Shown here: one piece after another, positions 1 through 64,000 of the stretch
Position numbering within the stretch: position 1 is the stretch's first letter
Layout of the letters: the number at the start of each line of letters is the position of its first letter
Source: Rikenella microfusus
Lineage (GTDB): Bacteria; Bacteroidota; Bacteroidia; Bacteroidales; Tenuifilaceae
Direction of reading: 5' to 3'
Assembly: GCA_020722565.1 (NCBI GenBank)
Contig: DYKO01000001.1
Coordinates: 124,001-188,000 of the forward strand
DNA: 64,000 nucleotides
The notes under the pieces: model-generated
Told to the model about the DNA's origin: nothing
Database searches by the model: none
What the model saw: the letters and a program-made list of their open reading frames with translations, nothing else
Program-made: the position numbers and the translations under genes

Positions 1-181
1 CGTCGAAAACCCGATCGGCAATACCCTCGATGGCATTGGCTAAAAGTTTATCGGGATAATTTTTATTTATATCAATGGCATTGGAATTCCTGTTTATTTC
101 CACAAAATTATCGGTGCAAGAAAGCATAAAAATGCCACCCAAAACCACTAGTACCTGCAATATTTTAAATCTCCTTTTCAT
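1..181 (-). CDS. SusD/RagB-like outer-membrane lipoprotein (N-terminal part only)
   Basis: Only the first 60 codons lie in the window; the gene continues past base 1. The start codon is ATG at 181-179, 12 bp after the susC stop. The sequence begins MKRRFKILQ, followed by a hydrophobic stretch and a lipobox ending in LSC, as in an outer-membrane lipoprotein. The next residues (NFVEINRNSNAIDINKN..., then LANAIEGIADRVFD) resemble the N-terminus of the SusD protein encoded at 4342-5880 (FEDINTNKN..., NAIESMTDRVYD). SusD proteins form the substrate-binding lid on a SusC barrel. Position directly after a susC in the same direction supports the pairing. The truncation is due to the window edge. Confidence 0.85.
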   Translation of the reverse strand, partial: MKRRFKILQVLVVLGGIFMLSCTDNFVEINRNSNAIDINKNYPDKLLANAIEGIADRVFD

Positions 182-193
182 GGCTGTTGTCAA

Positions 194-3100
194 TTAAAAC
201 TTAAAACTCAGATTAACACCAAAGCTTCGGGAGGTAGGATGCTGCCCAAACTCCAACCCCTGCACATTGGAGTTGCTAAAAGCAGTTTCCGGATCGATAT
301 GGGGTACTCGTGCGTATAAAAGGGCTAAATTGCGTCCCACTATCGATATGGAAACATCCCTTATTGAGGTTTTACCTATTTTAGGGAACGTGTACCCCAA
401 TTGAACCTCTCTCAATTTAACAAAACTTGCATCAAATATACTGGGGAAGGCAATATTATTGTTGTAAGCGGCCTTATTGAACTCTTCGGCCGATACCACA
501 ACATTATTTTCGACCCAACGACCTTGCCCATCGGGCATTACGCCCACACCAACGATTCCACCCTCGCGCCCCTTTAGGGTTTCCTTTAGCACCCCGGAAT
601 ATCTTCCCCAGGTAGTTGTCATTGAGTAAATTTCGCCTCCCCAACGGGCATCAAACAATAAGCTAAACGAAAGGTTTTTGTACCTAATAGTATTTGACAA
701 ACCAGCTATCCAGTCGGGCGTGTAATTGCCAAGGCTCTTTAAATCGCCCTGTTGGGGCAACCCATCAATATAAACAATACTACCATTTTCGTCGCGTTCA
801 AAATCGTAGCCATAAAGTTCACCAAATGGTTTACCCGGTTCAGCAATGACATTCAGGCTCCAGTAGGTATCGAGCACATACTGATCGAGCCCCGATACCA
901 ATTCTTTTACCCTGTTAGCATTTATTGCAAAGTTAAGCCCCGTGGTCCATTCAAAACCGCTTCGGGTTCGTACAGGGATTCCGTTAATTGTCAGCTCCAC
1001 TCCCCTGTTATCGATTCTACCTGCATTTACAATGGTTGAGCTATAGCCGGTGGTGGTACTAATTGGTAACCTGATTATCTGATCATAGGTACTTTGTGAG
1101 TAGTAGGTCAAATCAAAAGCCAATCGGTTCATGAAAAGCCTCACATCGGCACCTAGTTCAAACGACTGTGTGCGCTGGGGTTTAAGATTGGGATTAGGTA
1201 AATCGTTGGGAATGTATATCTGTGCAATTTTTGTACCGGCTTGCCAACCGTCGTTAAAGCGATATACGGGTTTAAGCTGGTATGGACCTGTATCGGCACC
1301 CACCTGGGCCCAACCGGCACGTAGCTTGGCAAAGCTAAATGTTCGGGTTTGGATGTCAAATAAATCGGTGAGGACTGCCGAGAGGTTGAATGAGGGATAA
1401 AAGTAGGAATTGTTTTCCGTTGGCAACGTGCTCGACCAGTCGTTACGACCGGTGAAATCGAGGAACAGCGCATTTTCCCAAACGAATTGTCCATTAAAGT
1501 AAAGGCTGTTCATCCGTTTCTTTGCAAGATAGTTCATGGTTACCACTGGAACACGGGAGTTCTCAAAGGTGTAAACATCTGGTACGCTTAACTCGGTTAT
1601 GTAGGCGCTAATGGTTTGCGCATACTGATCCATTCTGTTTCCTCCAAAATTGAAGCTAAACGAGAACTTTTCCGAGAACGTTTTATTAATCATAAACATA
1701 AAGTCGGTATTTACCTCTCGGAAGGTTTGCTTCGATTCGCTCAAAAAGCCATAAGGGCTCTCAATATCGTCGTATGCCGATTGGGCATGATTGTAGTTGG
1801 TGTAGTAATCAATACCTATGCCGGTTTTAAAGCTCAGCCATTCGGCAATTTTTATGGTTGATGTTGCTTGTCCCAGCAACCTGTCCCTATCTAAACCGTT
1901 GAGGTTTTCGTAAAGGGTAAAGTAGGGATTATTATGGTAATTGTAGTTCCAGTTTCGCTTACTTCCATCGGGATACTCGTACTGCTTAAGATCTGCCACA
2001 TCGACCTGACGACCAAACCACATAAATTGCTGCATCACATTTTGAGCGCTATATCCATATGCCGGCAGGTTTTTGCTATAGGTGTTTACATAATTGGCAC
2101 TGGCCGAAAAAGCAAGGTATCGATATGGCGATGCTGTAGCATTAATGTTCACGCTATTTTTTTCCTGATCGGTGTTGGGAATCATCCCTGTTTGCAGAAT
2201 ATTGGTGTATGAAAATCGTACAGCATAACTCTCACCTGCACCCTCAATGGCCAGATTGTTGGAATAGGTTTTGCCTATCTCAAAGAAGTTTTTTACATTA
2301 TTTGGATGCGATACCCAAGGAGTTGGCTGCCGTACTCCCCCCACTACCGGAGAGTTCCACTGGGGAATCATTAATCCAATGTCTAATTTGGGTCCCCAGC
2401 TTTCATCAACATTATCGTTTGTTCCCCCGCCTTTTCCATCGACAAAAGAAAAGAGACCATTGGAGCCCTGCCCATAAACATTCTGAAAATCGGGTAAACG
2501 AAGCGGGGTTTCAAATGTTGTATTTGAATTAAAAGTTACACCAAAACGCTTATTGGTATCGGCTGTGCGGGTTTTAATAATTATAACCCCATTGGCAGCA
2601 CGCGAGCCATAAAGAGCTGCAGCATTTGGGCCTTTAAGCACGGTAACGCTTTCAATATCGTTTGGATTGATATCGGTAATACCGCTGCCACGATTTACCC
2701 CCTCGGTATAGGTACCTCCAAAATTGGAGTTGTTCATCACCACCCCATCAACAATAAAAAGGGGTTGGTTATCGGAGTTCAACGAATTTACCCCACGCAG
2801 AACTATACGGGTTGAAGCCCCAACTGAACCCGAAGTGCTGGTTATCACCGCTCCCGATATTTTACCCTGAAGCGAGTTAATAATGTTAACCTCGGGAGTT
2901 TTAGCAATATCATCGCCCTTAACACTTTGGATGGCGTAGCCGGTGGCTTTCTCGGCCTTCATGATACCCAGCGCTGTAACCGTTACCTCCTTAACCTCAA
3001 TGGCCTCCTCTTCCATTACCACATCGATAACAGCTTTGCCAGCAATATCCACCTCAATAGTTTTGTAACCAATGTAGCTGAAGCGGAGCTTTTTAGCAAT

Positions 3101-3304
3101 GGCAGGCACTGTAATCTCGTAATGCCCCTCCATGTTGGTAACCGTTCCGGTAGCGCTACCAACCAAAATAACAGCCACACCCTGCAGGGGCCATCCCCCA
3201 TCGGACGAGGTGACAGTTCCCGTAATTCTCACAGTTTGTTGGGCAAACACATTCAAAGAACTTACAATAAAAAAAGCTGTGAGAAAGGCACACAGTTTCC
3301 TCAT
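194..3304 (-). CDS. SusC/RagA-family TonB-dependent outer-membrane transporter (susC copy 1)
   Basis: 1036 residues. A signal peptide (about 1-21, ending VFAQ) is followed by a carboxypeptidase-regulatory-like beta-sandwich domain (about 24-103), a TonB-box-like segment (EVTVTALGI), a plug domain containing GPNAAALYGSRAANGV, and a long beta-barrel ending in an aromatic residue (LSFKF). With its SusD partner it would import an oligomeric substrate across the outer membrane using TonB energy. The body is clearly paralogous to the copy at 5900-9007, with shared stretches such as TPWVSHPNNVKNFFE, so the two are an old tandem duplication. The N-terminal 100 residues differ from the other three copies in the window. 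Substrate cannot be read from sequence. Confidence 0.95.
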   Translation of the reverse strand: MRKLCAFLTAFFIVSSLNVFAQQTVRITGTVTSSDGGWPLQGVAVILVGSATGTVTNMEGHYEITVPAIAKKLRFSYIGYKTIEVDIAGKAVIDVVMEEEAIEVKEVTVTALGIMKAEKATGYAIQSVKGDDIAKTPEVNIINSLQGKISGAVITSTSGSVGASTRIVLRGVNSLNSDNQPLFIVDGVVMNNSNFGGTYTEGVNRGSGITDINPNDIESVTVLKGPNAAALYGSRAANGVIIIKTRTADTNKRFGVTFNSNTTFETPLRLPDFQNVYGQGSNGLFSFVDGKGGGTNDNVDESWGPKLDIGLMIPQWNSPVVGGVRQPTPWVSHPNNVKNFFEIGKTYSNNLAIEGAGESYAVRFSYTNILQTGMIPNTDQEKNSVNINATASPYRYLAFSASANYVNTYSKNLPAYGYSAQNVMQQFMWFGRQVDVADLKQYEYPDGSKRNWNYNYHNNPYFTLYENLNGLDRDRLLGQATSTIKIAEWLSFKTGIGIDYYTNYNHAQSAYDDIESPYGFLSESKQTFREVNTDFMFMINKTFSEKFSFSFNFGGNRMDQYAQTISAYITELSVPDVYTFENSRVPVVTMNYLAKKRMNSLYFNGQFVWENALFLDFTGRNDWSSTLPTENNSYFYPSFNLSAVLTDLFDIQTRTFSFAKLRAGWAQVGADTGPYQLKPVYRFNDGWQAGTKIAQIYIPNDLPNPNLKPQRTQSFELGADVRLFMNRLAFDLTYYSQSTYDQIIRLPISTTTGYSSTIVNAGRIDNRGVELTINGIPVRTRSGFEWTTGLNFAINANRVKELVSGLDQYVLDTYWSLNVIAEPGKPFGELYGYDFERDENGSIVYIDGLPQQGDLKSLGNYTPDWIAGLSNTIRYKNLSFSLLFDARWGGEIYSMTTTWGRYSGVLKETLKGREGGIVGVGVMPDGQGRWVENNVVVSAEEFNKAAYNNNIAFPSIFDASFVKLREVQLGYTFPKIGKTSIRDVSISIVGRNLALLYARVPHIDPETAFSNSNVQGLEFGQHPTSRSFGVNLSFKF

Positions 3305-3354
3305 AATGCTCTAATATTAAAAGTTTGGTTTAGGTTTAACACAATTTCACAAAC

Positions 3355-3386
3355 CAAATTTATGGTAAATAGGAATATGAGTCAAT
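3355..3386 (-). promoter_or_regulatory. Predicted Bacteroidota-type promoter of susC copy 1
   Basis: On the minus strand, TAAATTTG (3362-3355) matches the -7 consensus TAnnTTTG exactly. ATTG (3386-3383) stands in for the -33 TTTG with a 20-base spacer. Predicted transcription starts near 3348, giving a leader of roughly 44 bases before the ATG at 3304. Confidence 0.5.
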
Positions 3387-3421
3387 TTTTTTTGTGAGAA
3401 GATGGGTGTAAATATAAAATA

Positions 3422-3447
3422 AAGCCGCCCCCAGTTGGGGGCGGCTT
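3422..3447 (-). terminator. Rho-independent terminator after the SusCD-2 operon
   Basis: A perfect 11-bp GC-rich stem (AAGCCGCCCCC at 3422-3432 with its complement at 3437-3447) closes a 4-base loop. On the minus strand it is followed by a T-rich run. It lies 12 bp past the stop of the lipoprotein gene at 3460 and would end that three-gene transcript before susC copy 1. Confidence 0.85.
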
Positions 3448-3459
3448 ACTTATCCTGCA

Positions 3460-4317
3460 CTATTCATTTAAAGTAAATGTTTCCCAGAATACTCTATATC
3501 CACCAGAACCCATATAATGATAGTATAAAGTTAATACATGGGTGCTTGGATCATAATTAGATACTTTTGTTGCATCATAGGGATCACCCAGCTGCACATC
3601 GAAGCTCCAATTTTCAACTGCAATAGAGATAGCGTAATTGTTATCGGGATCAATGGTAATATACATCTTTTCAGTAGGTCCCCAAACAGCAAAATTTGTT
3701 ACACATGTTTTACTATTTACTGCTAATAGGGTTTTGGCATTATCCTCCTCTACAAGAATATTATCCGGGTAAGTACCTGCGGCTGGATGCCTATAAATGA
3801 TATGAGCGTTATAATCGCCTGCAAAGAAGTTTGCAATTGAAACTATTGTTTGCGCACCAATTACTTCACGACCATCACTCATAACTGCTTTTAAAGAAAG
3901 GGTGAAATAATCACCAATTACAGCGTTATTTGGATCTGTTGGCACTACGTACCCTTTGGGTAGGGTACCAATATTGGCAATTAGCTCAGCCCAAGTTGCT
4001 GTAAAGGATTTATCAATACTGTCAGCAGTATTTTCACCATTTATGTCAATGGATGTTAACAATATTTCCTCAGAAGAACTAGTATCGGCATTGTGGGTAA
4101 AACTCTTATAGACATTAATCTTTTGAACTGATGAACCCTTAACAACGGTGAAATTTATGGTAACTGGAGCACCCTTGTATGGAACAACCGATGGTGCTTC
4201 TATTTTACCACCTGCTTTTGCATTGGCAGTAATGAGATCATCTGGTTCAAGGCACGAGCTAGCACCAAATGTCATTGCACCTATAAGCAAGTAGAATAGC
4301 AATTTATATGTTTTCAT
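3460..4317 (-). CDS. Outer-membrane lipoprotein in SusE position, unknown function
   Basis: 285 residues with a lipoprotein signal (hydrophobic segment then GASSC, Cys about 22). The N-terminal half (about 45-165) has an Ig-like or bacterial-domain pattern of beta strands (APVTINFTVVKG, then EEILLTSIDI and AVMSDGREVIG). The C-terminal half carries many aromatic residues (HIIYRHPAAGTYP, YYHYMGSGGYRVFWETF) and resembles the C-terminal domain of lipoproteins often found beside SusD. It is the third gene of the susC-susD operon, 24 bp after the susD stop, and ends at a strong terminator. By position it probably assists surface capture of the substrate, like SusE or SusF, but it is not a recognisable SusE homologue. 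Family assignment is tentative. Confidence 0.85.
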   Translation of the reverse strand: MKTYKLLFYLLIGAMTFGASSCLEPDDLITANAKAGGKIEAPSVVPYKGAPVTINFTVVKGSSVQKINVYKSFTHNADTSSSEEILLTSIDINGENTADSIDKSFTATWAELIANIGTLPKGYVVPTDPNNAVIGDYFTLSLKAVMSDGREVIGAQTIVSIANFFAGDYNAHIIYRHPAAGTYPDNILVEEDNAKTLLAVNSKTCVTNFAVWGPTEKMYITIDPDNNYAISIAVENWSFDVQLGDPYDATKVSNYDPSTHVLTLYYHYMGSGGYRVFWETFTLNE

Positions 4318-4341
4318 AATTCAATAATTTTAAGTTAAATA

Positions 4342-5880
4342 TTAGTTTGTAGCCCACCATACAAGAGTATTCAAATCGTCAGTTCCTTGGCGCTGAATAG
4401 CCTCCTGTAGGTTTGCATTATTTCTGGCACCCTCATCGGAAGGATAAAACAAACGAACGGGTATCTTACCATCATTTACACCATCTTCTGCTGGGGTTAA
4501 AACAGGGAAACCAGTTCTTCTCCACTCAAACCATGCCTGAATCCCCTGATCAAACATGGCCAACCATTTTTGGTAACCAATTTCATAAAGATTATCACCA
4601 TAGAATCCCCACGCTCCATCACCATTGGCCATGTAGTCATTTATATAATCTTGAACTGTTAAACTAGACGGGTTTCCAAATATCTCTTCCCCTAAAGTAA
4701 CAATTTCATTACCAAACTGCTCGTACGAAGCTTTAATACCATCTTCATAGTATTGCTGTGCCGTAACGCTACCACCGGTTATATAACCCTTTAGAGTAGC
4801 CTCAGATAGAATAAACATGAGTTCGGCGTAGCTCATAAGCATTCCGGGAGCATCTGCTTTGGTAAAGTAATCACCAAGTTTAGAGGTCATTTTCAGGCCA
4901 TTACCCATGTATGCAGCAGCTTTAGCTGAGGTTAAACCATTAGGTAGCCCCACATAGTCGTTGCCACCTTCAGAGAGATTAGCATAAACCATTACCCTCC
5001 AATCTACGTATGGATTATTAGTCCACATAAAATCGATGAGGGTTTTACTTACCCTATGGTCATCGCGGGTTTTACGGTTTTCGTTTATAGGGTTATTGTT
5101 AGGATAGGAACCTAAATATTTCAAAGCAGCATTATCGGCATTGGATTCAAAAATTGGGTAATTTGTAGCAGATGTTACCAACATATTGGTCATTTGATCA
5201 GTAACAAAAGTTTCATTCTTTTTGGACATCCTAAGTAACAGACGTAAGCGTAATGAGTTGGCAAACTTCTTCCATTTTGTAATGTCATTTCCATAAAGGA
5301 TGTCCCCTTCAATTTTTGGTCCGGCTTCAACTAGTAGGGTATTAGCACTATCCAACTTAGCGATTAAACTTTCATAAATGCTTTGTTGGGTATCGTATTT
5401 AGGTGATACTATACCCATCTTGGCCTTAAACGCCTCGCTATATGGTACATCACCCCACAGGTCAGTAACCACCGACATGATGTAGGCCTGCAGCACATAT
5501 CCAACACCAAGGTAGTTGTTATGGCCACGTGCTTTAGCAATGTCAATAAGAGTTGCGACATCATTTCCAGAGGCAGCATAGAAGCTAGACCAAACGGCAT
5601 TTATTACGCTAACCCGGGGAATATACCTGTCCTCATCGGTATATTGAACCTTAGCAAGGTGTTGTACCCAGCAGGAACCAATTTCGCCGCCCAACCAAAT
5701 ATCGTATACACGGTCGGTCATACTTTCAATGGCATTAGTTAAAAGCATATTTGGAGCGGCAAGTTCTGTGGTAGGTGCGTTTTTATTGGTGTTTATATCC
5801 TCAAAATCCTTTGTACAAGATATGGCAAGCGATAACAATGCCACCACAATGAGCCCTACCCTTATATTTATTTTTCTCAT
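4342..5880 (-). CDS. SusD/RagB-family lipoprotein (partner of susC copy 2)
   Basis: About 512 residues from the second of two close ATGs (the first is at 5886). The lipobox is SLAISC. The protein then reads FEDINTNKNAP and continues with helical repeat sequence typical of SusD-like proteins, including the conserved TDLWGDVPYSEAF segment and, near the C-terminus, FEWRRTGFPVL. It would sit on the outer leaflet as the substrate-binding lid over the SusC barrel encoded just upstream (5900-9007). The gap to susC is 19 bp, consistent with co-transcription. The family is the SusD-like group common in environmental Bacteroidota. No substrate can be inferred. Confidence 0.93.
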   Translation of the reverse strand: MRKINIRVGLIVVALLSLAISCTKDFEDINTNKNAPTTELAAPNMLLTNAIESMTDRVYDIWLGGEIGSCWVQHLAKVQYTDEDRYIPRVSVINAVWSSFYAASGNDVATLIDIAKARGHNNYLGVGYVLQAYIMSVVTDLWGDVPYSEAFKAKMGIVSPKYDTQQSIYESLIAKLDSANTLLVEAGPKIEGDILYGNDITKWKKFANSLRLRLLLRMSKKNETFVTDQMTNMLVTSATNYPIFESNADNAALKYLGSYPNNNPINENRKTRDDHRVSKTLIDFMWTNNPYVDWRVMVYANLSEGGNDYVGLPNGLTSAKAAAYMGNGLKMTSKLGDYFTKADAPGMLMSYAELMFILSEATLKGYITGGSVTAQQYYEDGIKASYEQFGNEIVTLGEEIFGNPSSLTVQDYINDYMANGDGAWGFYGDNLYEIGYQKWLAMFDQGIQAWFEWRRTGFPVLTPAEDGVNDGKIPVRLFYPSDEGARNNANLQEAIQRQGTDDLNTLVWWATN

Positions 5881-5899
5881 AATCATTTGTTTTTAAAGA

Positions 5900-8800
5900 T
5901 TAAAATTTAACGCTAACATTAAATCCTAGGCTTCTTGCAGATGGAAGCTGGCCAAACTCTAAGCCCTGAACATTTGAGTTGCTGAAAGCTGATTCAGGGT
6001 CAATATGGGGCACTTTTGTGTAAAGTATAGCAAGATTTCTACCAACAACTGATATTGATAGGTCACGTATAGGAAGGTTTCCTATTTTGGGGAATGTATA
6101 ACCCAATTTAACCTCACGTAGCTTTACAAAACTTGCATCAAAAATACTAGAGTAGGCAATATTGTTGTTGAAAGCAGCCTTGTTGTATTCCTCAGCAGAA
6201 ACAACAATATCATTGGGAACCCAGGATCCATCAGGGGCTTGCTTAACGCCATCGCCTACGATACCATCTTCACGGCCAAGGAGTGTTTCTTCAAGAACAC
6301 CAGAATAACGACCCCAGGTTGTGGTCATGGTATAAATATCGCCACCCATGCGGGTATCGATTAAGAAGCTGAAATTTAAGTTTTTATAGGAAAACTCATT
6401 ATTCATACTACCAATCCAATCGGGGGTGTAGTTACCAAGAATTTTAAGATCGCCCTGTTGGGGTAAACCGTTAACATGAACAACTTTGCCATCATCATTT
6501 CTTAAGAAATCATATCCATACAGCGATCCAAATGGTTCACCAGGTATAGCCATAACCTGTAAGCTCCAGTATGAACCCAAAACGTAACGGTCAACTCCGG
6601 GAGCAAGATCTACAACCTTGTTATTATTCTTAGCATAGTTTAAAGTTAGATTCCACTCAAAACCAGAGGAGGTTTTAACAGGTACCAAATTTAATGATAC
6701 TTCTATACCGCTATTATTAATTTGTCCTGCATTGATGTTTTTATAGAGGTAACCACTAGCTGGAGAAATGGGCACACTGATAATTTGATCGTAAGTTTTT
6801 TGGTTATAATAGGTAATATCAAGATTAACACGATTCATAAAGAACCTGAAATTACCACCAATTTCAATTGAGTTGGTATATTGAGGTTTTAGCTCAAGGT
6901 TTGGTAGCGTATTAGGTACGTACATGTTTAGCAATTTGGTTTGATCGTTCCAACCATCACCAAAAGCCATGGTTTCTTGTAGCTGATATGGCGAGGTATC
7001 GTCACCAACTTGTGCCCAACTTGCACGTAACTTAGCAAAACTCAAAACATCCGATTCTATTGGGAATAAATCGGTAAGAATACCAGATAAGCTAAATGAT
7101 GGATAGAAATAGGAGTTATTCCCCTCAGGAAGCGTACTTGACCAATCGTTACGCCCTGTAAAATCTAGGAATAGGGCATTGCGCCATGCAAATTGACCAC
7201 TGTAATACAAGCTGTTTATACGTTTTTGCGACATATAGTTGCTGGTACGCTGTGGAACTTTTGCGTTTGATAAGGTGTAAACTCCAGGTACGGCAAGTTC
7301 ATCAGCTCCGCCAAAAAGATTTTGGTAGAACTGATCCATTTTGTTTCCACCAAAGTTTAGAGTAAAATCAAGATCCTCGGTTAACTTCTTATTAATTAAG
7401 AATAAGAAATCGGTATTAACCTCACGGAAGGTAGTTTTATTCTCATAGTAGTATCCATACCTATTATCTATATCACCCCATGCAGCACGGCTTGTAGCAT
7501 GGTTAGTGTAATAGTCTGCACCTATACCAACACGAGCACTTAACCAATCGGTAAACTTGAAGCTTAATTTAGTATTACCGTAAAAACGGTCGCGACGGTT
7601 GCCGTTTAAGTTTTCGTGTAGGGTAAAATATGGGTTATTATGGTAGTTATAGTTCCAGTTACGTTTTGAGCCATCGGGATAGGTATATGTTTTTAAGTCT
7701 GCAATATCAACCTGACGACCAAACCAGAAGAACTGCTGCATTACATTTTGTGCATCGTAACCATAAGCAGGAATATTATTACTATATGTGTTAACATAGT
7801 TTCCAACAGCAGTAACAGTTAAACGCTTATGAGGGGTTACGCTTGCATTAAGTGAAAAGTTATTCTTTTCTTGATCGGTATTGGGAATCATCCCCTTTTG
7901 AGTAGTATTGGTGTATGATAAGCGGAACGAAGAATTTTCGCCTCCACCGTCAACCGCAATGTTATTTGTATAGGTTTGACCTAGTTCAAAAAAGTTTTTA
8001 ACATTATTGGGGTGCGATACCCATGGGGTGGCTGTTCTTACATCATTTATAACAGGTGAATTCCATTGAGGTATATAAAGTCCAACATCGAGTTTTGGGC
8101 CCCAACTTTCGTCGGTACCATCATTAATACCACCACCTTTACCATCATAAAACATAAAAGCACCACCTGAGCCTTGCCCATATTCATTTTGAAAGGAGGG
8201 TAAGCGTAATGGAGTCTCAAAGGTTGAAGTGCTGTTAATTGTTACACCTAAACCTTTACCTTTCTGTCCGCTCTTGGTAGTAATAATAATAACACCATTG
8301 GCAGCTCGTGAACCGTATAAGGCTGCAGCATTAGGACCTTTAAGTACTGATATGCTTTCGATATCATTAGGGTTAATGTCGTTGATACCACTACCACGGT
8401 TAACTCCCTCATTAGATGTATTCCCAAAGTTACTGTTGTTAATAACCACGTTATCAACAACAATAAGGGGTTGGTTATCGCCCGATAAGGAGTTGGCACC
8501 ACGAAGTACTATACGCGATGAAGCTCCCACTGCGCCCGAAGTGTTAGTAATGATTGCACCTGCAATCTTCCCCTGTAAGGAGTTTACCACATTAGTTTCA
8601 CGCGCCTTGCTGATTTCTTCACCTTTTACACTTTGAATGGCATAACCTGTAGCCTTTTCTGCTTTTTTAATACCCAACGCGGTAACCACAACCTCCTGCA
8701 TCTCAACAGTTTCGGACTCCATTACAACATCCACAACGGAGCGGCCGGCAATGGCAACCTCCTGGGTTTTGAAGCCCACAAAGCTAAAGGTGAGGGCTTG

Positions 8801-9007
8801 AGCAGTGGTGGGTACATTTAACTCGTACTTACCATCGGCATTAGTGGTAATACCAATAGTTGTACCCTTAACAAACACTGAAACACCCGGCATGGGCATT
8901 CCATCCTCGGAACTGGTAACCGTTCCGGTAATCCTTACCGTTTGCGCCTGAACCAGTGTAATGCCAACAAGCAGCAAACCTGCAAGAAAAACGCTTAGTT
9001 TTTTCAT
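5900..9007 (-). CDS. SusC/RagA-family TonB-dependent transporter (susC copy 2)
   Basis: 1035 residues with the same architecture as copy 1: signal peptide ending LVQAQ (about 1-22), carboxypeptidase-regulatory-like domain (about 24-100), TonB-box-like EVVVTALGI, plug with GPNAAALYGSRAANGV, and a barrel ending VSVKF. It is a mosaic. From about residue 105 onward it resembles copy 1 closely (GYAIQSVKGEEI, ESWGPKLDVGL). Its first 71 residues are instead identical to those of copies 3 and 4, and the DNA from 8791 to 9090 is identical to 13974-14273. First gene of a susC-susD-lipoprotein operon. Confidence 0.96.
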   Translation of the reverse strand: MKKLSVFLAGLLLVGITLVQAQTVRITGTVTSSEDGMPMPGVSVFVKGTTIGITTNADGKYELNVPTTAQALTFSFVGFKTQEVAIAGRSVVDVVMESETVEMQEVVVTALGIKKAEKATGYAIQSVKGEEISKARETNVVNSLQGKIAGAIITNTSGAVGASSRIVLRGANSLSGDNQPLIVVDNVVINNSNFGNTSNEGVNRGSGINDINPNDIESISVLKGPNAAALYGSRAANGVIIITTKSGQKGKGLGVTINSTSTFETPLRLPSFQNEYGQGSGGAFMFYDGKGGGINDGTDESWGPKLDVGLYIPQWNSPVINDVRTATPWVSHPNNVKNFFELGQTYTNNIAVDGGGENSSFRLSYTNTTQKGMIPNTDQEKNNFSLNASVTPHKRLTVTAVGNYVNTYSNNIPAYGYDAQNVMQQFFWFGRQVDIADLKTYTYPDGSKRNWNYNYHNNPYFTLHENLNGNRRDRFYGNTKLSFKFTDWLSARVGIGADYYTNHATSRAAWGDIDNRYGYYYENKTTFREVNTDFLFLINKKLTEDLDFTLNFGGNKMDQFYQNLFGGADELAVPGVYTLSNAKVPQRTSNYMSQKRINSLYYSGQFAWRNALFLDFTGRNDWSSTLPEGNNSYFYPSFSLSGILTDLFPIESDVLSFAKLRASWAQVGDDTSPYQLQETMAFGDGWNDQTKLLNMYVPNTLPNLELKPQYTNSIEIGGNFRFFMNRVNLDITYYNQKTYDQIISVPISPASGYLYKNINAGQINNSGIEVSLNLVPVKTSSGFEWNLTLNYAKNNNKVVDLAPGVDRYVLGSYWSLQVMAIPGEPFGSLYGYDFLRNDDGKVVHVNGLPQQGDLKILGNYTPDWIGSMNNEFSYKNLNFSFLIDTRMGGDIYTMTTTWGRYSGVLEETLLGREDGIVGDGVKQAPDGSWVPNDIVVSAEEYNKAAFNNNIAYSSIFDASFVKLREVKLGYTFPKIGNLPIRDLSISVVGRNLAILYTKVPHIDPESAFSNSNVQGLEFGQLPSARSLGFNVSVKF

Positions 9008-9090
9008 AGAACAAGTTTTAGGTTTACAATAGAGATTAGTAAATTTTCAACAGCGCTAAACTATGAAAATGATTTGGCATAAGCAAGAAA
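8791..9090 (-). repeat. susC 5' cassette, copy A (300 bp, identical to copy B)
   Basis: These 300 bp are identical base for base to 13974-14273. The block covers codons 1 to about 72 of susC, the leader, the likely promoter and only a few bases upstream of its -33 element. A 224-bp part (8808-9031) is also identical to 29296-29519. Immediately outside the block the sequences diverge on both sides. Such exact identity between otherwise divergent paralogues points to recent duplication or gene conversion. Confidence 0.93.
9056..9087 (-). promoter_or_regulatory. Candidate promoter of susC copy 2
   Basis: On the minus strand TAGTTTAG (9063-9056) is one mismatch from TAnnTTTG, and CTTG (9087-9084) lies 20 bases upstream in place of TTTG. 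The leader would be about 42 bases, close to that predicted for susC copy 1. Exactly the same elements occur upstream of copy 3 because they fall inside the duplicated cassette. Confidence 0.4.
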
Positions 9091-9380
9091 ATGATATAAC
9101 TTTTTTTACTATAACGGTTTACCAAAATTATGTTTAAGATATATTCTTTATATGTAAAATAAATTGTCTAAAATGTTTTCATGAACTACAATGTTATTTA
9201 TTAGCCAATTCAAAAAAAATAAATCAATAAATCAACATCTTTTTAAATACAAAAATTACAAAACTTTATTTAATAAAAGGTAATATCAACAAAATTTATT
9301 TGTAAAAGGTAAATGCTTTTGGAGACAGAAATAACAAACTGCTTTATACTTAACTTTTCAGGTTTAAATAGTACTGCTAA

Positions 9381-9418
9381 AATAAACAAGGGTGCCCCTT
9401 CTGGCACCCTTGTTTATT
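9381..9418 (-). terminator. Rho-independent terminator after susD copy 3
   Basis: A perfect 16-bp stem (9381-9396 with 9403-9418) closes a 6-base loop. The core is GGGTGCC/GGCACCC with AT-rich flanks, so the transcript ends in a U-rich strand. It starts 22 bp past the susD stop at 9440. Confidence 0.88.
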
Positions 9419-9439
9419 ACAATTAAATTACCCTTTTTA

Positions 9440-10882
9440 CTAGGGGACTAATTCTTCACCACCAGCCCACCAAACCTTAGTAGTATATATATAGTCTAAA
9501 TCTGTTTGGGGAACATTTTTATTAGAACTCATTTCGCTTAAAGCCCATGGGAAACGGTTAACAAAACCTACGGTTGAATTGTTAGGGTTGTGCATTTCTG
9601 GAATGCCTGTTCTGCGATAGTCATTATAGGCTTCAATAGCTTCATGTTCGTATAACGCTATATACTTTTGGGTTAAAATCTCATTTAACTCATTACCTAA
9701 CAAACGGGGGGTAACCTCATTGGTAAAATAATTATCTGCCTCAGTATCACTCAAACCTTTACTAGCAAAAGCTGCTCTTATAGCATCATGGAGTGTTGTT
9801 TGCCAAGATGCAACAGAAGTTCTAAATTCAGCTTCTGCCTTGATGAACAATAATTCATGATAGGTCATTAAAGGTGTTGGTGCAGTGGCACCGTTAATGG
9901 TAAGCAACGACTGCGAATAGGTTCCACCTTGGGTTTCTGTTGCTGTTCCATTTGGAGCAGGAACAATCGTACCCCCTATCAATGAAAAGTATACATTCAT
10001 TCTGGGGTCATTTCTATCATTCATCAGGTCATAGAGTGTTTGACCTACGGACAAATGGGTTCTGTCATTTAAAAATTGGTACCAAGGATTCTCAGCGGTA
10101 GCGGTATTTTCATATTTAGCAAACTTCATTTCCTCAGCAGCCGAGGTGAATGCTCCATCACCTATAGCATCTAAAGCATTTTGAGCAGCACTTGCATCAC
10201 GGTTCACCAAACGCATCCAGTAACGAGCTTTGAGGGAGTTGGCAGCACGTATCCATGAGGCTTTATTATTTGCAAAGGTTCCGCCATAAATGTAGTCAAC
10301 TGCTGAAAGACCAGTAGTTGCCATGTCCAGGTTACTAATAGCACTATCGAGCATTACAAAAATTTTGGGATAAATTTCGCTCTGCTTGTCGTATTTTGGC
10401 TGCTTAATAATTGTCCCCTGCAATGCCTCTGTCCAGGGTACCTCACCCCACATATCAGTAGCTACAGCTAAATTATAGGCCGTAAGAACATATGCGATGC
10501 CTCTTGCCCAGCGATTAGTGGGTTCTGTTCCATTAATAGGATCGGTTTTATCCAAAACAAATTTCAAATTTTTAAGAACCTCATAAAGGCTACTCCAATT
10601 ATTGTTCATTAAGGAATTTGAAGTTTGACCTACACGCTTATCTGCAGAAGCATGTTGTCCCCAAGTACCTGCACTATGTTCAATATACACCGATGAGTAC
10701 CAAGCAATATCGGTTCCAGTAGTCTCAAATGCTGTTTTCAAACCACAGTCAGTAATTATGTAGTCTGCTGTCATCTCTGTGGTTTCGTTTTTTTCCTTAT
10801 TGATATCGTCCATCACCTCTTCGCTGCAGCTAAAAAGCAAAGGAGTGAAGGCCGCCAGTAAAAGAATTCTATTTATTTTCAT
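9440..10882 (-). CDS. SusD/RagB-family lipoprotein (partner of susC copy 3)
   Basis: 480 residues. Lipobox is LLFSC with Cys at 19. The body shows SusD features: an early SSVYIEHSAGTWGQ segment, NRWARGIAYVLTAYNLAVATDMWGEVPWTEAL, and a C-terminal AIEAYNDYRRTGIPEM. It would be anchored to the outer membrane surface and bind substrate for the SusC encoded 20 bp upstream (10903-14190). It is clearly diverged from the SusD at 4342-5880, so the two systems probably take different substrates. Ends at a strong terminator (9381-9418). Confidence 0.94.
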   Translation of the reverse strand: MKINRILLLAAFTPLLFSCSEEVMDDINKEKNETTEMTADYIITDCGLKTAFETTGTDIAWYSSVYIEHSAGTWGQHASADKRVGQTSNSLMNNNWSSLYEVLKNLKFVLDKTDPINGTEPTNRWARGIAYVLTAYNLAVATDMWGEVPWTEALQGTIIKQPKYDKQSEIYPKIFVMLDSAISNLDMATTGLSAVDYIYGGTFANNKASWIRAANSLKARYWMRLVNRDASAAQNALDAIGDGAFTSAAEEMKFAKYENTATAENPWYQFLNDRTHLSVGQTLYDLMNDRNDPRMNVYFSLIGGTIVPAPNGTATETQGGTYSQSLLTINGATAPTPLMTYHELLFIKAEAEFRTSVASWQTTLHDAIRAAFASKGLSDTEADNYFTNEVTPRLLGNELNEILTQKYIALYEHEAIEAYNDYRRTGIPEMHNPNNSTVGFVNRFPWALSEMSSNKNVPQTDLDYIYTTKVWWAGGEELVP

Positions 10883-10902
10883 ATTTCTTCAATTATTATA
10901 GA

Positions 10903-13900
10903 TTAAAATGTTAGGTTAAGAGTGAAGCCATAAGATGTGGTTTGCGGCAACGACATGTAATCGAAACCACCCTGCTGATTACCCTGACCCTGTGAAGTTT
11001 CGGGGTCGAAGTTGGGAAGGGTTGTCCAAAGTAAGATATTACGAGCAACAAAACTTACGTTAGCACGCTTGATAAGCAAAGGATTAACCCATTTGTTGGG
11101 CAGGGTTACACCAAATGCAACTTCGCGTAACTTTACAAATGATGTTTCATATATAGCAGCTTCGGCTAAATCTCCTAAAACATCGAGAAATAAATCGGGG
11201 TATGCCCATACGTCATTGGGCCCACCTCTGCGAATGTCGTTGGGTTCTCCGTTGCTTTTATAACCTGGCCAAATAAATCCATCAGGATCCAAACGCCACT
11301 CTTCTGTCTTTTTAGATGAACCGTAAAGATCCATCAAACGATTTGAACCGGAATACATTTGGCCACCCTGTTTCCAATCAATCTGAGCACTTAAAGTAAA
11401 GTTTTTGAAAAAGGTAATACTTGTGTTAAAGCCAACAAGAAAATCGGGTGAAACTTCGCCTATTTTGCCAAATTCACCAATTATAGGCATACCATAATAC
11501 GGGCTAGTAGGATCATCTTCTACAAGAATGCGTCCTTGATCGTCGCGTAAAAAGCGCTCCCCGTAAATAGCAGGATAGGTATCGCCAGCGGAAGCACGTA
11601 TGTTAGGGGTTACGTAACCACCCAGGAAGATGTCCTCAACGCCAGGAGCTAACTCAACACATTTATTCACAATTTTTGTAAAGTTAACTTGTAGGTTCCA
11701 ATCAAAGTTCTTCATTTGAACCGGAACCGCATTGAGAACAATTTCGTGACCCTTCGAGGTCATTTTACCTGCATTCATAATTGCTGAACTGTAACCAGTT
11801 GAACCAGCCAAGGGAACTGCAAATATTTGATCACTTGCAACCTGATCGAAGTAGTTATAGTCAATGCCCAACCTATTCTTTAAGAACTTCAGTTCAACAC
11901 CAATTTCGTAACTTTTGGTATTCTGAGGTTTCAAATTAGGGTCATATATTGTACTCGAAGGTTGATAACCAGTAATGCCCCCAAGAGGGTAAACTATTCC
12001 ATCGTCAAGGAAACCCGAACCAGCACCTCCGGTTACATAAACAGGCTCAACATATGTACCTGGTTGACCAACCTCAGCGTAGGATGCCCGGATCTTACCA
12101 AACGAAAGAATATTATTATCCTTTAATGCACCAAGTTCAGTAAATAGGAAACTTAGTGAAGCGGAAGGATAGAAGAATGAACGATTACCATGGGGCATAG
12201 TTGAAACTATATCGTAACGTCCGGTAGCATTTAAGAATAGCATGTTCAAATAATCCACTGAAAGATTACCGAAGAAGCCTACAGTTCGGCTGTGCCCAAT
12301 ACCGTAATCTGCCGTTTGTGTTTTGGTATTGCTCATATTATTCCACCCGGGAATGGTAAAATCGGTACCAGTCATTGAATATGACTCACTCTGGTTATCT
12401 TGAATTTCGTTACCTACCAACAGGTTAGCATTTAGTTGCTCAGTAAATTTGTAATCGAAACTCATGGTAAGCAAGGAGTTGATATTCCTACGAGTTACGC
12501 CATACTGGCTAATTGAACCTCCAACTGGAGCGATGTATGCATACGGATCGCCAGCCTTTCCTGGATATGGATACTGGTTCCACGCAGGTAAAGATTGTCC
12601 TGTTGCAGTACTACCCATTTGGTAAAGATCGAGGTTATCGTTGGTATAGGTGTCAATACCCAGTTGATATTTAATTGTACTCCACTCAAAAGGTTTAAAC
12701 TGAATGTAGGTATTTCCAAAAAAGCGCTTTACCTGCTCCTGGAAAATATTGTTCTCAATAGCCCAACGTGGGTTTTCACCTACTGCACCGCGACGGTAAC
12801 TAATTTGACGATACTTGCCAAATGGTCCCTCCTGATGGTAAGGAGTACCCATGAGATCGAACGATGCTGGTGCACCGTAAACAGTGAACAGCCAGCTAGA
12901 GTTACCAGAGGGCACCTTGCGAATTTTTGAATCTACATAGTTCCCGCTAAAACCGACATTCCATTTATCAGCAAGTTTAAAATCACCGGCCATTTTTGCA
13001 TTGTAACGGTCCATACCGGTATTGGCAATAATACCATTCTGGTTTGTTGAACCCAAGCCCACAGCATAGTTTCCAAATTTGGTAGCATTTGAAATATTAA
13101 TGCTGTTATTATAGGTATAGCCATTGTTGGAATAGAACTCCTTAGGGTTGTTGTATGCTTTTGGAGTAACCCATTTCCCTTTATAGGGGTCGAAAAATTC
13201 TCCACTGTGATTTGTAGGATCTTGAACATTCCCACCATAAAACAAATATGCGTCATCGGGTAACTTCGAGATCCTAGGACCCCATGAAAAACTGAATGCA
13301 GGATAAAAGAAAAGATCGGATTCATCAGTAGCGCTACCCCAGTAGTAACCCTGAGCAAAGGTTTGATTAACCTCTGGAAGACGAGCAACTACATCCGTGG
13401 TAACATTTGAAGTAACGGTTACTACTGGCTTCCCAAGTTCTGCACCTTTTCCCTTCTTAGTAGTAATAACAATAACACCGTTAGATGCACGTGTACCATA
13501 AAGTGCAGCAGCTGCTTGACCCTTAAGAACGTTGATTGACTCAATTTCATTAGGGTCAATGTCGAGAGCACGATTTGAGTATGCAGCGCCTGTAACATTC
13601 TGACCATAGTCAGCGTTCGAGGAAATAGGCATACCATCTACTACGTATAGCGGTTCATTATTACCACTGAAGGAACGAGCACCACGGATAAGAATTGTTG
13701 AAGGGGCTCCTGGCATACCTGAAGATTGGCGAATTTCAACCCCTGCAACCTTACCAGAAAGTGCTGTCATAACATTAGGGTTGTTAGCCTTAACCAAATC
13801 TTCGCCCTTTACGTCCTGAACAGTATAACCCAAGGCTTTTTTCTGGCGTGTAATACCTAGGGCGGTAACAACAACCTCACCCATCTGAATAGCTTCGGTT

Positions 13901-14190
13901 TCCATTACCACATCAATAACCGAACGGCCGGCAATGGCAACCTCCTGGGTTTTGAAGCCCACAAAACTAAAATTGAGGGCTTGAGCAGTGGTGGGTACAT
14001 TTAACTCGTACTTACCATCGGCATTAGTGGTAATACCAATAGTTGTACCCTTAACAAACACTGAAACACCCGGCATGGGCATTCCATCCTCGGAACTGGT
14101 AACCGTTCCGGTAATCCTTACCGTTTGCGCCTGAACCAGTGTAATGCCAACAAGCAGCAAACCTGCAAGAAAAACGCTTAGTTTTTTCAT
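10903..14190 (-). CDS. SusC/RagA-family TonB-dependent transporter (susC copy 3)
   Basis: 1095 residues, the longest of the four copies. Signal peptide about 1-22, carboxypeptidase-regulatory-like domain about 24-100, TonB-box-like EVVVTALGI, plug with GQAAAALYGTRASNGVIVIT, and a barrel ending TLNLTF. The first 71 residues and the DNA 13974-14273 are identical to copy 2, but beyond residue 110 the two are only distantly related (GYTVQDVKGEDLVKANNPNV against GYAIQSVKGEEISKARETNV). The barrel includes extended loops with many aromatic and glycine residues, normal for the family. Forms an operon with the SusD gene at 9440-10882. Confidence 0.96.
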   Translation of the reverse strand: MKKLSVFLAGLLLVGITLVQAQTVRITGTVTSSEDGMPMPGVSVFVKGTTIGITTNADGKYELNVPTTAQALNFSFVGFKTQEVAIAGRSVIDVVMETEAIQMGEVVVTALGITRQKKALGYTVQDVKGEDLVKANNPNVMTALSGKVAGVEIRQSSGMPGAPSTILIRGARSFSGNNEPLYVVDGMPISSNADYGQNVTGAAYSNRALDIDPNEIESINVLKGQAAAALYGTRASNGVIVITTKKGKGAELGKPVVTVTSNVTTDVVARLPEVNQTFAQGYYWGSATDESDLFFYPAFSFSWGPRISKLPDDAYLFYGGNVQDPTNHSGEFFDPYKGKWVTPKAYNNPKEFYSNNGYTYNNSINISNATKFGNYAVGLGSTNQNGIIANTGMDRYNAKMAGDFKLADKWNVGFSGNYVDSKIRKVPSGNSSWLFTVYGAPASFDLMGTPYHQEGPFGKYRQISYRRGAVGENPRWAIENNIFQEQVKRFFGNTYIQFKPFEWSTIKYQLGIDTYTNDNLDLYQMGSTATGQSLPAWNQYPYPGKAGDPYAYIAPVGGSISQYGVTRRNINSLLTMSFDYKFTEQLNANLLVGNEIQDNQSESYSMTGTDFTIPGWNNMSNTKTQTADYGIGHSRTVGFFGNLSVDYLNMLFLNATGRYDIVSTMPHGNRSFFYPSASLSFLFTELGALKDNNILSFGKIRASYAEVGQPGTYVEPVYVTGGAGSGFLDDGIVYPLGGITGYQPSSTIYDPNLKPQNTKSYEIGVELKFLKNRLGIDYNYFDQVASDQIFAVPLAGSTGYSSAIMNAGKMTSKGHEIVLNAVPVQMKNFDWNLQVNFTKIVNKCVELAPGVEDIFLGGYVTPNIRASAGDTYPAIYGERFLRDDQGRILVEDDPTSPYYGMPIIGEFGKIGEVSPDFLVGFNTSITFFKNFTLSAQIDWKQGGQMYSGSNRLMDLYGSSKKTEEWRLDPDGFIWPGYKSNGEPNDIRRGGPNDVWAYPDLFLDVLGDLAEAAIYETSFVKLREVAFGVTLPNKWVNPLLIKRANVSFVARNILLWTTLPNFDPETSQGQGNQQGGFDYMSLPQTTSYGFTLNLTF

Positions 14191-14273
14191 AGAACAAGTT
14201 TTAGGTTTACAATAGAGATTAGTAAATTTTCAACAGCGCTAAACTATGAAAATGATTTGGCATAAGCAAGAAA
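13974..14273 (-). repeat. susC 5' cassette, copy B (300 bp, identical to copy A)
   Basis: Identical to 8791-9090, in the same orientation and 5183 bp away. Recombination between the two copies would remove exactly one susC-susD pair (the copy 3 body and its susD) and leave a functional junction, since promoter, leader and start codon are inside the repeat. Bases beyond 14273 diverge apart from a short degenerate ATAACTTTTTTTA stretch. Confidence 0.93.
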
Positions 14274-14670
14274 TTTAAATAACTTTTTTTAACATTTTAG
14301 TTTATTTACTATAGATCTGAATGTTATATAATGGGAGATGAAATAAATAAATTACTTACTTTTATTAGTATAAAACAAAATCAATTTTTAAAGACGTTGT
14401 TCACATTTGGTTGCCCTTCAATAGTTATACAAAACCTAATAATAGCTTCATTTTTTTAGCCTTTAAGTAAAAAAATGCTTTTTATATGCTTAAACTCATA
14501 AAAAAATCACTGTTGCCCATGGTAAAAAATGTTAATTTTGTTAGAATGATTATTCATTTTTTCGTTTTTTTGCCAACCATTTGATTTAGTGAGTGATGTG
14601 TAAAACTTTTTTCCCCGAAATGCATTTTATTAAATTTGTACTGTACAAAAAAGCTCCAAGCAACCTTTTC
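14191..14670. other. Divergent intergenic region between susC copy 3 and the M1 aminopeptidase
   Basis: 480 AT-rich bases between two divergently transcribed genes. On the left it contains the duplicated susC promoter and leader, with CTTG at 14270-14267 and TAGTTTAG at 14246-14239 on the minus strand. On the right, TAATTTTG at 14533-14540 is a perfect plus-strand -7 element. An open frame extends upstream of the chosen aminopeptidase start to 14593, but it lacks signal-peptide character. Confidence 0.6.
14533..14540 (+). promoter_or_regulatory. Candidate -7 element for the M1 aminopeptidase gene
   Basis: TAATTTTG matches TAnnTTTG exactly. The best -33 candidate (GTTG at 14513-14516) is only 16 bases upstream, shorter than the usual 19-21, so this is a weak call. 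The resulting leader would be about 125 bases. Confidence 0.35.
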
Positions 14671-17193
14671 ATGCGAAAGTTTTTTCTTCATATTGGATTT
14701 GTTACTACGCTATTTCTTTTCTGGTCGTGCAGCCATGAGATAGAACCAGGAGTTAGTATGGAACTTGCAGCTCAACGCCGTCAGGTTCTATCGAATTTAA
14801 CCTATAAATTATATATTGATATACCTGAAAATCCTAAAATTCCGATACTCGGTAGAGGAGAAATTGACTTTGAGCTAAATGAATCCATAAACCTTCCAAT
14901 TGATTTTAGAGCATCGGATAGTAGCATTATGAATATTACCGTTAATTACCGGCAAATTCGCTCAAAACTTAAAAACGGTCATATCATTATCCCTAAAATT
15001 TTTTTAAAAAAAGGACAAAATAAGGTATCGATTGATTTTATATTAGGTAAAACATCGCTTAACCGCAAAGGTGATTACCTGTTCAGCCTACTGGTACCCG
15101 ACCGGGCATCCACTGTTTTCCCCTGTTTTGATCAGCCGGATTTAAAGGCCATTTATACCCTAACCCTTCAAACCCCAAAGAGCTGGGTGGCCGTAAGTAA
15201 CGCTCCGGTTATTAATAAAATGAGTACCGATACCTCAACCCTTTGGCTTTTTGGAAAAACTGAACCGATTAGTACCTATCTATTTGCCTTTGCTACCGGT
15301 AGGTTCGACACCCTCTCTGCCAATTTAGGACGCTTCAGAATGACAATTTACCACCGCGAAACCGATAAAGAAAAGTTGAACCGTAGCATTAAGGAGGTTG
15401 TAGCATTACATAAAAATTCAGTGGAATGGCTCCAAAACTATACCACAATTCCCTACCCTTTTAGTAAACTCGATATAGTCCTTATTCCCGATTTTCCCTA
15501 CAGCGGCATGGAACATCCGGGGGCTATATTTTATCGCGACAACCGAATACTCTTAGACGAAAACCCATCGGTTACTCAAATGCTAAGCAGGGCAAACCTG
15601 ATTGCCCACGAGGTATCGCATCAATGGTTTGGCAACCTGGTTACCATGACCTGGTTCAACGATGTTTGGCTTAAAGAGGTTTTTGCCAACTTAATGGCCG
15701 ATAAAATTGTTAATCCGCAATACCCCAAAATTAACCATGATCTAAGTTTTTTGCTATCGCACTACCCCAAAGCCTACACAGTGGATCGCACTAACGCCGC
15801 AAACCCCATTCGTCAAAACCTAGATAATCTTCTTCTTGCAGGAACTCTTTATGGCGACATTATTTACCATAAGGCCCCTATTGCCCTAAGGCAACTTGAG
15901 CTGATGATGGGCGAAAGCGATTTCCAGAAAGGCCTGCAAATTTATCTAAAAAGATTTGCCTACTCCAATGCCGATTGGAACCAGCTAATTGGAATCCTCG
16001 ATAGCATATCGACTGAAGATATAAGAAACTGGAATAAACGATGGATTGAAAGCCCCTCAATGCCAACCTTTAGCTATCAGGTTAAAAATGGAACATTACT
16101 ATTAACCCAGGATGAACACTGGCTACCCATGCAACTTAATGTTTCAATTCCGAATGAAAATGGCTATACTGAGCAAGTTGTAAAGCTAAGGGACCGAAAA
16201 TATGAGGTAACCCTTCCCAATAATTTCAATCCGAATAAACAAATAATTGTTAACTCCAACGGACTTGGTTATGGCCTCTTCATTTCCGACGACAGCATTG
16301 CACCCTCCCTATCGCCTGCCCTCTACTCCAACAATATAGCACGGGCCGCCACTCTAATCAACCTACACGAACAATTCCTTAACCATCAATTCAATATTGA
16401 TACCTATTTTGCTCTTTTAACTGAAATGCTCGAAAGAGAAACTAATAGCCAAATAAGAGAATACCTTCTTACCAATCTTCAAACTGTATGGTGGCAGTTC
16501 ATGGGGCACACCAAACGTATAATTTTTAGCCAAAAGTTGGAAAATACACTGGAAACCATATTTAAAAATACCAAGCTTACAGCCGATGAGCGCAAACCTG
16601 CATTTATAACCTACTGCAAAACTGTAGTATCGCCCAAAGCAGTTGCGTTTGTCAAAAGTATTTGGGCTAGTAAAACAAAAATTAAGGGGATAACCCTTAG
16701 CGAAAACGATTTTATTTCCCTGGCATACGAGTTAGCCCTTAGAAATGTCCCCGATGCCGACAGCATTTTAAGCGTTCAAGAGCAACGCATACAAAATGCC
16801 GACAGACTGGCAAAGTACCGGTTTGTTAAAAGGGCAGCATCCCCCGACGATGCTATTCGCGACGACTTTTTTCACAGCCTCTTGCTTGCGCAAAACCGAC
16901 GCCCGGAGCCATGGGTTGCCGAAGGCTTGCAATACTTTTTCCATCCCCTACGCACCGAGCATTCCATTCATTACCTAAACGCAGCGCTCAACCTACTACC
17001 TGAAATCCAGCAAACCAACGATATCTTTTTCCCAAAAATCTGGCTCGATGCCGTACTCTACGGTCATAACTCAAAGGAAGCTATACAAATTGTTACCAAA
17101 TGGCTAAACGACCATCCTACACTTTCGCCAAACCTAAAAGCCAAGTTGCTCCAATCAGCTAACCCACTATTTAGAGCTGCTGGGAAAAATTAA
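14671..17193 (+). CDS. M1-family zinc aminopeptidase, lipoprotein
   Basis: About 840 residues from ATG 14671. This start is preferred to 14593 because MRKFFLHIG begins a proper lipoprotein signal ending FWSC (Cys 20). The N-terminal beta domain contains PCFDQPDLKA and is followed by the substrate-binding SGMEHPG segment (around residue 277, equivalent to the GAMEN motif). The zinc site is HEVSH (313-317) plus E336, that is HEXXH-X18-E. Members remove N-terminal residues from peptides. Here the enzyme would act in the periplasm or on the cell surface. The C-terminal half is helical and less conserved. The gene is divergent from three SusCD operons and convergent with the methyltransferase, sharing the TTAA at the stops. 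Confidence 0.93.
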   Translation: MRKFFLHIGFVTTLFLFWSCSHEIEPGVSMELAAQRRQVLSNLTYKLYIDIPENPKIPILGRGEIDFELNESINLPIDFRASDSSIMNITVNYRQIRSKLKNGHIIIPKIFLKKGQNKVSIDFILGKTSLNRKGDYLFSLLVPDRASTVFPCFDQPDLKAIYTLTLQTPKSWVAVSNAPVINKMSTDTSTLWLFGKTEPISTYLFAFATGRFDTLSANLGRFRMTIYHRETDKEKLNRSIKEVVALHKNSVEWLQNYTTIPYPFSKLDIVLIPDFPYSGMEHPGAIFYRDNRILLDENPSVTQMLSRANLIAHEVSHQWFGNLVTMTWFNDVWLKEVFANLMADKIVNPQYPKINHDLSFLLSHYPKAYTVDRTNAANPIRQNLDNLLLAGTLYGDIIYHKAPIALRQLELMMGESDFQKGLQIYLKRFAYSNADWNQLIGILDSISTEDIRNWNKRWIESPSMPTFSYQVKNGTLLLTQDEHWLPMQLNVSIPNENGYTEQVVKLRDRKYEVTLPNNFNPNKQIIVNSNGLGYGLFISDDSIAPSLSPALYSNNIARAATLINLHEQFLNHQFNIDTYFALLTEMLERETNSQIREYLLTNLQTVWWQFMGHTKRIIFSQKLENTLETIFKNTKLTADERKPAFITYCKTVVSPKAVAFVKSIWASKTKIKGITLSENDFISLAYELALRNVPDADSILSVQEQRIQNADRLAKYRFVKRAASPDDAIRDDFFHSLLLAQNRRPEPWVAEGLQYFFHPLRTEHSIHYLNAALNLLPEIQQTNDIFFPKIWLDAVLYGHNSKEAIQIVTKWLNDHPTLSPNLKAKLLQSANPLFRAAGKN

Positions 17194-18344
17194 ACCTGAT
17201 CAAATAGCTGTTGAGCAAGAAACTCAACCACCTTTACGTTTACTGCATTACCAAATTGCCTGTAAGCCTGCTGGGTATTACTGTTAATTATGAAATCGCT
17301 CGGGAAACTTTGCAGGTTGGCAACCTCACGTGGCGATAAGCGCCGCTTCTCCCAACCCACAACGGGATTATGCACCATTGCAACCAGTGCCGGAAACTCT
17401 GTGGGGCGCTTTACCCTTATTCCCGAAGGTCGGAACTGTATTATCCCATCCCAAATAGAGGTAATGTATTCACCTGCTTGCCACTCAAACTTGGTATGAG
17501 TGGGGACAAAATCGGTTAAATTGTTGTGCTTTTCAAGCCATTTATCTATATAAGCCTTGTTTTGAGAATAAAGTTTACGATTTTTAAGAATAAAATTGGC
17601 CTTCCACCCCGGTAAACTGTCCAAATTGTACGATTTACCAAACTCGTTTGCCCAAATGGGAAACCCAAGATTTAGGCGTCCCACCCCCTTAATGAATTCG
17701 TCCCAAGCCGATAGCACATACTCCTCATATTGGCTAATAGCATAATCTTTTTGGGATTTTTCATTCAAAATGGTAATGCCATTGGTTTGGTTCCTGTGCG
17801 AGGGAGGCAAATCGAAATGTAGTCCCCTCTTTTTAGTAGCCGAAGAATATACCCCAAGTATAAAAACCCTCTCGCGCAGCTGTGGAACCCCTACCTGGTG
17901 TGGGCTGACTATAAGAGGCCGCTCGGTTATTACGTAGCCTAACTCCTTTAGGCTCTCTGAGATAACCATCCATGTTCGGCCCTTATCGTGCGATGTCAGA
18001 TTTCGCACATTCTCAAGAATAATGTATTTGGGCTTATGATACTTAAGTATTCGTTTTATTTCAAAGAATAGCGTTCCCCTAGTATCGTCAAAACCCTCCT
18101 GCTTACCCGCCTTTGAAAAAGCCTGACAGGGAAACCCAGCGCATAAAACATCGTGGTTAGGAATAGCCTTCTCATCAAGTGTTCGGATATCGCAAAGCGG
18201 ATCAATTCCAAAATTCATTTTGTACGTATTGGCGGCATAGGGATCAATTTCCGATGCAAAAACACACTTCCCCCCTAGGTTATGCATGGCGATATGAAAG
18301 CCACCAATTCCGGCAAATAGATCGATAAATCTGAAATGGCTCAT
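17190..18344 (-). CDS. DNA (cytosine-5-)-methyltransferase, apparently orphan
   Basis: 384 residues with all landmarks of the C5 methyltransferase family. Motif I is LFAGIGGF (9-16), the catalytic PCQ loop is GFPCQAFSKAG (Cys 73), ENV is at 111-113, QLRERVFILG represents motif VIII, and motif X is RQFGNAVNV near the end. It transfers a methyl group from S-adenosylmethionine to C5 of cytosine in a specific DNA sequence; the target-recognition region (about 215-300) does not reveal the site. No restriction endonuclease, Vsr nuclease or controller gene lies next to it: a gene-poor kilobase lies upstream and the aminopeptidase downstream. It is either a regulatory orphan enzyme or what is left of a restriction-modification system. 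Confidence 0.94.
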   Translation of the reverse strand: MSHFRFIDLFAGIGGFHIAMHNLGGKCVFASEIDPYAANTYKMNFGIDPLCDIRTLDEKAIPNHDVLCAGFPCQAFSKAGKQEGFDDTRGTLFFEIKRILKYHKPKYIILENVRNLTSHDKGRTWMVISESLKELGYVITERPLIVSPHQVGVPQLRERVFILGVYSSATKKRGLHFDLPPSHRNQTNGITILNEKSQKDYAISQYEEYVLSAWDEFIKGVGRLNLGFPIWANEFGKSYNLDSLPGWKANFILKNRKLYSQNKAYIDKWLEKHNNLTDFVPTHTKFEWQAGEYITSIWDGIIQFRPSGIRVKRPTEFPALVAMVHNPVVGWEKRRLSPREVANLQSFPSDFIINSNTQQAYRQFGNAVNVKVVEFLAQQLFDQV

Positions 18345-19441
18345 TCAAAAAAATTTCTCCCAAAAATAGCATTTGTTCTAGTTGAATAAAAGTTTGATAG
18401 GTATTTGAAAAATGCCCTTCGTCAAAAAATTCGATCGGCATTCAGCCATTTACATTCATTTTCTCGGCAAAGCATAATTATTTTCAAGTAATTGTGTGAC
18501 AACTGTTCCGTAATAGTGGCTCATGTCAACCCCACAGCTTAACATTGTCTATGACTGGTAACCCGTTCTATTTTCACGTTAAACCATTTATAGTATCTGC
18601 TCGCAAATTACCAATCACCAGAAGATATCTAAATTAGCAAGTGGCTCGGATTCGGTTAAAAAACCAATATATTGCTTGTCCTGCGCTTGTGGTATTTTTT
18701 CACATACAGCTCTGCATAATTTGAAAAACTACCGGCTCATTTGGCGTAAACATGTTTCAGTTGAATCCACTAAATTTGATATGAAAACCTGTAGGTACTA
18801 TTTTTTTTAAAAAACTAAATTCAACCCCAAAATACAGATTGATTAAAATTGCAAGAAGAAGCTAAATAATTACATATCAAAAGTTGTACTTTTTGTTTTA
18901 AATTTTAGGGCAATAGTGCAGATTTTCAACAAAGATGATTTGTATTTATTGACTATAATATACCTACTCAAAGGATTTGTTACTGCAAGCACTTAATCCA
19001 TCAGTAGCTATACTTTTAGCCGAAGCTTTATCCAGCTCCAAGATAATTAAGTTTACCTCCAAATACCCTAAAAACCCAACTGCTGCTTTCATGGGATTGC
19101 ATCGGATTAAAATGCGGAGAGGCATTACAATTATCTACATTGTTACTTTTTAAAACCATTTAAATTTTCTGATTTTTTCTGACCAATCGCAATATGTATG
19201 AGCATTGAACAATTTTTTTAATATGTTTAAAAATCATTTGCCCGACAAATTTTGTTTTGCATTTTTATCCATAGTACAATGTTATGTTACCAATTTAAAC
19301 TTAAAACATGTGATCAAACTTTTGAGAGCAAGCCTTCTTTGTTTATAAAAATTAGTTGAATACTACGGTTGAATTTTTTAAAACCAATTGAATTTTTATA
19401 GAAAATATTCTTTAAAAAAAAGTTTTAATTGTAAAACGCAT
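18345..19441. other. Gene-poor 1.1 kb upstream of the methyltransferase
   Basis: No open frame of 60 codons with a start occurs on either strand in 1097 bases, in a genome where neighbouring genes sit tens of bases apart. One stretch without a start codon (about 18966-19153, plus strand) stays open for roughly 60 codons (DLLLQALNPSVAILLAEAL...), and a short minus-strand stretch near 18480-18540 reads like coding sequence. Both could be chance or remnants of a decayed gene, for example a former restriction enzyme. I recognise no homology, tRNA or repeat here. Confidence 0.5.
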
Positions 19442-20044
19442 TTAGCCATTTAAAAATTTCATTCCACTATACCCATACAAACCGTTTCGCTCAATGTAAT
19501 CCCATACATCATCGGGCACATAGCCCAACACATCCTTTCCCTTAGCAATAATTGAACGAACCTTAGTTGATGATATACCAATAATTGGGGCATCCACAAG
19601 AGAAAACCGTGCCGAGGGAAACTCCTGCTGAAAAACCTTATGCTCGCGTGGGTAAACCAAAAAATCGTAATTATTAATTAGCTTATCGTATGCCTTCCAT
19701 AAGGGTAGGGTTGAAAGCGTGTCGGAACCAATAACGATAGTAAAATCAATACCAGAATTTTTCTGCTCAAGCGCATGAAGCGTGTCAATAGTATAAGAAG
19801 GTCTGGGCATTGACATTTCCACATCACAAACCTTTAAACGTTTATTATTTTCAGCAACGGCTAAGCGAACCATATTTAAACGGTATTCATCGGCTTCTAA
19901 ATCAGCTTGGTTCTTCAGCGGATTATGGGGACTAACCACAAACCAAATTTCTGATAAATCGGAAAATTCTAGAATGTACTCAGCTATAACCAAGTGCCCC
20001 AAATGAATTGGGTTAAATGACCCAAAAAATAGTCCCACCTTCAT
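19442..20044 (-). CDS. nadD: Nicotinate-nucleotide adenylyltransferase
   Basis: 200 residues. The N-terminal GLFFGSFNPIHLGHL is the nucleotidyltransferase signature with the (H/T)xGH-type motif HLGH. SPHNPLK and, near residue 165, ISSTKVR are the other conserved substrate-binding elements. It adenylates nicotinate mononucleotide to deamido-NAD in NAD synthesis, in the cytoplasm. It is the last gene of a yicC-gmk-nadD run with a 5-bp gap to gmk, an arrangement common in Bacteroidota. Length is normal for the family. Confidence 0.95.
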   Translation of the reverse strand: MKVGLFFGSFNPIHLGHLVIAEYILEFSDLSEIWFVVSPHNPLKNQADLEADEYRLNMVRLAVAENNKRLKVCDVEMSMPRPSYTIDTLHALEQKNSGIDFTIVIGSDTLSTLPLWKAYDKLINNYDFLVYPREHKVFQQEFPSARFSLVDAPIIGISSTKVRSIIAKGKDVLGYVPDDVWDYIERNGLYGYSGMKFLNG

Positions 20045-20049
20045 ACTTT

Positions 20050-20616
20050 TCAGGTTTTTAAAAATTTTTCAACCAGTTGTTCTGCCTCAGCAAATGCCGT
20101 TTCAACCTGATTGTTAGTTAAAATATAATCGAATTGCGGAGCAAAAGCCAACTCCTCAAGTGCTTTGCCCACCCTAACCGAGATTGATTCCTCAGTTTCA
20201 GTACCTCGGCAGAGCAATCTCTCTCGCAACACATCAATTGATGGCGGCATAACAAAAACGGCAAGCGAGCTATCGGGAAATTTTTTTTTAAGATTTAATC
20301 CACCCTTAACATCTACATCAAACATTACATGATGCCCATTTGCCCAAATCCGCCTCAGCTCCGACCATAGCGTACCATAGTACAACCCGGGATATACCTC
20401 TTCCCACTCCACAAACTCCCCAGCATCAATTCTACTACGGAAATCATCAACCGAAAGAAAATAGTAATCCCTACCATGCATCTCGCCATCGCGTGGCTGA
20501 CGACTACATGCCGAAACAGAAAATTCCAACTCTGGAAAATGCTTCAACAGATGCCTAACTATTGTTGTTTTTCCTGCTCCCGATGGGGCTGAAAATATTA
20601 TAAGCTTTCCATCCAT
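20050..20616 (-). CDS. gmk: Guanylate kinase
   Basis: 188 residues. P-loop SAPSGAGKTT (9-18) lies at the N-terminus, followed by the GMP-binding SACSRQPRDGEMHGRDYYF region and FDVDVKGGLNLKK. The enzyme phosphorylates GMP to GDP with ATP. Lies between yicC (22 bp upstream) and nadD (5 bp downstream) in one transcription unit. No unusual features. Confidence 0.97.
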   Translation of the reverse strand: MDGKLIIFSAPSGAGKTTIVRHLLKHFPELEFSVSACSRQPRDGEMHGRDYYFLSVDDFRSRIDAGEFVEWEEVYPGLYYGTLWSELRRIWANGHHVMFDVDVKGGLNLKKKFPDSSLAVFVMPPSIDVLRERLLCRGTETEESISVRVGKALEELAFAPQFDYILTNNQVETAFAEAEQLVEKFLKT

Positions 20617-20638
20617 AATTCAGGAAGTGACAAACTTA

Positions 20639-21517
20639 TTAAAGAATGTTTAATGATTGTTCTTTTATTTTTTCAAGTTCATCTTTCATTTGAACTACCA
20701 ATTTCTGAATATCGGCATTGTTAGCTTTTGAACCCAGGGTATTAATTTCACGCCCCATCTCTTGAGCAATAAATCCTAATTTACGACCAACCGGTTCGTT
20801 TTGCTTAACTGTTTCCTTAAACAGGCTACAGTGTTGTCTTAACCTAACCTTTTCCTCTGTTATATCTAACTTTTCGAGATAGTATATTACCTCCTGTTCA
20901 AAACGATTCTGATCAATTTTTTGGTCGTTCTGCAGCTGCCTTAGAGCATCAAATAGGCGCTGTCGCACCTCTACAATTCGTTGTTTCTCAATAGGTTCCA
21001 TCTGCTTCAGAAAATCTTGAATTAAATCGACCCTTTTTAGCATATCAGCTTCCAGAACCTGTCCCTCGTTTTCCCTGAATATGTTAAGCGCTTCCTGCGC
21101 ATCGTTGCAAACCTGCAGCACAACTTTTAGCTCCGTTGGGTCAACTTCTTCACGCTGAACCCTTAACACATCGGGCAGCCTAAGAATTGCAGGGATTAAC
21201 TCGGAAGGGTTAACCGTAAAGCCATTATCATTTGCAATAGCCATTATCTGATTATAATACGATGAAAAAATGGCCTGATTAATTGGAACTGCAGCTGCCT
21301 CGGCAACATTTTCAACCGAAATAATCATATCCACCTTGCCCCGTTGTAGCACCCTGGATACATTTCCCCGAATTTCCATCTCAAGCTCACGGTAGAGAGA
21401 AGGGATTCTTAAATTAAAATCGAACTGTTTAGAGTTAAGTGAACGAACCTCGGCAACTATTTTTTTATTACCAAATACTCTGTCGGCTTTTCCATAACCG
21501 GTCATTGATGTAAGCAT
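20639..21517 (-). CDS. YicC/YloC-family endoribonuclease
   Basis: 292 residues. The start MLTSMTGYGKA is the family signature, and the C-terminus (GFIAQEMGREINTLGSKAN) contains the conserved acidic/His region typical of YicC. Family members are RNA endonucleases implicated in small-RNA turnover and stationary-phase survival in other bacteria. A coiled-coil-rich middle (about 140-230) is normal. It is the first gene of the yicC-gmk-nadD unit; the coupling to gmk is widely conserved. Confidence 0.92.
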   Translation of the reverse strand: MLTSMTGYGKADRVFGNKKIVAEVRSLNSKQFDFNLRIPSLYRELEMEIRGNVSRVLQRGKVDMIISVENVAEAAAVPINQAIFSSYYNQIMAIANDNGFTVNPSELIPAILRLPDVLRVQREEVDPTELKVVLQVCNDAQEALNIFRENEGQVLEADMLKRVDLIQDFLKQMEPIEKQRIVEVRQRLFDALRQLQNDQKIDQNRFEQEVIYYLEKLDITEEKVRLRQHCSLFKETVKQNEPVGRKLGFIAQEMGREINTLGSKANNADIQKLVVQMKDELEKIKEQSLNIL

Positions 21518-21541
21518 AGCTATCTAAAATATTGTCTACTG

Positions 21542-21549
21542 CAAAAGTA
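21542..21549 (-). promoter_or_regulatory. Candidate -7 element of the yicC-gmk-nadD unit
   Basis: On the minus strand TACTTTTG (21549-21542) is a perfect TAnnTTTG, about 25 bases before the yicC ATG. I find no good -33 match at the expected distance. Confidence 0.4.
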
Positions 21550-21659
21550 CCCAAAATTCTTTACCTCTTAACACGAATTAGCTGAAAAAGATTCTTCCAT
21601 CAGCTTATTAATAAATTATTTAAAAAAAATAATTTTGCGGACAAATTTTTAATAACAAA

Positions 21660-22034
21660 ATGGCGTATAGAGGATTACTTACCATTCTACTTTTGGTTTT
21701 CTCAAACACATTTATGACCCTGGCCTGGTACGGTCATCTGAAATTTAAGAACATGAAATGGTTTGATGATTTAAACTTAATTGGCATTGTCCTTATAAGT
21801 TGGGGGATTGCACTTTTTGAATACTTTTTTCAGGTACCCGCAAATCGATTGGGTTACAGAGAAAATGGCGGACCATTTTCTCTGGTGGAATTAAAGGTTA
21901 TCCAGGAGCCCATTACACTTATGGTTTTTATGGGTTTTACCCTTTTTGCATTTAAAACTGAAACCATTAGAACCAACCATATAATTGGTTTTGGATTTTT
22001 GATACTGGCTGTGTATTTTATCTTTAAAAAGTGA
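21660..22034 (+). CDS. DUF486 (DMT-like) small membrane protein
   Basis: 124 residues with four predicted membrane segments (about 5-24, 39-58, 78-98 and 106-122). The segment FMTLAWYGHLKFK at the end of helix 1 and YRENGGPFSLVELKVIQE before helix 3 match the DUF486 family, small relatives of drug/metabolite transporters. The substrate is unknown. Transcribed divergently from yicC and followed by a hairpin at 22045-22068. Confidence 0.85.
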   Translation: MAYRGLLTILLLVFSNTFMTLAWYGHLKFKNMKWFDDLNLIGIVLISWGIALFEYFFQVPANRLGYRENGGPFSLVELKVIQEPITLMVFMGFTLFAFKTETIRTNHIIGFGFLILAVYFIFKK

Positions 22035-22364
22035 TGATAAAAAAGAAGGAGGCCTTGCAGCCTCCTTCGCCCCAAACACACGATTTTACAAGAAAATCAA
22101 TGACTTCACAGCAAAACAACTAACTAACCAACCTTCTATTTATTGTAGCCGGAAGTTATTTATACTCTTACAAATATAAAGCCAAAAATACATTTTATCA
22201 ACTGTTTTTTAATAAAATCTTTCTATACTTTGTAATATTTCATTTCACCAAACAGGTTTAAAATTTCATACATCATTTTATGCCCTTAATCAAAGATATT
22301 GAGGGATATTTGCATTAAATCATCATTAAGTAATATATTTACGTTAATTTTGAAAATAACGATA
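22035..22364. other. Intergenic region with one hairpin
   Basis: 330 bases between the DUF486 gene and the SiaC-like gene. It contains a 9-bp stem hairpin (GAAGGAGGC at 22045-22053 with 22060-22068). The T-run next to this stem is on the minus strand, so as a terminator it would suit minus-strand transcripts better than the DUF486 gene. The rest is AT-rich with nothing further that I can support. Confidence 0.6.
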
Positions 22365-22760
22365 ATGAAACCTTTGATAATAGAAGCTGAAATTGATTCA
22401 CCTGAAATATATTTTAATCCTGACACAAAGGTTTTTTCCATCTCGGGCATTTCGCACCCTGAAAATGCTAAAAAATTTTACCAACAGATACTTGACTGGC
22501 TTGATGAGTTCTACGAATACATGAAAAATCAAGAGCCCTGCAAGATTATCGTTGACCTGAACTTCAAATATATCAACTCAACTTCGTATAAGTACCTCCG
22601 TGATGTACTCCGAAAGATTGCCAGTTTTAGAAATTCCAGTTTCGAGGTTGAAGTTATATGGAACTACCTCGAGGAGGATGATGAACTGCTTCATGAGGGA
22701 ATAGTTCTCTTTGAACTGCCCGATATCAAGCTACCCTACAAGTGCATACCCTATAATTAA
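22365..22760 (+). CDS. SiaC-like (DUF1987) regulatory phosphoprotein
   Basis: 131 residues from ATG 22365; the frame is open further upstream but the conserved start is MKPLIIEAE. The fold signatures are FSISGISHPENAKKFYQQILDWLDEF and YINSTSYKYLRDVL, where the STS segment is where SiaC-type proteins are phosphorylated by their cognate kinase SiaB and dephosphorylated by SiaA. In Pseudomonas this switch controls a diguanylate cyclase and aggregation. No SiaA or SiaB homologue lies in the window, so partners must be elsewhere if the circuit exists here. Converges on the next gene with overlapping stop codons (shared TTAA). Confidence 0.85.
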   Translation: MKPLIIEAEIDSPEIYFNPDTKVFSISGISHPENAKKFYQQILDWLDEFYEYMKNQEPCKIIVDLNFKYINSTSYKYLRDVLRKIASFRNSSFEVEVIWNYLEEDDELLHEGIVLFELPDIKLPYKCIPYN

Positions 22761-23455
22761 TCGGAGTACTGACGGAAACTTTCGATTCGTGCTACCATAC
22801 TCCGTAAAAGTTTCAGTAAAACATCCATATCCGCAGCCCTTACAACAGTGGTAAGTCGACCGCTACTCTCATCAAATTTCAATATTCTCCTGATATCATT
22901 TACCTTGTAGCCGGTCATTTCGGCAAAGCTTTGACAAATTTTATCGATACTTGTCGTGCCCGAAATAAGGTTAAAATTATAAAGCATAGCAATTAAAAGC
23001 GCCACCGATTCATGAGAGATCACAATGGTATTAGGTCCCAGGTTGGGTTTAAACGATTGCTCTCCATCCACCCTGGCATCAAATTCGGCCTCCAGCACCT
23101 CGAGCTGCAGCTCCTTTAGCACCTGAATGAGTTCCGGATAAAAACGTTGCTTTATGTACAAAACCTCAGCAAATTTTTCTTTATGCGTTCCCTGTTCAAA
23201 CGCCTTTAATTTAAGTTCTATAAGCTTAATCCATGCATCAAGTTCAATGGGTAAGTAATCGTCGAGGGGTAACAAGCGCACCTGCGTTCGAACGGTTTCC
23301 AAAAAAGGAATAAACCGTTGCTGAAAATACTCCTCAATCAGAATATCTGTTTTTTCAAGAATTACCGCATCGCTAAAAAGGGTGTCGGCCTCTTTACGTA
23401 GCTGTTTAATAACAGCTATAATTTGTCCAATTACTTTTGCTCTTTCCGATAGCAT
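22757..23455 (-). CDS. RteC-like helical protein (tentative)
   Basis: 232 residues, almost entirely helical, no signal peptide or membrane segment. The middle (YIKQRFYPELIQVLKELQ, about 115-132) and the C-terminal segment (SVALLIAMLYNFNLISG... DKICQSFAEMTGYKVNDIRRIL) follow the pattern of RteC, a transcription regulator of Bacteroides conjugative transposons. Here no conjugation, mobilisation or integrase genes surround it, so it is either a chromosomal family member or a remnant. The match is from memory of the family pattern and is not strong; otherwise it is a protein of unknown function. Confidence 0.6.
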   Translation of the reverse strand: MLSERAKVIGQIIAVIKQLRKEADTLFSDAVILEKTDILIEEYFQQRFIPFLETVRTQVRLLPLDDYLPIELDAWIKLIELKLKAFEQGTHKEKFAEVLYIKQRFYPELIQVLKELQLEVLEAEFDARVDGEQSFKPNLGPNTIVISHESVALLIAMLYNFNLISGTTSIDKICQSFAEMTGYKVNDIRRILKFDESSGRLTTVVRAADMDVLLKLLRSMVARIESFRQYSD

Positions 23456-23468
23456 AGAGTTATATTTG
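23436..23468 (+). promoter_or_regulatory. Predicted promoter of hydE
   Basis: TTTG at 23436-23439 and TATATTTG at 23461-23468 are exact matches to both halves of the Bacteroidota promoter consensus with a 21-base spacer. The -33 element lies inside the start of the divergent RteC-like gene. Leader before the ATG at 23540 is about 65 bases. Confidence 0.6.
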
Positions 23469-23539
23469 CAATGTTTGCCCGCATTAATTTTTGATTTATA
23501 TGGGTTTGGTAAACTTAAAAAAATGAATTGGTATTTACA

Positions 23540-24631
23540 ATGAAAATTGATGATCTTTTAAAAAAAGAAACCTTTACCAAGGAAGACCTAATTTACCTTT
23601 TAGACTGCAGGGGCGAAGAGCAAAATCGACTTTTTGATAGGGCGGCTGAAATAAAAGCTAAATACATTGGCCATAGGGTTCACTTCAGGGGATTAATTGA
23701 GATGTCAAATATCTGCCGTAAAAACTGTTTTTACTGCGGTATTCGGGCGGGCAATACTAACGTTCATCGATACACACTAACCGATGAAGAAGTAGTTGAG
23801 GCATCGCGGTTTGCCTGGAAAAACCGTTACGGCAGCATTGCCATTCAAACAGGAGAGTTAAACTCAACCGATTTTGTTAACCACATCGAAAATCTGCTGG
23901 ATAAAATCAACAGTGCAACCAACAACGAGCTAGGCATTACCCTATCACTTGGTGAGCAAACCGAAGAAACCTACCGCCGATGGTTTAATAAGGGGGGAAT
24001 ACGTTATCTGTTAAGGATTGAATCGTCGAATAGGGAACTATATGCCAAACTTCATCCCAACGATGGCCACCACATTTACGATAAGCGCATCAATTGCCTC
24101 AAGATGCTAAAAAGGATTGGCTACCAGGTGGGAAGCGGCGTTATGATTGGACTACCATTTCAAACCTTGGAGCATTTGGCCGATGACCTGCTCTGGATGC
24201 AGGAAATAGATGTGGACATGGTGGGCATGGGCCCCTATATTGAGCACCCCGATACACCCCTCTTCCAGTATCGGCACGAGCTACTAAACATCTCTGAGCG
24301 TTTCAACCTATCCCAAAAAATGACCGCCCTACTTCGCATTATGATGAAAGATATTAACATTGTTGCGCCTACGGCCCTTCAGGCCATTGATCCCCTTGGC
24401 CGCGAAAAGGCCATTAAGGTGGGGGCTAACATTGTTATGCCTAACATTACACCGGGTTCCTATCGCAACGACTACAAGCTCTACGAAAACAAACCCTGCA
24501 CCAGTGATGCCGCAGACGATTGCAAAAGTTGCCTCGAGGCCCGAATACAACTAATTGGCAATGAAATTGGCTACGGTGAACATGGCAATTCATTACACTT
24601 CTACCGCAGGAATCGAAAAAGGTTGGCTTAG
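23540..24631 (+). CDS. hydE: [FeFe]-hydrogenase maturation radical SAM enzyme HydE
   Basis: 363 residues from ATG 23540 (a TTG at 23528 is a less likely start). The radical SAM cluster motif is CRKNCFYC (C59, C63, C66). The second, HydE-typical motif CX7CX2C is present near the C-terminus (C320, C328, C331). The RGLIEMSNICR lead-in and the GLPFQTLEHLADDL region also match HydE. It would work on a cysteine-bound iron complex during assembly of the hydrogenase H-cluster with HydF and HydG. Neither partner nor a hydrogenase gene is in the window. Related PylB/BioB-type enzymes are alternatives, but the second Cys motif favours HydE. Confidence 0.88.
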   Translation: MKIDDLLKKETFTKEDLIYLLDCRGEEQNRLFDRAAEIKAKYIGHRVHFRGLIEMSNICRKNCFYCGIRAGNTNVHRYTLTDEEVVEASRFAWKNRYGSIAIQTGELNSTDFVNHIENLLDKINSATNNELGITLSLGEQTEETYRRWFNKGGIRYLLRIESSNRELYAKLHPNDGHHIYDKRINCLKMLKRIGYQVGSGVMIGLPFQTLEHLADDLLWMQEIDVDMVGMGPYIEHPDTPLFQYRHELLNISERFNLSQKMTALLRIMMKDINIVAPTALQAIDPLGREKAIKVGANIVMPNITPGSYRNDYKLYENKPCTSDAADDCKSCLEARIQLIGNEIGYGEHGNSLHFYRRNRKRLA

Positions 24632-24648
24632 GAAAAAAGGATTCCAGG

Positions 24649-24674
24649 TTAAAGATTAAAGATTAAAGATTAAT
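24649..24674 (+). repeat. Heptamer tandem repeat after hydE
   Basis: Three exact copies of GATTAAA-type heptamers, with degenerate copies either side (GGTTAAA, GATTAAT, GATAAAA), begin 18 bp past the hydE stop. A matching degenerate 7-bp-period array lies at the other side of the SusCD-4 module, at the wbqC stop (30066-30094), in the opposite orientation. Confidence 0.7.
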
Positions 24675-24730
24675 GATAAAAAGTTAAAGAACTGGTCCGG
24701 TGCGGACGGATGTAAGATTCAAAATTTAAA

Positions 24731-24783
24731 AATCGGAATTGTATTTTCAAGAGCATCCTGTTAAGGGATTATTAATTCATGAG
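24731..24783 (+). repeat. 53-bp direct repeat, left copy
   Basis: 53 bases that recur at 29839-29891 with three mismatches in a 6-base stretch; the last 34 bases (ending TTAATTCATGAG) are identical. The two copies are in the same orientation and bracket the susC-susD pair of 24902-29495. A small hairpin (AGGCTTT/AAAGCCT, 24791-24809) follows. I do not recognise the element; it has no inverted-repeat ends of its own. Confidence 0.85.
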
Positions 24784-24849
24784 TCAAAAAAGGCTTTTAT
24801 TTAAAGCCTAGATTTAATTTGCAAATGCAACTTAAATATAGGGTATATA

Positions 24850-24879
24850 AAAAGGCTACTTCATTTGAAGTAGCCTTTT
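24850..24879 (-). terminator. Rho-independent terminator after susD copy 4
   Basis: A 13-bp stem (AAAAGGCTACTTC at 24850-24862 with 24867-24879) closes a 4-base loop, with A-rich and T-rich outer ends. It lies 22 bp past the susD stop at 24902. Confidence 0.85.
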
Positions 24880-24901
24880 CAACTATATTAAAATATTTAT
24901 T

Positions 24902-26350
24902 TTATGGGTTCTGATCGGATTCAGCAATCAAAGGATTGTTATCAATTTCTGTCTGAGGAATCTTATAGATAAATACGGGATCTTCAGCAGGAATAACATT
25001 ACCGGGTATTGCAGGGAAAATATGGTTTGTTCTATTAAGTCCCTTTTTAAGCCTCATGATATCATAGAATGCAAACCCTTCGCCCCAAAGCTCAATTCTT
25101 CGTTCTAAAAGAATTCTGTCAATTAATGCTTGACCGGTTTCAGTTACAGTTGGAACAGGAGCTCTAAACCTTGCATTCCATAGTTCCTGTAAGAGGCCTT
25201 GAGCAGTTGGTTCATTAGCACCACCCAAACGAGCATAAGCCTCAGCCGCTATAAGGAGCATCTCCTCAGGACGCATCATAACATAATCGGCATTGAATTC
25301 TTTATCGCCCGCTGCAGCAAACTTATAATTAATATAAACAGGTACACCGCCTGAAACAGTTGGATTCAATAATTCATCGCGTCGTATGTCTCCGGTTTGC
25401 ATCTGGGTAAATAGAGTATGGCATAAATATTTTGGGCTATATCCTAAACCTGCATACCCTCCAATCGTCATATCTAAATGAGAGAAGAATGAGGCATAAA
25501 TAGTGGATTGCTCTTCATTTACAGGTAATCCCCACATCCAAACCATCTCATCTTTGTTATCAAAACCAGCTTTATACTGATCGATAGAGTTCAGGGAGTA
25601 AGCTTGACGGGCATCATTAGCATGGGAGGCTGCATTATTCCAATCGTTCATAACAAGAGCCACTCTAGCCCTTATGCCATGAGCAACAGATAGATCCACC
25701 TCGGAAATATCGCGACGATCAATATTTGCCTCAGTAAATAGAGTTATGGCTTCATCCAAATCAGATGTGATAAGGTCATAAACCTGTTGAACAGTTGCTC
25801 TTGGTTTTCCATCGTTTGTCGGTTCTGTATAAACTGGGATACCGGCATCATTCTGATGACCAACATAGGTCTGCTGGAAATGCTGTATTAGCCTAAAGTA
25901 AGCATAAGCTCTTAATGTTAGCGCTTGCGCCTTTATGTGTTTCTTTTGCTCTTCAGTAGCATTGGTAGCTTCGTCATAATGGGCAATTACCTCATTTAAG
26001 TTTCTTATGCCTCTATAAAAAAGGCTCCAAACATAATTAGGCCTTCTGTAGGTAGCCTCCCTATTGTCAATAGTATAATCATATCTAAACCAGTGTAATC
26101 GTCCTACAACGATATCTTCGCCCATAAGATCAGATACCAAATCAATAGCTTTAACACCAAACTGATCGTGATAACCATGGTAGTCTCTCCAATCACGGGT
26201 AACACCATCTATAACAGCCTTTGCTCCCTCGATATTAGTATATACCTTGTCATCGCTAATAGATGCCGACGGACTAGTTTCCAGGAAATCATCGGAGCAC
26301 GAAACCATTAGCCCGGCAAGCAATAGGTATGTTAAAAATTTTATTTTCAT
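24902..26350 (-). CDS. SusD/RagB-family lipoprotein (partner of susC copy 4)
   Basis: 482 residues with lipobox LMVSC (Cys 18) followed by SDDFLETSPSASISDDKVYTN, a typical RagB/SusD opening. Tetratricopeptide-like helices follow (AQALTLRAYAYFRLIQHF), then DYVMMRPEEMLLIAAEAYARLG and the C-terminal ERRIELWGEGFAFYDIMRLKKG, all standard for the canonical SusD family. It differs in type from the SusD-like proteins at 4342 and 9440. Starts 13 bp after its susC and would bind the substrate at the cell surface. Confidence 0.96.
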   Translation of the reverse strand: MKIKFLTYLLLAGLMVSCSDDFLETSPSASISDDKVYTNIEGAKAVIDGVTRDWRDYHGYHDQFGVKAIDLVSDLMGEDIVVGRLHWFRYDYTIDNREATYRRPNYVWSLFYRGIRNLNEVIAHYDEATNATEEQKKHIKAQALTLRAYAYFRLIQHFQQTYVGHQNDAGIPVYTEPTNDGKPRATVQQVYDLITSDLDEAITLFTEANIDRRDISEVDLSVAHGIRARVALVMNDWNNAASHANDARQAYSLNSIDQYKAGFDNKDEMVWMWGLPVNEEQSTIYASFFSHLDMTIGGYAGLGYSPKYLCHTLFTQMQTGDIRRDELLNPTVSGGVPVYINYKFAAAGDKEFNADYVMMRPEEMLLIAAEAYARLGGANEPTAQGLLQELWNARFRAPVPTVTETGQALIDRILLERRIELWGEGFAFYDIMRLKKGLNRTNHIFPAIPGNVIPAEDPVFIYKIPQTEIDNNPLIAESDQNP

Positions 26351-26363
26351 ATCCTATCTCCTT

Positions 26364-29300
26364 TTAGAAATTTATGTTAATACCAAATGCTATAGTTCTT
26401 AGTGGTGAATATACATTATCCAAGTCACCACTAATCGATTGCTGCGGATCTAAACCTTTACGTTTGGACTTGAGATAAAGATTAGTTCCTGTAACAAAAA
26501 TTCTAGCATTTGTAATACCGTAATTATTTAAGAATTTAGTTGGCAGAGTGTAGCCAAAAGTTAGATTTTTAAAGCTGATGTAATCAGCGTCAGTTAAAAA
26601 TCTGTCTGAAGTAGCATTAACATTCTGATCATAATCATTTATAGGAATGTTACTGGTAGAATTATCTGGTGTCCAAGCATTTAAAATATCCCTATGGAAG
26701 TTTGTTCCATTGGTTAGGTTGCCATGCATTAAAGATGCATATGGGCTATCATAAACCTGACCACCTATACCAAATGTAATTAAGAACGATAGGTCAAAGT
26801 TTTTATATTTAAAAGTATTGGTAACCCCCCCAACTAAATCAGGAATTGATGAGGTACCAGTGTAATAACGGGTTGCAGTTCCGTAATTGTCAGTAGTAAC
26901 AACGCTATCAACAACAACCTCATTTGTAACAGGATCGATATGTGTTACATCCATATACCACAGCGATTTGCCGTCGGTGGGATCAACTCCAGCAAACTTT
27001 CGCATATAGTAATCGTAGATGCTATGGCCAACCATCCATTTTTTATTACCATTAATCATCTCTTTCTGAGGGAGTTTGGTAATCTCATTCTTGTAATGGC
27101 TTAGGTTTACATCTAGAAACCATGAGAAATCCCTAGCGTTAATAATATTAGCATTCAGTTCAATATCGTATCCCCTATTTTCAACAGCTCCAATATTGGC
27201 ATCATACCCACTAAAACCGGTTGAGGGAGGGAGAGGTTGGGTAAACAATAGGTCATCACTTTTTCTGATGTAATACTCAAAATTGAAGCCAATTTTATCG
27301 AAAACCCTTAACTCGATGCCAGTGTTAATCTGAATGTTCTTTTCCCAAGTTAGATTTGGAGTTCCAAGACGTGAAAGCAAGAATCCTGCATAACCTAGGT
27401 TAGGATATCCGGTTGAGTATAAAGCTTGATATGCATAATATCCAACTTGATCGTTCCCTGTAGTACCATAACTTGCTTTCAGTCGAGCATTATTCAACCA
27501 AGTAAAGCCTTTTAGGAAATCCTCTTCGCTAATTCTCCAAGAACCACCAACAGACCAGAATTTACCCCAACGAGTATCTCTATGGAATCGTGATGAACCA
27601 TCGGTCCTATAACTTAACGATAGGTAATATTTACCTTGGTAATCATAGTTCACACGAGCCAAATAGCTTTCCAAACGTAAATTTGATTCATAAGAACCAG
27701 ATGATTCGTTTGTGGCTGCAGCATCCAATTCATAAAGTTTAGGTAATGGGAAACCTGTACGAGTAGCGGTTAGGTAATTATAAATGTACTGATAACTTTC
27801 ATGCCCAATCAAAGCGTCGATATTATGCTCGTTGAATGATTTGTTATAGTATAAGAGTTGGTTAGCTGATAGCGAAAATGAACGCCCATAATCTCGAGTG
27901 GAACGTCCATTAAACGATTGGGCATCACCAACCTCCATATTTTGATGGGTTAAACCTAAATAACCATTATAATCTACACTCCCATTTACTTGTAATTTAA
28001 AATCTTTCAGGAAGATGATTTCAGAAAATCCTCTAGCAGAAACATTATCATCCTTATAAACACGTTTATCAAGAGCTATTGTTCCCAAAGGATTGCTGTT
28101 TGAGCTATACAAACGAGCCCTACCAAAACTGTTTCCATAGTCATATTGTTTTTTCCCCTGTGGATCTAATACCAATTCACCGGTATTTGGATCTCTCAAA
28201 TAAACAGGGTAAATAGGCGCAATCATTCTGGACCACATAAAGGTGTTTACATAGGCACTACCAGAAGATACAGGATAGTTTTGTTCAGAATTAGAAGCAC
28301 CTAGATTCAATCCTAACTTGAACCAATCCTTAAGCTGGTGCTCATTATTTAAACGAATGCTATATCGCTTGTAATTAGAGGACTGAACAACACCATCTTC
28401 ATTTAGATAGTTTCCTGATAGATAGTATTTAGATTTATCTGTACCACCACTAACCGATACTAAATAATCCTGGCGAACCCCAGTCTGATGCAATTCATCG
28501 TACCAATCATCGCTCCAAAGAACCTCATGATTAGGATTAAGTTTACCATCGGTACCAACAACAAACTCACCAGTAGGAACCTTAAATGGATTATAGCCAC
28601 CCATATACGTATCTACAAGGTTTGTTGATGCGTTTGTACGCGCTGTTGCATCATCCATGGATTGAGATAAATTGTAATTATAAATCTTCTGCCATAAAAC
28701 TTCCATGTATTCTTTGCTGTTGAGTTTATCATACTCAGGGATTCCCCTTGTGCTAATCCCTACATTTGCCACAGCAGTAAATAGGGTTCTATCTTTCTTA
28801 CCCTTTTTGGTGGTAATCATTATAATACCATTAGCAGCACGCGAACCATAGAGTGATGTAGCTGATGCATCCTTAAGAACCGAGATATTCTCGATATCCT
28901 GAGCAGGGATACTATTAATATCACCTGAGAATGGGAAGCCATCAACAACATACAAAGGCGCAGCAGAAGCATTTATAGAACCAATACCACGAATGCGAAT
29001 GGTAGCTGTAGTACCTGGTTGCCCAAGACCGGATGTAACCTGAACGCCAGATGACAAACCTTCGAGAGCTTTGGTTACATTTGACACCTGAATCTCTTGC
29101 AACTTTTCGGTTTTTACTGCAGATGCGGAACCTGTAAATGACTCTTTTTTAAACGTACCATAAGGAGCAACCACTACAACCTCCTCAATTTGCTTTGACT
29201 CAGGGTTCATTACCACATCAATAACAGAACGACCTGCAATGGCAACATCCTGAGTTGTAAAACCCACAAAGCTAAAGGTTAAAGTTTGAGCAGTAGTGGG

Positions 29301-29495
29301 TACATTTAACTCGTACTTACCATCGGCATTAGTGGTAATACCAATAGTTGTACCCTTAACAAACACTGAAACACCCGGCATGGGCATTCCATCCTCGGAA
29401 CTGGTAACCGTTCCGGTAATCCTTACCGTTTGCGCCTGAACCAGTGTAATGCCAACAAGCAGCAAACCTGCAAGAAAAACGCTTAGTTTTTTCAT
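26364..29495 (-). CDS. SusC/RagA-family TonB-dependent transporter (susC copy 4)
   Basis: 1043 residues: signal peptide 1-22, carboxypeptidase-regulatory-like domain about 24-100, TonB-box-like EEVVVVAPYGTFKKESFTGS, plug with DASATSLYGSRAANGIIMIT, and a barrel ending FGININF. The first 71 residues are identical to copies 2 and 3, while the rest belongs to a different SusC branch. At DNA level 224 bp (29296-29519) match copies 2 and 3 exactly, but its upstream promoter region does not. The pair with its SusD sits alone between hydE and wbqC, framed by 53-bp direct repeats. Confidence 0.96.
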   Translation of the reverse strand: MKKLSVFLAGLLLVGITLVQAQTVRITGTVTSSEDGMPMPGVSVFVKGTTIGITTNADGKYELNVPTTAQTLTFSFVGFTTQDVAIAGRSVIDVVMNPESKQIEEVVVVAPYGTFKKESFTGSASAVKTEKLQEIQVSNVTKALEGLSSGVQVTSGLGQPGTTATIRIRGIGSINASAAPLYVVDGFPFSGDINSIPAQDIENISVLKDASATSLYGSRAANGIIMITTKKGKKDRTLFTAVANVGISTRGIPEYDKLNSKEYMEVLWQKIYNYNLSQSMDDATARTNASTNLVDTYMGGYNPFKVPTGEFVVGTDGKLNPNHEVLWSDDWYDELHQTGVRQDYLVSVSGGTDKSKYYLSGNYLNEDGVVQSSNYKRYSIRLNNEHQLKDWFKLGLNLGASNSEQNYPVSSGSAYVNTFMWSRMIAPIYPVYLRDPNTGELVLDPQGKKQYDYGNSFGRARLYSSNSNPLGTIALDKRVYKDDNVSARGFSEIIFLKDFKLQVNGSVDYNGYLGLTHQNMEVGDAQSFNGRSTRDYGRSFSLSANQLLYYNKSFNEHNIDALIGHESYQYIYNYLTATRTGFPLPKLYELDAAATNESSGSYESNLRLESYLARVNYDYQGKYYLSLSYRTDGSSRFHRDTRWGKFWSVGGSWRISEEDFLKGFTWLNNARLKASYGTTGNDQVGYYAYQALYSTGYPNLGYAGFLLSRLGTPNLTWEKNIQINTGIELRVFDKIGFNFEYYIRKSDDLLFTQPLPPSTGFSGYDANIGAVENRGYDIELNANIINARDFSWFLDVNLSHYKNEITKLPQKEMINGNKKWMVGHSIYDYYMRKFAGVDPTDGKSLWYMDVTHIDPVTNEVVVDSVVTTDNYGTATRYYTGTSSIPDLVGGVTNTFKYKNFDLSFLITFGIGGQVYDSPYASLMHGNLTNGTNFHRDILNAWTPDNSTSNIPINDYDQNVNATSDRFLTDADYISFKNLTFGYTLPTKFLNNYGITNARIFVTGTNLYLKSKRKGLDPQQSISGDLDNVYSPLRTIAFGININF

Positions 29496-29519
29496 AGAAC
29501 AAGTTTTAGGTTTACAATA
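29296..29519 (-). repeat. susC 5' cassette, copy C (224 bp)
   Basis: Identical to 8808-9031 and to the corresponding part of 13974-14273. It covers the first 67 codons and 24 bases of leader, and stops before the promoter that copies A and B share. The shorter tract suggests an older or separate conversion event. Confidence 0.9.
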
Positions 29520-30089
29520 ATGGTTAACTAAGAAGAATTATTTCCGTTGCTAATATATGGAATCATTTTTAAAACACAATCGTATTATTTAATGTTTTTT
29601 TTATGTTTTTTTAAACTAAAAAGGCAACTATACTTACATAATTAAACTTTATACCATAGATATAAGAAAGTTAACAACTTTGAGTATGAATATTAAAAGT
29701 TGATTTTCTCTATTAACTCTTTTATACATGAATCGTAAGGCATTAAAAAGTTCTGTAAGAATTTGGGATTTAGTTAGCAATTAGGAAGGCTAGAAAAATG
29801 TTAAACAAACAGATGATATTTTCACTACCAGCTACAAGAATCGGAATTGTATCTTTAGGAGCATCCTGTTAAGGGATTATTAATTCATGAGCTCAATTTA
29901 AATCAGAATTAAACAGGGTTAACTCGCCTGTTTTTCAACTTAAATTATTTTTAGTAAGAGGTAAAACATATTTGCCATGCATATTAGATGAATCCATTTT
30001 TTTAGAAAGCAACAATCCCAATGGAGTTTTTTTTAAAACTATAGTAGAATTAGGCAAAAGCCGAATTAATTACCTTTATCCTTTCTCCT
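29496..30089. other. Intergenic region upstream of susC copy 4, containing the right 53-bp repeat
   Basis: 594 AT-rich bases without an open frame I can support. It contains the right direct repeat (29839-29891), a terminator-like hairpin pointing rightward (29911-29933, 7-bp stem with a T-run) and the start of the heptamer array at the wbqC stop. I could not place a convincing promoter for susC copy 4, whose upstream bases differ from copies 2 and 3. Confidence 0.6.
29839..29891 (+). repeat. 53-bp direct repeat, right copy
   Basis: Counterpart of 24731-24783 (50 of 53 bases identical, same orientation, 5108 bp apart). Recombination between the two would remove precisely the susC-susD copy 4 pair with its terminator. 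Confidence 0.85.
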
Positions 30090-30094
30090 TTAAC
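30066..30094 (-). repeat. Degenerate heptamer array at the wbqC stop
   Basis: Read on the minus strand the end of wbqC runs into AAGGTTA, AAGGAGA, AAGGATA, AAGGTAA: four 7-bp units with changes at positions 5-7. The stop codon lies in the first unit. Confidence 0.55.
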
Positions 30095-30713
30095 CTTTTA
30101 ATATTCGCCTTGCCTCTAATCCTTCGTTAAAAAGTAAATCGATTATGCTAAGGTTTGTGGTAAAACCAAACCTATGGGCAAATACCTGAAAGTAAGGAGG
30201 TATATTGTTTACATATACGCTATCGACTTTTTGCTTTGGGCTAAATGCATTCCTAAGGTCTTCCGATACACTTGGTATTGTTTCATATTTGTGGGTGAGG
30301 TGAATAGCTACTTGGCTTTCCATAAAGTTGAGCAGTGCATTAAGCAGCTTCAAATTGAAATCAAAAAGGTTCTCGTAGCGGTTATGGTAAAACGGGTACA
30401 ACACATCAAAAATAAAATCGAAGTAGGCGGATGTACGATATGCCGATTCTATAGCCCTCCAGTGGTTGCGGTTCCAACCGGTGGAATAATCAATGACTAC
30501 TTCGGATATGGGGGTGTGATTCCCCTTTGGCCTTTCCACAGGAATAACCAATGGTAGGGAACCATTGGCACTGAGTATTACACAACGGTTACGGTAGGTT
30601 TGCTTTCTGTAGCTTTCCTGTGCCTCTATGTAAACCTTTTTGGCATTAATAAGGGCTGAAATATATCCAACAGGGGGCAGATAGGCAGTAGATAAAAGAA
30701 TTGATGTGCTCAT
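30090..30713 (-). CDS. WbqC-like family protein
   Basis: 207 residues. The start region STAYLPPVGYISALINAKKVYIEAQESYRKQTYRNRC and the following PLVIPVERPKG and WRAIESAYRTSAYFDF match the WbqC-like family, whose best-known members lie in polysaccharide or glycolipid loci; the enzymatic role is unsettled. No signal peptide. It follows lepB in the same direction, an arrangement frequently seen in Bacteroidota (dapB-lepB-wbqC). Its 3' end runs into a heptamer repeat. Confidence 0.85.
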   Translation of the reverse strand: MSTSILLSTAYLPPVGYISALINAKKVYIEAQESYRKQTYRNRCVILSANGSLPLVIPVERPKGNHTPISEVVIDYSTGWNRNHWRAIESAYRTSAYFDFIFDVLYPFYHNRYENLFDFNLKLLNALLNFMESQVAIHLTHKYETIPSVSEDLRNAFSPKQKVDSVYVNNIPPYFQVFAHRFGFTTNLSIIDLLFNEGLEARRILKG

Positions 30714-30727
30714 GGTTGTTAATAAAA

Positions 30728-30756
30728 TAACCTGCCAGCTGATTTCCGACAGGTTA
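30728..30756 (-). terminator. Hairpin between lepB and wbqC
   Basis: TAACCTG (30728-30734) pairs with CAGGTTA (30750-30756) across a 15-base loop, and the minus strand continues with a T-rich run. It lies 20 bp past the lepB stop, so it may end most lepB transcripts or attenuate reading into wbqC. Confidence 0.5.
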
Positions 30757-30776
30757 CCTGATGTATTTGTAATATT

Positions 30777-32114
30777 CTACTCAATAGCTCTAAACATTCG
30801 GCTGAAGCGGATATTTGCCGGAAAACTCTTCTCCTTGTCGATCGATAGCCAAACAAACGAAGCTTTCCCAACAACATGATCCTCAGGCACAAATCCCCAG
30901 AAACGGCTGTCGGCTGAATTATGGCGGTTATCGCCCATCATAAAGTAGTAATTCATTTTAAAGGTGTATGTTGAGGTTAGCGCTCCATTAATATATATGG
31001 AATTGCCCTCAACTCTTAGATCGTTGTTCTCGTAAACATCAATAATCCGTTCATACAGCGGGAGATTATCCAGGGTAAGCGATACGGTTTCGCCCTTTTT
31101 GGGCACCCAAATAGGTCCAAAGTTATCCTCAGTCCATGTGAAACGTGGATCGTGTGGGAAAATTAACTTCCACATAAGGGATGAATCGGTGTTCTCAAAA
31201 CGTTTTATCTCCAACACATTACTAAAGGTTTTGAAGCGCTCCAGCATCTCCTCGGTAAGGGGTATTGTATAAATTGATTCCTGTGCGTTATAGTTTACAT
31301 CGGCCCGAGCAATTCCCATCTCTTCAAAACGTATGGGATTAATAGTAGTGCCACTGGTTTTTATACTATAGGTGTACTGGCGCTTGCCAATTTTTATCTG
31401 TTCCTTACCATTCACAAAGAGTTGTCCATGAATAACCTGAAGAGTATCGCCTGGAACACCCACGCAGCGCTTTATATAGTTCTCCCTCTTATCAACAGGT
31501 CGGTATATAATATCGAAATTCTTACGAATATAGTCGCGGCCGTATATACGCGCCAGTGTGTAGTAGCTTGAGTTTTGGTCCTGTAGCACAACTGTATCGC
31601 CTTCAGGAAAGTTGAACACCACCACATCGTTACGCTTAATGGTTCCAAATCCCGCAATACGTTTGTATGGCCATCGGGGCCATTCAATGAACGACTTAGT
31701 GTTTTTAGTAAACGGCAGGGTATGGTGCACAAAAGGGAATGAAATGGGGGTATTGGGCATTTTAGGGCCGTAAGCCACCTTGCTCACAAAAAGGTAGTCG
31801 CCCACCAGTAATGATTTTTCCATGGATGAGGTGGGTATGGTGTAGGCCTCGATAAAAAACATACGGATAAGGGTTGCAGCCACCACGGCAAAAATAATGG
31901 CATCGACCCACTCTATGAGCACGCTTTTCTTCTGTCCGCGTTTTTTCCAGAACGTCCAGTTAACCTTTTGGGTGATGTAGTGGTCAAAAATTATGGGTAA
32001 ACCCAGTAAAAGCCAGTAATTGCCAATCCAAATTACCCAAAGAATAAAGATAAGGGTTGTTGTGGCAAACCGGAAGTATTTGTTTTTTAGGAACTCTTTA
32101 ATTTTTTGGTACAT
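30777..32114 (-). CDS. lepB: Signal peptidase I
   Basis: 445 residues. A hydrophobic N-terminal region (about 17-45) and a second segment (about 70-88) lead into the catalytic serine motif PTSSMEKSLLVGDYLF (Ser 97). The catalytic lysine is in KRCVGVPGD (Lys 215), and the C-terminal box is MMGDNRHNSADSRFWGFV. It cleaves signal peptides of exported proteins on the outer face of the inner membrane. A long insert between the Lys box and the GDNR box (about 230-370) makes it larger than the Escherichia enzyme, which is usual in Bacteroidota. 13 bp downstream of dapB. Confidence 0.96.
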   Translation of the reverse strand: MYQKIKEFLKNKYFRFATTTLIFILWVIWIGNYWLLLGLPIIFDHYITQKVNWTFWKKRGQKKSVLIEWVDAIIFAVVAATLIRMFFIEAYTIPTSSMEKSLLVGDYLFVSKVAYGPKMPNTPISFPFVHHTLPFTKNTKSFIEWPRWPYKRIAGFGTIKRNDVVVFNFPEGDTVVLQDQNSSYYTLARIYGRDYIRKNFDIIYRPVDKRENYIKRCVGVPGDTLQVIHGQLFVNGKEQIKIGKRQYTYSIKTSGTTINPIRFEEMGIARADVNYNAQESIYTIPLTEEMLERFKTFSNVLEIKRFENTDSSLMWKLIFPHDPRFTWTEDNFGPIWVPKKGETVSLTLDNLPLYERIIDVYENNDLRVEGNSIYINGALTSTYTFKMNYYFMMGDNRHNSADSRFWGFVPEDHVVGKASFVWLSIDKEKSFPANIRFSRMFRAIE

Positions 32115-32127
32115 AAAATTAAGGTAT

Positions 32128-32853
32128 TTAGTCGAAATTAATTAAGTTATCCATGTTATAAAAACCCTTGCGATTGTAAATGAACTCGGCCGCAAGCACA
32201 GCTCCAAGTGCAAATCCCTTACGGCTTTTGGCCTCATGCGTAAGCCTGATAATATCCTGATCCGATTCAAAAGTTACCATGTGGGTGCCTGGTACAGCAC
32301 CTTCCCTAACAGCTTGTATGGGAATTTTGTCATCCGTTATATTGTTGGGCAAAAGGCTCCAACCTGAATACGAGGGCATATGAGCGTTAATTATGTTAGC
32401 TAAGCTGATGGCAGTACCACTTGGTGCATCAAGTTTTTGAGTATGATGAATTTCGATTATAGAGGGTTTGTAATCCTCAACCCTACTTAGGATGGAGGCA
32501 GCAAGCTGATTTAATTTAAAAAAGATATTAACCCCGATGCTAAAATTGGAAGCGTAGAAGAGGGTACCCCTACCCTGCCGGGCTTTTTCGATCATATCGG
32601 AAAGTTGATCGTTCCAACCCGTAGTTCCACAAACCACAGGGACACCAGCATCAAAACAGGCCTGAACGTTTTGTTTGGCGATTTGGGGCGATGTAAACTC
32701 AATGGCTACATCAACATTTTTGAACTTATCGGAGTTTATTTCGTTGTGATTGTTGCGATCAACTATTAAAGGAATGGAATGGCCCCGTTCGCGAGCAACC
32801 CGCTCAACTTCATGACCCATTTTGCCATAACCAATAATACAAATTCGAAGCAT
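32128..32853 (-). CDS. dapB: 4-hydroxy-tetrahydrodipicolinate reductase
   Basis: 241 residues. The N-terminal nucleotide-binding loop is GYGKMGHEV (8-16). The catalytic EIHHTQKLDAPSGTA segment contains the conserved His pair and Lys. It reduces the dapA product with NAD(P)H in lysine and diaminopimelate synthesis. It is first in the dapB-lepB-wbqC run. Confidence 0.96.
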   Translation of the reverse strand: MLRICIIGYGKMGHEVERVARERGHSIPLIVDRNNHNEINSDKFKNVDVAIEFTSPQIAKQNVQACFDAGVPVVCGTTGWNDQLSDMIEKARQGRGTLFYASNFSIGVNIFFKLNQLAASILSRVEDYKPSIIEIHHTQKLDAPSGTAISLANIINAHMPSYSGWSLLPNNITDDKIPIQAVREGAVPGTHMVTFESDQDIIRLTHEAKSRKGFALGAVLAAEFIYNRKGFYNMDNLINFD

Positions 32854-32936
32854 ATATTTTTTATTTCAGCTTGCAATTTAAAAAAATGTATCGAAAGTTA
32901 AAGTAATGCATGTCGGGTTAAGTAAAATTAACAAAA

Positions 32937-32958
32937 AAAGGGGCGATAAAGCCCCTTT
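32937..32958 (-). terminator. Rho-independent terminator after rplT
   Basis: AAAGGGGC (32937-32944) pairs with GCCCCTTT (32951-32958) over a 6-base loop. On the minus strand the stem is followed by a run of seven T. It lies 20 bp past the rplT stop and ends the ribosomal-protein operon. Confidence 0.88.
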
Positions 32959-32978
32959 CAGACGTATTAATTTAGGTA

Positions 32979-33323
32979 CTACTTAACTGAGTCAACAATA
33001 GTCTTAAAGGCATCAGGATGGTTCATAGCTAAATCAGCTAAAACCTTTCGGTTAATGGCAATACCCTGTTTGTTTATCTTGCCAATGAATTCAGAGTAGG
33101 TCATGCCATAAGGACGAACGGCAGCGTTGATACGCTGAATCCAAAGTGCACGGAATTCAATTTTTTTCTTCTTACGGTCGCGGTATGCATAGGTTAGCCC
33201 TTTCTCGAGAGTATTTTTTGCAACCGTGTAAACATTCCTTCGCGCAAGGAAGTTTCCCTTTGTCTGTTTAAGAATTTTCTTTCTGCGTTTTCGCGATGCT
33301 ACTGCATTTACTGAACGTGGCAT
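32979..33323 (-). CDS. rplT: 50S ribosomal protein L20
   Basis: 114 residues, starting [18 protein letters not shown] with the basic N-terminal tail, then [16 protein letters not shown] and [22 protein letters not shown]. It binds 23S rRNA early in large-subunit assembly. In other bacteria L20 represses its own operon; I saw no clear mimic of its rRNA site here. The 109-bp gap to rpmI is unusually long for this operon. Confidence 0.98.
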
Positions 33324-33432
33324 TGTTTTACGATTTTTGAATGGTTAGCGGTTCGTTTCCGACGAACACTTTGCTGCTAATTCATTCTGTTAAACATTAA
33401 AGTAATTGAACACAAATAATTAAAAGAAAACA

Positions 33433-33630
33433 TTACTTAACACCAAGCATGGTAAGAACCCTTTTCTCATCGGCCTTTTCAATCAGGGCAAAATGGGTAA
33501 GGTTTCTTTTTTGCTTGGTTTCCTTCTTGGTTAAAATGTGACTCTTGTAGGCATGTTTTCTTTTAATTTTACCTGTTCCGGTTAAAGCAAATCGCTTTTT
33601 AGCACCGGAGTGAGTCTTAGTTTTTGGCAT
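33433..33630 (-). CDS. rpmI: 50S ribosomal protein L35
   Basis: 65 residues beginning [24 protein letters not shown], the standard L35 sequence. Starts 12 bp after infC in the conserved thrS-infC-rpmI-rplT order. Confidence 0.97.
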
Positions 33631-33642
33631 TCTACAATGTAT

Positions 33643-34218
33643 TTATTGATTATTAACGGTTTTATCAGTTTTCTTTTTTGTTCCCTTGGGAGCGATAATC
33701 ATAATCATTCGTTTTCCCTCGAGGCGTGGTAGCTGTTCAACCTTTCCAAACTCCTCAAGGTCCTGGGCAAACCGAAGAAGAAGAATTTCGCCTTGCTCCT
33801 TGAATACTATTGAACGCCCCTTAAAAAAAACATAAGCCTTTACCTTAGCACCATCCTGTAGGAAATTCTCGGCATGCTTCAATTTGAAGTTGTAATCGTG
33901 ATCGTCGGTATTGGGACCGAAACGAATCTCCTTTACTACAATTTTTTGAGCATTGGCCTTAATTTCCTTTTGTTTCTTTTTAAGTTGGTAAAGGAATTTC
34001 TGATAGTCAATTATTTTGCAAACAGGCGGATCAGCCTTATCAGAAATCATTACCAGATCTAATTCCAACTCCTCAGCCATTCGACGGGCCTCACCAATTG
34101 AATATATTCCTGGATTCTCGATATTATCGCCAACCAGTCGGACTGTTTTTGCCCGAATTTCTTCGTTTATCGGGTAATTATCGAATTCCGACTTCTTGTT
34201 GTTAACAGGTGCTGCTAT
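33643..34218 (-). CDS. infC: Translation initiation factor IF-3 with a probable AUA start
   Basis: 191 residues when begun at ATA 34218-34216. The first in-frame ATG (34080) would remove the whole conserved N-terminal domain ([19 protein letters not shown]...), while an in-frame TAA at 34239-34237 leaves no ATG, GTG or TTG upstream. A strong Shine-Dalgarno sequence GGAGGG (34231-34226) ends 7 bases before the ATA. IF-3 genes elsewhere use AUU or similar rare starts so that IF-3 can reject its own message, so this fits autoregulation. Downstream motifs [15 protein letters not shown] and [16 protein letters not shown] are canonical. Lies 28 bp after thrS. Confidence 0.93.
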
Positions 34219-34225
34219 AGTTGTA

Positions 34226-34231
34226 CCCTCC
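34226..34231 (-). promoter_or_regulatory. Strong Shine-Dalgarno sequence of infC
   Basis: GGAGGG preceded by an A-run on the minus strand, 7 bases from the proposed ATA start codon. Most genes in this window show no Shine-Dalgarno sequence, so its presence here is informative and decides the start. Confidence 0.8.
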
Positions 34232-34246
34232 TTTTTTTAGTTATTA

Positions 34247-36187
34247 CTATATCTCTTTAAGCTGATTATCTATTTCAGCCTTAATAAAATTCACAAACTC
34301 GTCGAGTTTCATCTGTCCCTTATCGCCTTCCCCCTGAATGCGAACCGAAACAGAATCATTTTCCATTTCCTTTTCACCTACAATTAAGAGGTATGGAATA
34401 CGTCGTAACTCATTGTCTCTGATCTTCTTGCCTATCTTCTCGTTACGTTCGTCAATCAGGGTGCGAATATCGGAATTATTTAGGAAATTAAAAACTTTTT
34501 TTGCGTAATCGTTAAATTTTTCGCTGATGGGAAGAATAACGGCCTGATCGGGTGCTAGCCAAAGCGGAAATTTACCACCGGTATGCTCTATTAAAACGGC
34601 AACAAAACGTTCCATAGAGCCAAATGGAGCACGGTGAATCATAATGGGGCGGTAGCGCTTGTCATCGGCACCAATGTATTCAAGTTGGAAGCGTTCTGGC
34701 AGGTTGTAGTCAACCTGGATGGTACCCAGCTGCCACTTACGACCAATGGCATCGCGAACCATGAAGTCGAGCTTTGGGCCATAGAAAGCAGCCTCGCCAA
34801 GTTCGGTTACGGTCTTGAGCCCACGCTCAGCAGCAGCCTCAACAATAGCTTTTTCGGCTTTTTCCCAGTTTTCATCGGATCCAATGTACTTTTCCTTATT
34901 ATTGGGATCCCGTAGCGAAATCTGTGCTGTGTAATCGTTAAAGTTTAGGGTTTTGAAAATGTATAATACAATGTCAATAACTTTAACAAATTCTTCCTTG
35001 AGCTGATCGGGGCGACAGAAAATGTGGGCATCGTCTTGGGTAAATCCCCTAACACGGGTTAGCCCATGTAGCTCACCGCTCTGCTCGTAACGATATACAG
35101 TGCCAAACTCGGCCAGCCGCAAGGGTAAATCCTTGTATGAACGGGGCTTTGATTTGTATATTTCGCAGTGATGAGGGCAGTTCATGGGTTTTAGAAGAAA
35201 CTCCTCGCCCTCCTCGGGAGTGGTTATGGGACGAAAACTATCCTTGCCGTATTTGGCCCAGTGCCCCGATGTTTCGTAGAGCTGCTTTTGACCAATATGG
35301 GGGGTAATAACCTGCTCATAGCCATACTTTTTCTGAACGCGCTTCAAAAACATTTCAAGACGTTCGCGCAGCTGAGCTCCCCTGGGCAACCATAGAGGCA
35401 AACCTGGCCCAACAGTGGGCGAGAACATGAATAGTTCGAGTTCCTTACCAATCTTGCGGTGATCGCGTTTTTTTGCTTCCTCAAGCATTACTAAGTACTC
35501 ATCGAGAAGTTTTTTCTGGGGAAAAGTAATACCGTAAATGCGGGTTAGCATCTTATTTTTTTCATCGCCACGCCAATAAGCTCCTGCAACGCTAAGCAGC
35601 TTAATGGCCTTTATATAGCCTGTGTTAGGAAGGTGAGGCCCACGGCAAAGGTCAGTAAAATCGCCCTGTGTATAAAACGAAATGGTACCATCCTGAAGGT
35701 CTGAAATGAGCTCCACTTTATACGGGTCGCCTTTTTGTTTATAGGTTTCAAGAGCCTCGGCCTTTGAAACCTCACGGCGAACTATGGGTTGTTTTTGCTG
35801 AGCAAACTCCATCATTTTCTGCTCAATACGGGGCAAATCCTCCTCGGATATGACATGACCATTAAAGTCGATATCGTAGTAAAAACCATTTTCGATACTG
35901 GGGCCAATACCCAGCTTAACACCAGGGTATAAAACTTCAACGGCCTCGGCCATAAGGTGCGCCGACGAGTGCCAAAAGGCATGCTTGCCCTCGGGGTCTT
36001 CCCACTTATGAAGTTTAACAGTGGCATCGGTTTCGATGCTACGGGTGATATCCCAAACCTCGCCATTAACAGAAACAGAAAGTACCTCGGCTGCCAAACG
36101 CTCCGAAATACTTTTGGCTATATCTAAACCGGTAATACCCTTGGGGTATTCGCGGACATTGCCATCGGGAAAAGTTATCTTTATCAT
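34247..36187 (-). CDS. thrS: Threonine-tRNA ligase
   Basis: 646 residues from ATG 36187 ([10 protein letters not shown]); the frame extends to 36232 without family support. Domains in order are TGS (1-60), the editing domain with [11 protein letters not shown], the class II catalytic core with [12 protein letters not shown] and [10 protein letters not shown], and an anticodon-binding domain (about 540-646) with [10 protein letters not shown]. It charges tRNA-Thr and clears mischarged serine. Heads the infC-rpmI-rplT cluster, as in many bacteria. Confidence 0.98.
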
Positions 36188-36219
36188 AATGCTCTTATAA
36201 ATCAACTTAAAACGACTTG

Positions 36220-36227
36220 CAAAAATA
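36220..36227 (-). promoter_or_regulatory. Candidate -7 element of the thrS operon
   Basis: On the minus strand TATTTTTG is a perfect TAnnTTTG, 32 bases before the thrS ATG, in the 105-bp gap after plsY. The -33 position has no good match. Confidence 0.4.
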
Positions 36228-36292
36228 AACAATTATTGGTTACCATACACTTGAAATACGGATAGATGATAAAATAAACAGAATATTGCCAG

Positions 36293-36952
36293 CTATTGTT
36301 TACCCGCAGAGCGGGTAGTAGTCCCTTTCCGTTTAAGCGAAAATCGTGACTCTTCGCCCCGCACCAACCTTTCGATATTTTTTTGATGCGTAAATAGCAT
36401 CAAAATTGCCAGAATGAAAGCAAAGGTTATAAGTGCAGGATTAGTGGTTCGGTAAACAAAGATCAAAACTAAAGGGAATGAAAAACCCGCAATCATAGAA
36501 CTTAGCGATACGTATCGGGTAATGATTACAGAAATAGTCCAAATGAGAAAAACTGTAAGCGTAGCCCATGGATGAAGAGCAAAAACTACGCCAGAAAGCA
36601 CCGCAACACCCTTACCTCCTCTAAACTGTGCAAAAACAGGAAATATATGCCCAAGTAGTGCCGCAATACCAAGTATTAGCTGGAAATTAATGAACATTCC
36701 GGTTTTTGGAATATAAAAATCGGTTAGGTATAATAGCCTTACCGCCAGATATCCCTTAAGCACATCGATAATAAAAACAAAAATGCCTGGCCATAATCCC
36801 AACACCCTGATGGTATTGGTTGCTCCTGCATTACCGCTTCCATATTCTCTGACATCAACACCAAAAAAGATTTTACCCACCCATACCGATGTGGGTATGG
36901 AACCCAGCAGGTAAGCCCCAACAACAATAATTATTTTTAAAATTAATTCCAT
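36293..36952 (-). CDS. plsY: Glycerol-3-phosphate acyltransferase PlsY
   Basis: 219 residues with about five membrane segments. The conserved loops are REYGSGNAGATNTIRVLG (the glycerol-phosphate/acyl-phosphate site) and FRGGKGVAVLSGV. It transfers an acyl group from acyl phosphate to glycerol-3-phosphate, the first step of phospholipid synthesis, in the inner membrane. The C-terminal tail (HQKNIERLVRGEESRF) is standard for the family. Upstream of thrS in the same direction. Confidence 0.96.
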   Translation of the reverse strand: MELILKIIIVVGAYLLGSIPTSVWVGKIFFGVDVREYGSGNAGATNTIRVLGLWPGIFVFIIDVLKGYLAVRLLYLTDFYIPKTGMFINFQLILGIAALLGHIFPVFAQFRGGKGVAVLSGVVFALHPWATLTVFLIWTISVIITRYVSLSSMIAGFSFPLVLIFVYRTTNPALITFAFILAILMLFTHQKNIERLVRGEESRFSLKRKGTTTRSAGKQ

Positions 36953-37169
36953 GCTACAAAGATAGCTACTTTTTTTTGTAAAATTATTCTAATGCTTTAC
37001 CAATTTATTGAACCTGCTATGTTGTGCCAAAACGTGAAATTTTGCAGAATACTGTTTTAACTTTTTTTTCAACCGCATATGAATTTTAATATTATTAGCT
37101 ATCAGTAGGTTATGCCTTATCTTAAAAGCACACTAATGCACGGATGCCCCCAAAGGGCTTGCCGTATTC

Positions 37170-37266
37170 AAACACCCATATTTTGGCTCCGCTGAGCTAA
37201 TAAAAATACACTCGGTTGCTCATTGGTAATGTGTAAGCTCAGTTAAATGGGTGTTTCATATGAAAC
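37170..37266. other. Nested inverted repeats with a 14-bp palindrome (possible structured RNA or operator)
   Basis: Three nested complementary pairs: AAACACCCA (37170-37178) with 37248-37256, CTGAGCT (37192-37198) with 37236-37242, and TACAC (37207-37211) with 37231-37235. GTTTCATATGAAAC (37253-37266) is a perfect 14-bp palindrome overlapping the outer right arm. Together they could fold into one long imperfect hairpin. It could be the leader of plsY, a separate small RNA, or a miniature element; I recognise no known family. Confidence 0.45.
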
Positions 37267-37343
37267 TTGTATGATGTATTTTTTAACATAAAAAAGCAAA
37301 ATAATTAATAGGCCTGGTTCTAAGTATATTCAGTAAAATAAAA

Positions 37344-37369
37344 ACGCACGCAAAGTGATTTGCGTGCGT
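37344..37369 (-). terminator. Rho-independent terminator after pckA
   Basis: An 11-bp perfect stem (ACGCACGCAAA at 37344-37354 with 37359-37369) closes a GTGA loop. It is T-rich on the minus-strand 3' side and lies 24 bp past the pckA stop. Confidence 0.88.
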
Positions 37370-37393
37370 AAACAAGTATAATGAAAAATATTT

Positions 37394-39010
37394 TTAAAGG
37401 GTAGGCCCTGCGGCTACCAACTTTTGTCCCCACTCGTTATCGGTAAATGTTTTGAAGTTATCGATAAACTTTTGAGCCAGGTTACGAGCCGCATTATCCC
37501 AATCGGCAGGATTTTTCCATTGGTTTCTAGGATTCAGCAAAGCTGAATCAACACCCGGTAACCATTTGGGAATTTGCAAATTAAATATGGGAAGAACATC
37601 ATATTCAACGTTGTCGAAACTGCCATCGAGTATGGCGCTGATAATGGCACGTGTTGAAGGTAAGTCGATTCTGTGCCCAACTCCATACTGACCACCAATC
37701 CAACCGGTATTAACCAGGTAAGCCTTGGAACCATGCTGGTTCATTTTTTTAACCAGTTCACGGGCATAAGCTGTGGGATGAAGCATTAGAAACGCCTGAC
37801 CAAAGCAACTGCTAAAGGTAGGTTGGGGTTCAACTACTCCAAGTTCGGTACCGGCAAGTTTAGCTGTAAAGCCGCTTAGAAAATGATACTGCATCTGTTC
37901 AGGAGATAAGCGGGCTACCGGAGGAAGAACGCCAAACGCATCGGCAGTAAGGAAAATTACGTTCTTAGCATGGCCCGCTTTGGAAACGGGTTTTACAATG
38001 TTACGAATATGGTATATTGGATACGATACTCTTGTATTCTCGGTTTTGCGTTTGGAATGAAAGTCGATATTACCCTCAGTGTCAACATCAAGGTTCTCCA
38101 AAAGCGCATCGCGCTTAATGGCTGCAAAGATATCGGGTTCTTTTTTGGGGTCAAGGTCAATGCACTTGGCGTAGCATCCCCCCTCAAAGTTGAAAACGCC
38201 CGAATCGTCCCAACCATGCTCATCGTCGCCGATTAGGAAACGATTTGGATCGGCAGAAAGGGTGGTTTTTCCAGTGCCGGAAAGGCCAAAGAAAATAGCC
38301 ACATCGCCCTTGGAACCAACATTAGCGCTACAATGCATTGATGCAATGCCCCGGAGAGGTAAGTAAAAATTCATTACGGAGAATATCCCCTTTTTCATTT
38401 CCCCCCCATACCATGTTCCGCCAATAAGAGCCATGCGTTCAGTGAGATGAAATGCCACAAACACCTCGCTGTTCAGGTTTTGCTCTTTCCAATATGGATT
38501 TGTTGTTTTGGAGGCCACCAGCACAACGAAATCGGGCTTAAAGTTTTTCAGCTCCTCCTCGCTGGGGCGAATAAACATGTTTTTCACGAAATGGGCCTGC
38601 CAGGCCACTTCCATTACAAACCTAACGCATAAGCGTGAGTCCTCATTGGCGCCTGCGTATGCGTCAACTATATATAATTTTTTCCCGTTGAGCTGGTTAA
38701 CGCTAATTTCCTTTAACTTGTTCCAAACCTCCTGCGAAATGGGTTTATTGTCCGATCCCTTTTTGCCAGGTTCAGCCCACCAAACATCATTTTCAGTATT
38801 TGGCTCTTTAACAACATACTTGTCCTTTGGTGAACGACCAGTAAATATGCCAGTGTCAACGTTTACTGCTCCCAACTTAGTAATAATACCTCTTTCGTAT
38901 CCCTCTAAATTTGGGTGAATTTCATGCTCATAGAGCAAATCGTATGAGGGATTATAGTATAGTTCTTTTACTTTATTAATTCCATAGATTGATAGGTCGG
39001 GTGCTTGCAT
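37394..39010 (-). CDS. pckA: Phosphoenolpyruvate carboxykinase (ATP)
   Basis: 538 residues from ATG 39010 ([11 protein letters not shown]). The upstream extension to 39049 would overlap the predicted promoter and is rejected. Conserved elements are [10 protein letters not shown] (oxaloacetate site), the kinase P-loop [39 protein letters not shown] with the metal-binding Asp, and RVSYPIYHI. It converts oxaloacetate and ATP to phosphoenolpyruvate, or the reverse in CO2-fixing fermenters. Single-gene unit with its own promoter and terminator. Confidence 0.97.
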
Positions 39011-39048
39011 GAGTACAAATTTTAGTTTGGTATAAATTTTATTAATCA

Positions 39049-39078
39049 CAAAAGTATAAAATTATGACAAAGGTCAAA
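39049..39078 (-). promoter_or_regulatory. Predicted promoter of pckA
   Basis: On the minus strand TTTG (39078-39075), an 18-base spacer and TACTTTTG (39056-39049) match both consensus elements exactly, with a spacer one base short of usual. Leader to the ATG at 39010 is about 32 bases. Confidence 0.6.
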
Positions 39079-39164
39079 TGTTTAGGTATATGTTAAAAAA
39101 AATATGGTCAGTGTAACGGAACTATAAATGCTTATGATACTTTAACGTGTGTTAAATCAAATGT

Positions 39165-40067
39165 CTAATCGATATGCATGCATTGTTTATCATAGGACAG
39201 GGGTTCAATGTGAATGGTAGCATCAATCCCAAGTTCTTCCTTAATGGTATGTTCAATGTTCGAAATGATCCTATGAGCATCCTCTATAACCATTTGGTTG
39301 GGTAAATTAACATGAAATGTTAACTCTTGGTGCATAACGTAGTTATGAATATGAAAATGATGCGGGTTCAGGTCACCATAATCCTGCTTAATAACAATTT
39401 GCTTCACCCGTCCTATCAGCTCTTCATTAGGTTCCTCACCTAAAACTACTGCTGTAGTATTGATAAAAATTTTTACTCCTGAGTAAAGTATGAGCAATGC
39501 AACAATAATGCTAAGAACACCATCGATCCACCAGAAATATTTTCCCAAAAAAATACCAATTAAAACCACTACCGATGAAATCGCATCACTACGGTGATGC
39601 CAACCATCGGCTAACACCGATAAAGAGTTAGATTTCTTACCTATATAAAATGCGTATTTCACCAGTGCTTCCTTTACAACTACAGAGATTACCGTTGCTA
39701 TGATTGCAATTAACCCAAAGCTTGTAGACTCGTGCCCCCATAACTTTGCTATTCCTTCGTTGGCAAAATAAAAGGCTACAAAGCCCAGCAAAGAACCTAT
39801 TAGTAATGATGTAACCAATTCCGAGCGGCCATGTCCAAAAGGATGATTTTTGTCGGCAGGTTTGCGTGCAAATTTTAACCCAATCAATAGCATAACCGAA
39901 CTTATGGAATCGGAAAGGGTATGCCAGGCATCAGCAATAAGTGCTAAAGATCCGGAAACCACACCCGCCCAATACTTTAAGGTAAAGAGCAATAGGTTTA
40001 CAAAAATTGAAACCCACCCTTCTCGATTGGCCAATGAAGATTTCTCGTCTGTAATTTTATAGATCAT
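39165..40067 (-). CDS. Cation diffusion facilitator family transporter
   Basis: About 300 residues, start ATG 40067 (or 40076, which would overlap the upstream stop). Six membrane segments are followed by a cytoplasmic domain. The paired metal-site motifs HTLSD (in ADAWHTLSDSISS) and HHRSD (in ADGWHHRSDAISS) on helices 2 and 5 define the family. The C-terminal domain (about 205-300) ends in a His-rich region (HHFHIHNYVMHQE). It exports zinc, iron or another divalent metal in exchange for protons; which metal is not readable. It directly follows the LysM gene and probably shares its transcript. Confidence 0.93.
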   Translation of the reverse strand: MIYKITDEKSSLANREGWVSIFVNLLLFTLKYWAGVVSGSLALIADAWHTLSDSISSVMLLIGLKFARKPADKNHPFGHGRSELVTSLLIGSLLGFVAFYFANEGIAKLWGHESTSFGLIAIIATVISVVVKEALVKYAFYIGKKSNSLSVLADGWHHRSDAISSVVVLIGIFLGKYFWWIDGVLSIIVALLILYSGVKIFINTTAVVLGEEPNEELIGRVKQIVIKQDYGDLNPHHFHIHNYVMHQELTFHVNLPNQMVIEDAHRIISNIEHTIKEELGIDATIHIEPLSYDKQCMHID

Positions 40068-40069
40068 TG

Positions 40070-41935
40070 CTACCAACCCTTCAATTTAACTGTATAGTCA
40101 GGCGAGTAGTGAATGATAAACTGATTGGTATTTAGGGTGTAGCCATCTGATTGAATATTAAACCTAAAGTTGGATTGCAGCAGATAAGGCCGATACTCAG
40201 ATAGGCATGGCACAAAATTCACCCCATATTTAACCAAAGACGAAATGAAATAAATGGCCACGTCATACCCCAAGAATGAAAACATAGTGGGCTCAGCCTT
40301 AAAGGCTTGGCGGTAATTGGTAACAAACCGTTTCACTTCATCCCTATTGTAGTCAATATAAAAGGGTGAAAAAATGTGAATGTTGAGCGCAAAGAAGTAA
40401 TCAATGGGAATATTTTTCAAACGACGCCAACGCGAGGGACCGTAAATCTCAGTGCTTAAGTTATAGTATGACTTTACTGCATAAAGATTCCCGAGAATAT
40501 CGGTTACAAAAGGTTCATCGTCCGAGGGAATTATTACCACATTGACTAAATCGGGTTTAAGAAGTTTAACCAACTTTTCCTGTACATCGGACGATTTTAA
40601 AGCTGCCGCCTTATGATTGTACTTTGCCACGGAAATACCTTCACTGGCAGTTTTTACTTTTAACAGCGAATCGAAATTCTGGATTGATTTTGATGCAAGA
40701 TAATCGATATTGTAAATAACCAGGTAATTCTTGTTTGGATCAAACTTAAACCCCTTAATAAATATATCAATTTGGTTGCTGAAACTTTGACCTATAGAAA
40801 TAATGTTGGATGAATTACCAAGTACCACATTGTTTCCATATAGCGGTGAAACAAAATTTTTGTTGTGCTGCTGTGCAAAAGCGGCAACGGGTTTAATTTG
40901 ATCAATCATAAATGGCCCGACTATAAGATCGGACTCAGCTAAGGAGTTGGATTGGATTATCTGGTTCACCTCTTTAGCTGACCGTTTGGTATCTAAAACC
41001 TTAAGGTTTAAGGATACGCGGCTGCGTTTCATTGAATCGACAGCCAATAGGAATCCCTCATAAAATTCCAGCGATATTTGAGAAATTTGGCTCAAATGGT
41101 TATTAGAAGAAATGACACCCTCGTCCTGTGTTATATCATCATCTTGTTTTTCGGTTGCCATGGAAACCTGAGTGAACGGCAATAGTAGCGACACATTAAA
41201 TGGTTTTCCATCGTAGTGGTAGCTATTGGCACATTTTGATTTGACGATTTCGGATTCATTTACCGCTGGTTTGGGCTCTTCCTGAAGTGGAACCTGCTTA
41301 CGAACGGGAATCCTTAGGGTAGTACCCAGTTTTAATCCGTCTTTTATTAAATCAAAGTTGTAAAACTCAATCTCCTTGGCCGGAACGCCATACCGCCGCG
41401 AAATAGCAAAAAGGCCCTCATGGGGCTGAACCTCATGAAGAATAAACTCAACAGAATCGACCGCAGGCTGCTGTTCAATATCCTTAATGGGGTTACGGGG
41501 AATGCGCAGGGTCTGGCTAACACTCAAGCCATCTTTCGCCTCGGGATTGAGCCGTATAATTTCGTCCATGGTTACATTATACATTTTTGAAATGCCAAAG
41601 AGTGTTTCCTTGCGCTTAACAATATGGTAAACATAATCATCGTCGGATTTTTGCTCTTTGACCTTAGTCGGAATTTTCAAGGCTTGTCCCACCTTAAGGC
41701 CGGCATAAATATCGGGATTAGCAATGGCAATTTCTGATTGGCTTACTCCATAAGCTTTACTAATAGAGTAAAGCGTTTCACCAGCCTGTACGATATGTAC
41801 GTAGTAGGTTTTCCCATCAACCCTTACCTTATCCATCGATATTTTGACATCAACCTCTTGCGATTTTGCCGTTGTGCAAGAAAAAATCAATATCAATATA
41901 TAGTAAAAAAACAGTGGATACTTATGGAAGTTCAT
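40070..41935 (-). CDS. LysM-repeat protein fused to a periplasmic-binding-like domain
   Basis: 621 residues from ATG 41935 (MNFHKYPLFF). The signal sequence ends near TTAKSQ, with an SCTT that may be a lipobox. Three LysM repeats follow (YVHIVQAGETLYSISKAYGV, then VYHIVKRKETLFGISK and LHEVQPHEGLFAISRRYGV, together about 40-220), which bind peptidoglycan glycans. The C-terminal 370 residues resemble type-1 periplasmic-binding proteins of amino-acid ABC systems (DLIVGPFMIDQIKPVAAFAQQHNKNFVSPL, VVIIPSDDEPFVTDILGNL). This combination is common in Bacteroidota but its function is not established; a cell-wall-anchored sensor or envelope-assembly role is possible. Confidence 0.9.
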   Translation of the reverse strand: MNFHKYPLFFYYILILIFSCTTAKSQEVDVKISMDKVRVDGKTYYVHIVQAGETLYSISKAYGVSQSEIAIANPDIYAGLKVGQALKIPTKVKEQKSDDDYVYHIVKRKETLFGISKMYNVTMDEIIRLNPEAKDGLSVSQTLRIPRNPIKDIEQQPAVDSVEFILHEVQPHEGLFAISRRYGVPAKEIEFYNFDLIKDGLKLGTTLRIPVRKQVPLQEEPKPAVNESEIVKSKCANSYHYDGKPFNVSLLLPFTQVSMATEKQDDDITQDEGVISSNNHLSQISQISLEFYEGFLLAVDSMKRSRVSLNLKVLDTKRSAKEVNQIIQSNSLAESDLIVGPFMIDQIKPVAAFAQQHNKNFVSPLYGNNVVLGNSSNIISIGQSFSNQIDIFIKGFKFDPNKNYLVIYNIDYLASKSIQNFDSLLKVKTASEGISVAKYNHKAAALKSSDVQEKLVKLLKPDLVNVVIIPSDDEPFVTDILGNLYAVKSYYNLSTEIYGPSRWRRLKNIPIDYFFALNIHIFSPFYIDYNRDEVKRFVTNYRQAFKAEPTMFSFLGYDVAIYFISSLVKYGVNFVPCLSEYRPYLLQSNFRFNIQSDGYTLNTNQFIIHYSPDYTVKLKGW

Positions 41936-42180
41936 GAATTTGAATGTTTTTGTATGAATCATTGCCTGCAAATTTTACAACAGGGTAAATTTATTATTTT
42001 GCAAAACACTTTGAACATTGGCAAGTAGAATACACAATTTATATCACAAAAATAGTCTTTTCATTTTTAATATCAAATCGTGTGCCCCTATTGCCAATTT
42101 TTCAGCTTTCCCTAAATAAATTCAAATGTTTTGACAATTATTGTTAACTTTTTTTTTAAAATTGCATTAAAATAGGTTAA

Positions 42181-45066
42181 ATGTTACTTGCTGATAAACA
42201 TTTGAATTTGGCTCTGGCACTTTACCAACACCGTGAATTAGGGGTTACTATAGGCGCATATCTCATTAGGGCAATTAACGACGATACCTATATCATTGAA
42301 AAAAATGTTATAGTTGATCCTGGCTGCCTGATTTCGGATAGGAACTCAGATGAACAGGTAGAGATAATCCGATATATACAGGAGGTATCAGAAAAAAGTC
42401 TTCTTAAACTTTTCGGAAGGAATACCAAAACATTTTCGGAACTGCTACAAAAGGTTCAGGAAGACGAGCAACTAAATGGCTATATAAGGAATTACATAGA
42501 CCGAAGAATTAGCAAAGCAATTGACCTAGCAACAACGCTCAATATTCCCATATTTTTACGCGATAAGAATGCCAGGAACCTTTACCGTGAGCGTATGCTT
42601 GAGTTCAAACAGGAACCAGCCCAACCCGTTTTTAGGTTTGAACTCTATGAAAACGGAATTAGATACTCGCTAAAAATTGTACATTCAGGCGCTACTATCT
42701 CCCTCAACCCCAACAATCTTGATGTTTTAACCATTGAGCCGTGTTTGTTAAAAATATCGGGAACTATTTATAAAGTAGATGGCATTGATGGACGAAAGTT
42801 TTTACCCTACACCAAAAAAGAATACGTACTTATACCCCAGCAGTCGGTTCAAAAATACATGGAAACCTTTATACTCAATACCATTAGAAATAATCATGTT
42901 GAGGCTGTAGGCTTTGATGTTTTAGAGGAGCATTCACGCCCTAAACCAGTTCTGATTTTAGATGAGCGATTAGCTGGCGGCGCATGCCTATCGTTAAACT
43001 TCCAATACGGCAAAAAGATGGTAGCCTCGAATAGCTCACCTATAAGCGAGGTAAAGCTAACACACAAAAAAGATCATTACTCATTCGTTAAATATAGCCG
43101 ATCGGCCGAAAGGGAAGAAAAGATTAAACAATCGCTTTTTAAAAAGTGGAAACTTAACAAAACTGGCGAGAACGAGTTTTCCCCAGACAGAATTGAAAAT
43201 GACGGATTTAATCATTATCGAGTTGTAGAATGGCTCAACCGCCATTACCATGAACTCATTAATGATGGATTTGAAATAATTCAAAGATACCAACAGGTTA
43301 CTTTTCACCTTTCGGGATTCAACTTAAATATTAAAATAAACGATGGCATTGACTGGTTCGACCTTAACGGACAAGTTCAAATAGGAAATTTTTCAATACC
43401 CTTTGCCTACTTCAAAAAGCACATAATCAAAAACATACATGAGTTTACCCTACCCAATGGGACTGTATTCATACTCCCTGATGAGTGGTTTGCCAAATAT
43501 CGGACCATAATGCTGTTGGGTAAAGAAGAAGATGGACATATTAGGTTATCAAAAGCAGCAGCATCATTACTGTACCAAACTGGAATTACCGGCCTAAGCA
43601 CATCCGATATAACCGAACGCGTTAAAAAGATTGAGGTCAAGGACATCGATATTCCCAAAAGTTTAAATGCCCAATTGCGTAAATATCAGATTATTGGCTA
43701 TGCCTGGCTGAAAACCCTTACCGAAAATGGTTTGAATGGCTGCCTTGCCGACGATATGGGTCTGGGAAAAACATTGCAAACCATCACCCTTCTGCTATCC
43801 AATTATGAAAAAAATAATTTTTCTAAAGGCGAAGGTAAAACCAGCTTAGTAATTACACCCACATCAATAATTTACAACTGGCAAAATGAATTTTCACGAT
43901 TTGCCCCATTTCTTAAAGTTGGCGTATACCATGGTTCACAGCGCGACAAGAGCCTGAAACCATTTTTACAGCACCATGTTATAATAACTTCGTACGGTAC
44001 TATTCGAAACGATATTGAGCTATTCAAGAATTTCAACTTTAATTATGTAGTGCTCGATGAGAGCCAAACCATAAAAAATCCAGCCTCGAAAACCTACCGT
44101 TGCGCTTTGCTGCTGAAGTACCAAAAAACACTGTGCCTAAGCGGAACTCCTATCGAAAATAATCTTTTCGACCTATGGGCCCAGATGAACTTTCTGAACC
44201 GTGGAATGCTGGGAGGATTAAAAATGTTTCGCGAGGAATTTGCTGTTCCCATTGAGCGAAAGAACGATACCGAAAAGCATAAGCTGTTAAAAAGAATTAT
44301 TGAGCCCCTGATTTTCAGACGGACAAAGGAAGAGGTTGCCCGTGAGCTTCCCCCATTAACCGAACAGGTTATATACTGCGAAATGACCGATGAACAAAGC
44401 AAAGCCTACGAAACTGAAAAATCAAAAGCACGAAGATTAATCATTGAAAATTTTGAACAGGTCAGTGATAAAACATCAAACATGAATGTTTTATCGGCGT
44501 TAAGTAGGCTGCGACAACTGGCAAACCATCCTGCAATGCTGGAGGACTACCCCACCCTGTCGTCGGGGAAATTCGAAGAAGTTACCCTTATGATTGATAG
44601 CGTGCTTTCCGAAAACCATAAAATACTTATTTTCTCATCTTTTGTGAAGCATCTCATACAGGTGGAAAACTACCTTAAGGAAAGTGCCATTGGCTACGAA
44701 ATGTTAACCGGTTCAACTGTTAACCGTTCCGATGTGGTTGAAGAGTTTCAAAACAATCCCGAAAAAAAGGTATTCCTCATCTCACTTAAGGCCGGAGGTG
44801 TTGGGCTAAACCTTACCGCTGCCGATTACATTTTCATCCTCGACCCGTGGTGGAATCCTGCAGCCGAAATGCAGGCTGCATCGAGAGCTCACCGCATCGG
44901 ACAGACCAAAAACGTATTTGTTTACCGCTTTATAACCCGGAATACGGTTGAGGAAAAAATACTCAAGCTACAGGCTCACAAGGAAAACCTGGCGCACGAG
45001 TTTGTTAACACCAACAACCCCATGGTTCTAATGAACAAAGAGCAGCTGCTTAACTTGGTTGAATAA
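42181..45066 (+). CDS. Snf2/Rad54-family (HepA-like) DEAD-box helicase
   Basis: 961 residues. The N-terminal 480 residues are a poorly conserved region without a recognisable SWIM zinc motif. The ATPase core follows: Walker A DDMGLGKTLQ near 524, the Walker B equivalent DESQ near 626, then SGTPIENNLFDLWAQMNFL. The C-terminal helicase lobe has SLKAGGVGLNLTAADYIF and RAHRIGQTKNVFVYRF near 902. Such ATP-driven translocases remodel protein-DNA complexes, for example recycling RNA polymerase. Transcribed divergently from the LysM gene and convergent with purC. Confidence 0.95.
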   Translation: MLLADKHLNLALALYQHRELGVTIGAYLIRAINDDTYIIEKNVIVDPGCLISDRNSDEQVEIIRYIQEVSEKSLLKLFGRNTKTFSELLQKVQEDEQLNGYIRNYIDRRISKAIDLATTLNIPIFLRDKNARNLYRERMLEFKQEPAQPVFRFELYENGIRYSLKIVHSGATISLNPNNLDVLTIEPCLLKISGTIYKVDGIDGRKFLPYTKKEYVLIPQQSVQKYMETFILNTIRNNHVEAVGFDVLEEHSRPKPVLILDERLAGGACLSLNFQYGKKMVASNSSPISEVKLTHKKDHYSFVKYSRSAEREEKIKQSLFKKWKLNKTGENEFSPDRIENDGFNHYRVVEWLNRHYHELINDGFEIIQRYQQVTFHLSGFNLNIKINDGIDWFDLNGQVQIGNFSIPFAYFKKHIIKNIHEFTLPNGTVFILPDEWFAKYRTIMLLGKEEDGHIRLSKAAASLLYQTGITGLSTSDITERVKKIEVKDIDIPKSLNAQLRKYQIIGYAWLKTLTENGLNGCLADDMGLGKTLQTITLLLSNYEKNNFSKGEGKTSLVITPTSIIYNWQNEFSRFAPFLKVGVYHGSQRDKSLKPFLQHHVIITSYGTIRNDIELFKNFNFNYVVLDESQTIKNPASKTYRCALLLKYQKTLCLSGTPIENNLFDLWAQMNFLNRGMLGGLKMFREEFAVPIERKNDTEKHKLLKRIIEPLIFRRTKEEVARELPPLTEQVIYCEMTDEQSKAYETEKSKARRLIIENFEQVSDKTSNMNVLSALSRLRQLANHPAMLEDYPTLSSGKFEEVTLMIDSVLSENHKILIFSSFVKHLIQVENYLKESAIGYEMLTGSTVNRSDVVEEFQNNPEKKVFLISLKAGGVGLNLTAADYIFILDPWWNPAAEMQAASRAHRIGQTKNVFVYRFITRNTVEEKILKLQAHKENLAHEFVNTNNPMVLMNKEQLLNLVE

Positions 45067-45187
45067 CCATTAAAAAAAGCAAATCTCATAAAATCTTAGC
45101 TTATTCGGTATATCAAAATAAAAACAAACCCTCCGTTTAAAAAAACACAGAGGGTTAAATCAGTATTTTGTACTATGGCCTAAAAGG

Positions 45188-46132
45188 TTACAAAGTGTGA
45201 AGAAAGTTCAGCACGTTACTTTCGATACGTTTTAAAACATCAATATTATCGGCACAGATAAATTTGTCACCCGTAATCTGCTCGTAAAGTTCAATATAAC
45301 GATTCGAGACCTGTTCTACAAAATCAGGTGTCATTTCCGGAACCAATTGCCCCTCTTTCCCCTGAAAGCCATTGGCCATTAACCATTCGCGAACAAACTC
45401 CTTGGATAGCTGCTTCTGTTCCATCCCTTTTTTGAATCGGTCCTCATAGCCTTCTGCATAAAAGTAGCGCGAAGAGTCGGGGGTATGGATTTCGTCAATT
45501 AGGTAGATTTTGCCATCCCGCTTGCCAAATTCATATTTAGTATCAACAAGTATCAGCCCCATTTGATTTGCCATCTGGGTGCCGCGTTCGAAAAGTTTCA
45601 GAGTGTAATGCTCAAGCAGGTTGTAATCCTCCTCACTAACCAGGCCAGTGGCAATAATCTCCTCGCGTGAAATATCAAGGTCATGGCCCTCATCGGCTTT
45701 TGTGGTAGGAGTAATAATTGGATTGGGAAACTTCTGGTGCTCACGCATACCCTCGGGAAGAGGCACACCGCAAAGCGAACGCTTTCCTGCCTTATACTCG
45801 CGCCAGGCATGGCCGGTAAGGTATCCTCTAACCACCATTTCAACTTTAAAGGGTTCGCATAGGTGCCCAACGGTTACCATTGGATCGGGTGAGGCTATCT
45901 TCCAGTTGGGAACAATATCAGTAGTGGCATCAAGAAATTTGTTGGCAATTTGGTTCAGCACCTGTCCCTTATGGGGTATCCCCTTGGGCAAGATAACATC
46001 AAATGCCGAAATGCGATCGGTTACCACCATGATAAGGTACTTGTTGGCAATGTTATACACATCGCGTACCTTTCCGTGGTAAACGGATACCTGTCCGGGA
46101 AACTGAAAATTTGTGCGGGTAATTGCTTCCAT
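45188..46132 (-). CDS. purC: Phosphoribosylaminoimidazole-succinocarboxamide synthase
   Basis: 314 residues of the longer, yeast-like SAICAR synthetase form. The start region [16 protein letters not shown] and the later [28 protein letters not shown] and [10 protein letters not shown]...[13 protein letters not shown] are all family signatures. It joins aspartate to CAIR with ATP in purine synthesis. Starts 4 bp after phoH in the same direction. Confidence 0.97.
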
Positions 46133-46136
46133 GTTG

Positions 46137-47138
46137 CTATTGGATTTGGTTTTGATTAGCAGGGGTGCTCTTCTCGGGTTCAGTAGGTTTTACATCATCT
46201 TGCTCAAAGGCATTTACAATGTACTTAACCAGTTTATGCCGTATAATATCTCGGGTATCAAAATAAATTATGGCTATATCGTTAATGCCGCTCAGCAGAT
46301 CAATAGCCCTAACCAAACCAGAATCTTCTTTTCGGGGTAAATCAATTTGGGTGATATCACCAGTTACAATAAACTTAGCATTACTCCCCATTCGAGTAAG
46401 GAACATTTTTAGCTGACTTAGCGTGGTATTTTGTGCCTCGTCGAGTATCACAAAGGCGTTACCGAGCGTTCGGCCCCGCATGTAAGCAAGTGGGGCAATT
46501 TGAACGGTACCGTCTTCCATAAACTCCTCTAACTTTCGAGGCGGAATCATATCGTGTAAGGCATCGTAAAGGGGTTGAAGGTAGGGATCGAGTTTTTCCT
46601 TCATATCGCCGGGTAGGAATCCCAACCGCTCGCCTGCCTCAACTGCTGGACGAGTTAGAATAATACGTTTAACCTCCTTATTTTTCAAAGCTTTAACTGC
46701 CAATGCAATGGCTGTATAGGTTTTTCCCGAACCCGCTGGTCCAATAGCAAATAGCAAATCATTGCTCTTATACATTTCAACCAGTTTCCGTTGGTTAACC
46801 GTTCGAGCCTTAACCAATTTCCCGTGGTTGCCATAAACCAAAACATCGGCTAAATCTTCCTCGGCTTTACTTATTGAATCGGGATTATCCTGCAATATAT
46901 CCTTTATATTCGATTCGCTGAGGTAACCAAACTTAATGTAAAAATCAATCATGGCATGTAGCTTTGCTTCGAGGTCGTTAATAAGTTCCTCATTGCCAAC
47001 AGCCTTTACCAGGTTCCCCCGAGCAATAATTTTCAACTTAGGGTAGTGATTAGAAATTAAATCAAATCGGGTGTTGTTAACCCCGTATAGCACCAATGGG
47101 TCAATTCCCTCGATAATAATTGTTCGTTCACCAGCCAT
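46137..47138 (-). CDS. PhoH-like ATPase
   Basis: 333 residues. A KH-like N-terminal region (about 1-110) precedes the PhoH ATPase domain, with Walker [39 protein letters not shown], and Walker [22 protein letters not shown]. Members are cytoplasmic nucleotide hydrolases linked to RNA metabolism, and in many bacteria lie near the ribosome-maturation endonuclease ybeY, which is not seen here. First gene of a two-gene unit with purC. Confidence 0.95.
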
Positions 47139-47156
47139 TTACTAACTTTTCTGGTG

Positions 47157-47188
47157 CAAAGTTAATGTAATTGATCGGCTTTTTTAAA
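47157..47188 (-). promoter_or_regulatory. Predicted promoter of phoH-purC
   Basis: On the minus strand TTTA (47188-47185), a 20-base spacer and TAACTTTG (47164-47157), the latter an exact -7 match. The leader would be only about 13 bases. Confidence 0.5.
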
Positions 47189-47302
47189 TCGAAGTTTAAT
47201 AAGTTATTGAATAAACTCAATATCATACCTAAGCAAAAGTTTGGTGGCATCAACCCAAAAATTTAAACTTTCTGAATTACATTTGTGAGGAAATTGATAT
47301 CG

Positions 47303-48109
47303 ATGGACGGTAAAATACCCCGATTGGTAACGCTAACTACCGACTGGAGCAAGCAGGATTTCTATTTTGGTATGCTCTACGGGAAAATTATATCCATATC
47401 GCCCGAAATAAGAATAGTTAACTTGAGCCACAATATTTCGCCATTCAACTACACCTATGCTGCATTTATCATAAAACATTCGTTCCGGCATTTTCCTGAA
47501 CATAGCGTGCATATATGCATGGTAAACAGCGATTCATCGCCTAAAAACAGATTGCTTTTATTTGAACACCAAAAACATTACTTTATTGTACCCGACAATG
47601 GAAGCATATCGCTCATAGCCGATGAGTTTCCGTTGAAAATATTTGGATATGACACAGTAAATTCCAGTTTTGGGTCGCTGGATGCGATAGGCAATGCCCT
47701 TTCTAACCTTTTGGCTAATTCCGATATGAGTCAATATATAGTTGATGGTTCTGGCATTAAAAAGCTAACCCCTATGCTGCCTGTGATTGAAGCCGATAGC
47801 ATTACCGGAAAGGTAATTTATATCGATTCATACCAAAATGCCATTACCAACATATCGCACGATGAATTCGAAAACGAAAGAAAATCAAGAAGGTTCACCA
47901 TATATCTTCAGAGCTATAGCTACAGCATAACCGCAATCAGTCAATCCTATAACGATGTGGAGGGGGGTGAGCTGTTAGCCATTTTTAACTCACTTGGGCT
48001 ACTTGAAATCGCCCTACGCGATGGGCCTGTGGCTCAACTGTTCAATCTTACGGTTAACTCCAGCATTTTGATTCAGTTTCAAAACGAAGAAAAAATTCTA
48101 AAATCATGA
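47303..48109 (+). CDS. SAM hydroxide adenosyltransferase-like protein (DUF62 family)
   Basis: 268 residues from ATG 47303 (MDGKIPRLVTLTTDW); a GTG at 47285 is less likely. The two-domain DUF62 layout is visible: TTDWSKQDFYFGMLYGKI, NLSHNISPFN and YFIVPDNGSISLI. Family members hydrolyse S-adenosylmethionine to adenosine and methionine, and relatives halogenate it. The usual acidic DPGVG loop is replaced by MVNSDSSPK, so activity may differ from the type enzymes. The 3' end overlaps mazG by 4 bp (ATGA). Confidence 0.88.
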   Translation: MDGKIPRLVTLTTDWSKQDFYFGMLYGKIISISPEIRIVNLSHNISPFNYTYAAFIIKHSFRHFPEHSVHICMVNSDSSPKNRLLLFEHQKHYFIVPDNGSISLIADEFPLKIFGYDTVNSSFGSLDAIGNALSNLLANSDMSQYIVDGSGIKKLTPMLPVIEADSITGKVIYIDSYQNAITNISHDEFENERKSRRFTIYLQSYSYSITAISQSYNDVEGGELLAIFNSLGLLEIALRDGPVAQLFNLTVNSSILIQFQNEEKILKS

Positions 48110-48894
48110 CCCAGAACAAAAAGCAGCGTGCTGCTGCAGCTTTTGAGCGTTTAGTTGAGATAATGGACGATTTACGATCCAAATGCCCATGGGATAGGGA
48201 GCAAACTTTCGATTCAATTCGACCACTAACCATTGAAGAGACATACGAGCTTTCCGAAGGGATTCTGGAAAAGGATTATTCAAACATTAAAAAGGAGCTT
48301 GGCGACCTGTTGCTGCATATTGTGTTCTACTCCAAAATTGCCGAAGAGGATAATAAATTTGACATCGAAGATGTTATAAATGCGCTTTGCGAAAAGTTGA
48401 TATACCGCCATCCACATATATACGGAAATGTAAAGGCTAATAACGCCAACGAGGTACTGGAAAACTGGGAGGAACTTAAAATTAAGGAAAAGGATGGAAA
48501 CAAAACCGTGCTGTCGGGAGTCCCAACCTCATTACCTGCCCTAATAAAAGCCAATCGTATTCAAGAAAAGGTTCGTGCTGTTGGCTTCGACTGGGATGAA
48601 CGCTCACAGGTTTGGGGCAAGGTTCATGAAGAACTCAACGAGCTAATACTCGAGGTGGAAAATAATAATCCTGAAAATATTGAAAAAGAGTTTGGCGACC
48701 TGCTTTTTTCAGTGGTTAACGCAGCACGGCTCTATGGGGTTGATCCCGAAACGGCATTGGAACGGACAAACCGAAAGTTCATGAAACGATTTGGTTATCT
48801 GGAACAAAGAACCATCAAAATGGGACGGTCGTTAAAAGATATGACCCTTGACGAAATGAACCAAATATGGGAGGGAGCTAAACAGTTTGACTAA
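48106..48894 (+). CDS. mazG: Nucleoside triphosphate pyrophosphohydrolase MazG
   Basis: 262 residues with two MazG domains. The first has KCPWDREQTFDSIRPLTIEETYEL with the metal-binding EExxE pattern completed by KKELGDLLLHIVFY. The second has KVHEELNELILEVENNN...EKEFGDLLFSVVN. It hydrolyses nucleoside triphosphates to monophosphates and pyrophosphate as a house-cleaning step. Overlaps the previous gene by 4 bp, suggesting translational coupling. Confidence 0.95.
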   Translation: MTQNKKQRAAAAFERLVEIMDDLRSKCPWDREQTFDSIRPLTIEETYELSEGILEKDYSNIKKELGDLLLHIVFYSKIAEEDNKFDIEDVINALCEKLIYRHPHIYGNVKANNANEVLENWEELKIKEKDGNKTVLSGVPTSLPALIKANRIQEKVRAVGFDWDERSQVWGKVHEELNELILEVENNNPENIEKEFGDLLFSVVNAARLYGVDPETALERTNRKFMKRFGYLEQRTIKMGRSLKDMTLDEMNQIWEGAKQFD

Positions 48895-48903
48895 ACAAAA
48901 CAC

Positions 48904-49986
48904 ATGTTAGCATACCTTGCAAAAAAAATAGTTTACACTTTGCTGGTTACCATTGGAGTGGCCAGTTTGATATTTGCTCTCTTCAATCTTATTCCCGGCG
49001 ATCCGGCACGAATGGTGCTTGGCCAGCACACCGATTCTGCTTCAGTTAAAGCCGCTCGTACCGATTTGGGTTTAGACCTACCCGTAGGCATACAGTACCT
49101 TAAGTATATGAACGACCTCTCACCCATTTCCATTCATAATCCAACAAATCAGGCCAGCAATATCTACCTCGACAAAACCATATACGGAAACACAAAGCCG
49201 TTAATTAGAATTAATACGAATAGAGTGATTGTGCTTAAAGCCCCCTACCTAAGACGTTCTTATCAAAGCCGACAGCCCGTAGCCAGAATTATTGCGGCAA
49301 CTTTACCCAACACCTTTTATCTTGCCATTGTATCGATTGCCTTTGCCACTACTCTTGGAATTGGGATGGGGGTTCTTTCAGCGGTAAAAAAGGATTCGTT
49401 ACTCGATAAGTTTTTTCTTGTAATTTCGGCTATGGGAATGGCTTTGCCATCATTTTTTGCAGCAATACTCATAGGATGGATTTTTGCCATTGTGTTTGGC
49501 AACATCACAGGTCTTAACCTAACCGGAAACCTATGGGTTATTGATGATTTGGGTGAGGGCGTTCACCTTCAGCTTAAAAACATTATTCTGCCTGCCCTTA
49601 CTCTCGGATTACGCCCATTAGGGGTTATCACACAGCTAACACGTAGCTCATTACTTGAAACCCTTAGTCAGGACTATATCAGAACCGCAAGGGCTAAGGG
49701 ATTAAAATACAGCACCATGGTTATAAAGCATGCTATACCCAACTCGCTTAATCCCGTGGTTACTTCTGTGTCGGGATGGTTTGCATCCATGATGGCAGGA
49801 GTAATCTTTATCGAATACATTTTCAGCTGGAAGGGCTTTGGTTTTGTTATGGTTAATGCGCTGAACAGCTACGATGTTCCGCTTGTAATTGGTTGCGTTT
49901 TAACCATTTCTATTATCTTTAGCATTGTAAACCTTATTGTCGATATTCTGTATGCCCTACTCGACCCAAAGGTTAGATTAGGCTAA
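48904..49986 (+). CDS. DppB/OppB-type ABC transporter permease
   Basis: 360 residues. Membrane segment about 9-29, a periplasmic stretch (about 60-130), then five further segments. The cytoplasmic EAA-like loop is DYIRTARAKGLKYSTMVIKHAIPNSLNP, which contacts the ATPase subunit. Such permeases import peptides or nickel with a DppC-type partner, ATPases and a binding protein. None of these is adjacent: the next genes are tpiA and prmA. It starts 9 bp after mazG. The missing partners must be elsewhere, or it is a solitary subunit. Confidence 0.93.
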   Translation: MLAYLAKKIVYTLLVTIGVASLIFALFNLIPGDPARMVLGQHTDSASVKAARTDLGLDLPVGIQYLKYMNDLSPISIHNPTNQASNIYLDKTIYGNTKPLIRINTNRVIVLKAPYLRRSYQSRQPVARIIAATLPNTFYLAIVSIAFATTLGIGMGVLSAVKKDSLLDKFFLVISAMGMALPSFFAAILIGWIFAIVFGNITGLNLTGNLWVIDDLGEGVHLQLKNIILPALTLGLRPLGVITQLTRSSLLETLSQDYIRTARAKGLKYSTMVIKHAIPNSLNPVVTSVSGWFASMMAGVIFIEYIFSWKGFGFVMVNALNSYDVPLVIGCVLTISIIFSIVNLIVDILYALLDPKVRLG

Positions 49987-50068
49987 TACTTTCAATAAAT
50001 GTTGTAACTTTATTGCTAAGAATAGTTTTAGCACAATTGAATTGTTTAATATACTTAAACCGTTTGAG

Positions 50069-50824
50069 ATGAGAAAAAAAATTGTAGCAGGGAACTGGAA
50101 GATGAACACGCTTCCGGCCGAGGGTATAAAACTGGCAAAAGAAGTGATAAGCAAATCGGGGAAAGTACCCGGTGAAGTAGAGCTAATTATAATCCCGCCA
50201 TTTACCCATTTAACTGAAATTGCAAAGCTAACCAGTGGTACAAGGGTTGGCGTTGGTACACAGAACTGCGCTCAGTGGAAATCGGGAGCATATACCGGTG
50301 AGGTTTCAGCAGCCATGATTCAAGCGCTAGGAGCAGGCTACGTGATAATCGGGCATTCAGAACGTCGCGAATACTTTGGCGAAACATCAACGCAGCTTCT
50401 CGAAAAAATCAGGATCGCCCTTGAGCATCAACTTACTCCTATATACTGCTGCGGCGAAAAACTCATCGAACGCGAAGCAGGAAATCATTTTGCAGTAGTT
50501 AAACAGCAAATCGAAGAATCGCTCTTCCCCCTCGAAGCTAACGAAATGGCAAGTGTTGTAATTGCCTATGAACCGGTATGGGCAATAGGAACTGGAAAAA
50601 CGGCAACATCGGATCAGGCTCAGGAAATGCATCAGCACATACGACAACTGTTGATACAAAGATATGGAGCAGAACTAGCAAATGAAATTAGCATTCTCTA
50701 TGGTGGCAGCTGCAAGCCTTCAAATGCTGCTGAAATATTTTCCAAACCCGATGTTGATGGAGGGTTAATTGGGGGCGCCTCACTGGTTGCCGACGATTTT
50801 ATTGCAATTGCCAAATCATTCTAA
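50069..50824 (+). CDS. tpiA: Triosephosphate isomerase
   Basis: 251 residues from ATG 50069 (a TTG at 50042 opens the frame but lacks support). Catalytic residues are visible: Lys 11 in AGNWKMN, the His in VIIGHSERRE and the Glu in AYEPVWAIGTGKTA. The phosphate-binding ISILYGGSC and GLIGGASL loops follow. It interconverts dihydroxyacetone phosphate and glyceraldehyde-3-phosphate in glycolysis. The next gene starts 1 base after its stop. Confidence 0.98.
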   Translation: MRKKIVAGNWKMNTLPAEGIKLAKEVISKSGKVPGEVELIIIPPFTHLTEIAKLTSGTRVGVGTQNCAQWKSGAYTGEVSAAMIQALGAGYVIIGHSERREYFGETSTQLLEKIRIALEHQLTPIYCCGEKLIEREAGNHFAVVKQQIEESLFPLEANEMASVVIAYEPVWAIGTGKTATSDQAQEMHQHIRQLLIQRYGAELANEISILYGGSCKPSNAAEIFSKPDVDGGLIGGASLVADDFIAIAKSF

Positions 50825-50825
50825 A

Positions 50826-51671
50826 ATGAGCTACATTGAACTTAACATTCATGTGACTCCATATTCCGATGAGGTATCAGAAATTCTCATTGCCCAGCTG
50901 GCAGAGCTGGGCTTTGAGAGCTTCATGACAAATGACCCCGAAATTCTTGCCTATATACCACAAAAAAGGTTTAGGGAACTTCCCGAAAAGTATTTTGATG
51001 AACTATTGCTACCCGTTGGAATTTCGGTTAATCATGAGTGGCAAGAAATTGAGGGAAAAAACTGGAACGAGGTTTGGGAATCGAGCTTTGAACCCATTCT
51101 GGTTGACAACCGGTGTCTTGTAAAGGCATCATTCCACACCAACACACCACAAACCGAATACGAGATAATTATTGACCCCAAAATGTCGTTTGGTACTGGA
51201 CACCATCAAACCACATACCTCATGATATCGGCATTGCTTAACCATTCGGTACAGGGGCTAAAAGTTTTAGACATGGGTTGTGGCACTGGAGTGCTGGCCA
51301 TTCTGGCCGAAATGCGTGGTGCAGCAAAAGTAGTTGCCATTGACAACGATGAGTGGGCTTACCGAAACACTCTTGAAAATATCGATATAAATGGCTGCAA
51401 AAGAATTACCGCACTTTTAGGAGATGCAGCCCTGCTGCAGGGCAAATCCTTTGATATGATTCTGGCAAATATCAATCTAAACATTCTTCTTGCCGATATG
51501 GAGGCCTATGGCGCAAGTTTAAAACCCAATGGTGTAATTTTTATAAGCGGAATCCTTGCCAACGATATCGATACGCTGAGCAGTAAAGCCCAAAGTATTG
51601 GCTTAACAAAGATAGGTTCGGAGCTAAGGGATAGTTGGGCTATGGTTTCATTCAGAAAATCAAACAATTAA
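50826..51671 (+). CDS. prmA: Ribosomal protein L11 methyltransferase
   Basis: 281 residues from ATG 50826, immediately after tpiA. The N-terminal L11-binding domain (about 1-70) includes ELGFESFMTNDPEI. Then come KMSFGTGHHQTTYLM, the SAM-binding LDMGCGTGVLAILA, and ANINLNILLADM. It trimethylates L11 of the large ribosomal subunit. The tpiA-prmA pairing is seen in other Bacteroidota. Confidence 0.95.
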   Translation: MSYIELNIHVTPYSDEVSEILIAQLAELGFESFMTNDPEILAYIPQKRFRELPEKYFDELLLPVGISVNHEWQEIEGKNWNEVWESSFEPILVDNRCLVKASFHTNTPQTEYEIIIDPKMSFGTGHHQTTYLMISALLNHSVQGLKVLDMGCGTGVLAILAEMRGAAKVVAIDNDEWAYRNTLENIDINGCKRITALLGDAALLQGKSFDMILANINLNILLADMEAYGASLKPNGVIFISGILANDIDTLSSKAQSIGLTKIGSELRDSWAMVSFRKSNN

Positions 51672-51678
51672 CTAAAAT

Positions 51679-54600
51679 ATGCTTCCCAAGAGTAAAGAGC
51701 AAAGCCTCATAAACACAAAAGGTTTGATATTCATACTACTCATCATGCTAACACTAACCGTGGGAGGACTTTATGCTTTACTTTTAAGGGATGATCAAAA
51801 ATTTTCGGGACCGGCTGCTCTGTTCCCTGCCGAACTCAACTCCTTAATTAGTAGCGATACGAAAAAAAACGAAGAGGCATTCCTAAAGAAATTTACAGCC
51901 TTTTGGTTATCGGACTCCATTGATATTGATACAAAAGATAAGATTATTGCCAATGCCAACAAAATACTGGGGCTCCTTCCCAACGATAAATCACCCATCA
52001 TAAATTACGTAAAGTTAATATCTACCTTTTACCATAATGCCTATGCACAAAAACAATATCCCGTTTGGAATGAGTTCTTTACAAAGCACCTCGATAGCAG
52101 CAGCTTAAATTTCGATAGGGTTAATCGAGTGATCAGGCAAACACATGCACTGATTGATAGTTCAATAATAGCAACTAGTTCATCGCACACATGGAGGGTT
52201 TACCCCCATAACTCATATGTTCTTAAAAATGGAAAGGGCTTAACCGTATCATTTAGTAATGTTAGGCTCACTTGCTTAAATTACAAAAAAGACAGTACCT
52301 ACATTCAACAAACGTCAGGGAACCTCAACTTTTTAAAACAGGAATGGGTGGGTAGGAGTGGTAGGGTAACCTGGTTCAGATCGGAATACAACGAAAGTAA
52401 AATCTACGCAATTCTTTCAAATTATACAATCAACCTCCATCGAAATGAATACTCAGCCGATTCCGTATTACTTTACTTAAATGAATATTTTAAAGTACCC
52501 CTTCTGGGTAAATTAACCGACAAGGTTTCGCAAATATATCCATCAATTCCCATTAAGTACCCCGAGTTTATTCCATATCAAAAGAATTTTGAGATCACCA
52601 ATCTTTTCCCTAATATCGATTACACTGGCAATATCAAAATTAATGGTTCGCAAATTTCTGGCATTGGCACCGATGGTGAGCTGGCAACGGTTAGCATTAA
52701 ACGAAATGGAATTCCCTTTTTAAACGTTGAGGGTAAGCTGGTTCTTATTGAGCAATCAAAACTCATCTCCGATAGGGCAAAAATAACCATTTACTTTGGG
52801 AACGACTCCATTTATCACAACGGCCTTGCCTTTACATATGCTCATCCTAATAAAACCATTAGCATTAACACAACCGATAAGCTCACCACCCAAAGCCCGT
52901 TTTATAGCTCGTACCATAAAACTTATATCTGGGCCTCTGAAATGACTTGGAACATCGAAAAGGATGAGATTGCTTTTGGTGCAATTTCATCAAGCATTTC
53001 CAATGCCGATTTTGAATCAGAGAATTTCTTTAATCCGGATTTGTTCGACAATATGATGGGAGCCAGCAGCTATCATCCGGTTCTCACCATTTGGAACTAC
53101 ACCCGTAAAATTAAAAGCAACACATTTAAAGCAACCGATTTGGCCGTATATGTAAGGCGTGCGCCCGAAGACGTAAAAATTGAAATGATGCGAATGGCTA
53201 AACTGGGCTACGTACTATACAATTTCGAAACTGATGAGGTAAGCATTACCCAAAAGTTAAGATATAATGTGCTGGCTCGTATTGGCAGAACCGATTTTGA
53301 TGTAATAAAGTTTTTTTCAAACACCGAAGGTTTTAAACCTAATGCTACGTTAAACCTTAATAATCTTAACCTTACCATAAACGGTGTTGAGCGGCTTTCG
53401 GTAAGTGATTCCCAAAATGTTTTTATATCACCCTATAGAAAAACCATTATACTTCAAAAAAACAGAGATTTTATTTTTGGAGGAAAATTACGTGCCGGTT
53501 TGTTCAACTTTTACGGAAATGAATTTAAGTTCGACTACGAAAACTACAAAATTATTCTCAACAATGTTGATTCACTTAAAATAGACTACCTAACCGATTA
53601 CCGCGACAATTATGGCATGCGCTTAACCCAGAGTGTAGCCAATGCACTTCACATAATTTCGGGTGAAATTCTTATAGATAAACCACATAACAAATCCGGT
53701 AGGGAGTTTAACCCTCAATATCCCACCTTCAACTGCACCAGCAAATCTTATGTTTACTACGATGCAACTAATATTCATGGGGGTGTATATAAGCGCGATT
53801 CGTTCTACTTTGAAATTCAGCCTTTTGTATATGAGAATATGGATAATTTTGAAAAGGCTGACATGAAATTCAAGGGAATCCTGTACTCAGGAAATATTTT
53901 GGCTCCCATTGAGGATACGCTCAGCATAAGACCCGATAACTCCCTGGGCTTTATAACCACCACACCACCCGAAGGCATGGCCGTTTACAAAGGAAAAGGA
54001 ATGGTTTACAATAAGATAGACCTTAGCAACCAAGGATTAATTGTTAATGGAAGCATTGGCTACATAACTTCAACCACTGAATCGGATAAAATGCTCCTAT
54101 TCCCCGATTCCATGGTAACCAAATCTCAAAAGTTTACTTTGGCCAAACGTGAAACTGGAATTGAATTCCCCAACTTAAAAGGAGGTTCACACAAAATCAA
54201 GTGGCTCCCAAACGACGATAAAATGTTTATTGCAAAAGGGGAGAAACCCTTTGTTATGTACGATAGCCTTGCAACCCACAACGGAGATTTACTTCTCCAG
54301 CCCTTAGGGCTAACCGGAAGCGGCCAAATGAATATACCCAACGGCAGGTTACAATCCATCCTTTTTGAATATACCGCTAACTCATTTGGAACCCCAAAAA
54401 CATCCCTCTTGGTTTTCAAACCCAATACCGATACTGTTGTCCTTTCCACTGAACTAGCCAAAGCAAAGGTTAACTTCGCTAATATGCAGGGCGAATTCAC
54501 TAGAGTTGATAAGAGCATATTTGCAAACCTCGATGCACTTAGGTATGCTTCATTCCACGACAGGTTTAAATGGGACTTAAATAACAATAACATTTACTTT

Positions 54601-56277
54601 GAAACACTAATGCAACAGGAAGATGTAGCATTGGGAAAGTTCAGGTTAAGCAACATGGTTGACCGCGACAGTTTACCATTAGGGTCGCTCTTTTATTCCA
54701 CATTGCCAACAGAGGATTCCCTTTACTTCTTTTCTCCAAAAGCCAGCTATAACACTACCAAAATAATGCTTAACGCTGATAGTGTTAAATACATTATTAC
54801 AGCTGATGCAACGGTATTTCCTCATAAGAAAAAGGTTCAGGTTGATACCAAAAACAGAATGCATAAACTTAAAGAAGCAGTAATTAGTGCTAATAATACA
54901 ACGGCATACCATAAGCTATACAACGCCGAAATCAAGATAAACGGTCGTAAAAACTATAGCGGTTCAGCCTACTACGATTACATTGATGAAAGAGATTCCA
55001 TTCAAGCCATTTATTTCCCCAAGGTTTACTCCGACAACAATATGAATACTTACGCCGAGGGAACGCTAACCGAACCCGACAGCTTCAAACTTAGCCCAAA
55101 TTTTGCATTCCTTGGGAATGTGAGCCTCTCGGCGCCAGAAAAGTTACTTTACTTTATGGGTGGTGCAAAGCCCTTATACGATTGTCCTAACCCAGTGGGT
55201 CAGTGGGTTAAGTTTGAATCCCAAATCGACCCCCAAAAAGTGCTGATTCCAATTAGTGATTCTCCCCGCGATATCAATTTGTATCGTATAACCAGCGGCA
55301 CATTAATCTCAGAAGATTCACTTAAACTGTATGGCGGATTTTTACGTAGCCGTAAGTTCTGGTCCGATTCCGCACTGGTAACCGCATGGGGTTACATGAA
55401 CTTCAACAACAATAACCGCCGCTTTACCATTGCTCCCCTTTACAAGTTAGAAAATCCCGATACTTCCGGAAATAGCGTTAGTCTGCAAAAGGACTACTGC
55501 TGGGTTTTTGGCGAGGGAAACGTTAGGCTTCCCATCAATCTAAATGAATTAAAATTCAAAATTTACGCAAGCATCATCCATAAGCTCGAACCCAATGAGG
55601 CCGCTATTGATGCCATTATCCAACTTAATTTCCTGTTTAACCCAAAAGCTCTTGAGGCAATGGCCAATCAACTTGTAGGTGCCATTACACTTGAGAAAAT
55701 TGACCCTAATAGAAAGTTATACCGCAAAATGCTCTATGACTGGGTTCAACCAAAAGAGCTACCCGCTGCTCTGAATCAACTTTCGCTTTTCGGTGCATTT
55801 ACTCAAACCCCTAAAGGACTTGAAAGCACGATAACGCTTTCCGACGTAAAACTACATTGGAATCCTCAAAGCAATTCATTTGTATCGATAGGGAAAATAG
55901 GGATAGGAAGCATTGGTAACGTTCAAATTAATCGTTACGTTAACGGTTTTATCGAGTTCTATAAGGGACGTAATAGCAATAGGATGATTCTTTACATTCA
56001 CCTTGGCGATAATGAGTACTACTCATTCTATTATGCAACCAAAACAATGCAGGCCAATTCGCATAATCCCGATTTCTTCAATCCAATTGCAAAACAGCCA
56101 TCAAGAGAGCAACGGTTAAAAACTAGATATGGATTTACCACCTACCGTTTCCTATTGGGTTCAAATCGTGAAATTAACATTGCCAAAAAACGATACAAAG
56201 AGTTAAGCTACGGCATAAACTCCGATGCCAGCGAAAATATTGAAAAGGACAACAAAGACGAAACAAAAGATGATTAG
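51679..56277 (+). CDS. Giant envelope protein of unknown function, 1532 residues
   Basis: Starts 7 bp after prmA. One N-terminal membrane segment (about 14-36), with the remaining 1490 residues predicted outside the cytoplasm. The sequence alternates short beta-strand-like hydrophobic runs with polar turns, many ending in a D-S motif (for example GNDSIYHNGLAFTYAHPN, LRAGLFNFYGNEFKFDYENYKIILNN), which recalls long beta-helical or lipid-groove proteins. I see no catalytic motif, LysM, TonB box or type-9 secretion tail; the C-terminus is charged (ENIEKDNKDETKDD). Not recognised as any named family. Possible roles are envelope biogenesis or lipid transport, which is inference only. Confidence 0.9.
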   Translation: MLPKSKEQSLINTKGLIFILLIMLTLTVGGLYALLLRDDQKFSGPAALFPAELNSLISSDTKKNEEAFLKKFTAFWLSDSIDIDTKDKIIANANKILGLLPNDKSPIINYVKLISTFYHNAYAQKQYPVWNEFFTKHLDSSSLNFDRVNRVIRQTHALIDSSIIATSSSHTWRVYPHNSYVLKNGKGLTVSFSNVRLTCLNYKKDSTYIQQTSGNLNFLKQEWVGRSGRVTWFRSEYNESKIYAILSNYTINLHRNEYSADSVLLYLNEYFKVPLLGKLTDKVSQIYPSIPIKYPEFIPYQKNFEITNLFPNIDYTGNIKINGSQISGIGTDGELATVSIKRNGIPFLNVEGKLVLIEQSKLISDRAKITIYFGNDSIYHNGLAFTYAHPNKTISINTTDKLTTQSPFYSSYHKTYIWASEMTWNIEKDEIAFGAISSSISNADFESENFFNPDLFDNMMGASSYHPVLTIWNYTRKIKSNTFKATDLAVYVRRAPEDVKIEMMRMAKLGYVLYNFETDEVSITQKLRYNVLARIGRTDFDVIKFFSNTEGFKPNATLNLNNLNLTINGVERLSVSDSQNVFISPYRKTIILQKNRDFIFGGKLRAGLFNFYGNEFKFDYENYKIILNNVDSLKIDYLTDYRDNYGMRLTQSVANALHIISGEILIDKPHNKSGREFNPQYPTFNCTSKSYVYYDATNIHGGVYKRDSFYFEIQPFVYENMDNFEKADMKFKGILYSGNILAPIEDTLSIRPDNSLGFITTTPPEGMAVYKGKGMVYNKIDLSNQGLIVNGSIGYITSTTESDKMLLFPDSMVTKSQKFTLAKRETGIEFPNLKGGSHKIKWLPNDDKMFIAKGEKPFVMYDSLATHNGDLLLQPLGLTGSGQMNIPNGRLQSILFEYTANSFGTPKTSLLVFKPNTDTVVLSTELAKAKVNFANMQGEFTRVDKSIFANLDALRYASFHDRFKWDLNNNNIYFETLMQQEDVALGKFRLSNMVDRDSLPLGSLFYSTLPTEDSLYFFSPKASYNTTKIMLNADSVKYIITADATVFPHKKKVQVDTKNRMHKLKEAVISANNTTAYHKLYNAEIKINGRKNYSGSAYYDYIDERDSIQAIYFPKVYSDNNMNTYAEGTLTEPDSFKLSPNFAFLGNVSLSAPEKLLYFMGGAKPLYDCPNPVGQWVKFESQIDPQKVLIPISDSPRDINLYRITSGTLISEDSLKLYGGFLRSRKFWSDSALVTAWGYMNFNNNNRRFTIAPLYKLENPDTSGNSVSLQKDYCWVFGEGNVRLPINLNELKFKIYASIIHKLEPNEAAIDAIIQLNFLFNPKALEAMANQLVGAITLEKIDPNRKLYRKMLYDWVQPKELPAALNQLSLFGAFTQTPKGLESTITLSDVKLHWNPQSNSFVSIGKIGIGSIGNVQINRYVNGFIEFYKGRNSNRMILYIHLGDNEYYSFYYATKTMQANSHNPDFFNPIAKQPSREQRLKTRYGFTTYRFLLGSNREINIAKKRYKELSYGINSDASENIEKDNKDETKDD

Positions 56278-56282
56278 AATTT

Positions 56283-56777
56283 TTACCCCCGCTTCTTCTC
56301 CCAAACCTCTAAATTGCTAATATTATTTCCATCTATAACCAGTCTGAGGGCTGTTTTAACATGATGGAATCCGCTGTTCCCAGCAGCTCCCGGGTTTATG
56401 TACATCAAATTATTAGATTTGTCGTACTTTACTCTAAGTATATGGCTGTGTCCGCATACCAACAGGGTAATTCCTTTCTCTTTAATTAGCTCCTTAACCT
56501 TAGAGATGTATTTTCCTGGCGCTCCAGCAATATGGATTAGCAAAACATTGTGTCCTTCGATGCTAAAATTTTGGTATTCTGGATATGTACGCCTAACCCT
56601 TATATCATCAATATTTCCATAAACTGCCCTAAATGGTTTAAATGTTGCAATCCTGTCGGCAAGCTCAATGGAACCTATATCTCCAGCATGCCAGATTTCA
56701 TCGCACGATGCAAAAAAATCAAATAAGCCCTCATCCCAAAAGCTATGAGTATCTGATAAAATCCCAATTCGTTTCAT
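56283..56777 (-). CDS. YfcE/MJ0936-family metallophosphoesterase
   Basis: 164 residues. The metal-binding motifs are GILSDTH (4-10), HAGDIGS, YGNIDD and the C-terminal VCGHSH, with NPGAAGN near the end. Members are cytoplasmic phosphodiesterases with manganese-dependent activity on artificial substrates; the natural substrate is unknown. It converges on the giant gene with 5 bp between stops and is divergent from rsmE. Confidence 0.93.
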   Translation of the reverse strand: MKRIGILSDTHSFWDEGLFDFFASCDEIWHAGDIGSIELADRIATFKPFRAVYGNIDDIRVRRTYPEYQNFSIEGHNVLLIHIAGAPGKYISKVKELIKEKGITLLVCGHSHILRVKYDKSNNLMYINPGAAGNSGFHHVKTALRLVIDGNNISNLEVWEKKRG

Positions 56778-56837
56778 TAAAAACAGGTTTAATACAACAA
56801 TTTACTGCATCAAAATTAATTGGTTTGCTGTTCTGGT

Positions 56838-56845
56838 TAAATTTG
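56838..56845 (+). promoter_or_regulatory. Candidate -7 element of rsmE
   Basis: TAAATTTG is an exact TAnnTTTG, 23 bases before the rsmE ATG at 56868. No good -33 match at the right spacing. Confidence 0.35.
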
Positions 56846-56867
56846 CAAGCGAATAAAAAATGTATTT

Positions 56868-57575
56868 ATGCAGATATTTTACGCTCCAAATATCGATAGC
56901 CAGCAGTACACACTTCCTGAAGATGAGTCGAAGCACTGTATAAGAGTGCTTCGTTTAAAGCTTGGTGATCGAATACTGCTTACCGATGGTAAGGGCTCCA
57001 TGCACAAGGCTCAAATTGCATCCGACAATCCAAAGCGCTGCCTGGTAAACATTATCGAAACCCAACATAATTTTGGGCAAAGGCCATTTTACCTTCACAT
57101 TGCCATTGCCCCAACTAAAAATATGGAACGTTTGGAATGGTTTATCGAAAAAGCCACAGAAATAGGGATAGATGAAATTACGCCATTGCTCTGCGAACGC
57201 TCCGAAAAAAAAACGGTAAATGCGGAGCGGCTCGAAAGAATTGCCGTTTCAGCCATGAAGCAATCGGTTAAGGCATACCTCCCACGTATTAACGATATGG
57301 TTGCTATCAATCAATTCGTTTTGCGTTCTTCAACTGAGGAAACCAAACTTATTGCTCATTGCAATAGATGGAATCTACCCCCAATGCAAGAATTGGTTCA
57401 AAAGGGTAAAAGTATCCTGGTACTAATTGGACCTGAGGGCGATTTTTCGCCCAACGAGGTTGAGTTGTGCATTGCAAATGGATTTCATGAGGCAAGCTTA
57501 AGCAGTTCACGTCTAAGAACGGAAACTGCAGGCATTGTAGCCTGCCAAACTGCAAACCTGCTTAACAAGGTATAA
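56868..57575 (+). CDS. rsmE: 16S rRNA (uracil-1498-N3)-methyltransferase
   Basis: 235 residues. The N-terminal PUA-like domain (HCIRVLRLKLGDRILLTDGKG) is followed by the SPOUT methyltransferase domain with ERLEWFIEKATEIGIDEITPL, LIGPEGDFSPNEVEL and the knot segment LSSSRLRTETAGIVA. It methylates U1498 of 16S rRNA. The stop lies 7 bp from the convergent zinc-ribbon gene. Confidence 0.96.
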   Translation: MQIFYAPNIDSQQYTLPEDESKHCIRVLRLKLGDRILLTDGKGSMHKAQIASDNPKRCLVNIIETQHNFGQRPFYLHIAIAPTKNMERLEWFIEKATEIGIDEITPLLCERSEKKTVNAERLERIAVSAMKQSVKAYLPRINDMVAINQFVLRSSTEETKLIAHCNRWNLPPMQELVQKGKSILVLIGPEGDFSPNEVELCIANGFHEASLSSSRLRTETAGIVACQTANLLNKV

Positions 57576-57582
57576 AACAACT

Positions 57583-57804
57583 TTATCCCATAAAGAAATC
57601 CAATACATTTAGTGCTCTTTTAGCTGAAACCTGATAGAATTCCGTAAAGCCGCACTTTGCACAGGTAATAGAGGTGAACTTTCGGTTCTGTAAATTGAAC
57701 AACTTGTTAAAAACACTCCCCGCCATGTAAATCTCGCCCATATCAAAATCCTTGCTGCCACACTTTGGGCAGGGCTGTTTTCCTTTAACTCTTTTTGTCG
57801 TCAT
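57583..57804 (-). CDS. Small zinc-ribbon protein
   Basis: 73 residues from ATG 57804 (MTTKRVKGKQPCPKCG). Two CXXC knuckles, CPKCGSKDF and CAKCGFTEFY about 33 residues apart, form a zinc ribbon, probably for nucleic-acid or protein contact. It overlaps the end of the ribbon-helix-helix gene by 20 bp and is the third gene of the SPFH operon. The specific role is unknown. Confidence 0.85.
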   Translation of the reverse strand: MTTKRVKGKQPCPKCGSKDFDMGEIYMAGSVFNKLFNLQNRKFTSITCAKCGFTEFYQVSAKRALNVLDFFMG

Positions 57805-57985
57805 TGCTTTGGTTTGTTTTATTTGTTTTTGATTCTTTTCTAAGCCGACCCGCTTTCCGTAGGGCCTGGTCAATTATCCATTCAATTTGGCCGTTGGTGC
57901 TACGGAACTCGTCTGCCGCCCATTTTTCAAGGGCGGCAAACTTATCGGGATCAATCCTAAGAACGAATGTTTTTTTCTGTGTCAT
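57785..57985 (-). CDS. Arc-type ribbon-helix-helix DNA-binding protein
   Basis: 66 residues from ATG 57985 (MTQKKTFVLRIDP). Residues 5-11 form the DNA-contacting strand (KTFVLRI), followed by two helices (FAALEKWAADEF and NGQIEWIIDQALRKAG), the layout of Arc/MetJ repressors. The tail is rich in Lys, Asn and Thr. It lies 4 bp after the SPFH gene and overlaps the zinc-ribbon gene. A palindrome sits at the operon's likely transcription start, so it is a good candidate for an autorepressor. Confidence 0.88.
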   Translation of the reverse strand: MTQKKTFVLRIDPDKFAALEKWAADEFRSTNGQIEWIIDQALRKAGRLRKESKTNKTNQSNDDKKS

Positions 57986-57989
57986 TGTT

Positions 57990-58838
57990 TTATTGATGGA
58001 GCGTTCCGGTATCAACCACAGGGCGTGCCGATTCATCGGAGCAAAGCACTACCATGAGATTACTAACCATCGCGGCCTTTTTTTCCTCATCAAGATCAAC
58101 AATTTGCTTCTGCGAGAGCTGCTCAAGGGCCATCTGCACCATGCCTACAGCGCCCTCAACTATTTTGCTGCGTGCAGCAACAACCGCAGTGGCCTGCTGC
58201 CTACGAAGCATGGCTCCTGCAATTTCCGATGCATATGCTATGTAATTTATACGTGCCTCTATCACCTCTATGCCGGCTATCAATAATCTATCAATTAGTT
58301 CGATTTCCAACTTGTGATTTACCACTTCACCGCCAGCCCTTAGAGTTATCTCCTCCGCTTCGTGTTCAAAATTGTCGTACGGGAACATTCCGGCAAGTTT
58401 ACGTAGTGCCGCATCGCTCTGAACCATCACAAAATGTTCATACTCATCAACCTCAAAGGATGCCTTAAATGTATTCTGCACCCTCCATACCAGCACCAAC
58501 CCAATCATAATGGGGTTGCCTACCTTGTCGTTAACCTTTATTGGCTCACTGTTGAAGTTACGCGCCCTGAGCGAAATACGCTTTTTTACATAAAACGGAT
58601 TTGTCCAGAAAAATCCGTTTCGTTTGATAGTTCCCATATACTTACCAAAAAGTACCAGCACTGCCGATTCATTGGGGTTTACCACAACAAACCCTGGCAT
58701 TATCAGCACAACCGGTATAAAGCACAACACGAACCATGGCGATTCGGTTAGTATCAGCATGGTAATGGTCCCGCCTAACAGCGCAATGAGCAGTACAAGA
58801 TACAGGTACCCCGACTTTGGATTAAATTCTCTTTCCAT
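57990..58838 (-). CDS. SPFH (stomatin/prohibitin-like) membrane protein
   Basis: 282 residues. Two N-terminal membrane segments (about 11-30 and 33-52) precede the SPFH/Band 7 domain (about 53-230), with GFVVVNPNESAVLVLFGKYMGTIK, RARNFNSEPIKVNDKVGNPI and IEVIEARINYIAYASEIAGAMLRRQQATAVVAARSKI. SPFH proteins build large rings at membranes and often modulate proteases or membrane microdomains. The protein is first in an operon with a ribbon-helix-helix protein and a zinc-ribbon protein; I recall this grouping in other Bacteroidota. No FtsH or NfeD partner is nearby. Confidence 0.92.
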   Translation of the reverse strand: MEREFNPKSGYLYLVLLIALLGGTITMLILTESPWFVLCFIPVVLIMPGFVVVNPNESAVLVLFGKYMGTIKRNGFFWTNPFYVKKRISLRARNFNSEPIKVNDKVGNPIMIGLVLVWRVQNTFKASFEVDEYEHFVMVQSDAALRKLAGMFPYDNFEHEAEEITLRAGGEVVNHKLEIELIDRLLIAGIEVIEARINYIAYASEIAGAMLRRQQATAVVAARSKIVEGAVGMVQMALEQLSQKQIVDLDEEKKAAMVSNLMVVLCSDESARPVVDTGTLHQ

Positions 58839-58845
58839 AATTAAA

Positions 58846-58871
58846 TTATTAAAATAATATCAATTTGATAT
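58846..58871. promoter_or_regulatory. Operator-like palindromes upstream of the SPFH gene
   Basis: ATATCAATTTGATAT (58857-58871) is a perfect 7+1+7 palindrome and ATTATTAAAATAAT (58846-58859) a second one beside it. The first covers the predicted transcription start of the SPFH operon, just downstream of the -7 element. The region is AT-rich, so chance palindromes are possible. Ribbon-helix-helix repressors typically bind such short, paired symmetrical sites. Confidence 0.5.
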
Positions 58872-58873
58872 CA

Positions 58874-58905
58874 CAAAGATACGTAACCATTAAACCTAAG
58901 TCAAC
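58874..58905 (-). promoter_or_regulatory. Predicted promoter of the SPFH operon
   Basis: On the minus strand GTTG (58905-58902), a 20-base spacer and TATCTTTG (58881-58874), the latter an exact -7 match. The predicted start near 58867 falls in the palindrome. Confidence 0.55.
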
Positions 58906-59203
58906 ATTTCTGCAATTTTTTAAATCGATTTTTTTAAAATTTAATGCATCTATTTATCCTTAAACACATTATTAGATAGAGTAAAAAAGAAAAAACAAAT
59001 TAACCATCAATTGTTAGTCATTGCAATTTATATCAATCCCAAATTACGCATTTGTTAATGCGATTTTGCCTAAAGGCCAACTAAATCAATGATTTGTCGG
59101 GATTAACCCATATACCCATTGAGCAACCAACAAACTAAGCATTAGTTCATTACATTCCTTATGCTTAATCTGGGTTAATCCAAAAAAGGGCGATATAATC
59201 GGC

Positions 59204-59422
59204 CTATTCGGAAATCTTTAGTAAAAGTTTGTCAAAATTATCCCTAGGCGATGTTGGGGTTGAGCTAACCAGCTCCATCATCCTACGCTTGGTTTCATGA
59301 GCCATGTATCCGAACTCAGAAATGCGCACCAGCAAAATTATTGGTACAGATTTAAACCAGCTGTTTTTCCGAAACTTTTTACAATTTGCATTCATTGGTG
59401 AGTAGAGTTTTACCATAGGCAT
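59204..59422 (-). CDS. Possible small basic protein, unknown
   Basis: 72 codons (MPMVKLYSPMNANCKKF...), basic, with a short hydrophobic run VPIILLVRI and a C-terminal helix. It lies in a gap between the SPFH and rtcB operons and does not shadow another gene, which is its main support. No homology is recognised and it may be chance. The start could also be at an internal Met. Confidence 0.3.
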   Translation of the reverse strand: MPMVKLYSPMNANCKKFRKNSWFKSVPIILLVRISEFGYMAHETKRRMMELVSSTPTSPRDNFDKLLLKISE

Positions 59423-59596
59423 CTACTAATTAACGCACACTACTGTAACGGTTATGATGAAAAAGTATTGCACGTTTAAAAAAATTATATTTGAATCATC
59501 CTGCTATCGAAACCTTCCTTTTTTATTGCATTGCTGAAAAGTTTAATTGTAGTAGCTCATCAAAATGTAATTACGCTGATGGCAAACAATTAAAAA

Positions 59597-61048
59597 TCAC
59601 TCCCATCTATGCCGTTTCTCAGGTTCAGCCATTCGAACAATCCGTGGGTAAAATTTGGCCAAAACCTCCACCAGTTCCGATTGGTACTGCATTACCTCGT
59701 CAATATCCTTATATGCCATTGGGAACTCATCCAAACCGCCGCCAATCAGTTCAACGCCATACCTATCGAGTATGTACCTCAAATCAGCAAGGCTGAACGA
59801 TTGAAGAGCTTTATGCCTCGACATTCTTCGGCCTGCCCCATGCGAGGCAGAGTTAAGAGATTCGGGTTTTGCCTTGCCCCTTACAACATAGGCTGCATGC
59901 ACCATAGTGCCCGATATAATACCCAGCGAACCTGTATGAGCCGGAGTTGCCCCCTTTCGGTGAACAATTGCCCTGCGGCCATCGGGGAGTGTCTCGCGCC
60001 ATGCAAAGTTATGGTGGTTTTCAACCCTGATTATGGGCTGCTCCTTCAGCTCCCGGCTTATCTTTTCATGAATCTCCCTATGATTTGCCGAGGCATACTC
60101 GCCGGCCAGGTTCATGGCCAACCAGTACTCCTGCCCCTCGTCGGTATCCAGATCTAGCCAGGCCAAATGTTTTGCCCTGCCGGGTAGCTTTATTTTCGAC
60201 ATAGCCAACTTTGAGTAATGCAATGCAATCTCGCTGCCAAAACCTCGTGAACCCGAATGGGATAGCACTGCAAGGTATCGTCCTGGCAGCAGTTTCAAGA
60301 GTTCATCGTATTCCAGGACATGCAGTTCTCCCCACTGTACAAAGTGATTTCCTCCACCCGAGGTTCCCAACTGGCTGAAAGCCAAATCGCGAAACTTTCT
60401 TATTACGCTGGTTGCACTCCATTCCTTTCTATCAAAAAGAGATGAGTCAATATGGTTTCTATTTTTACCGCCTACACCAAAAATGGTTGTCATCAAAAGC
60501 GTTTGCCGCAAATATTCGGTACGAGTTTTTATGACCTCCGGCGTAAGCTGAAAAACCGACATGCACATTCTACAGGCAATATCAACCCCAACTGCATAGG
60601 GGATAACAACATTGGCAGTTGTAGCCAGTACACCACCAATGGGTAGGCCATAGCCCTCATGAGCATCGGCCATTAGCGCACCGGCAACAGAAATAGGAAG
60701 CGACATGGCATTTTCCATTTGCTCAATGGCTCCGGGTTCAATATTTTCGGCACCATATACCCTATAGGGCAGAGGTTCCCTCAACACAGGTATTCCCGTA
60801 GGCTCAATTTCTGATGCTTTTGCTTGTAAAGGGCTATCGAGTATTTTTATCAGGTTTTGAAATTGCTCCGGTACCTCAACTGTCCCATCGTTCGGCAGCC
60901 ATTCCTGCAAAAAATCGATTATGGCTATCCGGGTGGTCTTTCTGGAATGAATTAAATCATTTGCATGGGCGCAAATGGCATCAATCTGCGCCACAGTATG
61001 CGTTTTAAGAAAACGAAGATCCTTTGGTTTCAGTTTGCCCTTGCCCAT
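59597..61048 (-). CDS. rtcB: RNA-splicing ligase RtcB
   Basis: 483 residues from ATG 61048 (MGKGKLKPKDLRFL). The manganese and guanylate site motifs are present: DAHEGYGLPIGGV, VGVDIACRM with the metal-binding Cys, SGGGNHFVQWGEL, HSGSRGFG, VENHHNFAW and NSASHGAGRRMSR with the His that carries GMP. RtcB joins 2',3'-cyclic phosphate or 3'-phosphate ends to 5'-OH ends of RNA, as in RNA repair. It follows an ECF sigma factor gene by 41 bp in the same direction, with no RtcA or RtcR nearby, so repair may be under sigma-factor control here. Confidence 0.95.
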   Translation of the reverse strand: MGKGKLKPKDLRFLKTHTVAQIDAICAHANDLIHSRKTTRIAIIDFLQEWLPNDGTVEVPEQFQNLIKILDSPLQAKASEIEPTGIPVLREPLPYRVYGAENIEPGAIEQMENAMSLPISVAGALMADAHEGYGLPIGGVLATTANVVIPYAVGVDIACRMCMSVFQLTPEVIKTRTEYLRQTLLMTTIFGVGGKNRNHIDSSLFDRKEWSATSVIRKFRDLAFSQLGTSGGGNHFVQWGELHVLEYDELLKLLPGRYLAVLSHSGSRGFGSEIALHYSKLAMSKIKLPGRAKHLAWLDLDTDEGQEYWLAMNLAGEYASANHREIHEKISRELKEQPIIRVENHHNFAWRETLPDGRRAIVHRKGATPAHTGSLGIISGTMVHAAYVVRGKAKPESLNSASHGAGRRMSRHKALQSFSLADLRYILDRYGVELIGGGLDEFPMAYKDIDEVMQYQSELVEVLAKFYPRIVRMAEPEKRHRWE

Positions 61049-61089
61049 GCAACAAATATAATCATAGGGAAAGGGTAAATGCAACAATA

Positions 61090-61686
61090 TTACACCATCT
61101 CGAACTCCAGATTCAGGTTCTTTTGCTTAACCATTTTACGAAGGTTGATAAGGGCGTAACGCATTCTCCCAAGGGCAGTGTTTATGCTTACATTGGTAAC
61201 CTCGGCAATCTCTTTAAAACTCAAATCGCCATAAAAGCGAAGCATTACCACCTCGCGTTGGTCATCGGGCAAATAATCAATTAAAGCTCGAACCTCATAA
61301 AGCACGCGCTCGTAAACCATACGTTGCTCTACGGTTGCCTCAGCAAAACGGGGTGTGCTGAAAATATCATTCGGGAAATCGTAGTTTAATACCTCGCGGT
61401 ATTGCTTGTTATGTCTAAACTGGTCAATAACCAAATTATGCGCTATGCGCATAAGCCATGAGCCAAAGCGATTAGTTTCGGCGTAACGTCCCTCTTTTAC
61501 CGATTTAATTGCCTTGATAAAGGTTTCCTGCAGCAAATCCTCTGCTAGATGGGGCTTTCGCACCATTAAAAGTATGTAGGTATAAATTTTACGTTCATAC
61601 CTGCGGTAAAGCATCTCAAGAGCAGAATTATCGTCCAAAACAAAATCCGACAGAAGCTCACAGTCGGAACGATTAATGGTGTTCAC
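61090..61686 (-). CDS. ECF-subfamily RNA polymerase sigma factor
   Basis: 198 residues. Region 2 (SALEMLYRRYERKIYTYILL and HLAEDLLQETFIKAI) and region 4 (LPDDQREVVMLRFYGDLSFKEIAEVTNVSINTALGRMRYA) are both clear. No anti-sigma factor is encoded next to it; the following gene is rtcB. Without an anti-sigma or FecR-type partner its control is unknown. Confidence 0.95.
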   Translation of the reverse strand: MNTINRSDCELLSDFVLDDNSALEMLYRRYERKIYTYILLMVRKPHLAEDLLQETFIKAIKSVKEGRYAETNRFGSWLMRIAHNLVIDQFRHNKQYREVLNYDFPNDIFSTPRFAEATVEQRMVYERVLYEVRALIDYLPDDQREVVMLRFYGDLSFKEIAEVTNVSINTALGRMRYALINLRKMVKQKNLNLEFEMV

Positions 61687-61956
61687 AGCAACCTCCTTAA
61701 ATTTGGTTAGCGTGTAGAGCTTCTATCGATAGGCAGTGAAGTTTAATTGTTAAAATGTATTGCAATTATACAAAACCTGATTCAAAAATGCAAGTTTCTT
61801 TTTATTTATACATAAAACACAACCTAAAGGTTACGTTGGAAGTGCTGGGTATATTAATGGTTTAATTCCTTCAATTACTGTGCCAAACTCAGTTTATCGA
61901 TTTTTCTTAGATATCAATATTTTTAAAATAATTTAGAATGCCTAAGCAGTATTCCT

Positions 61957-62413
61957 ATGGAAACCCGTCCTAAGTTAAAACCTGAAGCCTCATTGTGGGA
62001 TAAATTTATTGATACCCTGATTATTGTTCTGAATACTTCAATTTGGGGCTATTGCCTTATTGAAATACCCAAAGTTCAAGAATCAAATGGAGAATATTAT
62101 TTTCTACCCATGATAACCACCTCATTATCATTTATTTTTATAATACTTAACCAATTCCCACACGTTTTCAATTATCCAATTAGGGTAAACGAACAAAATG
62201 CCCTGCAAGCTGTACACACTTGCAACACGAATGCTGCGTATAACCAATCTAAGCATGGTTTTGATGTTTTTCCTGATACAAATAGCTGTCACCTACACAG
62301 AGGTACACCAGCTGGCAGTTCCTTTTTTGCTGGTAATAAGCACCATTAGTGCATCAATATATCTCCTTGCGGCAGTTATCTATTTCATAATAAGAATGCA
62401 TGGTTCTAAATAA
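61957..62413 (+). pseudogene. Frameshifted DUF1648-like membrane protein
   Basis: Two overlapping frames make up one gene. The first (from 61957, METRPKLKPEAS) contains FIILNQFPHVFNYPIRVNEQNA. Near 62205 the family pattern jumps to the +1 frame, which continues LYTLATRMLRITNLSMVLMFFLIQ and a final membrane helix to 62413. The first frame instead runs on as hydrophilic nonsense to 62349. The first part also seems to lack the roughly 20 residues usually found between the first membrane helix and the second, so this looks like decay rather than a single sequencing error. A base-calling error at the shift remains possible. Confidence 0.7.
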
Positions 62414-62611
62414 ATTTTTATCCGCTTCCATGGTGAATTAATTAAAACTATCAAAAAGAGCGACCAAATCAACTGATGTGTGATAAGTTACTTAGTTTTT
62501 AAAATAAGAGCCTGATCATCAATAGATTTCGGAGGAGTAAAAGTTGATGAACAATTTGAAGGTCTTTAAGGTTTACACTTAAAATATTGAAACGAATAAG
62601 TGGCTTTTCGC

Positions 62612-62619
62612 TACCTTTG
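62612..62619 (+). promoter_or_regulatory. Candidate -7 element of uvrA
   Basis: TACCTTTG is an exact TAnnTTTG, 22 bases before the uvrA ATG. An ATTG at 62586-62589 is 22 bases upstream, slightly too far for a standard -33. Confidence 0.4.
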
Positions 62620-62640
62620 TAGGTTACTTTGAACAGAAAA

Positions 62641-64000
62641 ATGCAAAATCACAATAGGTTTATTTCCATAAGAGGGGCAAGGGTTCATAACCTTAAAAAC
62701 ATCAACCTTGATATTCCCCGCAACAAGTTGGTGGTAATAACCGGGGTATCGGGTTCGGGTAAATCGTCGTTGGCCTTTGACACCATTTATGCCGAAGGGC
62801 AAAGGCGATACGTAGAGAGCTTATCGGCATATGCTCGGCAGTTCCTGGGTCGCATATCGAAACCTGAGGTTGATATGATTAGCGGCATACCGCCAGCTAT
62901 TGCCATTGAGCAAAAAGTAAATACCCGAAATCCACGCTCCACCGTTGGAACATCAACGGAAATATACGATTACCTGAGGCTGCTGTTTGCCCGAATAGGC
63001 AAAACCTATTCCCCAGTATCCGGTAAGGAGGTTAAGCGCCACTCGGTTACCGATGTGGTAAATTTCATTACAGCACACCCCGCCGGAACCCGAATGACTC
63101 TGTTGGCCCCCATAGCCGTTAATGGCAATATCAAAACTAAGCTGGAGGAGCTCAACCGTGAGGGTTTCACCCGTATCAAAATAGGTGATCAGATTATCAG
63201 AATTGATGATGCAAGGAATCGTGACCTAATCGACATTTCGCAGGCAAACATAAGTTTGATAATCGACCGTTTTACGGTTGCAACCGAAGAAGAATTCATT
63301 AGCCGAGTAGCCGATTCTGTTCAAACTGCCTTTGCCGAAGGCAATGGATTTTGCTACCTTCAAATTGAAAATGGCAATGGGGTCAAGGAGGAGCAATTCT
63401 CCAACCTATACGAGTTGGATGGGATAAAGTTTGAGCAACCCTCTGAGCACCTATTCAACTTCAACAGCCCCCTAGGAGCCTGCCCAACCTGTGAAGGCTA
63501 CGGGAAGGTAATAGGTATTGATGAGGAACTGGTTATTCCCAATAAGGGATTATCGATATACGAAGATGCCATAGCCTGCTGGAAAGGGGAATCGATGGGT
63601 TGGTACAAGGATAGAGTAATTGAGAATGCCCATAGGTATAACATCCCCATACATACCCCCTACTACAAGCTTACCCCTGAACAGAAGGAACTATTATGGA
63701 AAGGCACCCAGCACTTTATGGGTATTAACGATTTCTTCAGGGAACTCGAAGAAAAACGATATAAGATTCAGTACCGCGTAATGCTATCGCGATACATGGG
63801 TAAAACCACCTGTTCCATCTGCAAAGGAAGCCGATTACGGCCGGAGGCATCGTATGTTAAGGTAGCGGGCTACACCATTCAGGATATGGTTAGTATGCAA
63901 ATTGAGGAGCTAAGCGAGGTTTTCCACAATATAGAACTCGACGAACATGATACAACGGTTGCCAAACGGTTGCTAATTGAAATTAACAACCGGCTATCGT
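62641..64000 (+). CDS. uvrA: Excinuclease ABC subunit A (N-terminal part, runs off the window)
   Basis: About 453 residues are visible; the gene continues past base 64000. Starts at ATG 62641. The first ATP-binding cassette has Walker [15 protein letters not shown], then [15 protein letters not shown], the UvrB-interaction segment, and the zinc-module Cys pairs in CPTCEGYG and [13 protein letters not shown]. UvrA recognises bulky DNA lesions as a dimer and loads UvrB for nucleotide excision repair. The truncation is from the window edge, and no defect is visible in the part present. Confidence 0.97.

What the first reader, a model, noticed from the sequence alone, without database searches (positions are those of the whole stretch)
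8791..14273. Identical 300-bp promoter-leader-signal-domain cassette at the 5' ends of two susC genes
Bases 8791-9090 and 13974-14273 are identical over 300 bp (seen directly), although the gene bodies beyond residue about 110 are only distantly related. The tract ends a few bases upstream of the shared -33 element and about 72 codons into the gene, so it is a self-contained expression and export unit. The copies are 5183 bp apart in direct orientation; recombination would delete precisely one susC-susD pair and keep the other expressed. It may be a gene-conversion hot spot or an exchangeable front end for SusC diversity.
Basis: partly seen in the sequence, partly recalled or inferred. Interest (0 to 1): 0.72.

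Follow-up and report, generated by a model that had tools for sequence, protein, structure and literature searches.

The report
Shared front end on swapped nutrient receptors
In this group of bacteria several unrelated outer-membrane nutrient receptors carry the same front end, in this genome kept nearly identical by recombination, while the receptor barrel behind it differs or is replaced over evolution, which gives a way to ask what that poorly understood front end does.

Summary
Bases 8791-9090 and 13974-14273 are identical over exactly 300 bp. The shared unit is promoter, leader, signal peptide and N-terminal extension (NTE) domain; similarity fades near the TonB-box/plug border. Slow drift does not explain it: 0 of 44 four-fold sites differ between the two heads, while orthologous bodies in sister species differ at 39-57%. 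In the genus, heads cluster by genome and bodies do not. Best reading: recent gene conversion between linked susC paralogues. Near-identity is found in 2 of 14 genomes with comparable pairs, so it is episodic. At one syntenic locus in five species the head's first 40 codons are 94-100% identical, while in nine of ten pairs barrels are 31-39% and SusD 28-37% alike. Leader and codons 2-9 are conserved at nucleotide level between genera. No inverted copy and no recombinase in 56 of 57 window ORFs: not a B. fragilis-type shufflon. Deletion through the repeats is possible, not shown.

The parts
8791..9090 (-). head copy B: promoter-like region, leader, signal peptide and most of the NTE domain of susC-B
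   Evidence: exact 300-bp identity with copy C; exact 224 bp with copy D
13974..14273 (-). head copy C, same content, susC-C
   Evidence: 234 bp listed as 100%; 224 exact, one mismatch at +201
8981..9029 (-). element conserved at nucleotide level across much of the family: about -22 to +27 around the start codon of susC-B (also at 14164-14212 and 29469-29517)
   Evidence: 22-mer leader in 21 of 27 family genomes, 33 hits, all at susC heads when compared, 0 control hits; codons 2-9 same codon in 78% of same-residue comparisons between genera against 34-55% in the other windows
9056..9086 (-). promoter-like TTG (9084-9086) and TAGTTTAG (9056-9063), 20 nt apart, of susC-B; same at 14239-14269 for susC-C
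   Evidence: read by eye in the sequence; the Bacteroidota -33/-7 consensus is recalled, not tested
5900..9007 (-). susC-B (SusC/RagA TonB-linked outer membrane protein, TIGR04056)
4342..5886 (-). susD-B (PF12771 SusD-like_2)
10903..14190 (-). susC-C; best match among solved structures by sequence is BT_2264 (5fq6)
9440..10882 (-). susD-C (PF12771)
26364..29495 (-). susC-D, third bearer of the head
24902..26350 (-). susD-D (PF14322, PF07980)
194..3304 (-). susC-A: body 67% identical to susC-B but a different head (59% nt); a natural contrast

Best explanation
The 300-bp identity is the most recent trace of gene conversion (RecA-type homologous recombination, inferred) between linked susC paralogues that share a modular front end: leader, signal peptide and NTE domain up to the TonB box. 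Shown by comparison: the head is homogenised in this genome, the bodies are old and unrelated, and across the family the head tends to go with the host lineage while the barrel and SusD behind it differ or are replaced. Inferred: the head is retained because it is the host-adapted part (translation start, export, NTE, coupling to a shared periplasmic partner such as TonB), so that any new barrel-SusD pair behind it is expressed and energised at once; the shared heads are also homology at which such swaps, tandem gains and losses can happen. The leader and first codons are held by selection on the nucleotide sequence, probably for translation initiation or its control.
For: Four-fold sites in codons 1-72: 0/44 differ (B/C), 1/42 (B/D), 1/42 (C/D); in the bodies of the six orthologue pairs compared 0.39-0.57 differ. 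Each body has its own orthologue in another species of the genus (B 92%, C 91%, D 89% aa), so the bodies were distinct before the species split. Tree of 12 heads: genome labels need 6 changes (minimum 5; 0 of 200 shuffles as low); body tree 10 changes (200 of 200 shuffles as low). AU tests: heads reject the B-orthologue clade (p 0.010) and the D-orthologue clade (p 0.0029); bodies reject a B+C+D clade (p 1.8e-6). Copy C carries the promoter-leader type of B, while its orthologue G3_x has the other type. Family, all 703 pairs of the 38 heads kept: same genus, different body: median head 86.6% nt (76 pairs); different genus, same body: 74.8% (12 pairs). Second case of near-identity: genome G21, four heads 96.6-99.5% alike over 85-215 nt (contig-cut) with bodies of 26-52% aa. 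Converse case: in G16 one body (88% aa over the part held) sits behind two heads 63% alike in nt. Syntenic locus in five species: upstream FTCD gene 75-91% nt, codons 1-40 94-100% nt, body 31-39% and SusD 28-37% aa in 9 of 10 pairs.
Against: Near-identity of heads is seen in only 2 (G0, G21) of the 14 genomes with a comparable pair. In G2, G3 and G6 the two heads are 85-91% alike, no closer than some heads of different species, and the head tree of the genus does not join the pairs of G2 and G3. In the family tree of 38 heads the labels are clustered overall (25 changes, shuffled mean 32.2, 0 of 200 as low), but only 4 of 13 listed genomes (G0, G27, G28, G30) have all their heads together. AU tests did not reject the orthologue clade for C (p 0.19) or E (p 0.060). 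Same-genus heads are nearly as alike with different bodies (86.6%) as with the same body (88.0%; 9 pairs), so part of the likeness is conservation, not conversion; the 55% identity cut also left out the most unlike heads. In the five-species locus likeness falls in steps (codons 41-110 at 73-81% in nine pairs), not at one sharp border. One of six sister genomes (G001) has no head match. Pairs are not independent. Population data, reads and experiments are lacking; RecA is inferred.
Confidence: 0.8

Rival explanations
1. Birth and death by unequal crossing-over: recombination between direct-repeat heads gains or deletes whole body-SusD units, so the heads are alike because units are joined there; species differ because each kept other members of an ancestral array. 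It can act together with conversion.
For: Heads are in one orientation; arrays of 2-3 susC genes recur in the family; species of one genus keep different bodies; G30 has two pairs where its sisters have one.
Against: Does not by itself overwrite promoter and head of C with the B type while C keeps its place before B, nor give D a shared head with another promoter. No junction was seen.
Confidence: 0.35
2. Purifying selection alone keeps the heads alike, without recombination.
For: Leader and codons 2-9 are conserved at nucleotide level between genera; the NTE is functionally important in B. thetaiotaomicron (PMC7782687, passages read).
Against: Outside codons 2-9 the same residue is written with the same codon in only 34-55% of comparisons between genera, yet 0 of 44 four-fold sites differ between copies B and C; head and body trees conflict.
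Confidence: 0.05
3. Site-specific shufflon of the B. fragilis region-EE type, in which an invertase moves susC-susD pairs behind one promoter.
For: Same genes, and the repeats also cover the start codon (PMC5729914, passages read).
Against: All three copies in this genome are in direct orientation; each gene has its own start and a promoter-like region (by eye); no recombinase among 56 of the 57 window ORFs scanned with Pfam; tract ends differ between pairs. The rest of the genome was not scanned for invertases.
Confidence: 0.03
4. Assembly artefact: collapse or misjoining of the repeats.
For: The genome is a draft of 32 contigs; in G21 three of four heads lie at contig ends.
Against: The flanks of the copies are unique; C followed by its SusD and another susC unit recurs in sister assembly G3, and B before A in G2; the third copy differs in promoter and 3' part.
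Confidence: 0.06

Closest known systems
Bacteroides fragilis susC/ragA intergenic shufflon (region EE)
   Same: susC-susD pairs, repeats overlapping the susC start codon, change of receptor behind a front end (PMC5729914, passages read; the invertase paper PMC2747901 is not held).
   Different: There inverted repeats and an invertible promoter; here direct repeats, a promoter-like region on each gene, no recombinase found in the window, and exchange inferred on evolutionary time.
Concerted evolution of outer-membrane protein paralogues by gene conversion (for example Helicobacter pylori bab genes)
   Same: Paralogues homogenised in part of the gene while other parts differ (recalled; only a search listing seen).
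   Different: Here only the 5' module is homogenised, and the bodies are 26-36% identical in this genome.
Porphyromonas gingivalis ragAB alleles
   Same: A SusC/SusD-type pair with different alleles at one locus and a highly conserved ragA N-terminus with signal peptide and CarbopepD_reg_2 domain (PMC11817032, passages read).
   Different: Alleles of one gene within one species; no homogenised 5' tract between paralogues is described in the passages read.
FopS/RbpB control of susC translation start in B. thetaiotaomicron
   Same: The start-codon region of susC mRNAs is a shared control target (PMC11697453, passages read).
   Different: No such RNA was found here: 0 Rfam matches in the window and no antisense match above control in seven genomes; the genome outside the window was not searched with Rfam.

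Membership tests
SusC/RagA TonB-linked outer membrane proteins | whole-protein match to TIGR04056 above its cut-off | tested here: met
   susC-A, B, C and D at 625-824 bits, cut-off 368
SusC/RagA TonB-linked outer membrane proteins | NTE (PF13715) followed by plug (PF07715), SusD-type gene downstream | tested here: met
   B, C and D; downstream of A the window ends
Polysaccharide utilisation locus | glycan-active enzymes beside the susCD pair | tested here: not met
   none among 56 of 57 window ORFs scanned with Pfam; an M1 peptidase gene stands beside susC-C
Gene conversion / concerted evolution | paralogues in one genome more alike than orthologues inside a tract, not outside | tested here: met
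   G0; near-identity also in G21; not met in G2, G3, G6
Gene conversion / concerted evolution | tree conflict between tract and rest of the gene | tested here: met
   orthologue clade rejected for B and D, not for C and E
Gene conversion / concerted evolution | non-reciprocal transfer with a known donor | tested here: inconclusive
   upstream part B-like at 18 of 25 informative columns (14 of 21 without gap columns); coding part mixed, 15 B-like and 17 C-like of 34
B. fragilis susC shufflon | inverted repeats at the susC start | tested here: not met
   all copies in one orientation
B. fragilis susC shufflon | invertase gene nearby | tested here: not met
   none in 56 of 57 window ORFs; an enzyme encoded elsewhere is not excluded
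sRNA-controlled susC leader (FopS type) | a complementary small RNA | tested here: inconclusive
   17-nt wobble pattern at control level in 7 genomes; short seeds cannot be seen this way

The most novel reading that the evidence does not exclude
The susC head of this family works as a universal socket: a promoter-leader-signal-NTE module, kept uniform by conversion and read by a dedicated trans-acting regulator at the conserved start-codon element, behind which recombination at the head plugs in foreign barrel-SusD pairs. It would be a receptor-swapping system that runs on homologous recombination and needs no recombinase of its own.
Probability: 0.25. Interest if true: 0.8.

Novelty: new variant of a known kind. 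Interest (0 to 1): 0.6.

Why it matters
The NTE domain of SusC proteins has no known function, although its deletion is severe in B. thetaiotaomicron BT1763 (PMC7782687, passages read). Here one NTE-bearing head family is kept on many unrelated barrels, which suggests that the NTE answers to something shared in the cell and not to the cargo; heads and bodies can be swapped to test that. The conserved start-codon element gives a concrete target for a regulator. The hypervariable barrel-SusD pair at a fixed locus is a clean case for studying how surface receptors are exchanged between bacteria, for food or against phages.

Tried and rejected
Chance identity and slow paralogue drift were rejected. 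A shufflon was considered and not supported. A search for an antisense RNA to the leader gave counts like the reversed control. Rfam found nothing in the window. The leader RNA with the first codons does not fold clearly better than shuffles (z -1.1, 30 of 200 as good). A scan of 79 named loci (143 ORF pairs) for further genes with shared heads found 8 pairs above the score set; three of them (L083, L087, L089) are contigs of family members by length, and the best of the rest is L150 at 75% nt. That sample was chosen by likeness to this head, and no survey of the phylum was made. The leader outside the family: 6 of 291 genomes of the order sample had one hit each, against 3 hits of the reversed control in the whole sample of 295; 2 of the 6 stand before a SusC-like frame, 4 do not. 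Paper searches on SusC with gene conversion, concerted evolution, recombination or hypervariable loci showed no description of this head homogenisation in the listings; only open-licence PMC papers are searched, and I read passages of seven papers, none in full.

Rows dropped: of 53 head-like hits in the family loci, 38 went into the family tree and the 703 pairs. The 15 left out (named) were partial, short (coding part up to 600 nt) or under 55% identity to the query; two contig-edge heads of G21 were kept. The heads of A-type genes and of the G16 converse case are among those left out, so the medians describe heads of one kind. G5_y (contig edge) was left out of the 12-head tree. One search used 29 of the 38 heads. 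One search grouped 51 of the 53 genes (single linkage, 55% aa over more than 200 residues).
Full report
WHAT IS THERE. The genes lie on the minus strand; the tract covers 83 nt upstream of the ATG and 217 nt of the gene. A search of the assembly (2.84 Mb, 32 contigs) finds a third copy in the same window, at the start of the susC gene 26364-29495. It is exact over 224 bp, from -24 to +200, and has another promoter region. All three are in the same orientation. Four susC genes lie in the window (A 194-3304, B 5900-9007, C 10903-14190, D 26364-29495), all matching TIGR04056; B, C and D are followed by susD-type genes. No other head-sharing group was found among the 21 susC-type N-termini detected in this genome.

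ANATOMY. The shared part is a TTG/TAGTTTAG promoter-like pair (by eye; B and C only), a leader of about 40 nt (start of transcription inferred), the signal peptide and the CarbopepD_reg_2 or NTE domain (residues 26-108). Beyond the exact tract B and C stay 84% alike in nt over codons 73-110 and then fall to the level of unrelated bodies, 35.6% aa. So the natural module ends near the TonB box, before the plug domain (residue 118 on), and the 300-bp edges are tract edges. The D tract has another upstream end (24 against 83 nt) and an earlier downstream end (200 against 217 nt), as expected of homologous recombination and not of a site-specific cassette.

CONVERSION, NOT DRIFT. Five of six other genomes of the genus carry the head twice at 80-90% nt; one (G001) has none. 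The bodies behind the 13 heads of the genus fall into seven groups that are mostly 22-41% alike in aa (the higher values between groups are short local matches): B (G0, G2; 92%), C (G0, G3; 91%), D (G0, G6; 89%), E (G3, G4, G5; 88-93%), F (G5, G6; 82%), and two single ones. In codons 1-72, 0 of 44 four-fold sites differ between B and C and 1 of 42 between D and either; in the bodies of the six orthologue pairs 0.39-0.57 of four-fold sites differ. The head tree clusters by genome (6 changes, minimum 5, 0 of 200 shuffles as low); the body tree does not (10 changes, 200 of 200 shuffles as low). AU tests on heads reject B with its orthologue (p 0.010) and D with its orthologue (p 0.0029), not C (0.19) or E (0.060); bodies reject B+C+D (1.8e-6). 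Against a simple picture, the pairs in G2, G3 and G6 are 85-91% alike, no closer than some pairs between species. Conversion therefore looks episodic.

MOSAIC. Two promoter-leader types exist in the genus. Where two tandem genes lie on one contig (G2, G3, G6) the first gene has one type and the second the other (read by eye). C of the window has the type of B, though its orthologue in G3 has the other. At columns where the orthologues of B and C differ, the upstream part of B and C is B-like at 18 of 25 (14 of 21 without gap columns), and the coding part is mixed, 15 B-like and 17 C-like of 34. So the shared tract looks like a mosaic and the donor cannot be named.

BEYOND THE GENUS. Of 27 genomes of the family, 24 have a DNA match to the block. 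Genome G21 (the goat-rumen MAG RGIG3720, inferred from the same contig numbers and lengths as the genome of L094) has four heads 96.6-99.5% alike over 85-215 nt with bodies at 26-52% aa, three of them at contig ends. G16 shows the converse: one body at 88% aa (over the part held) behind heads at 63% nt. Over all 703 pairs of the 38 heads kept, same genus with different bodies gives a median head identity of 86.6% (76 pairs), different genus with the same body 74.8% (12 pairs), same genus with the same body 88.0% (9 pairs). Pairs are not independent. In the family tree only 4 of 13 listed genomes have all their heads together, though labels cluster overall (25 changes, shuffled mean 32.2, 0 of 200 as low). 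Heads tend to go with the host lineage, bodies do not. Among 51 susC-type genes with a related N-terminus 28 body groups at 55% aa were counted.

ONE LOCUS, MANY RECEPTORS. In five species of one genus (G29-G33) the head sits at the same place, 255-258 nt behind a formiminotransferase-cyclodeaminase (FTCD) gene. Downstream of the susC-susD pair all five have the same PAPS-reductase-type gene, cut by the end of the stretch in G29 and G30; in G30 it follows a second susC-susD pair, in G33 one more frame. For nine of ten pairs the FTCD gene is 75-82% alike in nt, codons 1-40 94-97%, codons 41-110 73-81%, the body 31-39% aa and SusD 28-37% aa. For the close pair G31/G32 the values are 91, 100, 97, 78 and 73. 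The body-SusD pair thus differs as a unit, while the start of the gene is better conserved than its housekeeping neighbour. Whether by import of foreign pairs or by loss of different members of an array cannot be told.

THE LEADER. The 22-mer TAAACCTAAAAYTTGTTCTATG with up to two mismatches occurs 33 times in 21 of 27 family genomes, with no hit of the reversed control; comparing coordinates, all 33 are starts of susC heads. In comparisons between genera (29 heads, 316 pairs), residues of codons 2-9 that agree also share the codon in 1570 of 2023 cases (0.78); other windows give 0.34-0.55. Conversion inside genomes does not explain conservation between genera, so this points to selection on the nucleotide sequence, probably for translation initiation or its control. 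In B. thetaiotaomicron FopS sRNAs bind the susC start region (PMC11697453, passages read); no counterpart was found here.

MECHANISM. Shown: homogenised heads, old bodies, different bodies behind a conserved head at one locus. Inferred: RecA-type recombination, and retention of the head because export, NTE function and energy coupling are matched to the host. The authors of PMC7782687 (passages read) suggest that the NTE may give specificity for TonB variants; a head shared by unrelated barrels fits that idea and does not prove it. The substrate is unknown. C is nearest to BT_2264 among solved structures, an M1 peptidase gene stands beside C, and no glycan-active enzyme was seen in 56 of 57 ORFs scanned, so peptides are a fair guess.

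KNOWN AND NEW. The genes are ordinary members of the SusC/RagA family. Gene conversion in outer-membrane paralogues (recalled) and susC exchange by inversion are known. I found no description of a homogenised susC front end with replaced barrels in the listings, which cover open-licence papers only. I rate it a new variant of a known kind.

Noticed in passing
window 30090-61614: A block of about 31 kb (WbqC-type gene to an ECF sigma factor gene) is inverted relative to the susC array when compared with G2 and G6; in those two genomes the sigma factor gene stands next to the first susC of the array.
   Followed up: partly
window 14593-24631: About 10 kb with an M1 peptidase, a C-5 cytosine methyltransferase and housekeeping genes (guanylate kinase, YicC-type) lies between susC-C and susC-D; none of these genes was matched in the 80-100 kb fetched around the arrays of G2 and G6.
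   Followed up: partly
window 194-3304 and 5900-9007: susC-A and susC-B are body paralogues (67% aa) with quite different heads (59% nt), so one of them probably changed its front end.
   Followed up: partly
L192 near 7222 and L206 near 677: Two susC heads in relatives (G17, G21) have a reading frame broken inside or just after the head; whether real or an assembly fault is unknown.
   Followed up: no
window 51679-56277: A 1532-residue protein with no Pfam match, 64-67% identical to counterparts in G6 and G2.
   Followed up: no
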